Shown piece by piece: positions 1-64,000 of a DNA stretch of 64,000 bases. A program made the position numbers and the translations under genes. This DNA comes from a virus, in IMG/VR virus record IMGVR_UViG_3300047551_002099, positions 1-64,000 of that record, one strand, 5' to 3'. The stretch's first letter is position 1. The number at the start of each line of letters is the position of its first letter. The notes beneath the pieces were generated by a model. The model saw only the letters and a list, made by a program, of their open reading frames with translations. It searched no databases and had not been told where the DNA came from.

Positions 1-3000
1 AGTTGTCTTTCCTTTCTATCTTTGTCGGCAGTGTCTGGGTTAGGTAGTTAAAGGAGTTAGCATACTGCTCTTGCTTGTCTGCTAAGAACTGGGCCTTGGC
101 GGCCACCGCGGCTTCTTTCTCAACTATCTTCTGCTGAGTTTCTTGAATCTTCTGCTGCTTGACGGCGATTTTAGCCTCTTCCCGGGCGATAGCTTCTTCT
201 TTTCTGGCAATACGCTCGTTAAGTTTAGTTAGATAGTGACCGTGTTTTACTTCCTCCGCGGCTATCTGCTGCTGTTTCTTATCAATCTTGCCTTCTAAGA
301 TTTGAATGTAGCCAGTCTTATTCTGTATCCGGGACTCTAGGCTTCCTAATGTCCGCGAAGACACCCCGAAGCTTAGATAAGCATTCTGCCGGGTGACATT
401 CTCTGTATTCTGAACAAAAGCAATACTCCGGTCTAGATTAGCAAGGCGGCGGCGGGCTAACTTAGTGGACTCCATTAACTCAATTTGAGCACTAGACCTA
501 ATTGTGTTAGCAGCTTCTGCTTGCTGCAGTTGGGCTAAACGAAGTTGCGCTGGGAGCTGCTCTTGTTGCTCGATGAACCGTTTCAGGTTAGCTAAGACTC
601 CCGCTACCGCGCTGGGGTCTTCTTGGGAACCTAGATTATCTAACTGGGTTAGAAGTTGTTGTGCCTGTTGAGCTTCTGTGCTGGTAGCCGGTAAGTTTGT
701 TAAGAAGTCCCGCAGTCGCTCCATTTCTGTGCGGACAGTCAACTCGAACATCACCCGACCGCGGAAGCCCCCAGCGGTAAGTAGTTTGAAAGACTCAACT
801 TGGTACTTCATTTCTTTATCTGCTGCTGCACCCAGTCGTTTGATTCCGTCGCCGGAATCAACACCAGCCGCCCGCAGAATTCGACTACCCAAGCCGACTT
901 CTTCCATACCCACTAAGAAGCTGTTGACCGCTATATAAGACGTCCCACTCATCCCCAAGCGGTTAGCGGTGGCCTGACGGATGCTGTTCTTGTTATGAAC
1001 TAAGTCAATCGCTGTTTCCTTACTTTGGTGCATTAACACCTGTAGCTCTTCGATGTCCGCCAGCTGTTCATTAGTTAGGTCGGTAGTCTGGCCCTTCAGC
1101 GCGTTGAACTGAATCCGGTCGATAACTGACTGAGTCTTCTGTAGTTTGGCAATCAGTCTGTACTGAGCTTCCAGCGCCGGATGACTTTCAGAGTTAAACA
1201 GTAGACTCATCTTCTGAAGGATATCCAACCCAAGAATAACCCCGGTTTGAACTGAACGCTCCGCACCGGTGCGGACTGTCGTTTTACCAGTGAATCTTGT
1301 GCCACCGTCCGGGTCTGCTTCCTGCTTATATCGGTCTAGAACAACAATGCTAGGTAAGCTAATAAAGCGGCTGGTTTCTACCGAGCCCATTAATGACTGA
1401 GCCCGTGTTAACTTAGCCTGGAGTTCAAGGCGGATAGTTGGGTCAGTTTCAGTTTCAAGTAACTGTCTGAAGTACTGCTGTTGTTGCTTAGCAGAGGCAT
1501 GCAGTGTTTCCATACCTTCCAGGTACTCAGCGCCCGTGTTATTTCGGAAGGTATTGACTATCCGCTGATGGATAGTATCCCGTTGGGTTTGAGCGTAGTT
1601 ACCAGCTCCAATTTGTCGGGCTTCATTGAAACTAGCTCCACTCTGCATTGCCAGAATAATCTGTTTCTGTAAGCCAGCCTCTTCCCGACTGAGTTGGCTT
1701 AATGTAATAGCCTGTTGACTTCCTAAATCGACTCGGGTTCTGCTTCGGTAGATTGAGTCTAGAAACTCAGTCATATCAAAGTCTTCGCCTAAGGACACTC
1801 GTTGTTGGTAGTCGTCTTGAGCTAACTGACGAACGGCTTCTACAATAGTTTCGGTGTTAGTCCCAGCAGACCGTAGTAAAGCGCCGCGCTCGATTTCCGC
1901 TAAGACTAAGTCAACCCGTTGGTTAATGTTCTGTTCATAGTCAAGATTGTTGCCTAAGTTATGCCGAGTTAAGTCGGCGTACCTAATCATATTTTGTAGA
2001 CTTTCAAAGTGCCTGCCATCATTAATGTATTGACTACCTAAACCAACGTAGTCATGCACCGCTGCTACACCCACCGGTCGAACTTCTACAGCACCTAAGC
2101 GGTCGATGTGACCAGGCACTTCATGTCTACCAAAGCTGGTGTAATTAGTTAGGAAAGTCGTGGCAAAGTCGTAGGCTGATGCTTGATAGATTTGCGGGCC
2201 AGCTGCTAAAGCACTTTTAGCAGCTCTTGTATTGCGTAAAAGCCCCATGGTTGTATACTCTAGTTGCAGAGTTCTCAAGTCATTTCTTAACTCTAAGTCG
2301 TTTACAGTTCTGGTACTATCGGGGTCAATAGCCCGCTCCTGCTCTAAAAGTTCCTTCTGCATTACAAACTGTAAAGCAGCGTTATCCCCTAAGTTCTGCA
2401 TTTGCAAGTTGTATTTAGACGCTACTTTACGCTGGCTCGGCACGGAGTTTTCGTAAATAATGGCTAAACTAACCAAGGCTTGTTGGATTGTTCCAACGTC
2501 CTGAGCGTCTTTGGGGTTGTAAGTGTAAGTAGATAACTGCTTAGCTGTTAACCCCTGGGCGTAGTGGCCCTCCATAGCTGTAATATTCTTCATCCCGGTG
2601 GGAACGGTTAGTTTACCTGGCGTATACTCCCCGGGTAACTCAATCATCCGTTGAGTTTGGATGTAGGCTCGGATGGCGCTGAAGACTGCTTCGACTTCTC
2701 TGAGTTTGCGTTCTTCTTCAGGGGTTACACTTTCGCCCCGCTTCACTCTTTCTAAGATGTGCTTAATTTCTTTATCGTCGGGCAGGCTATAACCGAAACG
2801 TCTGGCGATTTCTTCAATCCCGGTGCCTAACTTCTTACCTAGCTCCCCAAAACGTCCGTACATTTCCAGAGCAGTGTAAGTTGCTAAGTTGTGGTCTTTA
2901 CCATATTTGAGCAGTCGACTTTCGCCGTCTTCTCCGTAGGCGGTTAACAACTGCTGGATTTGGGTGTTGTCTAAGTTAAGGTTATTAAGTTTTTCAATCA

Positions 3001-6000
3001 GACTGTCTGTTTGAAGGTCTTGACCCGTCCGCTGCGCTGCCAAGTTTGTTCTGAGTGCTGGGGCTAAACGGGATTTGAAAAGATTAAATTGGGGGTTAGT
3101 GATAAACTGCCGGAAGTCTTGTTCCGCGCTAGGCCCCCGGAGCTTTAAATCTATATATTGGTTGATTTGCTCTGTGTTCCAGCCGGCGTTCTGTGCAGCC
3201 TGCACCAAGACATCTTTGTAGGCCTTCGTTAACGGATGCGCTTCCACTTGTAGCATCTGGGTTAGGGTATCAACGTTGAAGTTTGATATTCCAAACTGAG
3301 ATTCTAAGTTACGTAATTCTCCTTTCAACCGGTTCTTAACATTGTCATCTTGAGAGGTTAGCGTTTCAGTAAGCTTGTTAACGTAGGCTTCAACTTGGTT
3401 ATCACCAATGGCATTAAGACGGTCAGTGTATCCTGTTAGGTCAGTACCCGCAGTCTGCCCTAGTTGTCTAACTAGTTCTGTAGCTTCATGGCGGCGCAGC
3501 GTGGTTCTTAGTTGGTCAATACTATCTTCCTGTTGTGGCATTAAGCTTGACAGGGTATGCAGGTAGGCATTGTACTCGCTGGTGGTATCACTAGGGTCGT
3601 AGCTACCTGTGAAGATACTTTGGTTAGAAAGACTAACTTCTGCCAAGCCCGCGCTTCTGAGCCGGTCAGTAACATTAACATCTCGATAGACATCTTGGGA
3701 TGCTTTTAGTAAGAAGGCCAGCAAACCTACTGGGCGGCTTCCAAAGTCGTCTAGGTGACTGTAGATATTGACGCTTTCATCTTCGCCGGCTTCGTTTGTA
3801 TAGGCATACTCGTCTGTTTTAAAGGAGTTTTGGAACGCCCCTCGGAATAAACTAACCGCACCGGACTGTAACCTTGACCGGGCTTCTTGAGCGCTAGCGT
3901 CGTCACCTAGAGCTATTCTTACTTGAAGGGCCAAGGCTTCTTGAAGACTTCGTCCGGCTAGCAAACCAGGGTCTACCAGTGCCGCCAGGCTACCAAAGTA
4001 ATCCAGACTAGAGTCTAAGTCAGCGGCAATCCCGGTTAAGGGCTGGCCCTGTTGATTAGGATTAGCTGCGTTTCTAACACGCAAGGCCTCTGCATATTGA
4101 GCCCGGCTGCCGCCGTCGCTGTACTGACTGCCCCGCAAGCTTTGCTCTAACGCTCCACGAAGGCCACTAATATCACTCAAGTCTTTGCGGCTTAATAAGA
4201 GCATAGCCAACGCTTCGGCAACAGCTCGGCCCCCGCTGACAGTTCCTTCTGCTTCTGGTCGGTTAACCAATTGGTAAATACCACTTTGCTCTTTCTCTTC
4301 AAGTAGTCCTAACCCCATCTCAAAGTTAAAGCCCTTAATTTGGCTGCTGGATAGCATAGCAAAAACATCTTGGGCAGCAACCCGGCGGGGCAGCAAACTC
4401 TTAGTTCCTTCTGTAAAGCCATCTATGGCTTTCCAGAACTCTGCTTCTGCAGACCGCATTGGCCCTTTTGCTGTTTGTAAGCCACCCCGTATACCTTCTT
4501 TAAAGTCTTTTAGGGTCTGTAGGTCTAAATCTAAAATGACGGTATTGCCGGTGTTCACCGTTAAATGCGCTTCACTTAGAACGCTGATAGCCGGGCCTAG
4601 TTCTCTGGCGGATACCGCCGGGATACGGAACATCATCGGTTTAACCCGACCGTCACCAGTTGTAGTGCTGTAGTTAAACAGGTCGTTAATTGTGAAGGTT
4701 AACCCTTGACCACCTTCTGAACCAATTAACTCCCCGATCAGAGACATAGACTCGATATAGTTAAGTTTGCCTAGCTGACTGTTACCCAACTCGTCTCTGG
4801 AGCCAGGACTGTAGACACCTTTTTTGTAATAGAAGTTGACGTTGTCTAAACCCCGTCCGTACTCTATTTTGATGTTCCTGAACTCTTCTTTCAGTTCTCT
4901 AAGGGAGTCCATTACCAATCGTTTTGCTGAGACGGCATCTAAGCCAGTATCTTGCTGAACCGATTCGATATAGTTGGTTAGGTTTAGGTCGCCCGCGGGG
5001 ATGTTGCTTAAATTAGGAATGTTTTGGTACTGAGTAAAATAGGTTGTTTGAACTTGCAGGTTCAGTCTTCTTTTGAGTTGGTTTACGACACTGCTTTCTG
5101 TGACTAGTAGGTCTTTGGCTAAGAAAATAGTGCCGGGTTTGAGCTTTTCATTAATAACCTTGTTAAGCGCACTGGGGCTTGCGATAAAGCTATCCAAAGT
5201 GCTGGTGGCTTGAACAACGTGGGGTTGGACATAGCTCAAGGCATACTGGTCTTCCTTATTGTCTCTGAAGTTAGCGTTTAGCATCCCATAGTCACTTAAC
5301 TGGGATGCCCCGGCTGCTATTACTAATCGCCGTGGTGCTACGCCGCCCAAGTAACCTTTAGTAATCTGCTTTTGGTCTACTGTCCATTCTTTAGCGATAG
5401 TTCTAAGTAGACGAGTGTCTATGTTGGCATCACTTAACATCTCCGCAGGGGTAAGGAGAGTATCCGGGTTGTTCTGCTGGTAGCGACTGACGTATTCTTC
5501 CCGCAGGGCTTTGTACTGCTGTGCCGTTAGCGTCGAAAAGATGTTGCCCCCTAAAGAGTCAACCGAGCGGCTGGGGTCGTAGTCAAGGTCTGCCCCGAAG
5601 CTCATGGCATATTTAACAAACTCCGACGAAGCATTAAAGATAGGCCGGGTAGAAGTCAGGTTCTTCATCCGTTGACTAATCTGCTCAGACTTAGCAAAGG
5701 GGAAGAAGTAGATTAGCTCATCATCGGAGTCATAGGCTTCGCCTAACCCGGCGGCCTTCTCGGCTTTAGCTCTATACCGGCTGAAGCTAGCTTCAGCTAG
5801 CTGTTTCGCTGAGGTAAGGGCTTGTCTGTTGGTATACCCAGCTTGCTTTAAAGACTTAAATACCTGTAGAGTATATTCTCTTCGTTTAGTAATTCCTAGA
5901 CCTGGCATACTCTGCATTAAGCCTTCTAGTTCATGCACGACCGGTGCGCCACCCTCTAGTTTTAACAATCCACCGTAACGGGTATAAGAGTCTTGGAACT

Positions 6001-9000
6001 TTAACCGACCGGAAGACGCAACCGCCCGCAGGTACTGACCTGAGTACGCCCCTAGGGATTCCCCGTGCATTAAAGCATACGGACTCATAATAAAACCAGT
6101 ATCGTCCTGGTCTCGGAGGATGCTGTAAGCGTTATTGATGTATTGGTCTTCGCCGTAGCCAGGTAATCGGAAGAATCCCTGCCCATGGGAAAAGCCAGTT
6201 TCGTGGGGTTGGGAGAAGATGTCTATTTGGTTACTGAAGGACTCTTTCTTACCCTTTTCAATCTCTGACTTGTAAATAGAGGCAAGCGTTGGATTCATTT
6301 CAATGGCCTGCATAATCAGGTCATTGTAGAGCCCAGTAAAGTTATTCTGTCCTGTCACCCAGTTACCTAAGTTAAGGCTGGTGTTTACTTGGGTAACCAA
6401 CTGACTGGTAAAGCGGTCAACAATAGCGCCAATGTTCTCAGGGGTTGCAGTGTTTTGTGTAGCAGCGTTTGTGATACCTGTAATTAACTTATTGACGGCT
6501 TCGTTCATTTCGGTCAGCCGTTGGTGTGCCATCCCTGTTGTGTTAGCAATATTAGGGCGATAACCGGCGTAATCCCCGATAGGAGTCGCTAGCAGAGAAG
6601 TTAACTGGGTCTGAAGCTGTTGTCTAATTTTCCCTCTGTTTCTTGCGTTCGCGGTGCTTAATTGGTTAGCTAATAACCCCGCGACTTCGTACAAGTCATT
6701 GGTACCACCTTCTGCAACGGGCGTACCCCCAGCACTCAATATCTGGTTAATGGACGTGCCAACGTACTGTCTTAGTGTGCCGGCAAAAACGTCTTTCTCC
6801 ATCATGCCGTAGGTGGCGTACATACCACGGACTTGATACTCGTAACGCATAGCGTGGTAAGTCGTGTTAATTAACCCACCTAAGACATCAAAGGCATTGG
6901 CTTGATAAGTTTCACCATGCTTCAGGGCAATTTCATTTGTTGCGCCTGTTTCTTCGTCATAGACTTTATAGACCCGATTTTCGCCAGTGGCGTTTTTATA
7001 GACCATCCCAGCTATTAACCGCTGGGACTTATTAAGGTAAACAACAGGTTGCATACCGTCAGGGCCTTTAGCGTTGACTGTCCGCTCCGCGCCAAAGGTA
7101 ACATCAAAAGAATACCCTGCTTCATCGCCTAAGGGATTAGCGATTTGAATCTTAGCGCCAACAACCCTAGCGCCGCCCTGCCCAACTAGATACCGTCGGC
7201 TGAAAATAAATTTCTTACCTTTAGCTGCTTTAGAGTCCCAACTAGTTGCTTCAACCCCTCCCATAGACCTTAAGAAGTCAAAACCGTCCCGTGCGATTTC
7301 TTCTCTGCCCCGCTGCTCGATCAGCAACCCTTGGTAGTCTGACCGTTCTTTAAAGAACCGGCTGTAACCATAAAAGTAAGACTGCTGAATATCCCGTTCT
7401 GTCTCAGCATCTAATATATTTAAAGTGTTGTAAGATGACTCACTTTCAAAGATAGCCATCGTTTCAATATTCTGCCTGTTCGCTCCGGCGGAGATGTTAG
7501 ACGAACCAATACCATAAGCTTTGAGTTGGTTCCTCGAGTCTAAAATAGCAAACGATTTACTATGTAAAAACTGGGACGGCATGATAGAAAAAGCGTTGCT
7601 TTCTAGCAGGGAAGTTACCAAATCATACCGTTCCCGCTGCGCGTGGGTTAAACCTGTGGTATCTTTTATTGCTCCCATCCGGTAGTAGTTGTCAAGTAAC
7701 CTAAATAAGCCTTGACTTTCAACATGACTAGTACTAGTTAACGCGATGCTTAGTTGACCACTGCTGGCTAGGTTTTTCAATGCTTCAAAACCTATTTGAC
7801 CAACACCAAAGGGTGACCCACCCAGTTGGTGGGACTTCTTCCTGGGGTCAAGGGCTGATTCTAAATACTGTATTGAAAGGATAACCTTCTGGTCGCCGCT
7901 GCTAGCCGCGCTTTCTAATTTACTGGCTATCTTAGTGTGAATCTCTTCGTTCACAAATAAGACTCTAGGCCCATTTAGCACTCCCAGTTTCTGTTCGTAG
8001 CGTGTTCTGAACTCGGTTCTAGTAGCTTCTGGATTTTGCCGGCTGCTGGTTTGAAGCTCCAGTAAACTATCTACTGCCGCTTTTGTTTGTTGGGCTAATA
8101 TGTCAAAAGCGTTTCTATCCCTAGCAGTATCCCGGTTTAGCAGGAGCATCTCTTCAATCGTTGTCGAGCGGTCTAGTGTAGAAGTCCAGTTTTGGGTACC
8201 GATAAAGATTTTACTGATTGCTCCTACAGCGTCGTCTTTTTCATTATCTTGTTCATAGAAGTAACCTAACTTCGCGTGAATCTGGCCCCGCTGTTGAAAG
8301 ACAGGCACAACTCTAGCGGGCCCTTGGTTATAAAGTTCAGCCGTTCGAGCGCTTAAGTCATTACCTGCTAAAATCCCGGTGGCGGTAGTTGGCATAGACG
8401 AAGAATCTAAAATGTCGGTGTAGCCCTGGGTACCGACTTGGGTTGGCCCGGTTCGGTTTAAGACTCCAGCTAACGCGGTTTTAGACTGTAGTTGGTAAAC
8501 AAAGCCTTTGAAGCCTAAGCCACTGTTTTCTTGGCTGGTCAACATTGAGTAGACGTCTAACCCAGTAGGCCGCATAATAAACCCACTGGAGCGGGTTACC
8601 CCCTGCTGGGATGTGCCTGTTAACCGAGCCGGTTCGGCATAGTTGTCTGTTTGTCTTACCAAACTTTGGTTAATCTCTGGCATAGCCGCAACTAGCTGCC
8701 TAGCCCCGTACTCTACTGCGCCTCTTAGACCTTGTCTTAAGTACTCTGGTTCATACGAAGGCGGACTGTTTAAACGACTGTTGGTGTCGACCGCCAGTGC
8801 GTCTAGGTTAGCCGGACGGGGGCTATGCAGCCGTTCATAGTCTTTGGTGAACCGACGGGCGTAGTTCTCAATCCCCTTGAAAGGGTCAGTTGCATTAGTA
8901 TGAAAGTCTGTCCAAAACGATCGGGCAGCATCATGCTCAGCACTGCTCCCACCGCTAACTGCTGCGCTGGTTCTAATCCTATGGCTGACCTCTGGATATA

Positions 9001-9217
9001 ATTCAGCATAGGTTTCAAGTTCAATATCTTCTAAAAGGCTTTTAGGGACGGTCTCCCCAGTTGCGTCCTCGATAGCGTCGTAAAGTTCATCGATAAAGCC
9101 GTTGTAGTCAAAAATCCGTAAGGCGCGCTGTGTGATAAGCTGCCTAATATCCGCGCTGTACTCACCTTTTATTAGATATTCGTATAAACTCTCTCTGTTA
9201 GTAACGTTAAGCGGCAT
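1..9217 (-). CDS. Giant virion-type protein with PLD-like HKD half-sites (partial, runs off left edge)
   Basis: An uninterrupted minus-strand frame runs from an ATG at 9217 through position 1, at least 3,072 codons, with no stop in the window. It begins MPLNVTNRESLYEYL. Two half-sites typical of the phospholipase D/HKD superfamily are visible. The first is H314-A-K316 followed by GTQNW (340-344) and a downstream IEEM. The second is H552-S-K554, D560, then GSSN and NIE. The aspartate spacing is one residue longer than the classic HxKx4D in the second site and absent at that place in the first, so activity is uncertain. Most of the protein is hydrophilic and unrecognised. The last visible residues (about 2,950-3,070) are Lys/Glu/Gln-rich heptads predicted to be coiled coil. 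It follows the frameshifted chaperone pair on the same strand, the place a tape measure holds in lambda-like and Mu-like phages. Tape measure, virion-associated enzyme, or both are possible. The PLD-fold call is fairly sure, the role is inference. Confidence 0.85.
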   Translation of the reverse strand, partial: MPLNVTNRESLYEYLIKGEYSADIRQLITQRALRIFDYNGFIDELYDAIEDATGETVPKSLLEDIELETYAELYPEVSHRIRTSAAVSGGSSAEHDAARSFWTDFHTNATDPFKGIENYARRFTKDYERLHSPRPANLDALAVDTNSRLNSPPSYEPEYLRQGLRGAVEYGARQLVAAMPEINQSLVRQTDNYAEPARLTGTSQQGVTRSSGFIMRPTGLDVYSMLTSQENSGLGFKGFVYQLQSKTALAGVLNRTGPTQVGTQGYTDILDSSSMPTTATGILAGNDLSARTAELYNQGPARVVPVFQQRGQIHAKLGYFYEQDNEKDDAVGAISKIFIGTQNWTSTLDRSTTIEEMLLLNRDTARDRNAFDILAQQTKAAVDSLLELQTSSRQNPEATRTEFRTRYEQKLGVLNGPRVLFVNEEIHTKIASKLESAASSGDQKVILSIQYLESALDPRKKSHQLGGSPFGVGQIGFEALKNLASSGQLSIALTSTSHVESQGLFRLLDNYYRMGAIKDTTGLTHAQRERYDLVTSLLESNAFSIMPSQFLHSKSFAILDSRNQLKAYGIGSSNISAGANRQNIETMAIFESESSYNTLNILDAETERDIQQSYFYGYSRFFKERSDYQGLLIEQRGREEIARDGFDFLRSMGGVEATSWDSKAAKGKKFIFSRRYLVGQGGARVVGAKIQIANPLGDEAGYSFDVTFGAERTVNAKGPDGMQPVVYLNKSQRLIAGMVYKNATGENRVYKVYDEETGATNEIALKHGETYQANAFDVLGGLINTTYHAMRYEYQVRGMYATYGMMEKDVFAGTLRQYVGTSINQILSAGGTPVAEGGTNDLYEVAGLLANQLSTANARNRGKIRQQLQTQLTSLLATPIGDYAGYRPNIANTTGMAHQRLTEMNEAVNKLITGITNAATQNTATPENIGAIVDRFTSQLVTQVNTSLNLGNWVTGQNNFTGLYNDLIMQAIEMNPTLASIYKSEIEKGKKESFSNQIDIFSQPHETGFSHGQGFFRLPGYGEDQYINNAYSILRDQDDTGFIMSPYALMHGESLGAYSGQYLRAVASSGRLKFQDSYTRYGGLLKLEGGAPVVHELEGLMQSMPGLGITKRREYTLQVFKSLKQAGYTNRQALTSAKQLAEASFSRYRAKAEKAAGLGEAYDSDDELIYFFPFAKSEQISQRMKNLTSTRPIFNASSEFVKYAMSFGADLDYDPSRSVDSLGGNIFSTLTAQQYKALREEYVSRYQQNNPDTLLTPAEMLSDANIDTRLLRTIAKEWTVDQKQITKGYLGGVAPRRLVIAAGASQLSDYGMLNANFRDNKEDQYALSYVQPHVVQATSTLDSFIASPSALNKVINEKLKPGTIFLAKDLLVTESSVVNQLKRRLNLQVQTTYFTQYQNIPNLSNIPAGDLNLTNYIESVQQDTGLDAVSAKRLVMDSLRELKEEFRNIKIEYGRGLDNVNFYYKKGVYSPGSRDELGNSQLGKLNYIESMSLIGELIGSEGGQGLTFTINDLFNYSTTTGDGRVKPMMFRIPAVSARELGPAISVLSEAHLTVNTGNTVILDLDLQTLKDFKEGIRGGLQTAKGPMRSAEAEFWKAIDGFTEGTKSLLPRRVAAQDVFAMLSSSQIKGFNFEMGLGLLEEKEQSGIYQLVNRPEAEGTVSGGRAVAEALAMLLLSRKDLSDISGLRGALEQSLRGSQYSDGGSRAQYAEALRVRNAANPNQQGQPLTGIAADLDSSLDYFGSLAALVDPGLLAGRSLQEALALQVRIALGDDASAQEARSRLQSGAVSLFRGAFQNSFKTDEYAYTNEAGEDESVNIYSHLDDFGSRPVGLLAFLLKASQDVYRDVNVTDRLRSAGLAEVSLSNQSIFTGSYDPSDTTSEYNAYLHTLSSLMPQQEDSIDQLRTTLRRHEATELVRQLGQTAGTDLTGYTDRLNAIGDNQVEAYVNKLTETLTSQDDNVKNRLKGELRNLESQFGISNFNVDTLTQMLQVEAHPLTKAYKDVLVQAAQNAGWNTEQINQYIDLKLRGPSAEQDFRQFITNPQFNLFKSRLAPALRTNLAAQRTGQDLQTDSLIEKLNNLNLDNTQIQQLLTAYGEDGESRLLKYGKDHNLATYTALEMYGRFGELGKKLGTGIEEIARRFGYSLPDDKEIKHILERVKRGESVTPEEERKLREVEAVFSAIRAYIQTQRMIELPGEYTPGKLTVPTGMKNITAMEGHYAQGLTAKQLSTYTYNPKDAQDVGTIQQALVSLAIIYENSVPSQRKVASKYNLQMQNLGDNAALQFVMQKELLEQERAIDPDSTRTVNDLELRNDLRTLQLEYTTMGLLRNTRAAKSALAAGPQIYQASAYDFATTFLTNYTSFGRHEVPGHIDRLGAVEVRPVGVAAVHDYVGLGSQYINDGRHFESLQNMIRYADLTRHNLGNNLDYEQNINQRVDLVLAEIERGALLRSAGTNTETIVEAVRQLAQDDYQQRVSLGEDFDMTEFLDSIYRSRTRVDLGSQQAITLSQLSREEAGLQKQIILAMQSGASFNEARQIGAGNYAQTQRDTIHQRIVNTFRNNTGAEYLEGMETLHASAKQQQQYFRQLLETETDPTIRLELQAKLTRAQSLMGSVETSRFISLPSIVVLDRYKQEADPDGGTRFTGKTTVRTGAERSVQTGVILGLDILQKMSLLFNSESHPALEAQYRLIAKLQKTQSVIDRIQFNALKGQTTDLTNEQLADIEELQVLMHQSKETAIDLVHNKNSIRQATANRLGMSGTSYIAVNSFLVGMEEVGLGSRILRAAGVDSGDGIKRLGAAADKEMKYQVESFKLLTAGGFRGRVMFELTVRTEMERLRDFLTNLPATSTEAQQAQQLLTQLDNLGSQEDPSAVAGVLANLKRFIEQQEQLPAQLRLAQLQQAEAANTIRSSAQIELMESTKLARRRLANLDRSIAFVQNTENVTRQNAYLSFGVSSRTLGSLESRIQNKTGYIQILEGKIDKKQQQIAAEEVKHGHYLTKLNERIARKEEAIAREEAKIAVKQQKIQETQQKIVEKEAAVAAKAQFLADKQEQYANSFNYLTQTLPTKIERKDN

Positions 9218-9264
9218 GTTAGTTGCGACAGCTACGGATTACATATACTTTCACCCTAAACTAA

Positions 9265-9283
9265 AGCCGGCGCTGGGCCGGCT
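9265..9283 (-). terminator. Terminator-like hairpin after the chaperone extension
   Basis: A perfect 7-bp stem (AGCCGGC / GCCGGCT) with a 5-base loop lies directly after the stop codon of the -1-frame chaperone extension. It lies before the giant minus-strand ORF. The stem is very GC-rich. The following bases on the minus strand (TTAGTTTAG) contain only a weak T tract, so it could attenuate or process the transcript rather than end it fully. Confidence 0.45.
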
Positions 9284-9286
9284 GGG

Positions 9287-10533
9287 TTACCTAAAGGTTT
9301 TTTCAATAGCGCTGTTCTTAGCGATTCCGTGGAGGGCTTCAAATACCGGTTTAGATTGTTCTTTTATCTGCATGCGCTGTTCGTTGCGCTGCTTTTCAAT
9401 TTCACGGTTTATATCTTCGACTTCTAGTGCAATAGCTTTTTTAATGACCTCAGGCCAGCCATACTTTTTATAGAAGTCGTCGCCGCCCCATCCAATCCAA
9501 TCCTCTAACGGAACTTTAGCATGTTGGTTAACCGCGAACCAGCTACTGATTTGGTACTTCTGACGAAGGATTTTAGCTGCATCTTCAAAAATGATTGACT
9601 TACTGGCAATCAAGTTTTTGAACTGTTCTTCGGTTAGGTCTCCCCAGCGATAGATAGGCCACCAGCTGGGGTAACAAGAAGATTGTCCAGCCAATTCGAC
9701 TAAAGGGTCATAAACAGTCGTAACCGGAATTGGCTTAACAAACTCTAGGAAGCGGGAGATTCCATAGCTTCCGTCGGCTGGGCTGTAGTACGCCGCTGCC
9801 GAGGTTTGGTTTCGGTATCTTGTCGACCAAAGTTTTCCCGATAACGCTTTCCCACTTCCTTCGCTTTTTCGGCACCGTTGTTGTCTAACGTAAATTGGTT
9901 AATGAAAACCAAGTTAGCAAACTGAACGTCGCAGATTTCCCATTCGTCTAGCAGGCTGACCACATCGTTCGGGGTTTCAACTGGTTCGCTGTTAATGGTC
10001 TGTAAACACATTGCGAATAGGAACTCTTCCAACGAGCAGCCTTGTTGCTGAACACCTTGGTAACGACGGTCAGCAGCCATTTGAGTTCCGGTGCTAGGTA
10101 CGTTGTAAGTGATGTTCAGGTCACCCGAGGGCATTTGGTCTTTATCCAATCCATAAACCAGGGCTGGCGCCAGCATATATTCGTTAGCCAGGTCTTGACC
10201 TACTTTAGCTTGGTCAACTCCTAACCAAAAGATTTCAATCATAATCATGACCAAAGCCTGACGGTCAGCGATCGGAAAAGGCTTGATTCGGTCAATAATG
10301 TCCTTAGGCATTGTCTTACTCATCAGTGAGTTGCCGTTGACATCAGTTACGTCTACTAGCTGATTAGCCAACACCAACTCTTCTACAGAGTAGCCAGGGC
10401 CCTTGCGGTCGTCAGTCGGATACAGTTTTTTAGCGCGTCGATAATCACCATAACGTGGACATTTGATTGTCACGTTGTACTTCCCTGACGGTAGGTCTTC
10501 ATGGGAGATAGTGATCGTTTCAGGTAAAGACAT
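9287..10533 (-). CDS. Tail assembly chaperone, -1 frameshift fusion product (G/GT-like)
   Basis: A second frame on the minus strand (stop at 9287-9289) has no convincing ATG. It stays open upstream through the end of the 262-aa chaperone gene, and its earliest in-frame candidate in the unique part is a TTG at 9694. It lies exactly in the -1 frame of the upstream gene and the overlap contains GGGAAAG in the correct phase. Slippage there would join residues 1-229 of the upstream protein to 186 new residues, giving about 415 aa. The extension contains a Trp-rich stretch (PSWWPIYRWGDLTEEQF) and a charged helical C-terminus. In lambda and many tailed phages such fusions (gpGT) bind the tape measure and tube protein during tail assembly and are absent from the virion. 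The frame geometry is seen directly; the chaperone role follows from family knowledge and gene order. Confidence 0.8.
9745..10533 (-). CDS. Tail assembly / baseplate-hub chaperone-like protein, zero-frame product
   Basis: This 262-aa protein starts MSLPETITISHEDLPSGK. I chose the ATG at 10533 because the longer reading from 10650 overlaps the divergent portal gene and adds an unlikely Cys/aromatic-rich leader. The protein has two related halves. The first is LPSGKYNVTIKCP (from residue 14) then a YSVEELVLANQL helix; the second is MPSGDLNITYNVP (near residue 133) then a CSLEEFLFAMCL helix. The LPS(K/S)G-beta-strand-helix pattern is reminiscent of T4 gp26-type hub assembly chaperones and other tail chaperones, an inference. 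The C-terminus is basic and Pro/Thr-rich (TKPRQRRTTAQPTEAM). It is encoded just upstream of the giant minus-strand gene and shares its start region with the -1 frameshift product. Confidence 0.75.
   Translation of the reverse strand: MSLPETITISHEDLPSGKYNVTIKCPRYGDYRRAKKLYPTDDRKGPGYSVEELVLANQLVDVTDVNGNSLMSKTMPKDIIDRIKPFPIADRQALVMIMIEIFWLGVDQAKVGQDLANEYMLAPALVYGLDKDQMPSGDLNITYNVPSTGTQMAADRRYQGVQQQGCSLEEFLFAMCLQTINSEPVETPNDVVSLLDEWEICDVQFANLVFINQFTLDNNGAEKAKEVGKRYRENFGRQDTETKPRQRRTTAQPTEAMESPAS
9847..9853 (-). promoter_or_regulatory. Programmed -1 ribosomal frameshift site GGGAAAG
   Basis: Read on the minus strand in the chaperone frame the bases are G GGA AAG, codons for Gly-Lys in KEVGKRYR. 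This has the X XXY YYZ form needed for tandem tRNA slippage and is the same heptamer used by phage lambda G/GT. The -1 frame is open from here to 9287 and the zero frame ends at 9745. No obvious pseudoknot was traced downstream. Confidence 0.8.
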
Positions 10534-10630
10534 AGGATGGAAAAACTCTTGTAAGTTACTACTTATCAGGATATACCAAAAATTTGAACTACAGTAGGAA
10601 ATAGATAAACAGTAAGGCCCTATTAATAAG
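10534..10630. promoter_or_regulatory. Divergent intergenic region between chaperone and portal genes
   Basis: These 97 bases separate the leftward chaperone gene from the rightward portal gene, so promoters for both directions should lie here or just inside the genes. The stretch is A/T-rich. A TTGAAC box occurs at 10584-10589 on the plus strand but is not followed by a good -10 element at normal spacing. No strong Shine-Dalgarno sequence precedes either start. Confidence 0.4.
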
Positions 10631-12106
10631 ATGGCGACTTCCGGCGACATTAACTACCCAGACAAGCGTTCCGTCAGAAAACAGACTCAACAGCAAGGTC
10701 GCTACAATCTTTACAACGCGCTGCGGCGGCCATTAATGTCAAAGCTGCGGCTTTACGAACGGATGGCCCGCCAGGATTTGACTATCCGGTCTGCTTTAAA
10801 CACCCGGGTGGATTCTATTATTGGTACTATTGGTGATGTGATTCACCCGGACAAAGAAATCCAAGAATTCCACCGGGATAACCTCAAGCGGCTAGAGGAT
10901 GGCACTGGTAAAAACTTTAAGTCTTGCTTGCGAAATATTCAGTTTACTACCGACTGGGCTGGATTTTCGGTGTCTGAAGTCTGCTATTCCTTTGACTTTG
11001 GGTCTTTACATGTCGAAGACATTCTGACGTACCACCCGTCTACCTTGGTAATCTACCCTAATAAAAAGGGCCTGTTGGTGGATAACCAGGAAACTATGGA
11101 CGGCTACCACAAATCAGGTATCTATCAGTACGCAATTAACTTCGCGCCCGCTGAGCAACATCTAGATTTGTGGAAGCACATCTACTTAGGGCGGGATTGC
11201 GACTACGGTAACTACTACGGACACTCGTTAGTGGCCCCGGCTTATAAATGGTTCCGACTAAAAGAAGTGCTAATTGAGATGATGATTAGCGCTATGAATA
11301 AGCTAGGCACCAGGCTACTGTGGGTGCGGTCGCATAACACTCCAACAGAAGAGTTGGTGCTTAACCCAGCTACCGGCGAAGAACGTCCGCTCACAACGCT
11401 TGAGTTAATCCGCAACCAGATAGAAATGAACGAAGGGGCTATTGACACCTTGGTTCTACCTCAAGTATCCCCCGACTACAAACCCGAAATTGGTTCGGTG
11501 CAGATGTCAGATAACTTTGGGGATACGTTTCTTAACACCCTCGCCTACGTTGACCAAGAGTCCGTCCGTCACATCATTCCTTACTTCTTGTTGATGGACA
11601 CGGATTCTAACGAATCAGCCCGTGAGCGCCGGATGGAAATCTACTTTAATGATGTCTACAACCAACGGGAAGCTCTAATTAACGTTGCTGTTCAGAAAAT
11701 TCTAATGCCGTTGCAGACCTGGAACTTTAACCGCGCGGCGGCCAAGATTCCTCCCACCTTTGCTCGTATCTTTTCTGACCGACCGGAAGATCGTGTAGCA
11801 ACGATGCAGATGGTTACAGGTCTTACTGAAACAGGCTACTTGAATCCGACTAACCCGATGGATTGGGGAATGGTTCGGGAGATGGTTCGCTTGGCAGGTC
11901 GGGAAATGACTGAAGCTGACCTGAAGTTTATTAACGAAGTGGTCATTGAACCCCTTCAAAAACCAGAGCCAGCTGCGGGTGCAGCTACAAAAAAGCCAAC
12001 AGCCGGGCGGCCTAAAGGAGTTTCCAAACCTTTAAGCACTCGTTCCCCGGCTAAGCCCGCCAGCAGCGGCTCCACTACTAAGAAGAACCTTAAGCAAGGA
12101 GGTTAA
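10631..12106 (+). CDS. Portal protein (Mu gp29-like)
   Basis: This 491-aa protein forms the dodecameric ring at the packaging vertex in related phages. The sequence matches the Mu gp29/DUF935 type in layout. An N-terminal helical part carries MARQDLTIRSALNTRVDSI. A central segment LGRDCDYGNYYGHSLVAPAY precedes a WFRLKEVLIEMMISAMNKLG helix, resembling the family's 'YG.gll.p.y..w.fK' signature. A helical stem and clip follow, with ESVRHIIPYFLLMD and SARERRMEIYFNDVYNQ. The last about 60 residues are a low-complexity basic Pro/Ala/Lys/Ser tail. It lies just ahead of the protease and capsid genes, as in Mu-like head modules. Its 3' end overlaps the opposite-strand SWIM gene by 17 bases. Confidence 0.85.
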   Translation: MATSGDINYPDKRSVRKQTQQQGRYNLYNALRRPLMSKLRLYERMARQDLTIRSALNTRVDSIIGTIGDVIHPDKEIQEFHRDNLKRLEDGTGKNFKSCLRNIQFTTDWAGFSVSEVCYSFDFGSLHVEDILTYHPSTLVIYPNKKGLLVDNQETMDGYHKSGIYQYAINFAPAEQHLDLWKHIYLGRDCDYGNYYGHSLVAPAYKWFRLKEVLIEMMISAMNKLGTRLLWVRSHNTPTEELVLNPATGEERPLTTLELIRNQIEMNEGAIDTLVLPQVSPDYKPEIGSVQMSDNFGDTFLNTLAYVDQESVRHIIPYFLLMDTDSNESARERRMEIYFNDVYNQREALINVAVQKILMPLQTWNFNRAAAKIPPTFARIFSDRPEDRVATMQMVTGLTETGYLNPTNPMDWGMVREMVRLAGREMTEADLKFINEVVIEPLQKPEPAAGAATKKPTAGRPKGVSKPLSTRSPAKPASSGSTTKKNLKQGG

Positions 12107-12719
12107 GAACCTTAGCCTCTAAAAATGCTTTGCGGTCTAGGTCGCACTGAGCCACTAAATAGATATGGTTACAGTTCCTAGTTTCTAGGTATTCGTTACA
12201 TCCACAGTGCCCGTGCGTAACTAAATGCTCCAGTCCACCAGGGGTTCTGACAACATGGTGTTTACCCATGTACTCCGCGATGCTATAGCCACCTAGGACG
12301 CATTCTGCTGATAGACAGCGACGCTTCTGCTCCTGAACATCCTTTTTGGGTAGTAGGAGGTGTTCTAGTTGACCACTGTAGGTATAAATGATTCCTTGTT
12401 CTGTAGACTGTACGTTGCTAACTAACCCTTTGACACATTCGTACAGATAAAAGTAAGCCATGCAGTCGGTCAAAGATAAAGGCCCTTTTGAAATTAACCG
12501 CCGGTGCAGGTTAACTCTGTTTTCCAAAGAAGCCCAATCGAACCGCATAATTTCTGCGATTTCTGCCACTGGAACTATCAGCCGCTGCCGAAGATTGTCT
12601 TCTAATTTAACGACAGTAAACTCCAAATGGTCTTCCCCTTTTAGCTTTGAGCCCTCCTCTAATAGTAATTTGCGGTCTAGTATGTCTAGTGTTGCGGACA
12701 AATATTTATAGTTCCACAT
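12090..12719 (-). CDS. SWIM-type zinc-finger protein, function unknown
   Basis: This 209-aa protein is encoded on the minus strand inside the rightward head module. Near the C-terminus it has C172-G-C174, eight residues, then C183-N-H185, the CxC...CxH pattern of SWIM zinc domains, which mediate DNA or protein binding. The N-terminal 160 residues are mixed alpha/beta with no recognised motif. The start ATG at 12717-12719 is at the edge of a divergent gap, and the stop lies inside the 3' end of the portal gene. Its opposite orientation among late genes suggests separate, perhaps earlier, expression. It might be a regulator or host-takeover protein, but that is only inference. The SWIM motif is clear by eye. 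Confidence 0.75.
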   Translation of the reverse strand: MWNYKYLSATLDILDRKLLLEEGSKLKGEDHLEFTVVKLEDNLRQRLIVPVAEIAEIMRFDWASLENRVNLHRRLISKGPLSLTDCMAYFYLYECVKGLVSNVQSTEQGIIYTYSGQLEHLLLPKKDVQEQKRRCLSAECVLGGYSIAEYMGKHHVVRTPGGLEHLVTHGHCGCNEYLETRNCNHIYLVAQCDLDRKAFLEAKVLNLLA

Positions 12720-12784
12720 ATAATTGGTATAAATGTTGGCTTTCCCTTTACTTTTTTCACTCCCTTTTTCGTTTAATCGTTCAA
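12720..12784. promoter_or_regulatory. Divergent intergenic region between SWIM gene and head gene
   Basis: These 65 bases separate the leftward SWIM gene from the rightward Cys-rich head gene. The plus strand carries TATAAATG at 12728-12735 and a pyrimidine-rich tract after it. TATAAATG resembles the T4-type late promoter core TATAAATA, but a single occurrence in an A/T-rich gap is weak support. A promoter for each direction is expected here. Confidence 0.35.
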
Positions 12785-13609
12785 ATGCGTGACCTAGACC
12801 TCCTTAATCTGTTTACAGAGCAGTCTGCGGAAAAGTTCAAACCTGCCAAGCTGGATACTGGTCGATTAGACCCTAATAGCTTTAACGTGGACCTTCCTGC
12901 CCCAAGCCGCCAAGTTTTTTCCAACACTATCGTAGCGGAACCTCCCGCGGAAAGTTTTGAGCAGTTTTCAATTGCTGTTCCTGTGCTAGACGACGAGCCG
13001 GAAACCGAAACAGAAGATGAAGCTGACGAAGAAGCAGTCGCAGCAGAAGACGAAGCTGAGACTGATGAAGCTGACGAAGACGGCGGCGGCGGAAACGGTA
13101 AGCAAAAGCTTTCTTACTACAATCATCAAGGGGATGTTCCTCCAGGTTTTAAAGCCGCGGCGGCCTGCGCCAACTGTGCCTACTTCATTTGTTGGGAGTA
13201 CGAGCATGAGCAATACTGCGGGAAGTATGACTTTCCCTGTACGCCTAACTACACCTGTGATGACTTCAAGTCAAGACGACAAGCTGACGAAGAAGCAATG
13301 GAGCGGGTACGTGCAGAACTTCAAGAAGTCAAACTGAGTGAGCAGCAGGAGTCCGAAGAAGAAGCTATTGTTTCTTCGGAAGAAGACAAGAAGGAAGTCT
13401 ATGCCGATGACGTGCAAGAACTTCTTGAAGAGTATAAAGAGGTCGTCCAGAAGTTTAGCGACGGGGCATTAGTCAATGAGATGTTGACCTTGACCCGGTC
13501 GCGGTTCAACAAACGCTCTGTCTTTGCTGATGCCTTTTTAGACATGCACTACCGTAATGAGTATAAACGCCGTAACGGCACATTAGAGGGGGCTTTTACT
13601 GAGGTATAA
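12785..13609 (+). CDS. Acidic, Cys-motif protein of the head module, function unknown
   Basis: I chose the ATG at 12785 (MRDLDLLNLFTEQSAEKF), giving 274 aa. The upstream extension of the frame overlaps the divergent gene and is not protein-like. Residues about 70-100 are a very acidic Glu/Asp/Ala run that looks like a flexible linker. A compact cysteine block follows: C128-A-N-C131, C136, C145, C152 and C158, ending PNYTCDDF. Such a 'CxxC...YC..YDFp..pNytC' block occurs in small metal- or Fe-S-binding modules in phage head-gene neighbourhoods, recalled without a search. The C-terminal third is charged and helical. It lies five bases before the protease/scaffold gene, so it probably acts in prohead assembly. 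The product is not named further. Confidence 0.7.
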   Translation: MRDLDLLNLFTEQSAEKFKPAKLDTGRLDPNSFNVDLPAPSRQVFSNTIVAEPPAESFEQFSIAVPVLDDEPETETEDEADEEAVAAEDEAETDEADEDGGGGNGKQKLSYYNHQGDVPPGFKAAAACANCAYFICWEYEHEQYCGKYDFPCTPNYTCDDFKSRRQADEEAMERVRAELQEVKLSEQQESEEEAIVSSEEDKKEVYADDVQELLEEYKEVVQKFSDGALVNEMLTLTRSRFNKRSVFADAFLDMHYRNEYKRRNGTLEGAFTEV

Positions 13610-13614
13610 CAACT

Positions 13615-14670
13615 ATGCCACTATCTATTGAACTTAAAAATGATAAGGAACTACTGGCAACAGACACTGTTGCTGGTAAAGAGTACATCAAAGCACCAAT
13701 TGCCCGTTTAGGTAAATGGAAACATGAAGCTTACGGTCGGGTTGAATTCTCCCAAAAAGACTTTGATGATATTACCACTAACTGGAAAAACAACGCTGCT
13801 GGATTTGAGCCTCCACTCTACCTAGGTCATCCCCGGAATGACAAGGCGTGGAGCGGCGCGCCTGCCGTTGGGTTTCTAGAAAACGTAGTTCAGGAAGGAG
13901 ATACTTTGTTTGGGCTTTACGAGCCGGTAGACAAAGAAGCCTTTGAGGAAGTTAAGAAGGGCCAGTACCGTTATGCTAGCTCCGAAGTTTATCGGAATGC
14001 TAAAGATAAAGAGACGGGTGCTGTGATTGGTACGCTGTTGACAGCCCATGCGTTAACAAACGAACCCTACTTGACTAAACTGCCGCGGGTGGAAGTAACC
14101 GAGAAGCTTGAATTTAGCAATCCTATTAACACTACTCGTTTTGTATTTTCTCAAGAATCAGCTACCTGTACAAAAGAGGTAGTAACTATAAATGCTATGA
14201 CACAAACCACCGAAGTTACGTCAGAAAAAGACACTGCTGCGCACGAACAGTTCGTGCAGCTGCAACACGAAAACGAAACCCTGCGACTTGAGCTTTCCGA
14301 TAAGAACAAGCAACTCGCAGATCTACAGGACGCTGTCGCTGCCATCAAACAAGAACTTTCCATTCATACCGAACGCGCCAAGAAGCAGGAACTTTCTGAC
14401 AAACTGGCCCGGTTGAATAAGCTGAATGTTTCTGCCGCGACCAAAGAGAAGTATTCCCAACTCTTTGCGGAAGGCACCCTTGATGCCACTGGTGAAGAAA
14501 ATATCTTTTCTTTGTTGGAAGAGTTATCTGCTGGTAACGTCCAAAAGTTCACCGATGTTCAAGGTGTTCAAGAAAAGTCTGAAGAGACCGCTGTTGAAAA
14601 CCCTTACTCAGAAACTATCCTTAAGCTCGCTGAGCGCGCCAAGGAGCTAGGTCGTGAATTTGTAATCTAG
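13615..14670 (+). CDS. Prohead protease fused to scaffold (Mu protein I-like)
   Basis: This 351-aa protein has the layout of Mu-like prohead protease I. The N-terminal about 180 residues show YLGHP, then AVGFLENV, then GQYRYASSEVY, then HALTNEPYL, which correspond to the family's 'LGHp..GwV...y.y.Sse...alTn.P' signature. Residues about 190-260 are strongly helical and likely coiled coil (LQHENETLRLELSDKNK), a scaffold-type region. In Mu the scaffold Z is made from an internal start of the same gene. An internal ATG at 14197 would give a 157-aa scaffold here. The gene sits between the Cys-rich head gene and the major capsid gene, the usual place. Protease assignment is fairly sure. Confidence 0.85.
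   Translation: MPLSIELKNDKELLATDTVAGKEYIKAPIARLGKWKHEAYGRVEFSQKDFDDITTNWKNNAAGFEPPLYLGHPRNDKAWSGAPAVGFLENVVQEGDTLFGLYEPVDKEAFEEVKKGQYRYASSEVYRNAKDKETGAVIGTLLTAHALTNEPYLTKLPRVEVTEKLEFSNPINTTRFVFSQESATCTKEVVTINAMTQTTEVTSEKDTAAHEQFVQLQHENETLRLELSDKNKQLADLQDAVAAIKQELSIHTERAKKQELSDKLARLNKLNVSAATKEKYSQLFAEGTLDATGEENIFSLLEELSAGNVQKFTDVQGVQEKSEETAVENPYSETILKLAERAKELGREFVI
14197..14670 (+). CDS. Possible nested scaffold protein (internal start, Mu Z-like)
   Basis: The in-frame ATG at 14197 (MTQTTEVTSEKDTAAHE) begins the coiled-coil half of the protease gene and would give a separate 157-aa scaffold. A purine-rich AGAGGTAG lies about 15 bases upstream, farther than an ideal ribosome site. The proposal rests mainly on the known Mu I/Z arrangement and on the sharp change from protease fold to coiled coil at this point. 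Confidence 0.3.
   Translation: MTQTTEVTSEKDTAAHEQFVQLQHENETLRLELSDKNKQLADLQDAVAAIKQELSIHTERAKKQELSDKLARLNKLNVSAATKEKYSQLFAEGTLDATGEENIFSLLEELSAGNVQKFTDVQGVQEKSEETAVENPYSETILKLAERAKELGREFVI
14242..14256. repeat. 15-bp palindrome, copy 1 (centre A), inside protease/scaffold gene
   Basis: CACGAAC-A-GTTCGTG is a perfect 7+7 palindrome around one base and extends one more pair here (G...C). The same arms recur at 25004 and 45286. This copy lies in coding sequence (AHEQFVQ), 45 bases after the possible internal scaffold start. Confidence 0.7.
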
Positions 14671-14710
14671 ACCCAGTGAATTAACTACTATTTAAGGAAA
14701 TAAGCTAAAC

Positions 14711-16003
14711 ATGCCTCAAGAGTTTCACCCCGAGATTACAGATTACCAATATATTGGCGACTTGCCTGCCCTTGGTAGTCTACAGCTAACTAAGCTAGCC
14801 CGCGGATTTGAAGTGGCGGAGATTGGTCAGTTGGATGACCTGTTCCCCAGCCAAATGATTAACGAACGGACTATCGTCATCGAACAAATCATCGAAGGTC
14901 TGGGTATTATGCCCTTGGCTCGCTTTGGTGTTCCTGGTGGCGGCTTTATTGAGCCCGACCGGATTCGTTCGATGCGCGTCACCCCGGCGGTCGTTCGTGA
15001 AGAAGATTTCATCGAGCAAGCGCTCATCAACCAACTCCGCCAGCCTGGTACCTTCAACCAGCAATGGAGCCCGACTCAGATCATTCAACAACGGGTACAA
15101 AAACTTGTTAACCGTCACCGCCGTACCGTTGACCTCTTCCGTGCCAAAACCCTACTGGGCGGCATCAGCTACACCGACCCTCGGACAGGTGTCAGCATTG
15201 ATGTCAGCACCAACATTCCTGAGCATAACCTGTTCTCTTATAAAGGCTGGAATGCTGCTGTCGCTGCTGGTACCGTCGTTAACGGCTTTACTGCTGACTC
15301 AGCGCTGACCAATGATAAAGGACGACCTGAAGCCTTCTTCTTCCGGTCTACTGACGAGCGCTTCGGTGTACCTTGGACTGACCCCAAAGCTGACCTGGCC
15401 TATACGATTCGTATGATTAAGCAGTATCTGCTCAATACGAACAAAAACCAGTTCACTGAAATCATCATGCACTCTGACTTGATGACTGTTCTGCAAGAGA
15501 ACAACCTAGTCAAGTCTTTCATGGGTCTACCCTACGCCCTTAACACCACTGGCACCCAAGCGGCCTACACCCCCGCCAACAATATGCCTCCCTCCAGTTT
15601 CCTGGTACTCGGCCCCGGCGGTGACTTAGCGTCCTTAGGTGGTCTACGGATTCGTGTGGTTAACGGGCTGTACCGTAACCCCGTCACTAACCAGATTGAA
15701 AACTGGTGGCCTGCCCATAAGGTAGCTATCGTAGCTCCGACTCACATGAATGACTCCAGCGCTCGGTTGGGTCTAACTCAACACTGCGTCGGTGAATCTG
15801 AAGACGGACAACCCGGTGTTTACATGCGCGTCAGCCCCATGAGCGCACCCCCGGCACCTCCCGGACGGGTAATGCAAATGGGTGATGCCTTCTTACCCTT
15901 TGCTATCTATCCCCACTGGATTTGTCTGCTGGATGTTTGTGAGCCTGATGAACTCAAAACCAAGATCATCCTACAAGCTGACCTGAACTATGGAACGTTC
16001 TAG
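14711..16003 (+). CDS. Major capsid protein (lambda E-type)
   Basis: This 430-aa protein forms the icosahedral shell. It resembles the lambda gpE family: an N-terminal arm, then a segment around VIEQIIEGLGIMPLARFG and a polar block with RSMRVTPAVVREEDFI. A long helix carries VQKLVNRHRRTVDLFRAKTL, and later come WTDPKADLAYTIRMI and the C-terminal VYMRVSPMSAPPAP region. It ends LQADLNYGTF. It directly follows the protease/scaffold gene and precedes a likely decoration gene, and its codon choice is biased in the way expected for a highly expressed gene. AAGGA 12-16 bases upstream of ATG could serve as the ribosome site. A 46-aa ORF overlapping its 3' end repeats the C-terminal motif. Confidence 0.88.
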   Translation: MPQEFHPEITDYQYIGDLPALGSLQLTKLARGFEVAEIGQLDDLFPSQMINERTIVIEQIIEGLGIMPLARFGVPGGGFIEPDRIRSMRVTPAVVREEDFIEQALINQLRQPGTFNQQWSPTQIIQQRVQKLVNRHRRTVDLFRAKTLLGGISYTDPRTGVSIDVSTNIPEHNLFSYKGWNAAVAAGTVVNGFTADSALTNDKGRPEAFFFRSTDERFGVPWTDPKADLAYTIRMIKQYLLNTNKNQFTEIIMHSDLMTVLQENNLVKSFMGLPYALNTTGTQAAYTPANNMPPSSFLVLGPGGDLASLGGLRIRVVNGLYRNPVTNQIENWWPAHKVAIVAPTHMNDSSARLGLTQHCVGESEDGQPGVYMRVSPMSAPPAPPGRVMQMGDAFLPFAIYPHWICLLDVCEPDELKTKIILQADLNYGTF

Positions 16004-16130
16004 ACCACCGGTGTCTATACTTGTTCACTCCTCTGATAAGGTTATTGACTTGAAGAACGAGAAGATTAAGCAGGAACAACCGAATACGCTTCGCTTTCTT
16101 CAGTCAAACCTTTCTTATGGAACTTTTTAA
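15990..16130 (+). CDS. Small ORF ending in a copy of the capsid C-terminal motif
   Basis: A 46-aa ORF starts at an ATG inside the last codons of the capsid gene, in another frame, overlapping it by 14 bases. It runs through the gap to the next gene. Its last ten residues, LQSNLSYGTF, match the capsid C-terminus LQADLNYGTF at seven of ten positions, and the underlying DNA is also similar. The middle is charged (DKVIDLKNEKIKQEQ). It may be a remnant of a tandem duplication of the capsid 3' end, or a small translated protein made by re-initiation after the capsid stop. No ribosome site is evident. Confidence that it is made is low; the similarity itself is plain. Confidence 0.35.
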   Translation: MERSRPPVSILVHSSDKVIDLKNEKIKQEQPNTLRFLQSNLSYGTF

Positions 16131-16161
16131 CCATCATCTGATTAAGGACGGCAATAAATAA

Positions 16162-17208
16162 ATGGCTACAGTACCTTTAACTGGAACTCCTGGATTTCGT
16201 TTTTTATGGCACCTCTACCCGAGTGCCCGTAGTGGCGGTCTTAGCTACTACCCCTATTACAGCACCGTAGAGCAAGGTCTGGCTCCTAGCTGGACTCCTC
16301 CGGTTGCTTCTGGTTTGACCACGGCTCCTACTTCCTATACGGTTGCAATTTCGGCTGGTCGTGCCTACCTGGACGGTGAAATCGCTGTCTTGACCGCTGG
16401 TCAAAACGTCGTGGTTAACCCTGGTGATCCTCTGTTTGCTCCCCCGGTTAACGGCGTTAACGACTACCCTATTTACCTGAGCCCCACCCGGATTCTTCAA
16501 CCCGTGGTTAAAGGTGACACTCCTCCGACGACTTATCTGAACGGAGCTGCTATCACCGCTGGTGCCCAGTACGCTGAATGTATTGATTTCGGTGAGTACC
16601 TTGGAGCTACTGATTTCTATCAATATAACGGGACTACCTGGGCTAAATACGACCCCACCTTCGCAGCTCCGATGTTACCTGCTCAGGCTGGTAAGAACCG
16701 GATTTACGGTGGTGGTATGGTTCCTTCTGTTGGAGCTAACAACCTAACGGTTCGGGCTCAAGAGAAACGAATCTACATCGAGAACAAGTACCCCCCGTAC
16801 ACCAACTCTAACTCCAAAGCACTTCTCCGGGATGGCTGTTCCTTGGAGTTGGCTAATGTTTCTCTGTACTACTTCGTTCTTCCCCTCAGCATTAAAGTTG
16901 CCACAACGGCTAGCTCTGCTACCATTACGACTGACGCTGCTACGGCTGCCGTACTGGCTGATATGGTTGCTGCAGCTGGTAGTGTTGGCGCTCTTGCGGT
17001 CAAACTTACTGGACCTTCTGGGTTCTTCACCGGCGGTGGAGCTTCTTCTAACATTACTGCTATTAGTGGTACTAACATCACTACAGCTGCTACAGTAGTA
17101 GCTAACAACGCTGAAGTTACTCTGACCATCGAGCCCCAAACGGCTGGCCGTATCTACCTTCTAGCCCCTGCTAAATCTGCGTTGTTGGTAAACAGCATCC
17201 CCGTCTAG
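16162..17208 (+). CDS. Probable capsid decoration or head structural protein
   Basis: This 348-aa protein is not recognised by family. It is rich in Ala, Thr, Val, Gly and Tyr, with predicted beta-structure throughout and no signal peptide or transmembrane helix. The C-terminal third is Ala/Thr/Ser-rich and low in charge (VATTASSATITTDAATAAVL), which suits an exposed beta-sandwich. It follows the major capsid gene and shows the same strongly biased codon choice, so an abundant head protein such as a decoration protein is the best inference. The start ATG abuts the TAA of a 14-codon ORF (16117-16161), and AAGGAC lies 14 bases upstream. It could also be a head fibre. Confidence 0.65.
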   Translation: MATVPLTGTPGFRFLWHLYPSARSGGLSYYPYYSTVEQGLAPSWTPPVASGLTTAPTSYTVAISAGRAYLDGEIAVLTAGQNVVVNPGDPLFAPPVNGVNDYPIYLSPTRILQPVVKGDTPPTTYLNGAAITAGAQYAECIDFGEYLGATDFYQYNGTTWAKYDPTFAAPMLPAQAGKNRIYGGGMVPSVGANNLTVRAQEKRIYIENKYPPYTNSNSKALLRDGCSLELANVSLYYFVLPLSIKVATTASSATITTDAATAAVLADMVAAAGSVGALAVKLTGPSGFFTGGGASSNITAISGTNITTAATVVANNAEVTLTIEPQTAGRIYLLAPAKSALLVNSIPV

Positions 17209-17220
17209 ATTTAACTTCCA

Positions 17221-17823
17221 ATGCCTAAGCAAATCTTAGCTGTCGCGCCTGTCAATCTTAGAATTGCCGGGCGCGTTTATTCAATTGAAGCTGGCAAAAC
17301 TCTACCTGTGTCTGACGACGAAGCCTCTATGATTTTTGCCAGTCCCAGCTCTAGCAAGTTTAAACTTGTAGGTGACTTTATGTCAGAAACTCCAATTAGC
17401 ATTCATAACGCGGGTCTTCCTGCGTACACCCCACCTAAAACCGTAGCCCCAGACTTGGCCGCCCACAAAGATTGGGCGACGCCGTTTGTCCCTGGAACTG
17501 TTCTTGACCCAATCCTTTCCCCGGTAGCCCAACCGGTTCAAGCTGGTGAGGATTTTTTCGACGCGGTAATGGACACGGCGAGTGTTTCATTACCGCTGCC
17601 GGCCCAACAGGATACGGATTATCCTGAAGCTTCTATCGACGTTGCTCCAGAACGAACTTCAATTACTCCTGACACCCACTGGTCAAAAGTTAAGGTTCAT
17701 CTTTCCTTACTAGAGAAGGAAGAGCCAATCAACTACACGGCTGTCCAGGAAATCAAATTGATGTTCCCTAAATCTGTATCTATCCAAGCTCAGTGCGACC
17801 GTATTTTAGCCACCCAAGGATAA
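17221..17823 (+). CDS. Head/neck-module protein, function unknown
   Basis: This 200-aa protein is unrecognised. The N-terminal about 60 residues (MPKQILAVAPVNLRIAGRVY...ASMIF) look like a small beta domain. A Pro-rich middle follows (AYTPPKTVAPDL, LDPILSPVAQPV). The C-terminal about 50 residues are helical (HLSLLEKEEPINYTAVQEIKL). It lies between the probable decoration protein and a 589-aa protein, where head-completion or connector proteins are usually encoded. That placement is the only functional hint. Confidence 0.6.
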   Translation: MPKQILAVAPVNLRIAGRVYSIEAGKTLPVSDDEASMIFASPSSSKFKLVGDFMSETPISIHNAGLPAYTPPKTVAPDLAAHKDWATPFVPGTVLDPILSPVAQPVQAGEDFFDAVMDTASVSLPLPAQQDTDYPEASIDVAPERTSITPDTHWSKVKVHLSLLEKEEPINYTAVQEIKLMFPKSVSIQAQCDRILATQG

Positions 17824-17833
17824 AGGACTGACC

Positions 17834-19603
17834 ATGGCGACCACCTTTAACTTTGAAGACCGCTTTTCCTACCCCCAACCCAACGGGATTAGCCCTGGTG
17901 TTGATGCTGAAACTGCCCAAACTTTGGCAGACGATGAAATCGAGCAGGAGTCCCCAGAGTTAAAGAGTATGGCAGCTATGGTTCGTCAATACTCGGTGCT
18001 ACTAAAGCGAAAGCGCACCCTAGATATTTTTAATGTTATTACTCAGCAGACAGACCCACGCTGCGCGTTAATTCTTTCGGCAGCGCGCCGACGCAACACT
18101 AATCTTCCGCTTTTCAAAGGGATTAACGAAGTCCGGCAGGTCATGTTCAATGATGATGCTCGTAATCCTGACCCCAACCGTCCCTTAGACCAGACGTTGA
18201 ACAACCGGTTGTTCAGTGACGGGGTTCGTAGGGCTAGTGCAGCGCTTGCAGCGTCTATTTTAATGGCAGAACTACCTGAAATTCAGCGGGAGTATGCTGC
18301 AAAAGTTGAAGAACAGGCAATTGCTGACTTAGACCGGATTATTGCTACATATGAAATTCAATCCCAGTTGCCCTCTACAGATAAAACATCTGAGCCGGCA
18401 CCAATTGCTTTCTACTTTGAGCCGCTAGACTTTGAAATAGACCCGGCCTTGGAATTAGCCGTTGAGTGGTACTCCCCGTCTATTGTTAATAACTGGACAG
18501 CTGTACAGACCTATACAGGTAAGACATCAACTTGGCATATTGTCAGCGACTTAGCTGACTCAATGAATATGTACACCAGCCAGGATGTCGATAAAGCATT
18601 GCTTGCTTCTGCTGACCTGTCTGGACCTTTACTAGGTTCTTCTTACTATCACACCTTATCTTTCTACCCCCGCAAGCCTATCAACGGGGTGCTGGGTTAC
18701 TCTATTAACGTCAAGATTGAACTTCGACCGACTGGGTCCCCCCAAGAGCCCCCGATTGTGATGGGTGGGGCTACAGCTAACGAAGCAGAAGATATTTACG
18801 GGTTGTCCCCATTTAAGTGGGGCCCTTACCCCAGTTCTATCGACACTTATCCTATCAACGGTAAGATTATCGTCCTGTACTTTGGTAAGTCGGCTGCCTT
18901 GACCCCACAGGAGCTAAACGATGCCTACATACCCACAGTACTTTACTTCCGTAATAAGATTCATTACACCGGGCAACCGACAGCTCTGCTTGACCCAGAT
19001 GACCCGCTAAGCCCCCCAGACCCTGCTAGTATTATAGAACCGCTTCAGCAGGCAACTCTCCGTTTTCGAGTTCAGCCGTGGCATCCTAATATAGCCGCGA
19101 TCGATAACCAACCTGTTGAAGTCAGTGTTCCTTTTGAGCGGCTTTTAAGCGACGGCACAATAAGCCAAGTTGATCTAGATAACAGCCGGTATTCCCAAAT
19201 CGCGGTTCAGCTACTATACGAAATGTCTTATATCGACTTGTCTACTAAAGCAACTGGGTGTATCGTTCGTAATGACCCTGTAGAGCAAGCACAGCCACTA
19301 TCTGGACTAGAGTTAGTAGCGTGGGGGATTAGCAAGTCAGTATCTCACATTGTCTTGGACGTTTTAGAAATACCCCCGGATTTAGAAATGGCAACAGGTG
19401 ATTTAACTGGCCCGAAAACCTCTTTTAGCTCCAATCCCCGCTCCCTGCGGGTGAAGGTTCAGAACGAGGCATTTGCAACAAACCCTCTTCTTGAAGCTGC
19501 CGCTACGCGGGAGCCTATTGGAGTTGTCCCCAAAGCAAATACCAAAGTATGGCGAGCCATCTTAGAGGAATCTAGCTCTGTAGAAGATTCCCGGTACTAC
19601 TAA
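17834..19603 (+). CDS. Large neck/connector-region protein, function unknown
   Basis: This 589-aa protein has no recognised family. Residues about 30-170 are helical and charged (VRQYSVLLKRKRTLDIFNVI, ASAALAASILMAELPEIQREY). The rest is mixed with many Pro and aromatic residues, and includes a stretch on strand-rich segments around 200-400. A good ribosome site (AAAGGA, 7 bases before ATG) precedes it. Its stop shares one base with the ATG of the next gene, implying coupled translation. Position between head genes and the tail sheath suggests a neck, head-tail joining or tail-terminator-complex role, as inference only. Confidence 0.6.
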   Translation: MATTFNFEDRFSYPQPNGISPGVDAETAQTLADDEIEQESPELKSMAAMVRQYSVLLKRKRTLDIFNVITQQTDPRCALILSAARRRNTNLPLFKGINEVRQVMFNDDARNPDPNRPLDQTLNNRLFSDGVRRASAALAASILMAELPEIQREYAAKVEEQAIADLDRIIATYEIQSQLPSTDKTSEPAPIAFYFEPLDFEIDPALELAVEWYSPSIVNNWTAVQTYTGKTSTWHIVSDLADSMNMYTSQDVDKALLASADLSGPLLGSSYYHTLSFYPRKPINGVLGYSINVKIELRPTGSPQEPPIVMGGATANEAEDIYGLSPFKWGPYPSSIDTYPINGKIIVLYFGKSAALTPQELNDAYIPTVLYFRNKIHYTGQPTALLDPDDPLSPPDPASIIEPLQQATLRFRVQPWHPNIAAIDNQPVEVSVPFERLLSDGTISQVDLDNSRYSQIAVQLLYEMSYIDLSTKATGCIVRNDPVEQAQPLSGLELVAWGISKSVSHIVLDVLEIPPDLEMATGDLTGPKTSFSSNPRSLRVKVQNEAFATNPLLEAAATREPIGVVPKANTKVWRAILEESSSVEDSRYY

Positions 19604-20466
19604 TGGATTTTATCTTTCCAACGGAACGACAGGCTGTCAGGGCCTTACTTAACGCTATTGCTAACCACCGTGACGTTAAGAACGCCCCTGTTTACTTTCC
19701 TGTTTTGGTTGGAGAACGTAACGCCCCACAAAAAGTCCCTGTCGTAAGTTTTAGAACCTTTGGTGGCACTGAGTACATTGAAGATGGGGTGACCTTAGCA
19801 GTCTATCCCGTGACTAGCGGTATGGGCCTGGGTAATGCGTTGACCTATCGGGATAACGTTTTAGGGAACGTTGTAGACCCTAACTATAACGTTAAAGCAA
19901 AGCTTAAACTCGTAGTGCAGTTATTTTACCGGGAAACAACCTATAACGCCCCGTTAAAGCTGTACTCTGACGCGTCTTCCTTAACTAAAGACATTGTTAA
20001 ACTGTTGCCCTACGGTCGATTGATTAAGTTTAAAGAAGATGGCTTGGACTCAGCTCCTTTAGCTGACCAGTTACCCTTAGACCGGTTCGTGACTGAAAAT
20101 ACTATTGAAGTTAACGTCCTACCCGGCGAAGAAGTTCTTCGAGATTGGATGGCTATTCTAAGGGGCGTGATCCGGGACTTACCAGTGTTGTATCCCTTCG
20201 CTATGAGAAATCCTAATATTACATTAGTGGAGTACCAAACAAGTAACTGGTTAAAGCCCGAAATTCAAAATCTAGTTTTTCACTCAGCCTACATGGTAGT
20301 CGAATACGACTTGTTTGAACCGGCGCGGACTCCCGACTACCGCCTACCGTCTATTGGAGAGAACTTATTTGTTGAAAACGACCCTGTCGTACCGCCGGAA
20401 ATCCCACCTGTTCCTTTGTACAGCCCGCCTTTAGCTGACCCACCTTCAACCATAGATGTTATATAG
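19603..20466 (+). CDS. Neck or tail-terminator-like protein, function unknown
   Basis: This 287-aa protein starts one base into the stop codon of the preceding gene. It begins MDFIFPTERQAVRALLNAI and contains VQLFYRETTYNAPLKLYSDA and, further on, NLVFHSAYMVVEYDLFEP. The pattern of an N-terminal helix, a beta sheet with a value-comparing core and a C-terminal strand pair is compatible with tail-terminator folds, but no specific signature is visible. The position directly ahead of the sheath gene is where a contractile-tail phage often encodes its tail terminator (T4 gp15 role). Treat the function as a placement-based guess. Confidence 0.6.
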   Translation: MDFIFPTERQAVRALLNAIANHRDVKNAPVYFPVLVGERNAPQKVPVVSFRTFGGTEYIEDGVTLAVYPVTSGMGLGNALTYRDNVLGNVVDPNYNVKAKLKLVVQLFYRETTYNAPLKLYSDASSLTKDIVKLLPYGRLIKFKEDGLDSAPLADQLPLDRFVTENTIEVNVLPGEEVLRDWMAILRGVIRDLPVLYPFAMRNPNITLVEYQTSNWLKPEIQNLVFHSAYMVVEYDLFEPARTPDYRLPSIGENLFVENDPVVPPEIPPVPLYSPPLADPPSTIDVI

Positions 20467-20571
20467 TTTCTTTCTTTGTTGGAACTAATAGTCTATTTGT
20501 AAGGTAGTCATTACGAATATTACGGTTGCCGTACAGAACAGGCTTTATGTGTTTGTAGTATAGGTAAAAAG
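20467..20571 (+). promoter_or_regulatory. Intergenic gap upstream of tail sheath
   Basis: At 105 bases this is the longest gene-free stretch on the rightward side, placed before one of the most highly expressed tail genes, so a promoter or processing site is plausible. It is A/T-rich. I see no clear -35/-10 pair, no T4-like late box and no strong hairpin. Confidence 0.25.
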
Positions 20572-23500
20572 ATGGTAGATTACTCATTTCCGAACATTTC
20601 CTTCAACTCTAAGGTTATTGGCCCCGCACCTGTTAACCCCGGCTGGCGCGATAAATATGCCATTATCGGTGAGTTTGACCGTGGCCCTGTTGTACCTGTT
20701 CAGTCTGCAGACCGGTCTGTTTTAGCTTCCCTCTACGGGGAAGATACCAGCTCTGGTTCTATTGCACTGCAGCAGGCGATGCGCCAAGGTGCTACAAACG
20801 CTGTTGTAGCCCGTGTCGTACCCAATAGCCTTCCCTCCCAACTCTATTTTGAGATTGCTGGCGACAGCCTTTTTGTTCAACCCTCGACGGGTTACGAAAG
20901 CGCAATCGCCAACACCAACGTATTAGATACGTTTAATTACACCACCGGTTTCAAGTTCACTCTGGATTACATCGGTGAACCTAACTTTGTTAGAACTGCT
21001 TATGGCGACATCAGCAGCCGTAACCGCCCCATCGACCACCCCACCTTCAACGGTCGGGCTCAGATGAACTACATGGTTACGCGTGTACAGTCTGCCGACG
21101 CTGCCCAACGAGTTGTTTACGAAGATAGCAACGAGGTTCTTGAAGTTACTCTTCACAACAGCAGCCGCGACGACTACCAACTCGTTACTTTCGAAGAAGG
21201 TAACAACGTTTACGTTGAGCAATACCTAAAGCCCGGCTTTACCCTGCGCTCTTCCACTAGCGCTCAACAAGAAGGTCTTGTGATCGCTTGTGAACCCTAC
21301 GAATATAGTGAAGGGGTAAAAGCTGTTCTGGTTAAAGGTCACTACAGCCCGGCTAACGCTTACAGCGGCGCTGTTGTTACAACCAGCGGGCTTTACAACG
21401 TTACGGTTACTGACTTTAAGAAAGGGTCTAACGTAAACAGCCCCACCCTATCTATCCTGGCTCAATCGGTTGCCCTGGTTGGTGGCAGCGCCTATGAAGT
21501 TAGCGCCGCTGTTAACAACGGTGGGAACATTGATGTCACCTTAGCAACTAATGTAACCGGCAGCGCTAAAGAAGACGCTCCTGTTTCCTTTGTTCCTAAG
21601 GTCACCACTGTCACCTACGACTCGGTTGATAAAGTTACCGATATTACCTTGACTGGTGTCTTGGCTAACACGGACATCGCTGTTGGCAGCAAGCTAACCT
21701 TTAGTGCTAAAGATGCTTCTTACACTGTTTCGGCTATCAGCACTGCCTGGTCTTCCGGCACTGTTACTGTCGAAGTAGAAGGTGACGTTCGCGCTGGTGT
21801 CAAAGTCAAAGACTACGCTTTGGTAACGACCGCTGATTCCAACGAACAGTTAGACACCTTTAAAGTTCACTTCCCGTCTGTCACGCAGTATATTCTGGGT
21901 TACAGTCTCCGCTCCTTTGACAACAGCGCGCTGCAGTCCCGGTCTACTAGCCGCTCCTATCTGACGATTGGGTCGTCTGCTACTAAACCAGTTCGCTACT
22001 TCGATGGTTTTGTGAACTACGCTGTTGATGCTTGCCTAGTCTTCCAAGAAGGTGACGGTGGTGTTTATCATAAGATTCCTTACCTGACCGGTCTGAAGAA
22101 CCTACAAGAAGCCCAGCTTCTTGAGCGGGAGTACTTTGGGCTTGAGCTTTACTTTGGTCGTCCCAATGACCGTAAAGTTTACCTAGCTGAAACCACCATC
22201 TTTAACATTCCGCTTGTTAAGAGTGAAGCGGTAATCGGCGGTGAAAGCGGCAGTGAAACGGCTTACCCGAAAGGAACCCTGGCAACAACGATTCTTCGTG
22301 ACCTTGAGTATGCTATCTACGGTGACCCGGCCATGGCGTCCATGGTTAAGGACATCAAAGTAGATATTACGCTGCTGCCCTTTAAGTTCAGCGGGGAAGC
22401 TTCTTTTGTTGGCGTTAAATCCAACCGCCTGCGCTGGAACTTGGAACGTTATGTTGCCGGCCCTAAAGCGGTTTACTCTTCTAAGTCTGGGGCTGTACTG
22501 ACCTTTGACGCGGTGCCTGATATTATCCTGGGCAAAGAAGACGACTACAGCGTCATTATCGACGGTGTTGCCTACCCCCTGACCGCTGCGTCTTCTACTA
22601 CAGTTACTGTAGACGTTGATGATCTAAGCGTCCTGGATATTCTATCCACTGGTGACGAACTGGAGTTCCGCTCCCAAGTTCAGACCAAAGATATCCTAAT
22701 CCGTCGTCAGCCTGAAGTTGACTTCGACACTCTAGACTACGGGCTAGACAAGTTCTATCCCTTCATCAACGGTCGGGATACGGCTTCCCACGCCTACGCT
22801 GATTTCTACGCACTGAATGGTAAATCCCTGATTCGCGTCGTTGCTTTAAACCCTGGTATTTACGGCAACAACATTAAAGTCAGCATCGTCCCCGATGAAG
22901 TTACCGTTAATAGCGCTAAGTTCTACCTACAAGTAGAAGACACCAACCCTGGTGTGATTCTTGGTGGGCCTAAAACTGAACTGTGGTACCTAGACAACCG
23001 GGAAATTGACCCTGAAACTGGCGCTTACCTGTCGGTTAAGCAGTCGAACCTAGTTCGCGCTTACTTCCTACCTGTAATCGAGCCGGTTAACGTTAGCGAC
23101 TTAATCAACACGATTGATGAGTCTCTGTTCCAAGGGCTGCCTCTGCGGATTGCACCACCTTTAGAAGTCCAAGATTCGGCTTATGCCTCTGGTATCACCC
23201 GTGTCACTTCCCAAGGGGGCTCTTTCATCCGTAATGTTACCCTCTCTGGTGGAACTGAGTTTGTTGACCCTGCCCCTGACGCGGCTATCCGCGCTCGCCG
23301 GGATGGTTACCTAGCTGCTCTCCGCTCTCTGGAAAAAGAAGATGTTGCTTGGATTGCTATCGCTGGCATCTACTACGGCGACAACGACTACCAAGAAGTC
23401 TTTGACGAGCTAAAAGCGCAGTGTGAACGCGCCACCACCTTGAACGGCCTCCGTCGCGGTGTTGTGAGCCTGGCTCCTAATGTGTCTCCCCGTCAAGCCT

Positions 23501-24168
23501 CTGTCCTCCGTGACCGGATTAACAGCGACAAGATTGTTCAAATTGCTGGTTCTATCCAAGGGGTTAACCTGAACGGTCAGATTTACCAAACTCAAGGCGC
23601 TACTGGCATCTACGTTGGTCTCCGCTGCGCCCGTCCGCCCCATATCTCTACCGCTTCTACCTACAGTGGTGGTTACGCCGAAAACGTAAGTTTCAGCAAC
23701 ATCAAATCTTCTCCTGATGTGTTAGACGCCTACACCCGCGGCGGTACGGAAGTGCTCTTCTACGATTCCGGTCTGAAGCTCTTTAAGTTCTTGAACGGGA
23801 TTACCACCAGCCGCGACCCCAACAAGAAGTATGTATGTGTGCTTGAAGTTTGGGACCAAATGAAGCACGACCTTTACAACTACTTGCAGTACGTCCGGTC
23901 TGAGCCCAACACTCGCGACCTTCAAAAACGGGTTGCCTCTTCTGTAGATGCTTATCTACAACAGAAGTACCGCGACGACTGGTTCATGCGGATTGCTCCT
24001 ACGATCTGTGGGCCTGCTAATAACACCGAAGCCGATATGATTCGTGGCAAGCTGTTTATCACGGTACGGGCTACGCCTACGTTCCCTGCTGACTTCATTG
24101 TCGTTAACGACATTATGGATCTCAGCGAGACCTTCAGCTTTGAAACGCAGCCTATTAGTTCTTTCTAG
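20572..24168 (+). CDS. Contractile tail sheath protein, unusually long
   Basis: This 1,198-aa protein is the tail sheath. The N-terminus (YAIIGEFDRGPVVPVQSADRS, then ALQQAMRQGATNAVVARV) matches the sheath pattern of an early beta sheet and a ring-forming helix. The C-terminal third has DVAWIAIAGIYYGDNDY, then INSDKIVQIAGSIQG. It closes with a region resembling the conserved sheath core (LYNYLQYVRSEPNTRDLQKR ... GKLFITVRATPTFPADFIVV). Typical sheath proteins are about 350-700 aa. The extra length lies mainly in residues about 200-450 and 570-800. These are Val/Thr/Ser-rich and look like inserted beta domains facing outward. It precedes the tube gene as in other myoviruses. The assignment is firm. 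Confidence 0.88.
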   Translation: MVDYSFPNISFNSKVIGPAPVNPGWRDKYAIIGEFDRGPVVPVQSADRSVLASLYGEDTSSGSIALQQAMRQGATNAVVARVVPNSLPSQLYFEIAGDSLFVQPSTGYESAIANTNVLDTFNYTTGFKFTLDYIGEPNFVRTAYGDISSRNRPIDHPTFNGRAQMNYMVTRVQSADAAQRVVYEDSNEVLEVTLHNSSRDDYQLVTFEEGNNVYVEQYLKPGFTLRSSTSAQQEGLVIACEPYEYSEGVKAVLVKGHYSPANAYSGAVVTTSGLYNVTVTDFKKGSNVNSPTLSILAQSVALVGGSAYEVSAAVNNGGNIDVTLATNVTGSAKEDAPVSFVPKVTTVTYDSVDKVTDITLTGVLANTDIAVGSKLTFSAKDASYTVSAISTAWSSGTVTVEVEGDVRAGVKVKDYALVTTADSNEQLDTFKVHFPSVTQYILGYSLRSFDNSALQSRSTSRSYLTIGSSATKPVRYFDGFVNYAVDACLVFQEGDGGVYHKIPYLTGLKNLQEAQLLEREYFGLELYFGRPNDRKVYLAETTIFNIPLVKSEAVIGGESGSETAYPKGTLATTILRDLEYAIYGDPAMASMVKDIKVDITLLPFKFSGEASFVGVKSNRLRWNLERYVAGPKAVYSSKSGAVLTFDAVPDIILGKEDDYSVIIDGVAYPLTAASSTTVTVDVDDLSVLDILSTGDELEFRSQVQTKDILIRRQPEVDFDTLDYGLDKFYPFINGRDTASHAYADFYALNGKSLIRVVALNPGIYGNNIKVSIVPDEVTVNSAKFYLQVEDTNPGVILGGPKTELWYLDNREIDPETGAYLSVKQSNLVRAYFLPVIEPVNVSDLINTIDESLFQGLPLRIAPPLEVQDSAYASGITRVTSQGGSFIRNVTLSGGTEFVDPAPDAAIRARRDGYLAALRSLEKEDVAWIAIAGIYYGDNDYQEVFDELKAQCERATTLNGLRRGVVSLAPNVSPRQASVLRDRINSDKIVQIAGSIQGVNLNGQIYQTQGATGIYVGLRCARPPHISTASTYSGGYAENVSFSNIKSSPDVLDAYTRGGTEVLFYDSGLKLFKFLNGITTSRDPNKKYVCVLEVWDQMKHDLYNYLQYVRSEPNTRDLQKRVASSVDAYLQQKYRDDWFMRIAPTICGPANNTEADMIRGKLFITVRATPTFPADFIVVNDIMDLSETFSFETQPISSF

Positions 24169-24176
24169 ATAGATTG

Positions 24177-24203
24177 AGCCCGGTTAGTTAAGCTAGCCGG
24201 GCT
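24177..24203 (+). terminator. Hairpin between sheath and tube genes
   Basis: An inverted repeat with ten pairs (AGCCCGGTTA / TAGCCGGGCT, one G-T wobble) and a 7-base loop lies 9 bases after the sheath stop codon. It has no downstream T run, so partial termination or mRNA 3'-end protection is more likely than strong termination. Confidence 0.5.
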
Positions 24204-24237
24204 GGTCTGATAACCACTGCACGTATGGAGTAAGATT

Positions 24238-24999
24238 ATGGAATTTATCACTAGAGCCGCGGTAAACAACGCGATTTTAGACCCTCTTCAAGGTTTTGAC
24301 TGTGATGTCTACGTTCAAGACCAAGCCACTGGTAAACAGCTTATTATCGGGCGCTTCACCAGTTTTCAGTTCACGGTTCGTAATGCCACTGAGCCCTACA
24401 TGGAGTTCAACCAACGAGTAGCCCGTTTACTTGACGGTGAGTTCCAGTTTGGTTGGGTGCTAGAGCGCGGTTTAATTGACACCCGCTTTCTAGAAGATAC
24501 CTTTGGTATAATGTCCTTGTCCCGTGAGCAGCGGATTTCCCGTAGCCCCCGCTTCCAGATTACGGTTGAACTGAACGCCCCTGAACTGGCCAATCCTATT
24601 GATGGTAAAGCAACAGAAGGCGCTCAAGAGTTAATGGGCGGTGAAATTGTTGTTAACAACCGTGTGACCCGCGCTGCCACTGGTAAATATCGTCTGGTTT
24701 ATGCCAAGACTGATTCTTTTACCTTCGGCGCTATGGCTGGTCGGAATGTAATCGCTACCCGCTGGGAAGGTCTCTGTGAAGGGATTTACTACAGCAATCA
24801 AGCCGATATCTGGCCTGGTCAAACCCTTGGTAAAGGCGTTAGTGTTAACAGCAACTCGCCGACGAGTAAGACTATTCTTACTGGCCGGTCGCTGTCTGAT
24901 ACGCCTGGTAGTGCCAAAGGCCCTGAGTGGGATATTTGGGGATCTCAACTGGGCGAAGCAGCCTTACCTGACGGTGGCTCCAACGGTATTCCCGAATAA
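24238..24999 (+). CDS. Tail tube protein
   Basis: This 253-aa protein is the likely inner tube subunit. It follows the sheath gene, has the usual tube length plus a C-terminal extension, and contains a beta-rich core. FDCDVYVQDQATGKQLIIGR and FTSFQFTVRNATEPYMEFNQR are followed by FQFGWVLERGLIDTRFLED, which fits the first sheet and long helix of T4 gp19-like tube proteins. The last about 55 residues are Gly/Ser/Pro-rich and probably surface-exposed. The ribosome site GGAG is eight bases ahead of the ATG. Sheath-tube gene adjacency is the strongest support, since the sequence signature alone is weak. Confidence 0.75.
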   Translation: MEFITRAAVNNAILDPLQGFDCDVYVQDQATGKQLIIGRFTSFQFTVRNATEPYMEFNQRVARLLDGEFQFGWVLERGLIDTRFLEDTFGIMSLSREQRISRSPRFQITVELNAPELANPIDGKATEGAQELMGGEIVVNNRVTRAATGKYRLVYAKTDSFTFGAMAGRNVIATRWEGLCEGIYYSNQADIWPGQTLGKGVSVNSNSPTSKTILTGRSLSDTPGSAKGPEWDIWGSQLGEAALPDGGSNGIPE

Positions 25000-25003
25000 G
25001 TAG

Positions 25004-25018
25004 CACGAACCGTTCGTG
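25004..25018. repeat. 15-bp palindrome, copy 2 (centre C), after tube gene
   Basis: CACGAAC-C-GTTCGTG lies three bases after the tube stop codon. The arms are identical to those at 14242 and 45286, and this copy is the exact reverse complement of the one at 45286. Confidence 0.75.
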
Positions 25019-25045
25019 TTTAGTTAAGCTGTACAACCCTTTTGG

Positions 25046-25076
25046 AAAGCACTCTATACTAGTTATAGAGTGCTTT
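25046..25076 (+). terminator. Strong hairpin after tail tube gene
   Basis: A perfect 13-bp inverted repeat (AAAGCACTCTATA / TATAGAGTGCTTT) with a 5-base loop CTAGT stands 47 bases after the tube stop and 15 before the hub start. The 3' arm ends TTT, with AACTAATTT following, so the U tract is short. It probably separates abundant tube/sheath message from baseplate message. Confidence 0.65.
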
Positions 25077-25090
25077 GAACTAATTTACTA

Positions 25091-28000
25091 ATGTCTGACT
25101 CAACTAACACTCCGCCCGCGCCCACGAACAACCAACCCACCGAGCGCCAGCAAATAAAACTACAACCTAGGTTTCCGACAGATCCTTTGGTATTGGGGGC
25201 TGTCTGTCATCAGCAGCAGCAAGCCCAGTACCCTGTTTTTGCGGTTACAGACTTAGACGACAATATTATTTTTGCTAACTTTACGGAGTGGAAGTTAACC
25301 AAGGCCCGCACGAATATCAACCGCTACTGGCAGTCCAGCACTGCGTTCTTTCAATGTACGGTTGAGTTAACCGACTTAGCTAAACTAACGCCGCTATGGC
25401 CAGCTCCAGTGTTTCGCCACCAAACGACTATCCCGGCTACTAGCACTGCTTACACTCAAGGTTTGAGCTCAGAAGTTAAAGATGAACTTAAAAAACTTGT
25501 TGAGCGGTTTAAAAAAGAGTCACAGTCCTTTCAAAACCCTACGCAGGGACAAGAACTAATTGACAAATTAGTAAAAGAAGCAAGCGATGATGCTAAAACT
25601 GCTATCGCAGATATTAATACAACTGACACCTCTGGTGGTTCCATTATCTATAAGCTTGAGCAGGCATTAGATAAAGCTGAAAACAGCGACCCCCAACAAC
25701 AACAGCAACAACTGGCAATTGACGCTGCGATAGCAGCGTTCCCGTTAGGCTCTTACGACGAAATCTGTATCTACGGAGGTTATCTAGACCGGCTTCGTCC
25801 CGTAGTATCTGAAGATATTAAAGCCAACCGACTGCTACGCAAAGGTGTCTGGTCGGTAGATACCATTACCGTCAGTGGCAGTACCCCAACGGGGATTATT
25901 ATCACAGTGCAGTGCCGTGACCGACTGAAGTATTTAATGGATACTTTTGGTAGCTACAACACCGCCGAGTCCAATGAACTACTTGTTGACAAAAATGACA
26001 AGCCTGACAACAACAACGCTATTAAACGCTCACAGGTAATCTTGACCCTAGCCCGTCGAGGGATTGGTGAATACAAACAGCAAGAGTCTATCGGGGGTCG
26101 GTTTATTAATTCAGGGGTTATTTACGATATTTCTGACGCGGGTAATGAAAACACTCAGTCTGGCAATGTCTTGATGGACTTTGACCCTTACTATATGTAC
26201 AACATCGACGGTGGCGCGTTGCTGGTGTCTAACGGAACGGTAACCCAATCTAATGGCCAAACAAGCGCGACTTCGACCAACGCAACTATTTACAACACCA
26301 ATACTCCTGAAGGGAAAGCCCAATTAGAAACAGCTCTCGCAGAACTTAAAGCAAAAGCGCAAGCTCAAGCAGACAGCGAAAAAGACGACGCGGACGTTCA
26401 GGCAAAAAATGCTGAAATCCAGGCTTTGACCCCTGACACTTTTATGGCTTACCTAGACGCAAACGGAGTCAAAAGTGGTACTAATATCGGAGACATAAAC
26501 GTTAGCTCTGCGGGCAGCCTACGTGGCTCTACTGCCAACTCGCCCGTTGCTAAGGAAATGGTCTTTAATATCGTCAGTGGGCGGGTGCCTTATACCACAG
26601 CCGCTGACCAGTATTTTGGTCAGAACTTCATTGTTGCTGACCGTGTACCTCTAGACTACATACGGTTTCTGTCTCAACAGGAACCTTGGCCAACAGAAGT
26701 GTTTCAAGACAGCCGTACCGGTGAGTTCTGGTACGCACCGCGGGGGTTAGACTTGACCGGGTTGTCTGATAAGTCCCGCTTCTTTCGGACTTACTACTTT
26801 AGAAACTGGCCCAATGATTTAGCTCAAACCACTGTAGCCCCCAGCAGTAATACTCAAGCCCAACAGGCCCAACAAAGTGAAAAGTTAAAAGAGCTGACAG
26901 AGGTTAGAGACGCCCTAGCCCAAGCAATAAAGGATAACGCAGTTACCAATGCTTTAGACCAGTTTGAATCAAAATATGGGGCTAGACTTGACAAACTAGT
27001 CGGTTCTAACTCTAATTACAACGAAGCTTTGGCTAAATTAGACCAACTTATTAAAAATGAGCAGCAGTCTAGTAATACTCCGGCTCCTGCAAGTTCCACG
27101 TCAACCCTTTCTGAGCGGGCTGATTTAGACATCAGGTCGGCAACGTTAGTGGATGTTTATAAAGACATAAGCAAGGCTCTACAAGAAAACCTAAATGAGT
27201 TAAGTGGTTTTTCTGGGTACATAAATAACACCGAAGAGGAAAGAGGCCCTTACATTCGTAACTTACGTAGCTTGTCTGTCGAAGCAGCAAATTACATGAA
27301 TGTTTATAAAGAAGAAGATTACCGTATAGATATTGTTAAGTATAGAGAAGAGGTGGAAGGACGGGATGAAAAGGCAGTAATTGAAACAGCCGAGCGCTGG
27401 GCAGAAGAATTAAATGTTGCAATAGCCGATGGGGAAAAAGCTAAACAAGAACTCCAGAAGCAGGAAGGGGTGGATGAGTTGAAAGCGGCTCAAGATAAAG
27501 TCATCCCAGACTTTGGGATTGCGCACCCCCACCCTGCCCAAATGATTCATACCTTCCGGGAAGAAGTCTCTTCAGTGTCCGTCCGCACTAATATCATTGT
27601 TCAGTCCCACTCGCCTAGTACACCGGATACCATTACCCAAATTCTACATCTGTCTGTAGAGCCTTGGTTTATGAAGACCCGTGCGTATCCCTGTTCTTTT
27701 TTCACGGTAACGGACGACAGCGCCGGGACTATGAGCGGTGACAGTACTAAACGGGGCGCTCTCATTGCTTTAGCTTTATCCTACGCCCGGGTTATTGCTA
27801 AAGAACTACGGGTATCCGCTGCAACTGTTCTAGGCGACCCGTCCTTTGTCCCTGGGGAAGTTATTCAAGTGATTGGGTCACCGATGAACCCTTATGCGCT
27901 TGACCCTAAAAGTCCCTATTACTGGACGGAAGACCGAAGACAGATTGTAGATATGAACCGGCAGTACCAAGGATTAGCTAATGATTTAGCAGTGGTAGCC

Positions 28001-28276
28001 CGCTCAAATCCAGATACACCATACAGTCCACCAGAAGGCGTTGACGTTCTTACAAACCCTATCCCAGGTAAAAAGATAGTGATTTCTCCCAGCGGTACTG
28101 GACAGACTACCAACAGTGATTTTGCGCAGGCAAAGGAAAACAGAAACCAAGGGGTTAACTATATTACCTTTAAGCGGGAGCCGCCTTCGATGTGGCGGGT
28201 GGAAGGTGTTGTTGACCGCTTTATGGACGGGGTGCCTGGATACTATACCGAGTTGGCTTTACTAAGTTGCTTTTAA
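25091..28276 (+). CDS. Baseplate hub protein (gp27/gpD-like) with long inserts
   Basis: This 1,061-aa protein begins with a Pro/Gln-rich leader. A domain follows with PVFAVTDLDDNIIFANFTEWKL and EICIYGGYLDRLRP, then VWSVDTITVSGSTPTGIIIT. The pattern resembles hub/late-control proteins, whose first domain rests on the tube end. The C-terminal domain (residues about 830-1,061) has IIVQSHSPSTPDTITQILHL and LALSYARVIAKELRVSAATV, then SFVPGEVIQVIGSPM, typical of the second hub barrel. Between them are two hydrophilic inserts with Gln/Lys/Glu-rich coiled coil (about residues 410-450 and 590-670) that appear richer in A+T. It precedes an OB-fold spike-type gene, supporting the hub role. Confidence 0.7.
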   Translation: MSDSTNTPPAPTNNQPTERQQIKLQPRFPTDPLVLGAVCHQQQQAQYPVFAVTDLDDNIIFANFTEWKLTKARTNINRYWQSSTAFFQCTVELTDLAKLTPLWPAPVFRHQTTIPATSTAYTQGLSSEVKDELKKLVERFKKESQSFQNPTQGQELIDKLVKEASDDAKTAIADINTTDTSGGSIIYKLEQALDKAENSDPQQQQQQLAIDAAIAAFPLGSYDEICIYGGYLDRLRPVVSEDIKANRLLRKGVWSVDTITVSGSTPTGIIITVQCRDRLKYLMDTFGSYNTAESNELLVDKNDKPDNNNAIKRSQVILTLARRGIGEYKQQESIGGRFINSGVIYDISDAGNENTQSGNVLMDFDPYYMYNIDGGALLVSNGTVTQSNGQTSATSTNATIYNTNTPEGKAQLETALAELKAKAQAQADSEKDDADVQAKNAEIQALTPDTFMAYLDANGVKSGTNIGDINVSSAGSLRGSTANSPVAKEMVFNIVSGRVPYTTAADQYFGQNFIVADRVPLDYIRFLSQQEPWPTEVFQDSRTGEFWYAPRGLDLTGLSDKSRFFRTYYFRNWPNDLAQTTVAPSSNTQAQQAQQSEKLKELTEVRDALAQAIKDNAVTNALDQFESKYGARLDKLVGSNSNYNEALAKLDQLIKNEQQSSNTPAPASSTSTLSERADLDIRSATLVDVYKDISKALQENLNELSGFSGYINNTEEERGPYIRNLRSLSVEAANYMNVYKEEDYRIDIVKYREEVEGRDEKAVIETAERWAEELNVAIADGEKAKQELQKQEGVDELKAAQDKVIPDFGIAHPHPAQMIHTFREEVSSVSVRTNIIVQSHSPSTPDTITQILHLSVEPWFMKTRAYPCSFFTVTDDSAGTMSGDSTKRGALIALALSYARVIAKELRVSAATVLGDPSFVPGEVIQVIGSPMNPYALDPKSPYYWTEDRRQIVDMNRQYQGLANDLAVVARSNPDTPYSPPEGVDVLTNPIPGKKIVISPSGTGQTTNSDFAQAKENRNQGVNYITFKREPPSMWRVEGVVDRFMDGVPGYYTELALLSCF

Positions 28277-28279
28277 CCC

Positions 28280-30166
28280 ATGCTAAACACAACTGATTCC
28301 TTTTACTTTTCAAATAAGCCAACTGACCAAGAGCGTTGGGTTACTAGTAATGACCAAAAGAACAACACTCAATATGAAGGGGTTGTTCAGGCTATCTCCC
28401 CGCTGGGTTATCTAAACGGCAACTGTGTAGTTTATATTCCTAATCTGCGGATGTACGTTAAATGCCAAACGAACTTTGGCTACAACTCGCACTTTGTCGG
28501 TAACACTGTTGCGTACCGCCCTGGAGACTTCGTGCGGGTTAGTTTTGTTAATGGTAAAACAGAACGTCCGACGATTATAGGTAGCCTTAGCAACCACCGT
28601 TCTGAAGGTTACATGCTTAAGGAAGGAAATCCTATCCCTCAGCATTGGACCGAAGACAACGAACTTAGTTATACCGTTACTCCTAACGCTTATATTCCTG
28701 AAGCTGCCCGCTGGGGTTACCGAGTGACCGGTCAAGTTTATGACTATCCGGGGCTTATCACCAAGAATAAAGACACTAACCTATTTACTGAAATCCCAGG
28801 CACGGCTATCTGGGACATGCATGGGGACTACCATATTTATCCCCTAGGTACCCTAAATATTGCCGCCACCAAACTGAACTTCAAGATTACCGCTCCACGG
28901 GTAGACCCAGCCTTATACCCACTGGAAACACTCCGAGCGCACATGATGTACTACGGGGACTACGAAGGTAAGAACACTCGCAAGTACATCAAGAACAACA
29001 GTAAGTTGTCCTACGACAAAATCCTGGACGTCACAATTGATTATGTCGCAGATAAAACGCTACAACCAGACTCTGAGGTTAAGCAAGCCTTAGCAGACGC
29101 GGCTAAAGAAGAAGTCAAGTCTATTCTTCATTTGGAAGCTTGTGTTGACCGCAACCGGAATATGGCTCAAAGTCTGTTTAGCAAGATTTTTGGGGCACTG
29201 GCTGGTGGTCTCCTGGGTGATATCGGTAATATTATTGATGTCGGCGATGAGCTGTTAAACCAGATTTTAAACGCTGGGCTCAGTTGGGCAATGCAGGAAG
29301 TTAATGGTATCTTACCAGACTGGGCTCAGCTCAGTGTTCAGAATGGAGCCATCGGTATTGGGCCATTATCGATTGATCCAGTCACCGGGAACGTTGGGAT
29401 TAACGGCGGTGTTTTTAACGCAATTGTTGGTAAACAACTAGACTCAGTTAACAAGGCTTTACCGAGCTGGCTACAAATTAGAATCAGCGGTAATATCTTT
29501 TCCTTTGGAGGTAAAAATATTCCTTTAGAAGACCTAATGCAAGACGGACTTTCCATTGGCATTGGGGACTTTGTTATTCGGAATGACAAGGGAAACATTA
29601 CCATGTCTGTAGACGGCCTGGTTGTGGGAGACTTGACTCAAGCTGTTACAGCAATGGCAACTAACATCGGGATAGGTTTTATTAGCGGTGGTTTAGCTGA
29701 GCTTAACCAAAATCTACCTGATGAATTTCAAATAGGCGTTAGTATGGGGGCAGACGGCCTTCCGACGTTCAGCGTTGGCCCGCTTTCTATTACCCCCTTT
29801 GGTAATAACGCGGGCATTTCTCTAGACAAAGCTGCTTTAGGTCAGGCATTGGAAAGTCTACTGGGCGGCTTGTTAGAGCAATTCCTATCCCAGTTACCTC
29901 TACCCTTGCAATGGATTGGACGAGTTCTTTGGAATGAAATTAACTTTGGAGCCTTATTTATGGACGCCCCGAAAGAACCTTACGGAAATGCTAATGAAGT
30001 TGAAGGAATTATCCGTTCGGGTCGTTATACCTGTGTTAGTGGGCCAATTGACTTTATTAACGCTCCGGTCACAATATCCCCATTACCGCCACCGTCACAG
30101 TTTGAAGTGGATACTAGCGGGGAAAATAACCTTCCTGTTCAGCAACCCGCCGCTGGAGGTCAATGA
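28280..30166 (+). CDS. Baseplate spike/hub OB-fold protein with internal repeats
   Basis: This 628-aa protein has an OB-fold in residues about 30-115 of the gp5/gpV type: YEGVVQAISPLGYLNGNCVVY, VAYRPGDFVRVSFVNGKTER and PTIIGSL. This fold sits under the hub in contractile tails. Residues about 345-520 hold three diverged repeats built on 'LP-x-x-x-Q-I-x-V ... F-x-V-G-P-L-S-I' (starting LPDWAQLSVQNG, LPSWLQIRISGN and LPDEFQIGVSMG), alternating with Gly/Leu-rich helices such as LAGGLLGDIGNIIDVGD. The repeats suggest an elongated or membrane-interacting element. No lysozyme motif is visible, unlike T4 gp5. Its stop is embedded in the ATGATG of the next gene. Confidence 0.7.
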   Translation: MLNTTDSFYFSNKPTDQERWVTSNDQKNNTQYEGVVQAISPLGYLNGNCVVYIPNLRMYVKCQTNFGYNSHFVGNTVAYRPGDFVRVSFVNGKTERPTIIGSLSNHRSEGYMLKEGNPIPQHWTEDNELSYTVTPNAYIPEAARWGYRVTGQVYDYPGLITKNKDTNLFTEIPGTAIWDMHGDYHIYPLGTLNIAATKLNFKITAPRVDPALYPLETLRAHMMYYGDYEGKNTRKYIKNNSKLSYDKILDVTIDYVADKTLQPDSEVKQALADAAKEEVKSILHLEACVDRNRNMAQSLFSKIFGALAGGLLGDIGNIIDVGDELLNQILNAGLSWAMQEVNGILPDWAQLSVQNGAIGIGPLSIDPVTGNVGINGGVFNAIVGKQLDSVNKALPSWLQIRISGNIFSFGGKNIPLEDLMQDGLSIGIGDFVIRNDKGNITMSVDGLVVGDLTQAVTAMATNIGIGFISGGLAELNQNLPDEFQIGVSMGADGLPTFSVGPLSITPFGNNAGISLDKAALGQALESLLGGLLEQFLSQLPLPLQWIGRVLWNEINFGALFMDAPKEPYGNANEVEGIIRSGRYTCVSGPIDFINAPVTISPLPPPSQFEVDTSGENNLPVQQPAAGGQ

Positions 30167-30780
30167 TGCTAGACAAGAAACCGACCAGTAACCAGATACT
30201 AAAGCCAACCGGAACAATTCTAGAAGCTGCCGCTTCACCAGATGATCTGGAGTTCTACATTGGTAACCTGTTGACAATTTATGGGGTGCCTAACGCTATG
30301 AAGATTAGCTACGTAGCTGGAGACTTTATTAAGACTTCGAGTTTCTATAGCTATCTAGACTTGGTAAAACTAACAACGAACTACGGGTTAGCCTTTTCCT
30401 TAACAGCGTTGCAGATTGGTTTGGGCGCCGCGGTTAGTCAAGAACTCAACAAGTTAGAACTTCTTTACCCCGCCGTTAACCGGGCTTTTGGTTTAGATGA
30501 ACCTGACTTAAGCCTAATAAAGACTATTAACCCTTTTGGTATAGTAGAGGGCCTTGAGGAAGTCTTAAGTTGGTTTGGTTACGATAGTCTTGATGTTGGT
30601 ACTGCTTTAGCAGACTTTGACTATTTTAACCAATGGTTGAAAGAGCAGGAGCCACGCTACAGCACTTTGTTGATAATACCTTTTGACGCCGCTAAGTATT
30701 TTAATGAACTTATAAAACTTAAAGCTGGTTTTGTTATTACTCCCGAACTTGTTTCTTATCTTAAAAAGGCTTATTACTAA
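30166..30780 (+). CDS. Baseplate-region protein, function unknown
   Basis: Either of two adjacent ATGs could start this about 204-aa protein. I prefer the second (30166) because GGAGGT is then spaced correctly. It is unrecognised: mostly helical with several hydrophobic stretches (YGLAFSLTALQIGLGAAVS) but no clear transmembrane design. It overlaps the preceding gene's stop and shares one base with the following start, so it is translated with its neighbours, between a spike-type protein and another unknown. Confidence 0.6.
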   Translation: MLDKKPTSNQILKPTGTILEAAASPDDLEFYIGNLLTIYGVPNAMKISYVAGDFIKTSSFYSYLDLVKLTTNYGLAFSLTALQIGLGAAVSQELNKLELLYPAVNRAFGLDEPDLSLIKTINPFGIVEGLEEVLSWFGYDSLDVGTALADFDYFNQWLKEQEPRYSTLLIIPFDAAKYFNELIKLKAGFVITPELVSYLKKAYY

Positions 30781-31877
30781 TGGACTTCACAACAATCCAA
30801 GAGCGCCCGCTTTACAGCATGGCTGGATTACCAGTGTCTCCCTTCGCGCAGCGGGTAGGTTATCGTAATCAGACCCGTTACAAGACCGACCGGAACCGAG
30901 TCGTGGCTATCACGTTAGGGCAGCTTGAATTAAGCCGGCTGCAAGACCAATACCAACAAGGTTATAACAACGGTTTTAATGCAACTGTCGGGCAGTACCG
31001 AGATTTGATGATAGCCAAAGCAATTGAGGCGTCTTTAGTTAACGTTCAGTTTACTGATATAGACTCTAACAAGTTAACCACTCACGCAGATAAGGTTTGG
31101 GGTTACTACACTTATGACGAAATCTGGGACTATATCCAACCCGGAGAAGACATAGATTACCCTGCGCTGTGGGCTAGTCTAGGAACCCCTGCTTATTACT
31201 TTTACTATGCAAAGCCTGACCTGGCTGACGGTATTCTTAGCTGCTACGAGCGGTTAATCACTTTCTTCTGGGCTACGTTGGGTATGAGTGCCAAGCGAAC
31301 ACCCAAAGACCGGCTCAACCGGCTTATCAATGCAACGGGGCTTAATGACGTCTTTCTAGAACGGCTGTCCTTACTCAACAAGAAAATTGATAAGATAAGC
31401 TTCCTGCGCCGTAATAACATCAGCAAATCAACAGGTCTTAAGGAAGACTTACTGCTCGGGCACTACAGTTCTGATTACTTTGCCGCTTTGCTAGAAGACG
31501 CCGACCCCGATCTTAAAGACGAGTTTAGTTCTATAACCAAGGCTATTTACTCTATTGCTAAACCTTGTGGTCTTTACTACGTCGCTCAGTTCTTTACTGT
31601 AGAAGCCTACATTAGAATTGCCCGTCTACTGGAGTTGGATTCTTATACTGCCCAACTACCACTAAGCCAGTTTGTAGCGTCGCAAGAGTATAGTGCCAAG
31701 TCAATCCGGCTATCTATTGCGGATTGGTTGAGCACTGCTAACGACGCGCATCTAATACTTAATTGGTATACTAATAATGAAGATAAGTTCTTACGCTCTA
31801 ACCTAATCTTTTGGCTGGCAGCGCTAGAAGATCAAAAGTTGTCTTACGCTTCAGAGTACCGGTTGACTGATTTTTAG
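30780..31877 (+). CDS. Baseplate-region protein, function unknown
   Basis: This 365-aa protein starts on the last base of the previous stop. It is Tyr/Leu/Asp-rich and mostly helical (ITFFWATLGMSAKRTPKDRL, IYSIAKPCGLYYVAQFFTVE). Nothing identifies a family. Tight packing between baseplate genes suggests a structural or assembly role. Confidence 0.6.
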   Translation: MDFTTIQERPLYSMAGLPVSPFAQRVGYRNQTRYKTDRNRVVAITLGQLELSRLQDQYQQGYNNGFNATVGQYRDLMIAKAIEASLVNVQFTDIDSNKLTTHADKVWGYYTYDEIWDYIQPGEDIDYPALWASLGTPAYYFYYAKPDLADGILSCYERLITFFWATLGMSAKRTPKDRLNRLINATGLNDVFLERLSLLNKKIDKISFLRRNNISKSTGLKEDLLLGHYSSDYFAALLEDADPDLKDEFSSITKAIYSIAKPCGLYYVAQFFTVEAYIRIARLLELDSYTAQLPLSQFVASQEYSAKSIRLSIADWLSTANDAHLILNWYTNNEDKFLRSNLIFWLAALEDQKLSYASEYRLTDF

Positions 31878-31887
31878 AGTTTTTGGA

Positions 31888-34248
31888 ATGTCTAAGTTTA
31901 TTAACTATGATTTGAGCACGCTAGCACAGTCGTCTCCGACAACGCTAGGAAGCACCGTTGATACTACTCTTGTTTTAGAAACAAGCGCAGCGGCTATCCC
32001 AGGCAATCCGATTACAGCAACACTCAAAGCTTACCCACCGCTGGCTACTGCAGAGGACATCAAGTTAGAAAGTATCACTGACCAAAGTACTTTTATAGCT
32101 AGTTCATTTACAGAAATCACTCCCGGTGTTTACCAAGCGTCTATTACAGTAGAGAGCGGTAGCGGGGACCTAGAGTTTATCGCTAAAGACAATAAAGGAA
32201 ATAGCAGCAATGGCTCTGTTGTGAATACTATTAGCCCACCGTTATCTGCTAACAGCTCCAACCTGGACAAACAAACTCTCAGCGCTTTGAACCAAACTTC
32301 TGCTATGGCAGATACCGCAGAGCCTACTAGGGCTAAGTCTGGTACATATCAACAGGCTCTTAAGAAGCGGGGTAAGAGCGAGCCTACCAGCCGAAGCACT
32401 GAAACTCAGAAAGGGCGGGTGCCTGGGGCAGTGGAAACTGCGGTCGCAGGCTACCGCTCTCTATCCGAAACCTTAGCTGCCAACCACAAGTATGACGAGT
32501 TTAGTAAGTTAAGGTTATGGGCTAACTTAACCAAACCAAAGTCTTACCGTATTAAGCGACTCAACGACTATCGTAAGGCATTGGACGAATGTATGGAAAG
32601 GCTGGCAATTGTAATGCAGAACTACGACATTGTTGAAGTAGGAAGCGCCGCTAAAGACCATACCAACGCGGAAAACTCAAACGCCTTATCTTTCCGGTTC
32701 AATGCTGGTACGTTCTTTGACGTTTACGCTCCAGCGTCAGTCTTTAACACGGAGTACTTAATTCAATACAGCTCCAGAGCAACTTTTCGGCAGACCGCAT
32801 TAGACCAGCTCAGTAGTTTCTATACTTGGCACCGGGCGCAGAACAACATGGTTCACCAAGCGCGGGATTACTTCAACTACTCAACTCAACACTCCTTCCT
32901 GGGTGGCAACATTAATACCACTGTTTACCGTGACAAGAAAGAGCGCTACGAGTATTTGGTAACTCAGATCGGACAGGTACAGGGTGGGGCTAAAACAGAA
33001 GGAAAGCTTAGAACAGCATCTAAAAAGACAGCAGAGTTCAATGGACAAACCGCCCAACTACCTGATATGGGTGGAAGTGGAGCATCTGGAGGTGGGGGCT
33101 TTTCAGTAGACGGGGTAAGTGGTACTGCTAGTGACACAACTTTACCAACCGGGTCTAGTGCTGCAGACGCTGCTGGTGCTCAAAAAGGGAGCGCTGCAGG
33201 CCCTGCTGAAGACGTTGAAAAAGAAAAGATTTCTAATTGGGATATTAGTGTCAAGAACGACTATAATTTGAAATCCGTTGTTGGGGGGATTATTCAAAAA
33301 GCCAAGGATTTATTCTACCAGCAAGCTAAAGCAATTGTGCTCCGCGCCGCCGAAAGCTTTTATGTAGATTCCGAAAAGCATGTCTGTATCGAGTCTGGGG
33401 GAGACCTTTACTTAAAGGCGAAGGGTACTTTGTATATCAACGCGGGCGATATGGTTATTCGCACAGTAAATGGTAACATCCGTCGGCTGGTGGGCTACGC
33501 AGGCATTCAAGATTATATCGACCGCAACGGGATTAATATAGCCAAGAAGGATAACGGTGACCCCATTTTTGATACGGACGGTAACTTTGTTACTCAGCAA
33601 GGCAGTGAGTTTATCCCAGTTAGAATGCCGGCTCCTAAGATAGGCACAATAACAGAGTTTATCCGCCCAACTTCTTCTATCCACGTCCCCAGTCCGAAAC
33701 TAATTGAAGGAGATAATAGTCTGTTCACCGATTTTCTAAAGGATGTTGGTCTTGAGCAGATTACTAGTTTAGGTGGCTTACTCGACACCAGCGGACTTAC
33801 TGGTGCTTTAGGTGATGGCATTCTTAACACGTTTGGCTCTGGGGATATTGGTAACTTTATTAAGGACGTAGCCACCAGCGGCTTGGAGCAGATGCTAGAC
33901 CAGGGTTTAGATTTAATTCCTGGGGCTGGAGATGCTGTTGATGTCGCTAACGATGTAGCTGACCAACTTAACGCTTTTGTCGACGAACTTATAGAAGTCA
34001 AAACTAGCTCTGTAGAGGTTACAGGGTCAGACTTAAGCTATACCGTTACTTACAAACTCCCTGATGAGCCTGGCACCGCTTTGATTACCTACCCTACTGA
34101 GTTACTGGACTACCCTAAAACGGCAGTTCCTAAACCAGCTAAAACCGGTAGTAACGACTTACGCAATATGCCTATCTTACCTAGTGCCCGTTTAGAACCC
34201 CTGTGGCAAAACGGTGTTCCTTTTGAAGAACAAACTCCCACTGAATAA
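31888..34248 (+). CDS. Probable baseplate spike-like protein with Ig-like and beta-helix regions
   Basis: This 786-aa protein starts with a Thr/Ser/Ala-rich Ig-like domain (residues about 20-110; ATLKAYPPLATAEDIKLES, GVYQASITVESGSGDLEF). A low-complexity linker leads to a helical middle with KSYRIKRLNDYRKALDECME. Residues about 450-530 (AKAIVLRAAESFYVDSEKHV, CIESGGDLYLKAKGTLYINA) form short repeated strands that resemble the gp5/VgrG type beta-helix. The C-terminus has Gly/Leu/Asp helices like those of the 628-aa spike gene. Context is between baseplate unknowns and the gp25-like gene. A tip or spike component is the best inference. Confidence 0.6.
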   Translation: MSKFINYDLSTLAQSSPTTLGSTVDTTLVLETSAAAIPGNPITATLKAYPPLATAEDIKLESITDQSTFIASSFTEITPGVYQASITVESGSGDLEFIAKDNKGNSSNGSVVNTISPPLSANSSNLDKQTLSALNQTSAMADTAEPTRAKSGTYQQALKKRGKSEPTSRSTETQKGRVPGAVETAVAGYRSLSETLAANHKYDEFSKLRLWANLTKPKSYRIKRLNDYRKALDECMERLAIVMQNYDIVEVGSAAKDHTNAENSNALSFRFNAGTFFDVYAPASVFNTEYLIQYSSRATFRQTALDQLSSFYTWHRAQNNMVHQARDYFNYSTQHSFLGGNINTTVYRDKKERYEYLVTQIGQVQGGAKTEGKLRTASKKTAEFNGQTAQLPDMGGSGASGGGGFSVDGVSGTASDTTLPTGSSAADAAGAQKGSAAGPAEDVEKEKISNWDISVKNDYNLKSVVGGIIQKAKDLFYQQAKAIVLRAAESFYVDSEKHVCIESGGDLYLKAKGTLYINAGDMVIRTVNGNIRRLVGYAGIQDYIDRNGINIAKKDNGDPIFDTDGNFVTQQGSEFIPVRMPAPKIGTITEFIRPTSSIHVPSPKLIEGDNSLFTDFLKDVGLEQITSLGGLLDTSGLTGALGDGILNTFGSGDIGNFIKDVATSGLEQMLDQGLDLIPGAGDAVDVANDVADQLNAFVDELIEVKTSSVEVTGSDLSYTVTYKLPDEPGTALITYPTELLDYPKTAVPKPAKTGSNDLRNMPILPSARLEPLWQNGVPFEEQTPTE

Positions 34249-34250
34249 TT

Positions 34251-34517
34251 ATGAAGCTTAACGACCAGCCGATTGCTAACCAACTTAAGGCTAATCAGAT
34301 AAGTAAAGCGTTTACTGTGCTCAGACAAGACCGGAACAAGGTAACGCTGGTGCCAAAGGAAACCAACTCAGTACGTCTTTCCTTAGGAAATATTATCAGC
34401 TTTAACCAAGGTGTTGTTGGTATTGTTGTTGAAGTCAACAAGGACAACACAGTTTACACCGCGCTGCTTAGTTTAGACCACCCAGTCAAAGAAGGCACCA
34501 AAGTACAGTTAGCCTAG
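34251..34517 (+). CDS. Small baseplate-region protein, function unknown
   Basis: This 88-aa protein begins two bases after the preceding stop. It is compact and beta-rich (AFTVLRQDRNKVTLVPKET, IISFNQGVVGIVVEVNKDN), compatible with an OB/SH3-like small barrel. It precedes the gp25-like wedge gene. No family recognised. Confidence 0.55.
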   Translation: MKLNDQPIANQLKANQISKAFTVLRQDRNKVTLVPKETNSVRLSLGNIISFNQGVVGIVVEVNKDNTVYTALLSLDHPVKEGTKVQLA

Positions 34518-34547
34518 GCTGAAAGTAGGTTAGTTTCTGTTTATATC

Positions 34548-35063
34548 ATGGCAGCTCTTAAACACCGGTTAGACGTCTACGACAACGTTATTGGCTCTGA
34601 TGTGAAGATAGCACCTCTAGGGGATTTAGCTTTAGACCCTTTAGACTCTGATTTAAGTGTCTTAAGTGGCTCTGAAGCGCTGGGAGCGGCGGTACGCCGA
34701 CGGCTGTCTACACCGCTTACTGGCTATGGTCGTATTGTTAAAACCGCTCGGGGCTACGAGTATGTAGACGCGGACTATGGTAGTACTCTATCTAACTTTT
34801 TATCTGCCCCGATTACAGACCTGGCGTTAGATGACGTTGTTGAAGTCGTCCAACAAGACGCAAGCAAAGACCCACGCTTAGCCCAAACAGCTGCAGCCAT
34901 TACAGAGGTCAACCAAAACGGCTACGCCATCCAACTTTACTACCTACCTAAAACGGTAGACGAGTTAATCGCGCAAGGACTTACTGTTGGTAATTACGCT
35001 GAAAACACAGTCTTTAGTGCGCAAGTTGCCACTAACTATTCTTTACTGTTACCGCTTTATTAA
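34548..35063 (+). CDS. Baseplate wedge protein, gp25/gpW-like
   Basis: This 171-aa protein carries the gp25 family pattern of a multi-helix domain. After PLGDLALDPLDSDLSVLSGS comes EALGAAVRRRLSTPLTGY and YGSTLSNFLSAPITDLALDD, then VEVVQQDASKDPRLAQTAAA. In T4 and R-type tails gp25 joins the wedge and primes sheath assembly. Its place just ahead of a gp6/J-like gene matches the conserved order in contractile systems. Confidence is fairly high. Confidence 0.78.
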   Translation: MAALKHRLDVYDNVIGSDVKIAPLGDLALDPLDSDLSVLSGSEALGAAVRRRLSTPLTGYGRIVKTARGYEYVDADYGSTLSNFLSAPITDLALDDVVEVVQQDASKDPRLAQTAAAITEVNQNGYAIQLYYLPKTVDELIAQGLTVGNYAENTVFSAQVATNYSLLLPLY

Positions 35064-35068
35064 GACCT

Positions 35069-36145
35069 ATGGCCTACGTACCTAAGACGATTGAAGAAGC
35101 GCAACAGCAGTATCTCCAGGCGCTAGCGGACGCTAATAGCGAAATTAAGATTGACAAGATTCAAGGGTCAGTTGCTTATACCTTTGCTCGGGGTTCCGCT
35201 GCAGTAGCAGTGCTCCAAGACCTAGAACTCAAAAGCCTAGCAGATTCAATCAACCTTTCGACAGCGGTAGGTAGCCAGCTTGACAGTTTCAGTTCTTTTG
35301 GTATCACTCGCTTACCCGCAGCCCGGGCGACTGGCACTGTTCTTTGTTTATCTAAGGAAGAACCAGCAGAACTCCAACCTAACACTTTGGTTACAGAGAT
35401 TAAAAGCGGGCTTCAGTTCACTACGTTAAACACGACCCCTTTAACAATTAGTTATTTAGAAACTCCCGTTCGGGTTCAGGCTCTGTCAACTGGTGCTGCC
35501 TACAATCTCGGCGCTGGGAATATTCTTTACGCTGCCGGACTTCCTTACTTCCGCGCCGTTGTTGGTAATATCCACACGGAGAACAATGAATACCTTGGTA
35601 GTCTTAGCGGCGGTGTTTCTATAGAAGACGACAACGCCTTCAGAAATCGGATAGCTAGCTGGCTGCTGAGCCATACTACAGCTAGCCGCGCGGTGGTGAT
35701 TAACCGGCTCTTATCTTTCCCTGGTGTCACCCGGGCTTATACCTACACTAAAGCCGGGGGTGTTTTAGAAGTCTGGGTGGACTCGCTTCAATCGCTTAAC
35801 CAATCCCAGAAGACCGAGCTGATTAACTACCTCCGGCCTTATACCTCTGACGGTATTGTGATCGCGCTGTCCCAATTGGTTACTGTCCCAGCTAACTTGA
35901 CTCTTGAGATTATTCCTTTTACTGGCAGCAATATGGATGCCACCACCAGCCGCATCCGCCAGATTATCAGTTCCTACATTGCGACTTTAGAAGTTGGGCA
36001 GAGTTTATCCCTTACCACCATTGCTGAGCTGCTCCGACCACTTGCCGTTAGGGTTCGGGTTATTGAACCTAGGGTGGACATTAGAGCAGGTCTAGGAAAG
36101 ATTCTAATCCCAGGCGAAATCATTGTTAAATACCCAATTGAGTAA
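35069..36145 (+). CDS. Baseplate wedge protein, J/gp6-like
   Basis: This 358-aa protein fits the baseplate J/gp6 family. The N-terminal helix carries KIDKIQGSVAYTFARGSAAV and DSFSSFGITRLPAARATGTV. A strand-rich part has PVRVQALSTGAAYNLGAGNI. Then comes DDNAFRNRIASWLLSHTTAS with RLLSFPGVTRAYTYTKAGGV, the family hallmark 'E.D..fR.Ri...l.s...Gs...v...l..v.GV'. In contractile tails it forms the ring with gp25 and gp53/gp7 analogues. Adjacent to the gp25-like gene as expected. Confidence 0.82.
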   Translation: MAYVPKTIEEAQQQYLQALADANSEIKIDKIQGSVAYTFARGSAAVAVLQDLELKSLADSINLSTAVGSQLDSFSSFGITRLPAARATGTVLCLSKEEPAELQPNTLVTEIKSGLQFTTLNTTPLTISYLETPVRVQALSTGAAYNLGAGNILYAAGLPYFRAVVGNIHTENNEYLGSLSGGVSIEDDNAFRNRIASWLLSHTTASRAVVINRLLSFPGVTRAYTYTKAGGVLEVWVDSLQSLNQSQKTELINYLRPYTSDGIVIALSQLVTVPANLTLEIIPFTGSNMDATTSRIRQIISSYIATLEVGQSLSLTTIAELLRPLAVRVRVIEPRVDIRAGLGKILIPGEIIVKYPIE

Positions 36146-38721
36146 TGATAGACAACCGACAGATATTACAGCTTTCCCGTCTTGGCTACTACGAAGTGCT
36201 GCTGACCCATGCTGGGCAGATGTCTGTACCGACAGAAGACTGTCTATTTTTGGACTGGGATTTAACTACCTTTGACCCTGACTTGCCCGCCCGTTCAGTT
36301 AGCTATTCGTTTGCCCGGCGGGAGAATCGCTGCATTAAGGTTGATTACAAACCTTTCCAAACTAACGTCCGGTTGTCCCACCCTGTTAAGTTATCGAGCA
36401 AAGCGCGTTTAAGTTCTACTGTAACCGTTAGTAACTACAACGTAATTACGAACACAGACCTCACTGAAGCAGAGCTCCGCATTGCTAACTATGAGCAGCC
36501 TGACGGGTTCAATTACTTCACACTTAATCGTGAAGTCTTTGTAGGTGACGGCGTCGCTGAGTACGTTTATAACGCTACGCAAACGGCAGACGACCTTCTA
36601 ACGATTAAAACGATTAATAAACTTCCTGTCAGTCAAGCCTACACCTATCTTTTAGACGGCCCTACCATTGATAACTACAACCAGAGGCAGACTTACCAGG
36701 CTTTATCCAAACTTTATCAATCAGATACCCGTGACGGGCTAGTTCCAGGCAGTAGTATTGCCACTGACATGGGACATAAAAACCCAGCTAACGTTGCTTG
36801 GGCTTTGCTGTATGCCTGCTCAACCAGAGCCGACCTTTATGTTTTACTGATTCTGCGGGGATTAGTAGAAGAAGCATTCCGCCGGGGTTACTTAACTCGA
36901 ATAGCCGAAGGGGACATCCAAATCAATCCGAACGCGTATTGGGGATTCGAGGATTCTTTTTTGCCTGGGGCATTACAGGATGACTCAATTCGGGACATTG
37001 GGGATAACGCGCTGTTGGGCTGGGCAGTCTGCTCAGCTATCCGGTATCTCCAAGACCGCCGGCCTTTAGATAGTAACTTGATAACTGGGAAGTACCGGGA
37101 CTTTGATAAGGCTTTAACCCAATTTGCGTTGTCTTTAGGTTACCTCTGCGCTTACGCTATTTCCCCTATCGTTTGGTGGAGTTGTGCCCGCTTTGAGTCT
37201 GGGTCCTTTAACTACGAAGCGGTCTCTTTAAAAGCTTCCTATTTAAGCGATATATTTCTAAACGAGCTGTTGCAGATTAAGTACGACACATTTATCCATA
37301 CTCAAGCAGCGCGGCTCCACGAAGCGATTAGCTACGCCCCAGAAGAGACTAAAGACCCTTACTACAACTCTTTTATTGACTATTCACATAACAGCAGCCA
37401 AGTTTACCGGCTGTACTGGAGTTGGAAGTTTGATGATATTATCCTAGACATTGAATTATCTAAGTACATCCCTGACGCCACCTACCTAGACAGTTACGTC
37501 GGTTATCTCTATATGGTAGAGGATTTGCCTTTACCTACTTGGTTAAATGACCTTGCTGACCAAAGAGCAGAAGTTTTGAATGCTACTGATATCACCGCTG
37601 CCAGAAGTTTAAATACTAAGAGCTTCTTACCACTCCTGCTGGGTATGTCGCTTTATAACGCTAAAAGCCCCACGAACTTTTATTACTACTGTCACGAAGC
37701 TACGGCCAAAGTCACCTATGTTCTTAACGAATTGAGACGGATGTGGCCGGTGGGGTATCAGTGGACTAACACAGAAGTTCTTAATACCGTGACCAGCGTT
37801 CTAGGGTCAATGCTCTATGCTGAAGCCAGTCTTTATTATGATTACTACTTACTTTACTTCCTAATTAGAGACGGGCTGGCGTTGGATAAGGCGCAAGGCG
37901 ACCAAGCCCGAAATTGGGTTAGTCTATTTATTCAATCTAAGTCTTTAACCTCAGACCAATTTATAACGACTTGGACCTATGAGTATCTAAACCGGGACAT
38001 CAATCAACATGATGACTTGCAGGCTTTCCTGCGCCAGCAGTTTGCTTATGAAAGCCTAACCATTACCCATCCAACGCCGGCGGATTACAGCACCTTAGAC
38101 AACTTTGACTTAATTGAAGATGATTTCTTTAACTACACCTCCGAAAGTAATAACTACGAAGACGAAGTTTTCAGTGAAGCAGAGAACCGCAGCATTGTTT
38201 ATAAACCGGGTTCTGCAGTTGACCTTTCCGCTGATTACGGTATTGACACCAATGAGCGTGTTAACGCCTACGGCGACTTCGTCCAACGGCGTGTGCCCGG
38301 CTTTCCCTACCGTAACTGCTTAATTAGCTTTAATATCTTTAATTGCTCAGACTCGCTCCTGTTGAATACCGAGTACTACGACATGCCGGTAACGGAGCGA
38401 TTAATGTACCGGCCCTATTTATCAATTTCTGACCCGGATGCGCCTGACTGTAGTCATGACTATTGGTATAATCCAGACCTTTATATCTTAGATGGGCCTG
38501 TCATGTTGAAAAGATTACATGATTACATCCCGAAGACAACGATTATCTTAAACGACCAACTAGTGCCACATCTAGATACAGTCCTCTATAACACAATGCC
38601 GGCGGGGGTGGGCTACAGGGTAGTAGCTAATAACTACTATATTGAAGTTAAGGACAAGATTGTCACTGATACTTGGTTCTTTGACGACTACGACCGCTTA
38701 GAGAATACCGTTTACACTTAG
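36145..38721 (+). CDS. Large baseplate/fibre-region protein, function unknown
   Basis: This 858-aa protein overlaps the previous stop by one base. It is rich in Tyr, Asp and Leu with few Gly, mostly helical in the middle (residues about 200-600), and beta-rich at both ends (SVSYSFARRENRCIKVDYKP; VPHLDTVLYNTMPAG). No known motif is visible. By position it may take the part of wedge proteins gp7/gp8 or of a fibre attachment protein, as inference only. Confidence 0.6.
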   Translation: MIDNRQILQLSRLGYYEVLLTHAGQMSVPTEDCLFLDWDLTTFDPDLPARSVSYSFARRENRCIKVDYKPFQTNVRLSHPVKLSSKARLSSTVTVSNYNVITNTDLTEAELRIANYEQPDGFNYFTLNREVFVGDGVAEYVYNATQTADDLLTIKTINKLPVSQAYTYLLDGPTIDNYNQRQTYQALSKLYQSDTRDGLVPGSSIATDMGHKNPANVAWALLYACSTRADLYVLLILRGLVEEAFRRGYLTRIAEGDIQINPNAYWGFEDSFLPGALQDDSIRDIGDNALLGWAVCSAIRYLQDRRPLDSNLITGKYRDFDKALTQFALSLGYLCAYAISPIVWWSCARFESGSFNYEAVSLKASYLSDIFLNELLQIKYDTFIHTQAARLHEAISYAPEETKDPYYNSFIDYSHNSSQVYRLYWSWKFDDIILDIELSKYIPDATYLDSYVGYLYMVEDLPLPTWLNDLADQRAEVLNATDITAARSLNTKSFLPLLLGMSLYNAKSPTNFYYYCHEATAKVTYVLNELRRMWPVGYQWTNTEVLNTVTSVLGSMLYAEASLYYDYYLLYFLIRDGLALDKAQGDQARNWVSLFIQSKSLTSDQFITTWTYEYLNRDINQHDDLQAFLRQQFAYESLTITHPTPADYSTLDNFDLIEDDFFNYTSESNNYEDEVFSEAENRSIVYKPGSAVDLSADYGIDTNERVNAYGDFVQRRVPGFPYRNCLISFNIFNCSDSLLLNTEYYDMPVTERLMYRPYLSISDPDAPDCSHDYWYNPDLYILDGPVMLKRLHDYIPKTTIILNDQLVPHLDTVLYNTMPAGVGYRVVANNYYIEVKDKIVTDTWFFDDYDRLENTVYT

Positions 38722-38727
38722 AACATC

Positions 38728-41700
38728 ATGGCTGTAGCAGACGATTATGAATCGCTGAGAATACCAGTATTAGAAGGTATTAATGATGACCCTCAAGAGC
38801 CTAACTATTTAGACAACGGTCGGGGGTGTAATGGTTCTTTCTTTGTGGACCGCTACAATGCACTAATCGATATTCTTAAAGGCATTCCTGAAGGTCCTCC
38901 GGGTCCTCAAGGAGTTCAAGGTAACCCAGGGCCTCAAGGTATTCAGGGAGTTCAAGGGCTTGTTGGGCCAGAAGGGCCCCAAGGAGAGCCGGGCCTAGCA
39001 GGTATTACTTGGCGCACAGGTGATGGAGTTCCCAGTGACTCCTTAGGAGTAAATAACGACTTATACCTAGACCTACTGACGGGAGACGTCTATAAGCGTA
39101 TCAATGGAGTCTACTATACCGTCCTTAATCTTATTGGGCCGGCTGGCCCAGAAGGGCCCCAAGGCGACCCTGGCTTAGACGGTTTGGACGGGATTAACGG
39201 TGCTACTATCCGGGTAGGCGGCACCACCCCAGATAATACTTTAGGTAACAACGGGGATTACTATATTGTCTCTACGTCAGGCGACTTACACCTCAAAAGT
39301 GGTGGCGCGTACTCTGTTGTAGCTAACTTAAAAGGCCCCCAAGGTATTCAAGGTATCCAAGGTATTCAAGGTATCCAAGGAGAGCCTGGAACTTCTATTA
39401 CGGTCGTCGGAACGCTTGCTAACGTGGGAGACCTCCCAGTAAGCTCTACAGTAGGGAGTACCTACTTAGTAGGTGGTTCGGGAGGAGACCTCTACGTTTG
39501 GAGTGAAAATAATACCTGGGTAAATCTAGGACCCTTCCAAGGCCCGGTTGGCCCCCAAGGTTTGAAAGGGGATACTGGCGACACTGGCCCTCAAGGTATA
39601 CAAGGTATACAAGGTATACAGGGTATACAAGGGCCTTCTGGGAACGTTTGGCGGAGCGGGCCTGTTAATCCCTCAAACGGAACTGGGGTAGATGACGATT
39701 ACTACGTCAATACTACCAGTGGGGATGTCTTTAAACGGGCTGCGGGTGCCTACGTTTTGCAGGGTAATATTAAAGGGCCGATCGGCGACCCTGGGCCTCA
39801 AGGTAACCCAGGCGATCAAGGGCCCCAAGGCCCCATCGGGGTAGCAGGGACTGTTTGGCGGAGTGCTGGGGCAGTTCCTAGTAATAGCCTTGGGGTAGAC
39901 GGAGATTATTACCTAAACACCGCCACCGGAGACGTACTCAGACGGACGTCTGGAGTTTATGTTCTACAAGGTAATATCAAAGGGCCGATTGGTGACCAAG
40001 GTATTCAAGGGCCTCAAGGTGACCCTGGCCCTCAAGGTAATACGGGTATTCAAGGGCCGACCGGGCCGGCTGGGGATAAAGCTGGTGTTAAATACTACTA
40101 CTCATCTACCACAACGGAAGGCGACCCTGGCAACGGGACGTTCCGCTTTAGCTCCACTATTCTAGGAGCGATTACCTACCTTTATATTGACAACGCGGAT
40201 TTTAATAACACTAACCAGACAGCTTGGTACAATGCCTGGGATGATTCTACCTCTACCATTAAGGGCCAGCTCTACGTTACAGGTAACACCGGCGGCAGCG
40301 CGGCGATGGCAGTGTTTAACATCACTGGGGATGTCATTATCGCCTCTGGCTACTACAAGGTGCCAGTTTTAAACGTTACTGGCACGCTACCCGCTAACGG
40401 GGAGGTATGCACGATTACCTTTGTGCCGGCAGGCTATAAAGGTGACCAAGGCATCCAAGGTATTCAGGGAATCCAAGGAGAGACAGGCACTCAAGGGCCC
40501 CAAGGTAACCCAGGAGTTAACGGAGCTACCGGGCCAGCCGGCGCGACAGGAGATAAAGGTGGTATTAAATATGTCTACTCCACGACAACCACAGACGCTG
40601 ACCCTGGCAGTGGAATATTCCGGCTGAACAACGCGACGGTGGGCAGTGTCACTTTTATCTATATAGATAACGTGGACTCCGGCGGGGTCTCCCGAACGAA
40701 CTGGTATGACACCTGGGATGACTCAACTTCTACAACCAAAGGGCATCTCTACATCGCAGCTAACTCATCTAGTAACGCAACTCAACTGGTTTATAACGTT
40801 ACTGCGGTTACAGTAGCTACTGGGTACTACAAGATAGCGGTCAGTTACGTCAGCGGGGTTAACACCTTAGCAAATAATGATGCTTGTACCTTGACCTTTG
40901 TGCCTACTGGAACAAAAGGAGATACAGGCCCTCAAGGGACTCAAGGGATTGAAGGTCCAGCTGGCGCTGGTGGCCTCCGAGTTGGTCTACGTTATAACTT
41001 CTCAACCATCACTAATGCCACCGGTATTGCGGCAGGAACGATTCGGTACAACAGCTCAACAGTAAGCTCTGTAACAGTATTGTTCATTGCTAATACCGAC
41101 GTTATGGGGCTTACCCAGAACACTTGGTTAGCCGGGCTAGATGATTCGTCGAATACTAATAACCGGGGGCTCATCACCATCATGGGAGCTGACCCAACTA
41201 GCAACACTGCAACAGTCTTTAAAGTAACCGGGGTTGCTACTGTTTTCTCAACTTATACTTCTGTAGCGGTTACCTACGTTTCTGGCACCCGGCCTGCGGA
41301 TGCACAAGCATTAGCAGTTGAATTTAGTCCAGCAGGAGACCTTGGTCCTACTGGCCCCGATGGAGCTACCGGGCCAGCCGGGCCGGCAGGCCCCGCGGGG
41401 ACTACTGGCGCCACTGGGGCTGATGGCGGCTGGCAGAGTGCCCAAACAGTAACGACCTTTACCGCAAGTGGTAACCTGACGGCTACCCACGTTGGGCACC
41501 TAGTCAGAAGCAACTCGGCTTCAAACATTACGTTAACCATTACTCAGTTCACTCCAACTACTGGGGTTCATATTGACTTAATGCGTTACGGCACCGGTGG
41601 GTTAACGATTGCTGCCGCGGCTGGAGTAACGATTCGGAGTGTAGCCAGCTATCGGGGTCTAAACTTCCAATACTCCTGTGCGTCTCTAGTCCACCTGGGA

Positions 41701-41739
41701 AGTAACGAATGGCTATTGGCTGGAGACCTTAAAGCATAG
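38728..41739 (+). CDS. Collagen-like tail fibre with repeated beta domains
   Basis: This 1,003-aa protein contains several Gly-X-Y blocks (for example [16 protein letters not shown] and repeated GIQGIQG), which fold as a collagen-type triple helix and show it is a trimeric fibre. Between blocks are four copies of a short about 45-aa unit ([60 protein letters not shown] and [20 protein letters not shown], each followed by TGDV or SGDL). Three copies of an about 120-aa beta domain follow ([36 protein letters not shown] and the more diverged [18 protein letters not shown]). The C-terminal about 75 residues look like a fibre tip. It precedes a lectin-like protein. A host-recognition fibre is likely. 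Confidence 0.85.
39340..39380 (+). repeat. 9-bp tandem repeat in collagen-like fibre
   Basis: CAAGGTAT(T/C) recurs about four and a half times in tandem, encoding Gly-Ile-Gln triplets. Such short repeats can expand or contract by slippage. Confidence 0.9.
39592..39632 (+). repeat. Second 9-bp tandem repeat in collagen-like fibre
   Basis: CA(A/G)GGTATA recurs about four and a half times, again encoding Gly-Ile-Gln. The third codon position differs from the array at 39340 (ATA instead of ATT/ATC), so the two arrays expanded independently. Confidence 0.9.
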
Positions 41740-41742
41740 ACT

Positions 41743-42666
41743 ATGCCTTACACCATCGGGTTCCACAAGTTTAATCCTCCTTACTGGACGGCACAAGAAG
41801 TCTTCAATGAAGGCGGGTCTATCAGCCTGTGGTTATCTGGAAACACTGCTGATAATTATCAAGGAACGCTACCAACGACTATTACTAAAGACGGGGCGGG
41901 TTATGTTTCTGCTTGGTCTAGTAGTTGGGGCGCAGCAGTAACAAACGCTGGTGGGTCGTCTGTAAAACCATATGTTGTTGGGGGTAACCCTTATATAACT
42001 TTCCCTAACAACACATTCCTAAACGTGGGGCAAGAGGTAGTCATTAACCCCTTGACGACGTCTAGCCCAGCGAACAACATCGCTGCCTTCTTTTTAGTAG
42101 TTAGCATAAACGCGGCGTACTTTGGATATAACAAAAGCTGGTCGTTGCTTGCTTCTTATAATGGTTCTAACCCTAACTACTTCCATTCATTTGCGTATCT
42201 ACAATCCGACTCGACCGACCGGTTTTGGTTTGGTCAGCGAGCTCAAACAGCAACAGGCTCTGGGCAAAATATTCAGAGTCAGATGTACAGCTCTAATTTA
42301 ATTTTTAATGATAAATACACTCTTATTACTGGCTTCATTAATAATAACAGCTCAACCTTCCAAGCGTCGTCCTATTTCTATAACGCTGACGGTTACGGAA
42401 ATCTAGTAAGTCAGACTACTAACATTACAGGAATACCCTCAGCTAACTACGGTAATCTGACCGCTACCACCTTAAATACCATTCCTGGTGGGGATGCGAC
42501 TACTTTAGGGCTAACCAGCTACTTTAACTGTCACGAACTTTTACTAGCTGACCTAACCTACTCCTCTAATCTATTCACAAAGGTGGAGGGGTCTATGGCT
42601 TGGAAGTATGGGATTCCTCTACCTAACACTCACCCCTACTATAGCTCTGCTCCTTTACTTGTTTAA
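41743..42666 (+). CDS. Lectin-like (concanavalin/LamG-type) tail tip protein
   Basis: This 307-aa protein follows the fibre gene by three bases. Its C-terminus, VEGSMAWKYGIPLPNTHPYY, matches the closing strand of LamG/concanavalin A-like domains in phage and environmental proteins ('vEgylAwKwgl...lp..HPY'). Upstream comes a beta-sandwich with NIAAFFLVVSINAAYFGY and YNGSNPNYFHSF, then STDRFWFGQRAQTATGSG. It is rich in Asn, Ser, Thr, Gly and Tyr, as glycan-binding tip proteins usually are. Likely a receptor-binding protein. The fold is well supported, the ligand is unknown. Confidence 0.72.
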   Translation: MPYTIGFHKFNPPYWTAQEVFNEGGSISLWLSGNTADNYQGTLPTTITKDGAGYVSAWSSSWGAAVTNAGGSSVKPYVVGGNPYITFPNNTFLNVGQEVVINPLTTSSPANNIAAFFLVVSINAAYFGYNKSWSLLASYNGSNPNYFHSFAYLQSDSTDRFWFGQRAQTATGSGQNIQSQMYSSNLIFNDKYTLITGFINNNSSTFQASSYFYNADGYGNLVSQTTNITGIPSANYGNLTATTLNTIPGGDATTLGLTSYFNCHELLLADLTYSSNLFTKVEGSMAWKYGIPLPNTHPYYSSAPLLV

Positions 42667-42671
42667 TTATT

Positions 42672-43478
42672 ATGGCTGTATCTCCAATCGTTATACTAGG
42701 TGACCAATTTACAGGTAGCGGCTCTGATGACACTACCCAAGGTTTTCGTAAGTACAACACACACGTTCATAGTGAAGCCCGGGTCACTGACTTTCTAGCC
42801 TACGACGTGGCAATGGCAGACCCAGTTTATCTATATAACGTTGACGACCAGCTTGTTTACAACACCATCACCCCGCCAGAGATTACCTATCTTTCTGCTA
42901 CCCAACTTAGGTTAAGCACTACGGTTAATCAAACCTTAACAGACACGGTTCTTTATGTAAAAGCGCCGAAGGAAGAACCGGAAACCGCGGTTGTCATTCG
43001 GGGAGTCACGATTGAAGCAGGGTCCAATATTATTGAATTCACTGGTGATTTATCCAGTGGGTTTATCGCGGACAGTCAACTCCAAGCGCTATCCGCCGAC
43101 CAACTTAACCATACATTTACGATACCGTCAGGGGTGGCTAACTATACCTACCCGTTGGTTTTCCCCTCTGCTAATAAAACTTGGGTACGCTCCCTAGCTA
43201 TTGCGTCTCACCACGGTAAAGGGATTTACCAACTTATAGCCAAGCGGGAAAACCAAGAACGGCTGTTGGTGGACATTGACATCCAAAACCCTGGTGTTAT
43301 CCACAACGTAGACCTTACCGATGCTAGTGTTGACGGCTCAGTCTTTAGTTATCCTAATAACTTACTGCCCAGCCCGCTAGATGAATATAGCTACTTAAAC
43401 TTTAAGGTTCTCCAAACAGAGCCGACTATAAACCATGTTGTAGTTAGTCTCTCTTTGGAAATTCAGAAGGTACTATAA
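42672..43478 (+). CDS. Tail fibre-module protein, function unknown
   Basis: This 268-aa protein lies between the lectin-like gene and the terminase. It is beta-rich and has DQFTGSGSDDTTQGFRKYNT and THVHSEARVTDFLAYDV near the start. Two domains of strands follow without clear motifs. Likely a virion or fibre-associated component by position. No family recognised. Confidence 0.55.
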   Translation: MAVSPIVILGDQFTGSGSDDTTQGFRKYNTHVHSEARVTDFLAYDVAMADPVYLYNVDDQLVYNTITPPEITYLSATQLRLSTTVNQTLTDTVLYVKAPKEEPETAVVIRGVTIEAGSNIIEFTGDLSSGFIADSQLQALSADQLNHTFTIPSGVANYTYPLVFPSANKTWVRSLAIASHHGKGIYQLIAKRENQERLLVDIDIQNPGVIHNVDLTDASVDGSVFSYPNNLLPSPLDEYSYLNFKVLQTEPTINHVVVSLSLEIQKVL

Positions 43479-43480
43479 CA

Positions 43481-45262
43481 ATGGCAGGGTTAGATAACTC
43501 CTTGGACTTCAGCAACTTTTTTGAAGAGTTAGCTGCTGAAGTCCGACAAGAATACTCAACTGACTGCGCTGCTACCAATATCATGGAGTTCCTTGAGAAC
43601 GAAGTGGATATTACCAGCTGGTTAGGGGAAGGGGGAAGTTTAACACCACAACAAAGAACCATTTTAAAGATTTACGATGGGCTTGAGTTAGACGATGACG
43701 AGCTGGCACTGGTAGAAGCTTGGAAAGCACTAGATAGGACAACCTACGACTTTGAGTTAGGGCCTAAGTCACGGCAAGCTTTTGTGATGGAGGCAGGGCG
43801 CAGCTCAGGAAAAAGTTTTTTAGGTAGTATTATCTTGGGTTACGAGTGGTATAAGCTTTGCATGATGCCTAACCCCCAAGCGTTTTTTGGAGTAGCTGCA
43901 TCTACCCTTATTTCTATCTATTGCTTAGCCCCGTCATCTACCCAAACCAAGAAAACCATCTTTGGGATTTCTAAGGCATTTCTAAACTATATCCCTAAGA
44001 TTAAACGTCTAATTGATAACAAAAGTATCGTCGTTGGGGAAGAAGAAATTAAGTACCCTGAAAAGCTACTGTACATCTACGCCGGGAACAGCAAAGGGAG
44101 CACCCAGGTCGGTAGCCGTGTCATTCTAATGGTTATGGATGAGGTAGCTCGTTTTGAGTCTAAAGATGGGGACTCTAACGCCTTGGAACTATGGTCTAAC
44201 GTAGGGGTGTCAGGTATCACCTTTGGGGAGTTTGCTCGACGGGTAGCTATCTCTTCAGCGTGGGAAGAAGGTGACGCTATTCAAAAGCTGTGGAATGCCT
44301 CTAAGTTAGAAGACTCTTGGATTGGTTTTCGTTTTCGTACTTGGGACGTTAACCCCAAAATGGATAGGGACAACCCTATCATCGCTTCGGAGTATAACTT
44401 AGACGCATCTAATGCAAAGCTTGAGTTTGAAGGTGACCGTTCAGCCAATGCCTATTCTTTCTTTGCTGAGCAAGAGGTTCACCGAGCCTTCAGAGGTCGA
44501 GTACGTTGTGATATTCAAGTGATGCCATCGTTAGGTGACGGGCTGATCCGCTTGGAAGCAAAGTCCGTTGAGCAGTTCAGCGGGTTGACCTATATGCACT
44601 TAGACCCGGCGGTAGTGCGGGATGCTTATGCTATGTGTTTTGGCCACGGGGAAACCAACAGCGGTGGTCAAAAGATTGTAGTCATAGATGGACTCGCGGC
44701 TTGGGAGCCTAAACCAGGAGAAGTTGTTAGTTTATTAAACGTTTATGACATTATTTATAGTATTCATGGTCAGCGTCCAATACATAAAGTAACCACTGAC
44801 CACGCGCAACAAGCAGAGACAATTCAACGACTACGGATGAATGGGCTGAACGCCAGCAGTCTATTCTTTTCCAACCGGCTGCAAGTTGAGATTTACGATG
44901 CCACTCGTAAGCTGTTACATGAAGACCGACTGATTCTGCCTAAGGACTCCCCCTGGTCAAACTTGCTGCGCCACGAAATGATGACCATTCAGTACGACCG
45001 GCAGAAAAATAAGATTTACCATAATCCCGATTCCAGTAAAGACGTTCTTGACTGCCTATGTTCTGTGGTTTGGCATATCGCTGGCAACCAAATAGGTAGC
45101 GCTAATTCTGTTGTTATTTCCAAACGGCAGACTCTATTTAACCAAGCAATGGATAAGTTCGGTCGGACAGTAGACGATGATGATTTTGTCACTAGCCGCC
45201 GGGAGGTCGTTAGAAGCGCCCGTACCGTAAAAAGCGGGCTGTTTGACGAGTACGATTTTTAG
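43481..45262 (+). CDS. terL: Terminase large subunit
   Basis: This 593-aa motor and nuclease cuts and packages phage DNA into the prohead. The ATPase domain has a P-loop G106-RSSGK-S112 and a Walker B segment VILMVMDE ending at D220-E221. An SAA/coupling-type motif (VAISSAWEEGD) follows. The RNase H-like nuclease has LDPA (D375), a middle VTTDHAQQAE and a late KDVLDC with D524, the three acidic positions expected. It follows fibre genes rather than the portal, a rearranged order. No small terminase gene is visible in the window. Confidence 0.9.
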   Translation: MAGLDNSLDFSNFFEELAAEVRQEYSTDCAATNIMEFLENEVDITSWLGEGGSLTPQQRTILKIYDGLELDDDELALVEAWKALDRTTYDFELGPKSRQAFVMEAGRSSGKSFLGSIILGYEWYKLCMMPNPQAFFGVAASTLISIYCLAPSSTQTKKTIFGISKAFLNYIPKIKRLIDNKSIVVGEEEIKYPEKLLYIYAGNSKGSTQVGSRVILMVMDEVARFESKDGDSNALELWSNVGVSGITFGEFARRVAISSAWEEGDAIQKLWNASKLEDSWIGFRFRTWDVNPKMDRDNPIIASEYNLDASNAKLEFEGDRSANAYSFFAEQEVHRAFRGRVRCDIQVMPSLGDGLIRLEAKSVEQFSGLTYMHLDPAVVRDAYAMCFGHGETNSGGQKIVVIDGLAAWEPKPGEVVSLLNVYDIIYSIHGQRPIHKVTTDHAQQAETIQRLRMNGLNASSLFFSNRLQVEIYDATRKLLHEDRLILPKDSPWSNLLRHEMMTIQYDRQKNKIYHNPDSSKDVLDCLCSVVWHIAGNQIGSANSVVISKRQTLFNQAMDKFGRTVDDDDFVTSRREVVRSARTVKSGLFDEYDF

Positions 45263-45285
45263 TTTAGGTTGAGAGTAGTAAGCCA

Positions 45286-45300
45286 CACGAACGGTTCGTG
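45286..45300. repeat. 15-bp palindrome, copy 3 (centre G), just upstream of a start codon
   Basis: CACGAAC-G-GTTCGTG ends two bases before the ATG at 45303, where the ribosome-binding region should be. The arms are identical to those at 14242 and 25004. Confidence 0.75.
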
Positions 45301-45302
45301 CA

Positions 45303-45962
45303 ATGCCTGAGTCTAACCCCTACAGTCCGATTCTGCCACCACCCCAACCTAGTATCTGGCCCGCTACGTCCGAGGCTCAAATTCTGCAGACGGTAGAAAC
45401 CCGGCTGACCTACACGCCTATTGTGGTTCAGTTCTTATCCCCAATTCTGAACGAAGACAGCTCCCCTTACACAGATAAACAAGGTAAGAAACGTTACGCT
45501 CTTCGGATTAGCTGTCCACCCAGCAACCGTCCCGGTGAGTGGCAGTACATCCCTGATAGTTATTACTATGAAATCCCTGACGATGGATTGCTACGGCTGC
45601 AGCTAGTCCCTTCTGACCGTTACTTGCCGATTGGACGTTATGTTGTAGAGTACTTCCGCATTGGTAAGAAGTTACCTGTCTTAACGCAGCGTTGGGTTGT
45701 TCCTAAACCCCCACCAATGGGAACCTATTCTTTCACTTATGAACTCCAACCTCCAATTCTTCCCGTAGATGTTTGGAAGGTTACCAGTGTTTCAGCAGGT
45801 TATGAATGGGTAAGTAACTACAACTCACTGACTTGGGGCACCCCGCCGGCGCTAGGTGATGTAGTTAACGTTCGCTACCAACGCGCGGTCACCCTTGATA
45901 AGTTAATTGACTATAGTTTGAATAACACTAATATTAAAGAAACTGACCGAGTTCGATATTAA
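45303..45962 (+). CDS. Structural-region protein, function unknown
   Basis: This 219-aa protein sits between the terminase and the giant ORF. A Pro/Ser/Thr-rich leader (residues 1-35) is followed by beta-rich segments (PVVQ-type strands, YALRISCPPSNRPGEWQYIP, YLPIGRYVVEYFRIGKKLP) and a C-terminal domain around VTSVSAGYEWVSNYNSL. No family was recognised. A palindrome stands where a Shine-Dalgarno sequence would lie. It may be a virion component. Confidence 0.6.
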   Translation: MPESNPYSPILPPPQPSIWPATSEAQILQTVETRLTYTPIVVQFLSPILNEDSSPYTDKQGKKRYALRISCPPSNRPGEWQYIPDSYYYEIPDDGLLRLQLVPSDRYLPIGRYVVEYFRIGKKLPVLTQRWVVPKPPPMGTYSFTYELQPPILPVDVWKVTSVSAGYEWVSNYNSLTWGTPPALGDVVNVRYQRAVTLDKLIDYSLNNTNIKETDRVRY

Positions 45963-45967
45963 ATAGA

Positions 45968-48900
45968 ATGATTCAGTACGAAACCAGCGTTGACGGTCGT
46001 CTTAAGTTTACACTCAACGACCAATATAGGGAGATAGCCCGTCAAGAGTCTGGTGGGAATATGTCGCTGCGGGGCACAACCAATAGGGAACAGAGTCCCT
46101 ATGGTGTGGTCGCTTATAAGCACGACACCCGTAAGTATAGTGATTTCGTACAGGGATTAGAAAATCTGGATGTAATTCAGTTTGCTGCACCGTTTAACAA
46201 CGTCCAGAAAAGTTTGTCTTCCCAGCCGAATATAGCTACCAACATACTTGAAAGTGCTTACGAAAACATTGGGTTAGTTCAGCGGATGTTCCCATCGGAA
46301 GTTGGGATGTTAATGCGTACAGGGAAGCTCAAGTCGTTGTTGCACGACCAAACCTACTTTAAAAGTACGGTGCAGCAACCCATTGGTTTTTACGACCAGC
46401 AGGAAACCGTTATAAAGAACCAATACCAAGCGTCCCGACACCAGAATAAAGATGGGTCTAACCCGTTGATTATTGGACATGACCCTTTAGAGCTGCAGCA
46501 CGCCAAAAGTACGGAAGGGTTATATTCTAAAGAGCGTTATCAGCAGATTAAAGAAGAGTTTGCGGCTAAAGGTTTAAAAGAGCCTGTTCCTACTGGTAAA
46601 GCGCAATTCACTGGCGCGATGTTTACAGACTTAGCTGTTGGTGGGCTGTCTTTGAGTGGTTCCGGTGGGGTTCTTGGTCAGTATGAAGACTACTCCATTG
46701 GGTTTGAAAACCCAACAATTGTTGATTGGATTAGCGAATTTAGAAAGACTGGTCTTGAGAAGGAATATTTTGTACGTGAATCAGAAGCCGCCCGCGGGGT
46801 TAAGGTCACTGGTAACTTGTCTATTTATGAAGAGCGCAACAAGCAACTTCGAGACGTTGCCGAAATTCTTAAAATCGTAGACCCCAAAGGTGAAAAGGGT
46901 CTAGCCCAAATAACCGTTGGTAGTCCTTCAATGGACTGGAACGAGTTTGCCAGAGACTCTAGTTCTAAGGATGCCCGTCAGAAACAAAGCGTAGGCACAT
47001 TTATTAAGTTGCTGCAAGAAACCGCTAAGTACGGCTCCAAGAACGTTTTGATTATGGACCCCAGCCGGATTAACATCCCGGAGAATGAACAGCGCCGGCT
47101 AAAACGAAGTACATACATCGGAAAGTCCATTCGGGGTAAAGCGCAGCATAGCAACACGATGGGTATTACAATGCGGCCCATCACAGGTTTAACCCCAGAG
47201 CAAACAAAACTACTTGAAGCCAAAGGGCTGTTGGAGAAAGCGAAGACCGGCGTCCATACGTTGAACGTAGGTAACGCCCGACCAACAGGTAACTACTCCA
47301 TTAACCAGGAGATAATTATTGACATGAACAAAGCGGACGCTGCTACCCGCGCGGGCGCAGCTTTCATTGAAGCAAACATAGCCGCTAGTCATGTCGCGTT
47401 CTTACCCCGCCGGGATATCGCTAAAGAAGGAATTGCAGGCTCGATGCTGCAGCAGTTCTATATGCCCACTTTTAAAGACTCTCAAAAGAGTGGTTTTACC
47501 CAAGAGGGCCTGTTACCGAACATGCCCTTATCTATGCCCCAGTCGTTCTTCCGATACTTCAAACCAGGGACTAGAACTCATATCTATAGCGACCGGTATC
47601 GAGCGCTAACTGGAAAGTATGCTACAGGGCTCCAAGGGGATGTGCTACGGGAGTTAGACGCTAAGTTAAGCGACCCTGGGCCTGGAAATCAGATTAACTA
47701 CTTCCTGCGGCAGCGTGACTTATACGAGCCAGGCAAAGGCATAATCGGGACAGCTGCTGCCACGGTTGGTCGGTTTATTGATACAGCTACTGGTTTTTAT
47801 ACCATGCAGGCCATCAAGGCGCGGGAGTCTGGTCAGTTAGGGGGTTCGTTAAGAGAGCTATACGAAAAACGCCAGTACGACCCTTACGACCAAACAGAAA
47901 ACCGTGGGTTCTTTGAAAACTTATTGACTAAGACAGCTGGGACGTTATCTGCCACGACGACGGCTATGGCGGCTTACTTTGGGGTAACCCATGCTTACAC
48001 CATGGCGCGGGCTCAGATCGAGCAGGTCGGTGTGGATTATGTACTGGAGTCTATTGCTAGAGGGCACACAGAAGGAGTCAAGAGTTTATTTATTACCCAA
48101 TTACTAGACCCATCGCACCAGGAATTAATCCTAGGCGCTAGCACTATTTATAACGCCGATATTCCCCACCTGACGGTGCGTAATACCGGTACAGCTATGG
48201 AAGCTTACTTCAATTTAACTGTTAACCGAAGCTTACAAGCATTACAACATACACAATATGCAGGAATAATCACTGACGAGATGATTGAAGCTGTAGCTTC
48301 TAGTGACACCTTCGGTGACTTTGTCATAACTGATAGTAATGTCACTCGGCTCAACAGCCAAATTATGGGGGATTCTTTTGAAGCGGTTATGGACCCCACC
48401 AGCAATAAGCGGACGATGGCAGCAGTGGTGACTCGTAAGTTGAGTCAGAAACTGGCTGCTTTACCGGAGGGTGCGGTTATTAGCGAAAGTACTATCACGC
48501 CTTTGATTGATGACATCTATAAAGAGATGGGTATCGACCGGCAGTCTGGTTTGATTGATTTGGGGCGGGGTACAGATAGCCTTGACATTAAACGGGGAAC
48601 TCAACCCGCTGGCTTTAGTAATCTAGCTGGTGTGCGCCGAATGGACTCTAGCAACCTGCAGCACATGTTTCTGCCCTTGCTAGATGACATGGTCTTTGAC
48701 AAGGGTGCTAAGAAATATCAATCAGCCAAACAGAACTTACTACGGCTGGCTCAGTCAACCCCTGCGTTGACTTATAAGAATACTGCCAATAACATCGCCG
48801 CGGCGTCCGACCTTCGTATTTATAACTATGGTTATGAGCGGATGCGTCAGCTGGCGGAAGTCTTTGACGAGTTAGCAACCCACCTACCTGCTAATCCGCT

Positions 48901-51900
48901 GATGTGGATTAAACCCATCCGGGAAGTGTTTGCTGGGTCTCCAACCACTGGTGCAACGACTGAGCAGACAATCGAGCACGGAGCTATTACAACGACTCGA
49001 GCTTCTTTTAAAGATTTGATTGGCCCTGGCTTTACCGGCTTAATTAATATCCAAGGTGAAATCGTCCGGGAAGTTGGTCGTTCAATGAAGGTTGGATTGA
49101 CGCAACAGCTGAAAGATAAGTTTGAGCTTCTTCAGACCAGCCGTGCGGTTGAGCGAAGTGAGGCCGATTTAGTTAAGCAGGTCGCCCGGCACGGAGACGT
49201 TGAAAGCTTTATTAATACTATTTGGGGTAATGACGTTGGGGATTCTATGTTCCTAGGTCATGTTAACCGTCAAAGACGTTATAACCAACTGCTGCGAAAC
49301 CAACGTAAGGACTACGACGAACTACTTAACGCTGATACAGCTAACCCAGCCTTTAGCGGTCTCCGCAAAGCGCTTCTAGGAGTCGGTACGGTCATGATTG
49401 TTGACCGGCTGTTTGACGCGTATGTTCTCCGCCCGCAGGGTGTTGATTACTTTGATTCAGTCATGTCTGATGTTATTGGTAGTCGCAGTCCTAAAGCTGG
49501 AAGCGAAGAAGATGCTAAGTGGCAGTCGTTATATGACACAGAATACAGTAATGCGATACCGAGTATTATTAAGTATCCCGCGGCGGCGGCTGGTTTTTTT
49601 GTTGGTGGTCATTTATTACCCAGCTACGAAGCCACCGATAGCTTGGTCTATGAAGCAGTTAGTAAAAAGTATGGAGTTGCCGCGGTTAACACGCTTATGT
49701 CAGAAGCTGCTGGCGCTGCGTCGGATGATGTAGCAGATGCGCTCAGACTTTCTCCGAAGGTTATTAGAAGTAAGTTCGGTACAGCAGGGGCTTTGCTGGG
49801 TGCATCGGCGGCGTTGATTGGCTCCCAGTTAGCAGTTAACTACCTATCCGCTATCAGTAAGCCAGTCATCCGGGGATTAGATAATCTTTTCGGCGGGCGG
49901 TGGCGTGAAGAAGAATCCGGTCTAGATGTTGACCCAGTTAAAGGAACTGCAGCGTCTGCCTTAGCAAATATCGTGCAGTATAGCGTCCAACGTCAGAGCG
50001 TTAACTATCAGAAAGGTTGGGGTGCCACAGCCGAAGATAAGACTGATGTTTATCTGTTAAACCTAGCGGCGCAAGGCTTGATGCAGTCGCGGTCAAAGCC
50101 AACGCAGATGTTCTACCCATTTGCAACGCAGATTGCATCACCATTCTTCCAGTTTGCGACGGTCGCAAAGGTTGACCCTGGAAAGAACATTATTCAACTT
50201 AACACGGGTTTCCAACTGTTCCCTTTGTTGGGAGCCGGCTTAATGCTACCGTCTCCAATTACGCCGAAGGTTCAATACACCGCTCCTTTAAGTAACCGAG
50301 CGATTGCTAACTATCTGAAGAACTACCCAGAGGGTATTATTATGCCGGGCCAGCCCAGTACCATGGCCCAACATCAAGAGACCGAAGCTTTTGTCAATAT
50401 GCAAGAGCTTAGTAAAACAGGCTCGATGCTTTTGGGTGGGGGTGTTAACCTATCCTTTGACGGCAAGCCTTTGGTATATATGGCGATGCTCGGCGCTGCT
50501 AGTGAGTTTGCTAAGAGCGGGGTAGACCGATTCTTAGCTTATAAAGCAGAAGAGCAGAAATGGTTATACGAAAAACGACAGCCCCTATACCGGGAATTAC
50601 AGAATTACGAGACGTTATTTCACGCGGGCAGAGTTGGTCTGGATACCTTAGATAGAGTGTCCCGGGCTGCCTACTCTCTGTCAGTGATTATGCCTAACTA
50701 CCTAGCTAAAGCGGGCTCAGCATTCTTAGGGGCGTCCGGTGGTACGATGCACCAGCTCGGCCCGTTTGCCCGGAAAGCCGCGCCCTTTGCTTTAGCATTT
50801 GGTCTGCTAGGTGCTTCTTTCCGTCTTAATGATAAGGCTATGGAGTCAGAGCTACCTAATTACAGTCGTCTGCAAACTATGTTTAAGCAGAAGCAGTACG
50901 AAGGGCTGACCCATGAAATGATTAAAGCAGACGCTATTAATATCGGTCAGGTCTTCGTCGGAACTGGTTTATTAGGAACGACTATTCTATCGACGGGGGC
51001 CTTTGAGTCAGCGCGTAGTTTTGGTAACGCTTACAACATTGTTGAAGCAGGCGGGCCATCGACTTACATTCAGCGGCAGAAACACAAACTCTACAGCATG
51101 TGGTTGGAGCACCTTCAAAATCAAGGCGAAGTGTTAATGCCTAGCTTAGAAGGACAAACAGTAACGTCGTTAAGTAAACGCTCTGTCGCAACAGCAGAAC
51201 AAGCATTAGGGGTTTACGGAGAGATTAATCAAGCAGTGGGTAGAGCTGGGCAGATGCAGCGCCGGCACTTAATGAAAGCTGCTAGTCAAATAGACTTACC
51301 TTTAATCAGAACTGCTCCGACCCGTTTGGCTATGGCTGCTCGCCGGGTAGCGCCGGTAATGGTAGGGGCATTAGCCGTCGCTCAGGTACTAGCGACAACA
51401 GAAGGTTTTAAAGATTCACCTTGGTTATCCTTACTGAAGAACTTTACCAGTACCGGTTCTAGCGAGTATTCCAGTGAGCAGCGGGCGATGCTGACTAAAC
51501 TTGGCATCAACCAACCCCGTTACCAGCCGAAAAACCTGGGAGACGCGTTTAACAACGTTAGGGATTATGTTGTTAGCTCAGCTTTGTTACCTTTTGGCGG
51601 GAATACTTTTGGGGTTTACCAAGACAATCCTAACCCCTTTAGTCCCATTATCGGGCCGTTGGGATTGTCCTTAGGTTCAGAAGATGAAGCGCGGGTTTAT
51701 AGTCAATCTCAATCTGTAGCAGCTGATATTAGCGGCTCTTTATATTTAATGCCGGCGATGACTAATGAGTTGGCTAACGCCATGAACCTTGGCCCGCTGC
51801 TTAGCTACGCGAAGAAATTAGAGAAGCGACCCGGCGCGGCTAGCTTAGCTAAAGCTTTAATCCGGGGTGCTGGTTTACGAACAAAGGCTGCTAAGTTTAA

Positions 51901-54900
51901 AGGCGGACCCAGCCAAAGTGACATGCAAGCGGTGTCCAGCCCAGAGCTGCAAATGGCATTAACCAGACGTTATGACCGTCTGCGGAACTTGTCTTGGCAG
52001 ACTTCCGGTGAGTTAATGATGGATGTAATCGGTGAGTTCCAGCGGTCAGGACGGATTATTAGTGATTACCGAGATGGACGAATTGACGGAACGCCTCTGA
52101 ACAAAACGACGGCAGCCGACACTATGATCTACGATACGTTAGGAAAAATGCGTATCGTTCCGATTGGGTCTGACGGGTCGTTCCGTCTACCGAAGAAGAC
52201 AACAGAGCGGGACTTGCTGAAGTTTATCAGGACAATGACCGCGCAAGGAGCTGGCTTTGGTGAAGGTGTTCGTCTAGAAGCATCGGAAGACCCAGCGGAT
52301 ATCATGTACGGACGTAGTCAAGACCGGGGCGGTATTCCTGTTCTAAGTTACTTTGGTGGATTGTTCAACTACGCTTTCAATAGTTTTTACGATAAAGACA
52401 CTGACCTTTTAACTCCTGATTCTAGTAATATTGTCGGCGCTACGTTAATGGCTGGTTCCGCGCTAGTGTTGGGCGCATCGTTTATTGGAACTTCAGTTTC
52501 AACCGTGATTCAATTGGCTGGGTCTTTAGCCGCGTTGTCAGAGTACGGCACTATTAGCGATGCTAAGACTAGCGTTAGAGACTTACGGATGTCCGTGGTC
52601 AAGAAGCTTAAACAAAGCTCCTTTGCGTTGAGCAGTGGGGGAGGGCCAGCTATCATTCGCCCGCGGGCACATGGGTATAGCCGGGTGTTAACTCCAGCCC
52701 ATGATATTGCTGAAGAAACGCTTGAGCAAATTAACCTTAAGTTTACGGGTAATACAGCGTTCAATAGATACACCAGTGGTAACGCGCTGGAAACAATCGT
52801 CACTGAAGAGTTTGGTAATGTCTCCCGTAAGTTAGCCAACCAGTACTCTACTGTAGAGTCCCTAAGCGACTTTATTGTTCAAGAAGTAGACGTTCTGAAC
52901 GCCCAACTGGGCGACCAACTTAACGTCGTTGTGGGTGGTGAATCGAAGAGCATCGCTAGCATCTTCACTCCAGGCAGTGAAGCAATCCAAGGAATTGACT
53001 CAAAAGCCTTGACAGAAATAAACCAGATTTTGGTTAGCGGTAAACATAAACAAACTCAGGCCCTGGAAATCGAACGTGTGTTATTAAACTCGTTCCACCG
53101 TAACTTGGGTTTAATTACCGCTGAAGGACAGTTTGTTAACGATGGTAAGCTTCCTGCGCACCAGCAGAGTGCTAAGACTCAGTACGCAAAAGAAGCAGCT
53201 AAACAAGCGGTTGAGCAACAAGCTGCTGCTTTGACTGGCGAAGTAACCCCGACTTATGACCCGTCGATAGGCTTCCTACGCTCGAAGATTCAAGAAAAAG
53301 GTTATAGCGGTTTGATAGCGGAAGGAACCGGCGGGGCTTTACGGGCAGCCGGTGAGTTAATCAACCTTAAAGCGTATTACGAAGTTCTATCCTATACAGC
53401 AGCAATGGGAACGACTGACCAGTTTGAGCGGCGCCGGGCGAGTCAAGCGGCGGCACAAAACACCGTTCAAGCCTTTGGTTTGATTATCCCCATGCAGTAT
53501 GCGTTAGGTGCTGTCCGAAGACATCCGGCTATTGCAATGACTGTTGCCTTAGGCGCAGCGGTTGCCGGTGGGGTTGCGTTACAGAACAAAGGGTTCCGCC
53601 GCTTCTTGGAAAAAACTACTCGCCCGGTTTTCTCTTTCTTAGATACTTACGCTTATAAACCAGCGGTACAAGGTTTAGCTGGTATGTACGAAGGGCTTGC
53701 TAAGTTTACTCCGCTACCCCAACTACTTCGTCCAGTTACGGCTATATTTGACCCTATCTTCAGCGGTATGCGGCGGGCTGTGCAAGACGACCCGGCGCTA
53801 AGTATGCTGGCTAACTTCTTTGTACCAGAAGGGGTAGAAGACTTTTACCGCCGTAACGCGCTTTTAAAGACTCGGATGACGCCTTGGGGTGACTCCTACG
53901 AGATGTACTCTAAGGCAGAGGTAGGCCAGTACCGAGCAGCGCGGTTAACAGCTAAGCGTAGACGGGCTCGTACCGCTCAAGCTGGAATTGATGAAGACTT
54001 ACTCCATCCGTTTTTAATGGGGCGGTCGGCGGATGTCCAATCCATTTCGTTGTTTGAAGAGCGGTACCTAGGCGGCGACGGGCGGATTATGGAGCAATTC
54101 CAAACGGAGCGCTTAACCAGCAATTTAATGATGATGGCTATCCGCCGCCGTCAGGGCCTGGTTGACCAACATGTTGGAGGTAGTTACATGCGTCAGCCTT
54201 ACTATAAAGAGAATGTTCACCATCACTTCGCTACGGTTGCTGCTTTAGGAACATACAGCTACGCCCAGACGGGTGACGTCTTCTCCGCACCGGTTAACCA
54301 GGCAACGCGTGGACTAGAAAAATTGTATAACCTACATGCTGAAATAATGAATCGGTTAGGCCCAGAGGCCGGGCCTATTATTAAACGCACGCTAGCCGGG
54401 GCTGCCCTTGGTTACTTAGCCGGGGCCCAGTTTAGTCATTTTGGTGAGACGGAAGATGAACGCCGGCGTAACGCTGCCATCGGTGGACTTGCTGGTAGCG
54501 CTATTGGTGGCAGTACCACGTTATTCCTAGGCCCCCACTTTGCCGCGCGAACGGAGTATATACTAAGCCGACTAGGGCGTAATCCTTTCTTTAGAGGTAT
54601 TGCTGGAAAAGCTGTGGCTTTTGGTAGTGCGGTCGGTAACGTAGCTAAAGCAACCTTCAAAGGTTTAGGGGCTTTTGCTAACAAATCTTTCCCTTACGCT
54701 AGTTTCTGGGGGTTATCTACAGCTGCGACTTACAGCAATTATGACGCTGCTGTAAATTGGGTGGATGGCGAAGACCCCGCGAAGAAACATCCTTTATATA
54801 ATCCTTGGGTTAAGTTAGGTATCTCGACTGGGGTTGGAGCGGTGGTAACTTTAGCTGGTTACGGCGCTGCTGGAAGTCAGTTTACTTCAGGGGCCTTAGC

Positions 54901-57900
54901 GGCTGGTATTGGTAAATCAGCAGCCGCTTTGGGCACAGCCGGAGGGTACGGAGCTAACTGGTTGTTGTCTTCGTTCTTAATCAACTTTATGTTGAGCAAC
55001 CCTTATACTGGGGCGGCCCCCAGAGCGTTGGCTAAAACGATTTATGACCGTTTTGGTTTAGGTAGAGATGAAGACTTTGGGAACTTCTATAACACCGGTG
55101 TTCTAACTTCAGCCGCGGTAGTTGGTAGTGTAACTCCTTGGCTATCCCAGAAAACCCACGAAGATTATATAACTAGACTGCAAAGACAGCTGGGTTATAC
55201 AGACGTTGACGCTGACGGTCGGGCTCAAAGAGCAGTTGCTGAATTGGATGAACTAAAACGAGTACTTGCTGCGGTAGAAGGAACCAGCGGTGCTGTGGTT
55301 GCAGCCAGCCCAGAAAGTAAACTACAGCAGTTAGGTATAGCTCCACTGGTTGGCCCTTATAACCACGAATACGTTGATGAGGTAATTCAACAAGGTATTG
55401 CTGAGAAGCGTGGTCGGATGTCTTTAGTGGAATCGCTTATCGATGCTCAAGTCCAGCGGGGCTTCTTACATAACACTTTGCGTAGCACTAAAGGTATTCT
55501 TAAAGCAACAGGGCATATCGGAACGTTGGGTTTTGGTTACGTTCTGAAAGGTTTAGCAAAGACTCGTAGGAACTTGGGTCTTGGATTTACAATAATGGGC
55601 GCCGGTACAGCTGGTGGCTATCTATTCAGCCAGCTTACTGCTAATGATACTGATAGCGGGGCTCAATTAGAAACAACAGTTAGTACTTTAGGTGGGACTT
55701 ATATTGCAGCAGGATTATACGGAGCCTTTGGTCGCCACCCAGACCAAGTAGACGTGGCAGGAACTCAAGTTATTCAGAGGTTAACCAACTGGTATACTCA
55801 GAAGTTCGGCGCAGGGCCTGATGCACCAAGATACCAACCGTTTAGAGCGGCATGGCGAAGCTTACCTAGAAAGTTCCGTCGCAATACGAGGTATAACTTT
55901 AATCGTGGGTGGACTTGGCTCAAAGAGCGATTCAGAGACCCCCGGAGCAGCGAAGCTTTCCCTGATGGGTTTACCTTTGGTCGGTCTAACTTTGGACAGC
56001 AGTTTATGCAACTCAAGGATAAGGCCCTGCCCGTTGCTGCGTTTTCGATTGACGTGCTTAACCTCTACACCAGCACAAGCCAGATTAATAACCTAAAATA
56101 TGCTCGCTCCCAAGCCGATTTTATGAAGGCCTATAGCAGCTACAGCTCGGTGGTTGCTACGACAACGTTTACATCGTTAATGTCACTCTTTGCACGGAAC
56201 GCGTCGTTTAGTTCGTTTGCGATGTCAACTTTACAGATGTCCCAAATAAGCTACGCCGCTGGTATGCGTCGTTCGGATTACGAGTACGCTAATGCGGTGG
56301 ACGACCCCACAGCATTCCAAGCAGATAAGCAGAAAGACTTTCTTATGGCCGGGGGAGTCGCCGGATTGTCTTTAGTATCCGCTGCAACTAGTTACGCTAG
56401 AGCCGGTAATCAACTACCTTTCCAGAGTAGAATTGCGGCGACGTTGGGTAGACGGGTACCGTTTGTTTTACAAGGGGGAAGCAAGTTTGCTGCAATTGCT
56501 GACTTTGCCGCGCTACCAGTGGCTCAGACAGCTGTGACCGGTTACGAAATCCAGCGGATTGCTAGCGACCGCAATCAGAAGTTTGGTTATAGTACGAACG
56601 TCGCAACAGACGCCGCACGAAATCAAGTTGACCTTTGGGCAGCGTTTCTGTTTTCTGTGAGCGCAATGGCTTTGTCTCGTCGACCAACTACTAACTCGGG
56701 GTTATGGTTTGGTAAGGTCATTCCTGGTCTTACCACTGGGGGTGTCGCCTTAGCTAAAGACGCCTTTGTACCCAGGCTTCAATACAAACTTACGGAACGA
56801 TTCAGAGAAGCGGGGATTACCAATACCTATGCTCAAAACGTAATTACGCGTAAAGCAGCCAAGAGCGCCAGTGATAACTACTGGCTGACGCTAGGGTTAA
56901 GCACTGCTGCCGCAGGTGCAATCTTTGTTCTAAGCAGAGGCCGGGCTAGCAAGCCAATGCTACTTTCGTTGCCGGCTGTAACAACAAGCGGTGTTGCATT
57001 GTATAACTACGAAAGCACCTTAAGTTCAGAAATAGAAAAGCGTAAAGCTGCTGGTTTGGGTGGGCTTACTAAAGACGATATGGTTGCCTATCGGGAATGG
57101 CAACAATCCGGTGCTATTATCCCTGAAGCGTGGAAAGACAGTAATCAGTATCGTAACTGGATGATCCACCGTAAAGACCAACAGCGCCGTTGGGATAACT
57201 TTTCAGCAAACTTCTTCAAATCGAACCGGTCGTTCGAGGGTCTGGGTACACAGCGGATTCAGAATGATTGGATGATTTCAAAAGATGTGTTGCGGGCTAA
57301 CGCTGAAAAAATGCACTCCAAAGCCTTAGGTAAGTATGAGTCTAACCCTTGGGCTACTGGTAGCGCTGTTGCCGGTGGTGGGGTGTTACTTGGGATGATG
57401 CTCCGCGCCCAACCCCATAGAATGGATGGTTTGGCTGTTGGGGAGAGCTTCTTAGATAAGAAGCATATTGGAAAGTTAGCTAAGTTCGGTATAGGGGAGT
57501 TAATACTACCAGCGGTAGCAGTAGCACGTAAACTTTCTACGGATGCTGAAATTAGAAAATTAGCGACTCGGTCGCTGTCACCAGATGTCGATGGGGAGAT
57601 TCAATTCGCCCGGGCGTCAGCGGATATTTCTAGAATGCGGGACGTTGTTTGGCAGGAAACCTTACTGGCACAGATGCCCCTTGGCGGCCAGAGCTTGTTA
57701 GGGCGGGTAACCCGACACGCTGTTGCACATGGTATTGGCAAGGTTATCTTTGACTTTAATCTCAACCCAATGCTCTTGGACTTAGAGCAGAAGGAAATGT
57801 TGAAGTACGTTAGAGAGTCAAGAGATAAAAATCTACTAACAACAGAAAGAATGCAGCGGGCATTGAAGGCTCAAGCAAACACTAATGCTGGCACTATCCC

Positions 57901-60900
57901 GGCGTTGGGCCTAACAGCACTACAAATGATCGCTACAGGACGAACCAACCCGATGCTACTGATAACTGGGTTTAAAGATTCTGTGCTCACCTACGTTGGT
58001 GTTAAAACAGCTTTACAGTCTGCCATTGGTAAGAAGCGCGCGGTGAATGTTTTACTCAACAAAGGCAATACTGTTACAGGTGCTGTACCTGATCCGACAG
58101 GAGCGTCTAACATTCGCGCTGCTGGTGTTAGTAAAGAAGACGAAGAAAGTAATATCGTCAGTGACTACTTTACTAACCAGTTTATGCTGACTACAGCCCT
58201 GCCCAGACTGGTGCCGACGTTGGTTGGAGCAGGGTTGTCGATGTGGCTTAACCGGCGGGCTTGGAAACATATGAAGGGTGCTACAGCAAAAGAGGCTCCT
58301 AAAGTTGAAGTTGTAGAACCTACTCAGTTACCCGTAGAGCCTGAAATTGTAACGCCTAAACCCCCGGGTGGAACAGCTAGCAAAACGATAACTACGACTG
58401 TACATGGTGAGCCTGGTGTCACTGTTGGGCCTAGTGAACCATTAAAACCCGTTAGTACTGAAGCAGTAGTCGAGCCTGTGAAACCGGTTCAACCTACGCC
58501 TCCAGCGCCCACCGCCAGTCCTAAACCACCGCAAATAACACCTACGGTTGAGCCAGTCGTTTCTGCTGAGCCGCCGCCGGTCGCTAGCAGACAGGTTATT
58601 AGTAAAGTAAATCCTGACGTAATTACGTCTTCGGGTGAATCTGGTTCGGTTGGCTTGGAAGAGCAAACACAAAATCTTTTGAACCAATTGAGGCAACAAG
58701 ACTCTAACCCTACTGGAATTAATAAATCTAAAGCTGCTCTTAACACAATTAATAACACACCGGTAGAGACAAGACAAACTGTGGCTCAAGTGACTATACA
58801 ACGAAGCGTCCACAGCACCGAAATGGATTCTTTCATATTAGACACGCCTGACCAAACTAAAATAGAAAAGCTTGTCAATCAAATGCGGCAAGTGCAGACG
58901 GCGTTTAATTCCCTTTCTGGACAGCTAGAACCAGTTATAAGACAAAAGACTGGAAAAGATGCTGCTCAAGGAGTCATAGATGTTTGGCAAAAACGAATTG
59001 ACCAGCTCGTTGAAAAAATTAGCGCTAGCACTACCAATTATGACGCGCTTACTACATATTCCCGCTTCTTAATTGAACTAGAAGGGTCGTTCTTTATGGA
59101 AGGCAACGACCATTTTTCACCTTTACATCAAGGTAAAATTGGTGGGCCTGTCAGTGGTTTTGGTCAGGCGAATCTAGCTTTACTTCAATCCGCCTTAAAG
59201 GCTCCGTTTGTTCAATCTCAACAACTTGCTTTTGACTTATACGGCTTATCCCCAACGCAAGACTTTACCCCCGGCATGCCTATGCCAAATGATACTATGG
59301 GGCTATGGGTATTTGGTTATGTGGAAGGTTCTGGAGTTGATGGGTCAGGCAAACGTGATGGGGGCGTTCGTTGGAATAGCGAAGCTGGAACGAGCAGTAA
59401 TTTTGTTACCTTATTAAATAGAGGGTATCATATCAACTTGTATCCAATTATTCCCGCCGAAGTTGTGACGACTAAGCCAATATCAGCACCTGATATTAAG
59501 CCCGCTCGGCCAGGGCAAAGTCGTAGGCTAAAGCGTAATTATATCTCTCCGCGAGGAGTCAAGATTAATAAATATAGAGACCCTGACTCTTTTAGACAGC
59601 AACAAGCTTCAGAGGCACAATCTTTAAGCTCGGAGAAATTACAGGCCAATCGTTTAAACAGCGCATCGAGTGGTAGTGTTAATGCTAACTCTATTAATAA
59701 GACCTATTTAGAAACATATAAAGAGTCAAAACGGCAGGCCCTTTCAACTGCTAAAACATTTGTTTCTACTTTAAGCAACAACGAGCTTACTGATTTCATT
59801 GAAGATATGAAGTCTTCAGTTGAAGAACTTCGGTCTAAGGGACTTAGCAACCTCAGCTCTGACGAAGTAAACACCTATGGTCTATATAGCGGTAATCTTC
59901 AGGCTGCTCAACTAGACCAGCGACGACGTCAACAATTGAAGCCAAAGTCTCAAGCTGTTGAAATATTTAAGCATATTAGAAATAGTGTTACACAGGATGC
60001 TTTTAATTATGTAATCACTCTAAACGACAGTGATTTGGATTCTTTTATTGACGAGACTCAAGCTAAAGTGTCTCAGCTGCAGCAAAAAGGCTTTAATGCC
60101 TTTACGTTAGAAGAAGCAGCAGACTACGGTATGGAGGTTGGTAGGTTGCGTGTGGCTAAAGCTGCAAAAACTCATAGGTCTTTGGAAGACAATACTAGTT
60201 CTACTAAGTCAAGCAGTAAGCAAGTTATTAACAAAGTAACTAATCCTGAACCAACGCCTGCCCCTACTGTAACCACGCCGCCAGCCCCTGAGCCTATAGG
60301 GCCTGGTAAAATTGAAACTGTTGCTTCAGCACCGGAGATTACACCTAAGCCTTTAGAACAACCTACTCCGCCAATGTTGATGGATATGGTCTACGGCAAG
60401 GCTAAAGAAAGCGTCACGGGCGTCATCAGCAAAGCTAAGGAGATTGGGCAACCCTTCGTGTCTAAAGTGGGTCAAGTCGCCCGGGGTACCGCCAACCAGG
60501 CTTGGGACGGCTGGACTATTTTCGACCGCTTAGAAGGTGTAGACGCCCGCTTTGGTAACCAAGGTATCGGCGGTGGTGCCGGTTTTTGGACTCGCTTTGG
60601 TCAAAGCGCTAAGTATGAACTCAGCGGTAGAGGGATTGTTGAAGGTGGTTTCGGGATTGGTCGGAACGCTCAAACTGGCAAGGTTGGTATCCAAGGCAAA
60701 GGCGGCGCGATGGCAGTGGCTGGGATGGGGCTACAACTAGCCGACGACATCTTAACCTTAGACTGGAGCCGCAAGAACTTTGCGAAGTCGTTAGGTACGG
60801 TAGCGAAGAACCAAGCGACGTCCTTGGCGGCTGGGGTGGCCTTCGGGTTGGCTACTGCTGGTCTGGGGGCCTTAGCGCTGTCTTCTGTCCCGGCGTTAGC

Positions 60901-63900
60901 GGCTTTAGGAGTTGTCGGTAGCGCTGCATTAATGGGTTACGGAATCTACTCGCTAGCTGACCAAGGCTTCAAGGTTGGGGGTAAAGCCTGGGAGAAATTC
61001 GTCCTGAAGCGGAAGCGGACGGTAGAAGAACAGAAAGCCTATGAGCAACAAAGCCAAGTGTTATCAATGGGCTTTGGCGTTGGGACTTTTGTCTATGCTG
61101 GCTACAACCAAATTAAGAGTCTTCAGGGGGCTCGTCAAGCGGCTAGCGTAGTCAACCAAGCACCGGTCGTTCCGACTGTTCCCGTTCGCCAGGCAGTAGA
61201 TGTAATAGATGATGTCGCTCCGAGAGCCCCCGTCAGCCCGGCTAGAAGTGGGGCAGTGCTAAAGACCGCTGTACCGGCTGCGGTAGCCACCCCTAAACCG
61301 AATATGCTTGGAGCCACTGGCAAGAGCTTTGCGCGTAATCTAAACCCTCGAAGCTTAGTTAAGAACCCTCTAGCTTGGCTGACTGTCGCAGAAGCCGGTA
61401 TAGGGGCGGTAGATGATATGTACGTTAAGAAGAAGTCTTGGCAAAAGACGTTAGTCAACCGGGGCGGACAGCTAGCCTTCGGTTTGTTAGCTTCTGCGGC
61501 AGTAGGGACAGCAATGGGGGCTCTGGTCGCCCTCGGTGTAATTACAATGCCGGCATGGTTAACTACCGCGTTAGTTATCGGTGGGTTAGCCGCAACAGCT
61601 TGGGCAGTCGCTCCTCAGGTGGCTAGTATCTACGGCAAGGTTAAAGAAGACTTCTCGAGTCAGCTAGAGGATAGTAAGACTATCGCTAGCAGAATGGACC
61701 TTAATTCTAGAGAGCAAGCTTCGGCTCGTATCTCTAGTAGCGTAGCGCTCCGGTCGGATGCGACGACCTCTATTAAAGTAAACGCCCGCGCTAGCAGAGA
61801 TTTTGTTGGGTACGGCGATCGCCGAGGTGCTAATAAAGAGTTAGACTTACTTGGCTCGCCAGTAGCTGAATTTTCCCCTATTCCACACGTTCCGCTGCCC
61901 TCCTCACAGCAAGTTATTAATCAGGTTAATAAACCTAATAGAACTACACCTGCTGTAGTCCCAATTAAACCACGCAGCCAGCAAAATATAACTTTTATAC
62001 ATAAAGAGTCTATCTCTGACTCTGACGTACAAGGTTATCTTGTCGGCAAAACGGTAACTAGGGATTTCGATAATATTACTTATGACAACTCCGGATTTAA
62101 TACTGCTTTGTACGAGGGCGCTCGCTACAGAAAAGGTTCTATTTCTGGTGCCGTTTATTTAGGTCCATTAGGAGTCAACAGTAGTAATGCTAAAGGAGAG
62201 GGTTTTGCTAGGTATTACGATAAAGATTCTAAGTATCAGTTTGAGGTTGATACTAAAACCAATAAGATATTTAAGATATTCCCTTCTGGCTCGAAGAAAA
62301 CATTATCTTTACCTACTGGGGTGGAGTTTATACAGACTACGGAACCTGGTGTTACTAATACAAGAAGAATTATAGAAGAGATAAATAATAGCAACCGGCG
62401 TGTTGTCGGCATTATCGGACATGGATTTTTAACGACAGGCTATTCAACCTACCGGCAGAAGGATGGTTCTTATAAAGAGGCTCGTATTGGTAAAGAGGAA
62501 GCTTTACGTATGAGTGGTGTTTACGTTGACGCTAAAGGTGTGACAAATATAGTTCACGGGTTAACAGAAGAGAAGCTGGCTCAGCTTAAAAGAGATAAAG
62601 TCAAGTCGGTAAGTTTATTCGGTATAAAGCCTGTAGAGAGCGGTAAACATAGGTATAACCGAGCGTTCCTGGTAACTAGTAAAAAAGGTGAAGTCCAATA
62701 CGTTTACTTACCGCAAGAAGTTAGACACGAAGATACCCGGAAATACATTAAAAAACAAGTTCCTAACTACAAGGATATTGTTCAGTTTGATGGTGATACC
62801 TTTGCTGGCTATAGTTTAACTGATCCTAAGACAGGTAAGGCAGTACCAGAATCTAGGGGTAAAGTTCCTTATATGTGGGCTCAACCTATATTTCTTACAG
62901 TTCCAGATTCTTCTGTCCGTAAGAAAGATAGTTCTTCTAAGGACAACTCTTTAATAAGAGAAGCCGCTGCTAATAGAATAGGAGAGCTTAAGTCAGAGAT
63001 GACGGAAGAAAAGCTAATACAAAAAGGTTACACAGGCACTAAATTAGAGGCGGTTAAAGTGCTTCAGGGGTTGGATTCAGACCTCGCCGCGGGTATTGCT
63101 TATCTTTACGGTGACGTGGCTAGAGTCAATAAAGCTGATTTACTTAACCCAGATATTCTAAATGAGGCTTTAGGTAAGCCGTTAGCCTCTATGTTTTCTA
63201 GGGGGGCACAAAAAGTCTGGACGAGTGGAAAAGAATGGCTTTCCGGTGTAGGTCAATCTCTAACTAACTCTTTAACAAGGGCACCTATTATCGGAGACCT
63301 ATTCTTTACACCCGCTGCTAAAGCTGGAGAAATCCCTTACGACTTAATGAGCCAGCGCCAACGTCAAGAGGCAGTTGACAAGGAAGTCAAGCGGCGTTCT
63401 GCTGGCAGTCAATATAACCTGAAAGCTATCCAAGGTAAAGAACAGAAAGTTGCTAAGCAGATAGAACGCCCGCGGGCTTGGTGGCGGTCGGAGGACGAAG
63501 AAGTACCGTGGTGGCAGAAACTCTTTAATTTAGCCGCCGGGGCTGTCAGTGTGACTATCAGTGGTATCGGTAGTCTTTTAAAAAGAACTTGGAACTTCCT
63601 TTACAAAACTGGGGCTTCTATCAGTCAAGGTCTTTCCCAAGCTTTGGGAGGGGTTGCCGGTGAGGTAATGGGCCCTGCTGGGATGATAATGCCAGTTATG
63701 AGTGCTTACCAACCTAACCTTACGCCTGAGTTTAGAGAAGCCATTAACAAGACAGCGGCAAATATCGGCATACCGGCTGAGTGGTTAATTGGTATTATGG
63801 CTTTTGAAACTGATGGTACGTTTAATCCAGCTGAGCCCAACAAGATGGGTAGTGGCGCGACCGGACTAATTCAGTTTACGCCTGCAACGGCACGTAATAT

Positions 63901-64000
63901 GTTCGGTAAATCGACAGCGGAGATGGCTAAGATGAGCCAAATTGAGCAGTTAAAGTATGTAGAAAAGTACTTTAAAGCTCAAGTCGGTAAGAAAAAGTTA
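45968..64000 (+). CDS. Giant tail protein with lytic transglycosylase-like domain (partial, runs off right edge)
   Basis: The frame from the ATG at 45968 (MIQYETSVDGRLKF) stays open to the last base: 6,011 codons with no stop. Residues 1-600 are globular and unrecognised. From about 650 to 4,070, Ala/Gly-rich hydrophobic segments recur (for example AAAAGFFVGGHLLP, GALLGASAALIGSQL, IVGATLMAGSALVLGASF, VALGAAVAGGVAL) between charged helices, as in tape measure proteins. Pro-rich linkers lie near 4,110-4,215, 4,750-4,800 and 5,290-5,335. Each holds the motif SxQVIxxV. Helical repeats and more hydrophobic helices lie between them. Near the edge PAEWLIGIMAFET (E5947 as likely catalytic acid) followed by GSGATGLIQFTPATA matches lysozyme-like transglycosylase domains of phage tails. 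Tape measure or multifunctional injected protein are the main options. Full length is unknown. Confidence 0.88.
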   Translation, partial: MIQYETSVDGRLKFTLNDQYREIARQESGGNMSLRGTTNREQSPYGVVAYKHDTRKYSDFVQGLENLDVIQFAAPFNNVQKSLSSQPNIATNILESAYENIGLVQRMFPSEVGMLMRTGKLKSLLHDQTYFKSTVQQPIGFYDQQETVIKNQYQASRHQNKDGSNPLIIGHDPLELQHAKSTEGLYSKERYQQIKEEFAAKGLKEPVPTGKAQFTGAMFTDLAVGGLSLSGSGGVLGQYEDYSIGFENPTIVDWISEFRKTGLEKEYFVRESEAARGVKVTGNLSIYEERNKQLRDVAEILKIVDPKGEKGLAQITVGSPSMDWNEFARDSSSKDARQKQSVGTFIKLLQETAKYGSKNVLIMDPSRINIPENEQRRLKRSTYIGKSIRGKAQHSNTMGITMRPITGLTPEQTKLLEAKGLLEKAKTGVHTLNVGNARPTGNYSINQEIIIDMNKADAATRAGAAFIEANIAASHVAFLPRRDIAKEGIAGSMLQQFYMPTFKDSQKSGFTQEGLLPNMPLSMPQSFFRYFKPGTRTHIYSDRYRALTGKYATGLQGDVLRELDAKLSDPGPGNQINYFLRQRDLYEPGKGIIGTAAATVGRFIDTATGFYTMQAIKARESGQLGGSLRELYEKRQYDPYDQTENRGFFENLLTKTAGTLSATTTAMAAYFGVTHAYTMARAQIEQVGVDYVLESIARGHTEGVKSLFITQLLDPSHQELILGASTIYNADIPHLTVRNTGTAMEAYFNLTVNRSLQALQHTQYAGIITDEMIEAVASSDTFGDFVITDSNVTRLNSQIMGDSFEAVMDPTSNKRTMAAVVTRKLSQKLAALPEGAVISESTITPLIDDIYKEMGIDRQSGLIDLGRGTDSLDIKRGTQPAGFSNLAGVRRMDSSNLQHMFLPLLDDMVFDKGAKKYQSAKQNLLRLAQSTPALTYKNTANNIAAASDLRIYNYGYERMRQLAEVFDELATHLPANPLMWIKPIREVFAGSPTTGATTEQTIEHGAITTTRASFKDLIGPGFTGLINIQGEIVREVGRSMKVGLTQQLKDKFELLQTSRAVERSEADLVKQVARHGDVESFINTIWGNDVGDSMFLGHVNRQRRYNQLLRNQRKDYDELLNADTANPAFSGLRKALLGVGTVMIVDRLFDAYVLRPQGVDYFDSVMSDVIGSRSPKAGSEEDAKWQSLYDTEYSNAIPSIIKYPAAAAGFFVGGHLLPSYEATDSLVYEAVSKKYGVAAVNTLMSEAAGAASDDVADALRLSPKVIRSKFGTAGALLGASAALIGSQLAVNYLSAISKPVIRGLDNLFGGRWREEESGLDVDPVKGTAASALANIVQYSVQRQSVNYQKGWGATAEDKTDVYLLNLAAQGLMQSRSKPTQMFYPFATQIASPFFQFATVAKVDPGKNIIQLNTGFQLFPLLGAGLMLPSPITPKVQYTAPLSNRAIANYLKNYPEGIIMPGQPSTMAQHQETEAFVNMQELSKTGSMLLGGGVNLSFDGKPLVYMAMLGAASEFAKSGVDRFLAYKAEEQKWLYEKRQPLYRELQNYETLFHAGRVGLDTLDRVSRAAYSLSVIMPNYLAKAGSAFLGASGGTMHQLGPFARKAAPFALAFGLLGASFRLNDKAMESELPNYSRLQTMFKQKQYEGLTHEMIKADAINIGQVFVGTGLLGTTILSTGAFESARSFGNAYNIVEAGGPSTYIQRQKHKLYSMWLEHLQNQGEVLMPSLEGQTVTSLSKRSVATAEQALGVYGEINQAVGRAGQMQRRHLMKAASQIDLPLIRTAPTRLAMAARRVAPVMVGALAVAQVLATTEGFKDSPWLSLLKNFTSTGSSEYSSEQRAMLTKLGINQPRYQPKNLGDAFNNVRDYVVSSALLPFGGNTFGVYQDNPNPFSPIIGPLGLSLGSEDEARVYSQSQSVAADISGSLYLMPAMTNELANAMNLGPLLSYAKKLEKRPGAASLAKALIRGAGLRTKAAKFKGGPSQSDMQAVSSPELQMALTRRYDRLRNLSWQTSGELMMDVIGEFQRSGRIISDYRDGRIDGTPLNKTTAADTMIYDTLGKMRIVPIGSDGSFRLPKKTTERDLLKFIRTMTAQGAGFGEGVRLEASEDPADIMYGRSQDRGGIPVLSYFGGLFNYAFNSFYDKDTDLLTPDSSNIVGATLMAGSALVLGASFIGTSVSTVIQLAGSLAALSEYGTISDAKTSVRDLRMSVVKKLKQSSFALSSGGGPAIIRPRAHGYSRVLTPAHDIAEETLEQINLKFTGNTAFNRYTSGNALETIVTEEFGNVSRKLANQYSTVESLSDFIVQEVDVLNAQLGDQLNVVVGGESKSIASIFTPGSEAIQGIDSKALTEINQILVSGKHKQTQALEIERVLLNSFHRNLGLITAEGQFVNDGKLPAHQQSAKTQYAKEAAKQAVEQQAAALTGEVTPTYDPSIGFLRSKIQEKGYSGLIAEGTGGALRAAGELINLKAYYEVLSYTAAMGTTDQFERRRASQAAAQNTVQAFGLIIPMQYALGAVRRHPAIAMTVALGAAVAGGVALQNKGFRRFLEKTTRPVFSFLDTYAYKPAVQGLAGMYEGLAKFTPLPQLLRPVTAIFDPIFSGMRRAVQDDPALSMLANFFVPEGVEDFYRRNALLKTRMTPWGDSYEMYSKAEVGQYRAARLTAKRRRARTAQAGIDEDLLHPFLMGRSADVQSISLFEERYLGGDGRIMEQFQTERLTSNLMMMAIRRRQGLVDQHVGGSYMRQPYYKENVHHHFATVAALGTYSYAQTGDVFSAPVNQATRGLEKLYNLHAEIMNRLGPEAGPIIKRTLAGAALGYLAGAQFSHFGETEDERRRNAAIGGLAGSAIGGSTTLFLGPHFAARTEYILSRLGRNPFFRGIAGKAVAFGSAVGNVAKATFKGLGAFANKSFPYASFWGLSTAATYSNYDAAVNWVDGEDPAKKHPLYNPWVKLGISTGVGAVVTLAGYGAAGSQFTSGALAAGIGKSAAALGTAGGYGANWLLSSFLINFMLSNPYTGAAPRALAKTIYDRFGLGRDEDFGNFYNTGVLTSAAVVGSVTPWLSQKTHEDYITRLQRQLGYTDVDADGRAQRAVAELDELKRVLAAVEGTSGAVVAASPESKLQQLGIAPLVGPYNHEYVDEVIQQGIAEKRGRMSLVESLIDAQVQRGFLHNTLRSTKGILKATGHIGTLGFGYVLKGLAKTRRNLGLGFTIMGAGTAGGYLFSQLTANDTDSGAQLETTVSTLGGTYIAAGLYGAFGRHPDQVDVAGTQVIQRLTNWYTQKFGAGPDAPRYQPFRAAWRSLPRKFRRNTRYNFNRGWTWLKERFRDPRSSEAFPDGFTFGRSNFGQQFMQLKDKALPVAAFSIDVLNLYTSTSQINNLKYARSQADFMKAYSSYSSVVATTTFTSLMSLFARNASFSSFAMSTLQMSQISYAAGMRRSDYEYANAVDDPTAFQADKQKDFLMAGGVAGLSLVSAATSYARAGNQLPFQSRIAATLGRRVPFVLQGGSKFAAIADFAALPVAQTAVTGYEIQRIASDRNQKFGYSTNVATDAARNQVDLWAAFLFSVSAMALSRRPTTNSGLWFGKVIPGLTTGGVALAKDAFVPRLQYKLTERFREAGITNTYAQNVITRKAAKSASDNYWLTLGLSTAAAGAIFVLSRGRASKPMLLSLPAVTTSGVALYNYESTLSSEIEKRKAAGLGGLTKDDMVAYREWQQSGAIIPEAWKDSNQYRNWMIHRKDQQRRWDNFSANFFKSNRSFEGLGTQRIQNDWMISKDVLRANAEKMHSKALGKYESNPWATGSAVAGGGVLLGMMLRAQPHRMDGLAVGESFLDKKHIGKLAKFGIGELILPAVAVARKLSTDAEIRKLATRSLSPDVDGEIQFARASADISRMRDVVWQETLLAQMPLGGQSLLGRVTRHAVAHGIGKVIFDFNLNPMLLDLEQKEMLKYVRESRDKNLLTTERMQRALKAQANTNAGTIPALGLTALQMIATGRTNPMLLITGFKDSVLTYVGVKTALQSAIGKKRAVNVLLNKGNTVTGAVPDPTGASNIRAAGVSKEDEESNIVSDYFTNQFMLTTALPRLVPTLVGAGLSMWLNRRAWKHMKGATAKEAPKVEVVEPTQLPVEPEIVTPKPPGGTASKTITTTVHGEPGVTVGPSEPLKPVSTEAVVEPVKPVQPTPPAPTASPKPPQITPTVEPVVSAEPPPVASRQVISKVNPDVITSSGESGSVGLEEQTQNLLNQLRQQDSNPTGINKSKAALNTINNTPVETRQTVAQVTIQRSVHSTEMDSFILDTPDQTKIEKLVNQMRQVQTAFNSLSGQLEPVIRQKTGKDAAQGVIDVWQKRIDQLVEKISASTTNYDALTTYSRFLIELEGSFFMEGNDHFSPLHQGKIGGPVSGFGQANLALLQSALKAPFVQSQQLAFDLYGLSPTQDFTPGMPMPNDTMGLWVFGYVEGSGVDGSGKRDGGVRWNSEAGTSSNFVTLLNRGYHINLYPIIPAEVVTTKPISAPDIKPARPGQSRRLKRNYISPRGVKINKYRDPDSFRQQQASEAQSLSSEKLQANRLNSASSGSVNANSINKTYLETYKESKRQALSTAKTFVSTLSNNELTDFIEDMKSSVEELRSKGLSNLSSDEVNTYGLYSGNLQAAQLDQRRRQQLKPKSQAVEIFKHIRNSVTQDAFNYVITLNDSDLDSFIDETQAKVSQLQQKGFNAFTLEEAADYGMEVGRLRVAKAAKTHRSLEDNTSSTKSSSKQVINKVTNPEPTPAPTVTTPPAPEPIGPGKIETVASAPEITPKPLEQPTPPMLMDMVYGKAKESVTGVISKAKEIGQPFVSKVGQVARGTANQAWDGWTIFDRLEGVDARFGNQGIGGGAGFWTRFGQSAKYELSGRGIVEGGFGIGRNAQTGKVGIQGKGGAMAVAGMGLQLADDILTLDWSRKNFAKSLGTVAKNQATSLAAGVAFGLATAGLGALALSSVPALAALGVVGSAALMGYGIYSLADQGFKVGGKAWEKFVLKRKRTVEEQKAYEQQSQVLSMGFGVGTFVYAGYNQIKSLQGARQAASVVNQAPVVPTVPVRQAVDVIDDVAPRAPVSPARSGAVLKTAVPAAVATPKPNMLGATGKSFARNLNPRSLVKNPLAWLTVAEAGIGAVDDMYVKKKSWQKTLVNRGGQLAFGLLASAAVGTAMGALVALGVITMPAWLTTALVIGGLAATAWAVAPQVASIYGKVKEDFSSQLEDSKTIASRMDLNSREQASARISSSVALRSDATTSIKVNARASRDFVGYGDRRGANKELDLLGSPVAEFSPIPHVPLPSSQQVINQVNKPNRTTPAVVPIKPRSQQNITFIHKESISDSDVQGYLVGKTVTRDFDNITYDNSGFNTALYEGARYRKGSISGAVYLGPLGVNSSNAKGEGFARYYDKDSKYQFEVDTKTNKIFKIFPSGSKKTLSLPTGVEFIQTTEPGVTNTRRIIEEINNSNRRVVGIIGHGFLTTGYSTYRQKDGSYKEARIGKEEALRMSGVYVDAKGVTNIVHGLTEEKLAQLKRDKVKSVSLFGIKPVESGKHRYNRAFLVTSKKGEVQYVYLPQEVRHEDTRKYIKKQVPNYKDIVQFDGDTFAGYSLTDPKTGKAVPESRGKVPYMWAQPIFLTVPDSSVRKKDSSSKDNSLIREAAANRIGELKSEMTEEKLIQKGYTGTKLEAVKVLQGLDSDLAAGIAYLYGDVARVNKADLLNPDILNEALGKPLASMFSRGAQKVWTSGKEWLSGVGQSLTNSLTRAPIIGDLFFTPAAKAGEIPYDLMSQRQRQEAVDKEVKRRSAGSQYNLKAIQGKEQKVAKQIERPRAWWRSEDEEVPWWQKLFNLAAGAVSVTISGIGSLLKRTWNFLYKTGASISQGLSQALGGVAGEVMGPAGMIMPVMSAYQPNLTPEFREAINKTAANIGIPAEWLIGIMAFETDGTFNPAEPNKMGSGATGLIQFTPATARNMFGKSTAEMAKMSQIEQLKYVEKYFKAQVGKKKL

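Follow-up and report, generated by a model that had tools for sequence, protein, structure and literature searches.

Phage tape measures are believed to take part in building an inner-membrane conduit (PMC9022992). In the tape measure of mycobacteriophage TM4 a peptidoglycan hydrolase motif aids the infection of stationary-phase cells, and deletion of this motif shortens the tail predictably (PMC1796659). The tape measure of Thermus phage P74-26, encoded by 15,021 nt (5,006 aa), is annotated with a metallopeptidase domain, and the tail of that phage is nearly 1 micrometre long (PMC10034513). Polyvalent proteins are multi-domain chains; those of phages bear HExxH zincin, lysozyme-like and DD-peptidase domains (Iyer et al. 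2017, PMC5512222). Among cyanophages, Microcystis phage Ma-LMM01 encodes gp120 (PHROG 29513), a very large protein annotated as of unknown function. Its homologue in phage MaMV-DH01 has 2,899 aa and is 98.7% identical to gp120; the contractile tail of MaMV-DH01 is given as 230 nm in the text and 260 nm in the abstract of its description (PMC9927357).

Here, we describe a giant gene that belongs beside gp120. The window analysed, 64,000 bases long, comprises bases 1-64000 of a virus record of 79,810 bases (G000), which is probably a fragment. Comparisons were made with Ma-LMM01, with Microcoleus phage My-WqHQDG and with five contigs (G001-G005), of which G001 (IMGVR_UViG_3300035670_000008; 216,563 bases) is referred to as the sister.

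Phage identity and genomic context

The portal, head protease, major head protein, sheath, tube, baseplate and terminase are 18-41% identical to those of Ma-LMM01 or My-WqHQDG. By this gene content the window phage is a contractile-tailed cyanophage, a distant relative of Fukuivirus and Ma-LMM01, and its relatives suggest a cyanobacterial host. The contractile tail that the sequence-only reading had assumed is thus borne out by sheath, baseplate and tube-like genes (Table 1). The terminases of window phage and sister are 80% identical. The major head protein (window 14711-16003) is 100% identical in amino acid sequence to that of the sister (146999-148291), while the giants of the two, over most of their extent, share 47% identity; this contrast reveals strong genome mosaicism.

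A PRTRC-system-like cluster (record 72219-77056, minus strand; L002:12219-17056) combines a ThiF/E1-like protein (E=2e-17) with weak matches to PRTRC B and A and a small protein that is maybe ubiquitin-like; a ubiquitin-like conjugation set in a phage is a possible reading of it. Just downstream of the giant lies a lipoprotein-like ORF (L002:10390-10938, minus strand) that appears L,D-transpeptidase-like by eye and has no NCBIfam match, and near the record end two ORFs (L002:18528-19744, plus strand) appear HNH endonuclease-like by eye. The sister carries a 4,239-aa ORF (103066-115785, minus strand) with HExxH-like and helicase-like motifs, recognised by eye, that resembles a polyvalent protein.

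Table 1. Features of the giant gene and its surroundings (window positions unless marked as record positions; residues are those of the giant protein).
Feature	Position	Strand	Remarks
Tail sheath, 1,198 aa	20572..24168	+	Contractile tail marker
Probable tail tube protein	24238..24999	+	After sheath; 41% identical to Ma-LMM01 gp092
Collagen-like fibre gene	38728-41739		Separate from the giant
Large terminase	43481..45262	+	33% identical to Ma-LMM01 gp118; synteny marker
219-aa ORF between terminase and giant	45303..45962	+	Position conserved
Giant ORF, first 6,011 of 7,866 codons	45968..64000	+	Runs on to record 69568 (TAA)
Residues 1-520, N-terminal part	45968..47527	+	PLD-like or SNase-like domain here in relatives
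Residues 505-2023, family core	47480..52036	+	hhalign 92.9, 56.7, 41.8 to WOL31340 / gp120
Residues 2024-4214, core expansion	52037..58609	+	Hydrophobic segments; kept in sister, none found elsewhere
Residues 4803-5101, glycine/alanine-rich hydrophobic block	60374..61270	+	93% identical to sister, dS 0.66
Residues 5102-5785, module without sister counterpart	61271..63322	+	
Start of predicted SLT-type transglycosylase/lysozyme domain	63704..64000	+	Residues about 5913-6076, record 63704-64195

A single frame of 7,866 codons

The giant gene starts 5 bases past the end of the preceding gene and is stop-free for the 6,011 codons that fall within the window, a stretch free of N. The window had been read as holding an ORF of at least 6,011 codons, open at its edge; this was true and understated, as extension of the frame beyond the window leads to a TAA at record position 69568 and hence to a protein of 7,866 aa. 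As had been anticipated, this exceeds the P74-26 tape measure (7,866 versus 5,006 aa); no usable ranking of the largest phage proteins was found in the literature, and no size record is claimed. By chance, a gene of this length should contain about 429 stops (log10 P of none = -192); the remaining five frames hold 333-815, and in 20 shuffles the open runs did not go beyond 184 codons.

At the matching place the sister carries a giant of 6,943 aa with no internal stop. Between the two genes, synonymous sites are saturated over codons 1-3,000 (pS ~0.79) while pN is far lower (0.29-0.34), and the same contrast, weaker, extends over codons 3,001-4,214 (pS 0.78, pN 0.47). By these codon comparisons the giant is therefore a real gene, kept in one frame by purifying selection.

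A remote member of the gp120-like family

The order terminase, short ORF, giant is common to the window phage, Ma-LMM01 (gp120), the Microcoleus phage (WOL31340) and their relatives, and the giant is the last late gene on its own strand, the location that marks the family. Gene context was compared in five relatives, in which one or two short ORFs separate the terminase from the giant; the proteins at this position have 2,898 aa in Ma-LMM01, 4,151 aa in the Microcoleus phage, 4,390 aa in G002, 3,564 aa in G005 and 3,209 aa in G004. A further homologue, of 3,591 aa, occurs in G003. Profile comparison (hhalign) of the window and sister giants with six relatives yielded collinear matches with scores of 92.9, 56.7, 41.8 and 38.5, against 31.7 for the best reversed control, which the lowest two exceed only modestly. 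The anchors lie at residues 554-980, 1271-1431, 1886-2023 and 4935-5037; those at 1271-1431 and 4935-5037 are weak, and the latter sits inside the glycine/alanine-rich block. A short direct BLAST match (1e-4) links gp120 785-816 to residues 949-980 of the giant. On these alignments the giant is remotely homologous to gp120 and WOL31340 and a member of a gp120-like family of Fukuivirus-related cyanophages, with which it has in common the position after terminase and short ORF, the collinear core and many hydrophobic segments.

Between the end of one anchor (2023) and the beginning of the next (4935) there are ~2,900 residues in the window protein and ~530 in the Microcoleus protein, and the core of the window giant is, as aligned, expanded by about 2,400 residues. 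Neither this expansion nor a peptidoglycan-enzyme cassette was detected in gp120 or WOL31340. Relatives of residues 1-3,000, and also of the 93%-identical block (residues 4803-5101), were found in viral and genome contigs in the sister only. At the N-terminus, Pfam recognises a PLD-like domain in the Microcoleus phage (E=1e-9), G002 (5e-10) and G003 (3e-20) and an SNase-like domain in G004 (1e-12) and G005 (9e-7), and neither in the window giant or in the gp120-like protein tested. A PLD-like domain in the window giant had been suspected by eye; both Pfam and an hhalign profile were negative, and, in contrast to WOL31340, none is claimed. Over 2,963 residues the Microcoleus and G004 giants share 71% identity, yet one bears the PLD-like and the other the SNase-like module; the N-terminal module is therefore exchangeable.

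Residues 1-5101 of the giant contain 16 hydrophobic segments (mean hydropathy of at least 1.2), compared with 14-30 in its relatives and 14 in the P74-26 tape measure, and a glycine-zipper match lies in the core expansion at residues 2808-2849. No internal repeats were found in the core by profile self-comparison or DNA repeat search. Two core pieces, residues 1-1130 and the conserved anchor, gave mainly helical AlphaFold2 models whose mean pLDDT (37.8 and 40.3) is too low for them to count as evidence of a fold.

A swappable cassette of predicted wall enzymes

The last ~2,700 residues carry predicted enzymes and linkers; past residue 6011 they were read from the record beyond the window. The series opens with the SLT-type domain (PHROG 4928, 196; PDB 9udh, E=1.4e-28; the internal protein of 9k2v, E=1.4e-16), which already gives a match at residues 5925-5983 in the window part of the giant. 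Homologous domains occur in the internal protein of Anabaena phage A-4L (tblastn) and in 9k2v_E ('Internal protein'); at 1,058 aa 9k2v_E is far shorter than the giant, and the SLT domain alone is common to the giant and these proteins. Residues 6109-6206 match the Microcoleus phage M23 gene WOL31307, although this stretch seems short of one HxH histidine and may be inactive. There follow a lysozyme-like match to cyanophage structural proteins (residues about 6300-6512), an RlpA-type domain (6775-6870, E=4e-12) and HExxH motifs at residues 7057 and 7339, whose surroundings are alike by eye. The HExxH region matches SprT-like proteins weakly (E=9e-6), and no relatives of the module were found among phages, plasmids and PDB sequences. 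Proline-rich linkers separate the modules, and residues 7551-7866 contain 12% proline. Judged from domain matches, the cassette would be enzymatically active. That of the sister has M23, VanY, beta-lactamase-like and RlpA domains together with a weak SLT match.

Identity between the two giants changes abruptly from block to block: 47% over residues 1-4214, 93% over 4803-5101, 43% over 5786-6022, 82% over 6544-6951 and 52% over 7551-7866. The modules between these blocks are unrelated. In the 93% and 82% blocks dS is 0.66 and 0.86, respectively, and elsewhere saturated or nearly so; the low values therefore indicate recent exchange. In relatives, matching enzymes have genes of their own close to the tube gene: Ma-LMM01 gp095 matches the M23 domain of the sister at 45%, Microcoleus WOL31305 matches the window SLT domain and WOL31307 residues 6109-6206, and two G002 genes match cassette enzymes, one of them the VanY of the sister. 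Among the tail-module genes scanned in the window, no wall-enzyme Pfam match was found. From these comparisons the C-terminal cassette is swappable and corresponds to separate tail-module genes of relatives, and the simplest account is that entry enzymes may have been relocated from separate genes onto the giant.

Tail length and alternative explanations

The sequence-only reading had considered that the ORF might be a tape measure and, on that condition, derived from its length a tail of ~0.9 micrometre or longer. Read literally, with all 7,866 residues spanning the tail lumen at ~1.5 Angstrom each, the rule gives ~1.2 micrometres (0.9 for the window part). The characterised relative does not obey it: 435 nm is predicted from the 2,899 aa of the MaMV-DH01 homologue, and the tail measures 230-260 nm, so that the literal 1.5 Angstrom rule was rejected as a predictor of tail length. 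It follows that gp120 either is not a tape measure or spans the tube with only a part of its chain. Like the tape measures of TM4 and P74-26, the giant is encoded by a very long late gene and combines hydrophobic segments with wall-degrading domains, the tail is contractile, and gp120 homologues are of near-constant length (about 2,898-2,902 aa) across Ma-LMM01-like contigs. Unlike theirs, its gene lies after the terminase, about 21 kb past the tube gene and not between tube and baseplate genes; its enzymes stand in series in the C-terminal third; and it has no sequence similarity to them and no tape-measure family match in PHROG, Pfam or NCBIfam. Moreover, past a shared anchor motif the Microcoleus and G004 proteins are 2,920 and 2,936 aa long, whereas before it they have 1,231 and 273 aa, and the N-terminal part is therefore hardly a ruler. 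A literal tape measure is thus very improbable. Some part of the core may nevertheless act as one, since among the late tail genes read none of the others looks, by eye, like a tape measure. The alternative offered by the sequence-only reading, that the gene has a function other than setting length, is favoured.

A polyvalent protein, packaged in the capsid, injected with the DNA and acting in the host with the wall enzymes as mere load, is a reading that we regard as unlikely. It would account for the multi-domain chain, the HExxH motifs and lysozyme-like domains of the giant and the DD-peptidase-like (VanY) domain of its sister, and the interchange of PLD-like and SNase-like N-termini in relatives suggests a nuclease. 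Yet no domain of a cytoplasmic effector (ADP-ribosyltransferase, methylase, helicase, RNA polymerase or another kind) was detected in the giant, nor a nuclease domain; most of its recognised domains target peptidoglycan, and its core, of a separate family, has many hydrophobic segments. The proline-rich linkers, and the fact that relatives encode the same enzyme types in stand-alone genes close to the tube gene, could also be expected of a polyprotein or of an external tail part such as a fibre or baseplate appendage, with enzymes acting from outside. We consider this quite unlikely, as the hydrophobic core does not resemble fibre proteins and the phage has a separate collagen-like fibre gene. 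Finally, that several genes were fused by an assembly or sequencing artefact is very unlikely, indeed practically negligible, because the sister gene is intact and collinear over 4,200 codons under purifying selection and because of the stop statistics; ambiguous bases and long homopolymers are absent from the window and the ORF, respectively, and nothing was found in favour of an artefact.

A second giant lies in the window at 2-9217 on the minus strand (at least 3,072 aa, running off the record edge), with a counterpart of 5,112 aa in the sister (126233-141571, minus strand). It is poor in hydrophobic segments and gives a weak match to PLD-like domains near residues 524-597, and its position is that of Ma-LMM01 gp080 (3,562 aa), to which the sister protein has a weak BLAST match. 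This protein, and not the first giant, could serve as tape measure or pilot protein.

A candidate envelope-penetration protein

The explanation that we favour, and hold to be probable, is that the giant is a virion protein for envelope penetration, of the tape-measure, ejection or pilot class. It would be held in the virion, inside the tail tube or reached through it, and upon infection would be ejected ahead of the DNA or with it. The C-terminal cassette, with its SLT, M23-like, lysozyme-like, RlpA-type and two HExxH domains, would then cut the cyanobacterial peptidoglycan, and the core with its ~16 hydrophobic segments would enter or cross the inner membrane and help build a DNA conduit, presumably in this order. 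Synteny, collinear homology and the presence of wall enzymes and hydrophobic segments in one chain point towards such a role in entry. Against it speak the very-low-confidence core models, a helix propensity of the core (1.015) below that of known tape measures (1.07-1.08 for lambda gpH and that of P74-26), the lack of resemblance between the core and any known tape-measure or ejection protein, and the rival candidacy of the second giant.

A wider and more tentative picture is that of a one-chain cell-entry machine, among the largest phage proteins, in which a membrane core and exchangeable wall enzymes are ejected through a contractile tail and whose relatives swap nuclease-type N-termini; its enzyme set would track the chemistry of the host wall.

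Implications

Phages of bloom-forming cyanobacteria conserve this family of giant proteins, which has hitherto been annotated only as hypothetical; an envelope-penetration role would make its function recognisable. The family also cautions that the length of a gene by itself can mislead on the length of a tail. In the window phage and its sister, wall enzymes for which relatives have individual tail genes are joined in a single giant chain and have been swapped between closely related phages, and this makes it possible to test how phage entry adapts to the wall of the host.
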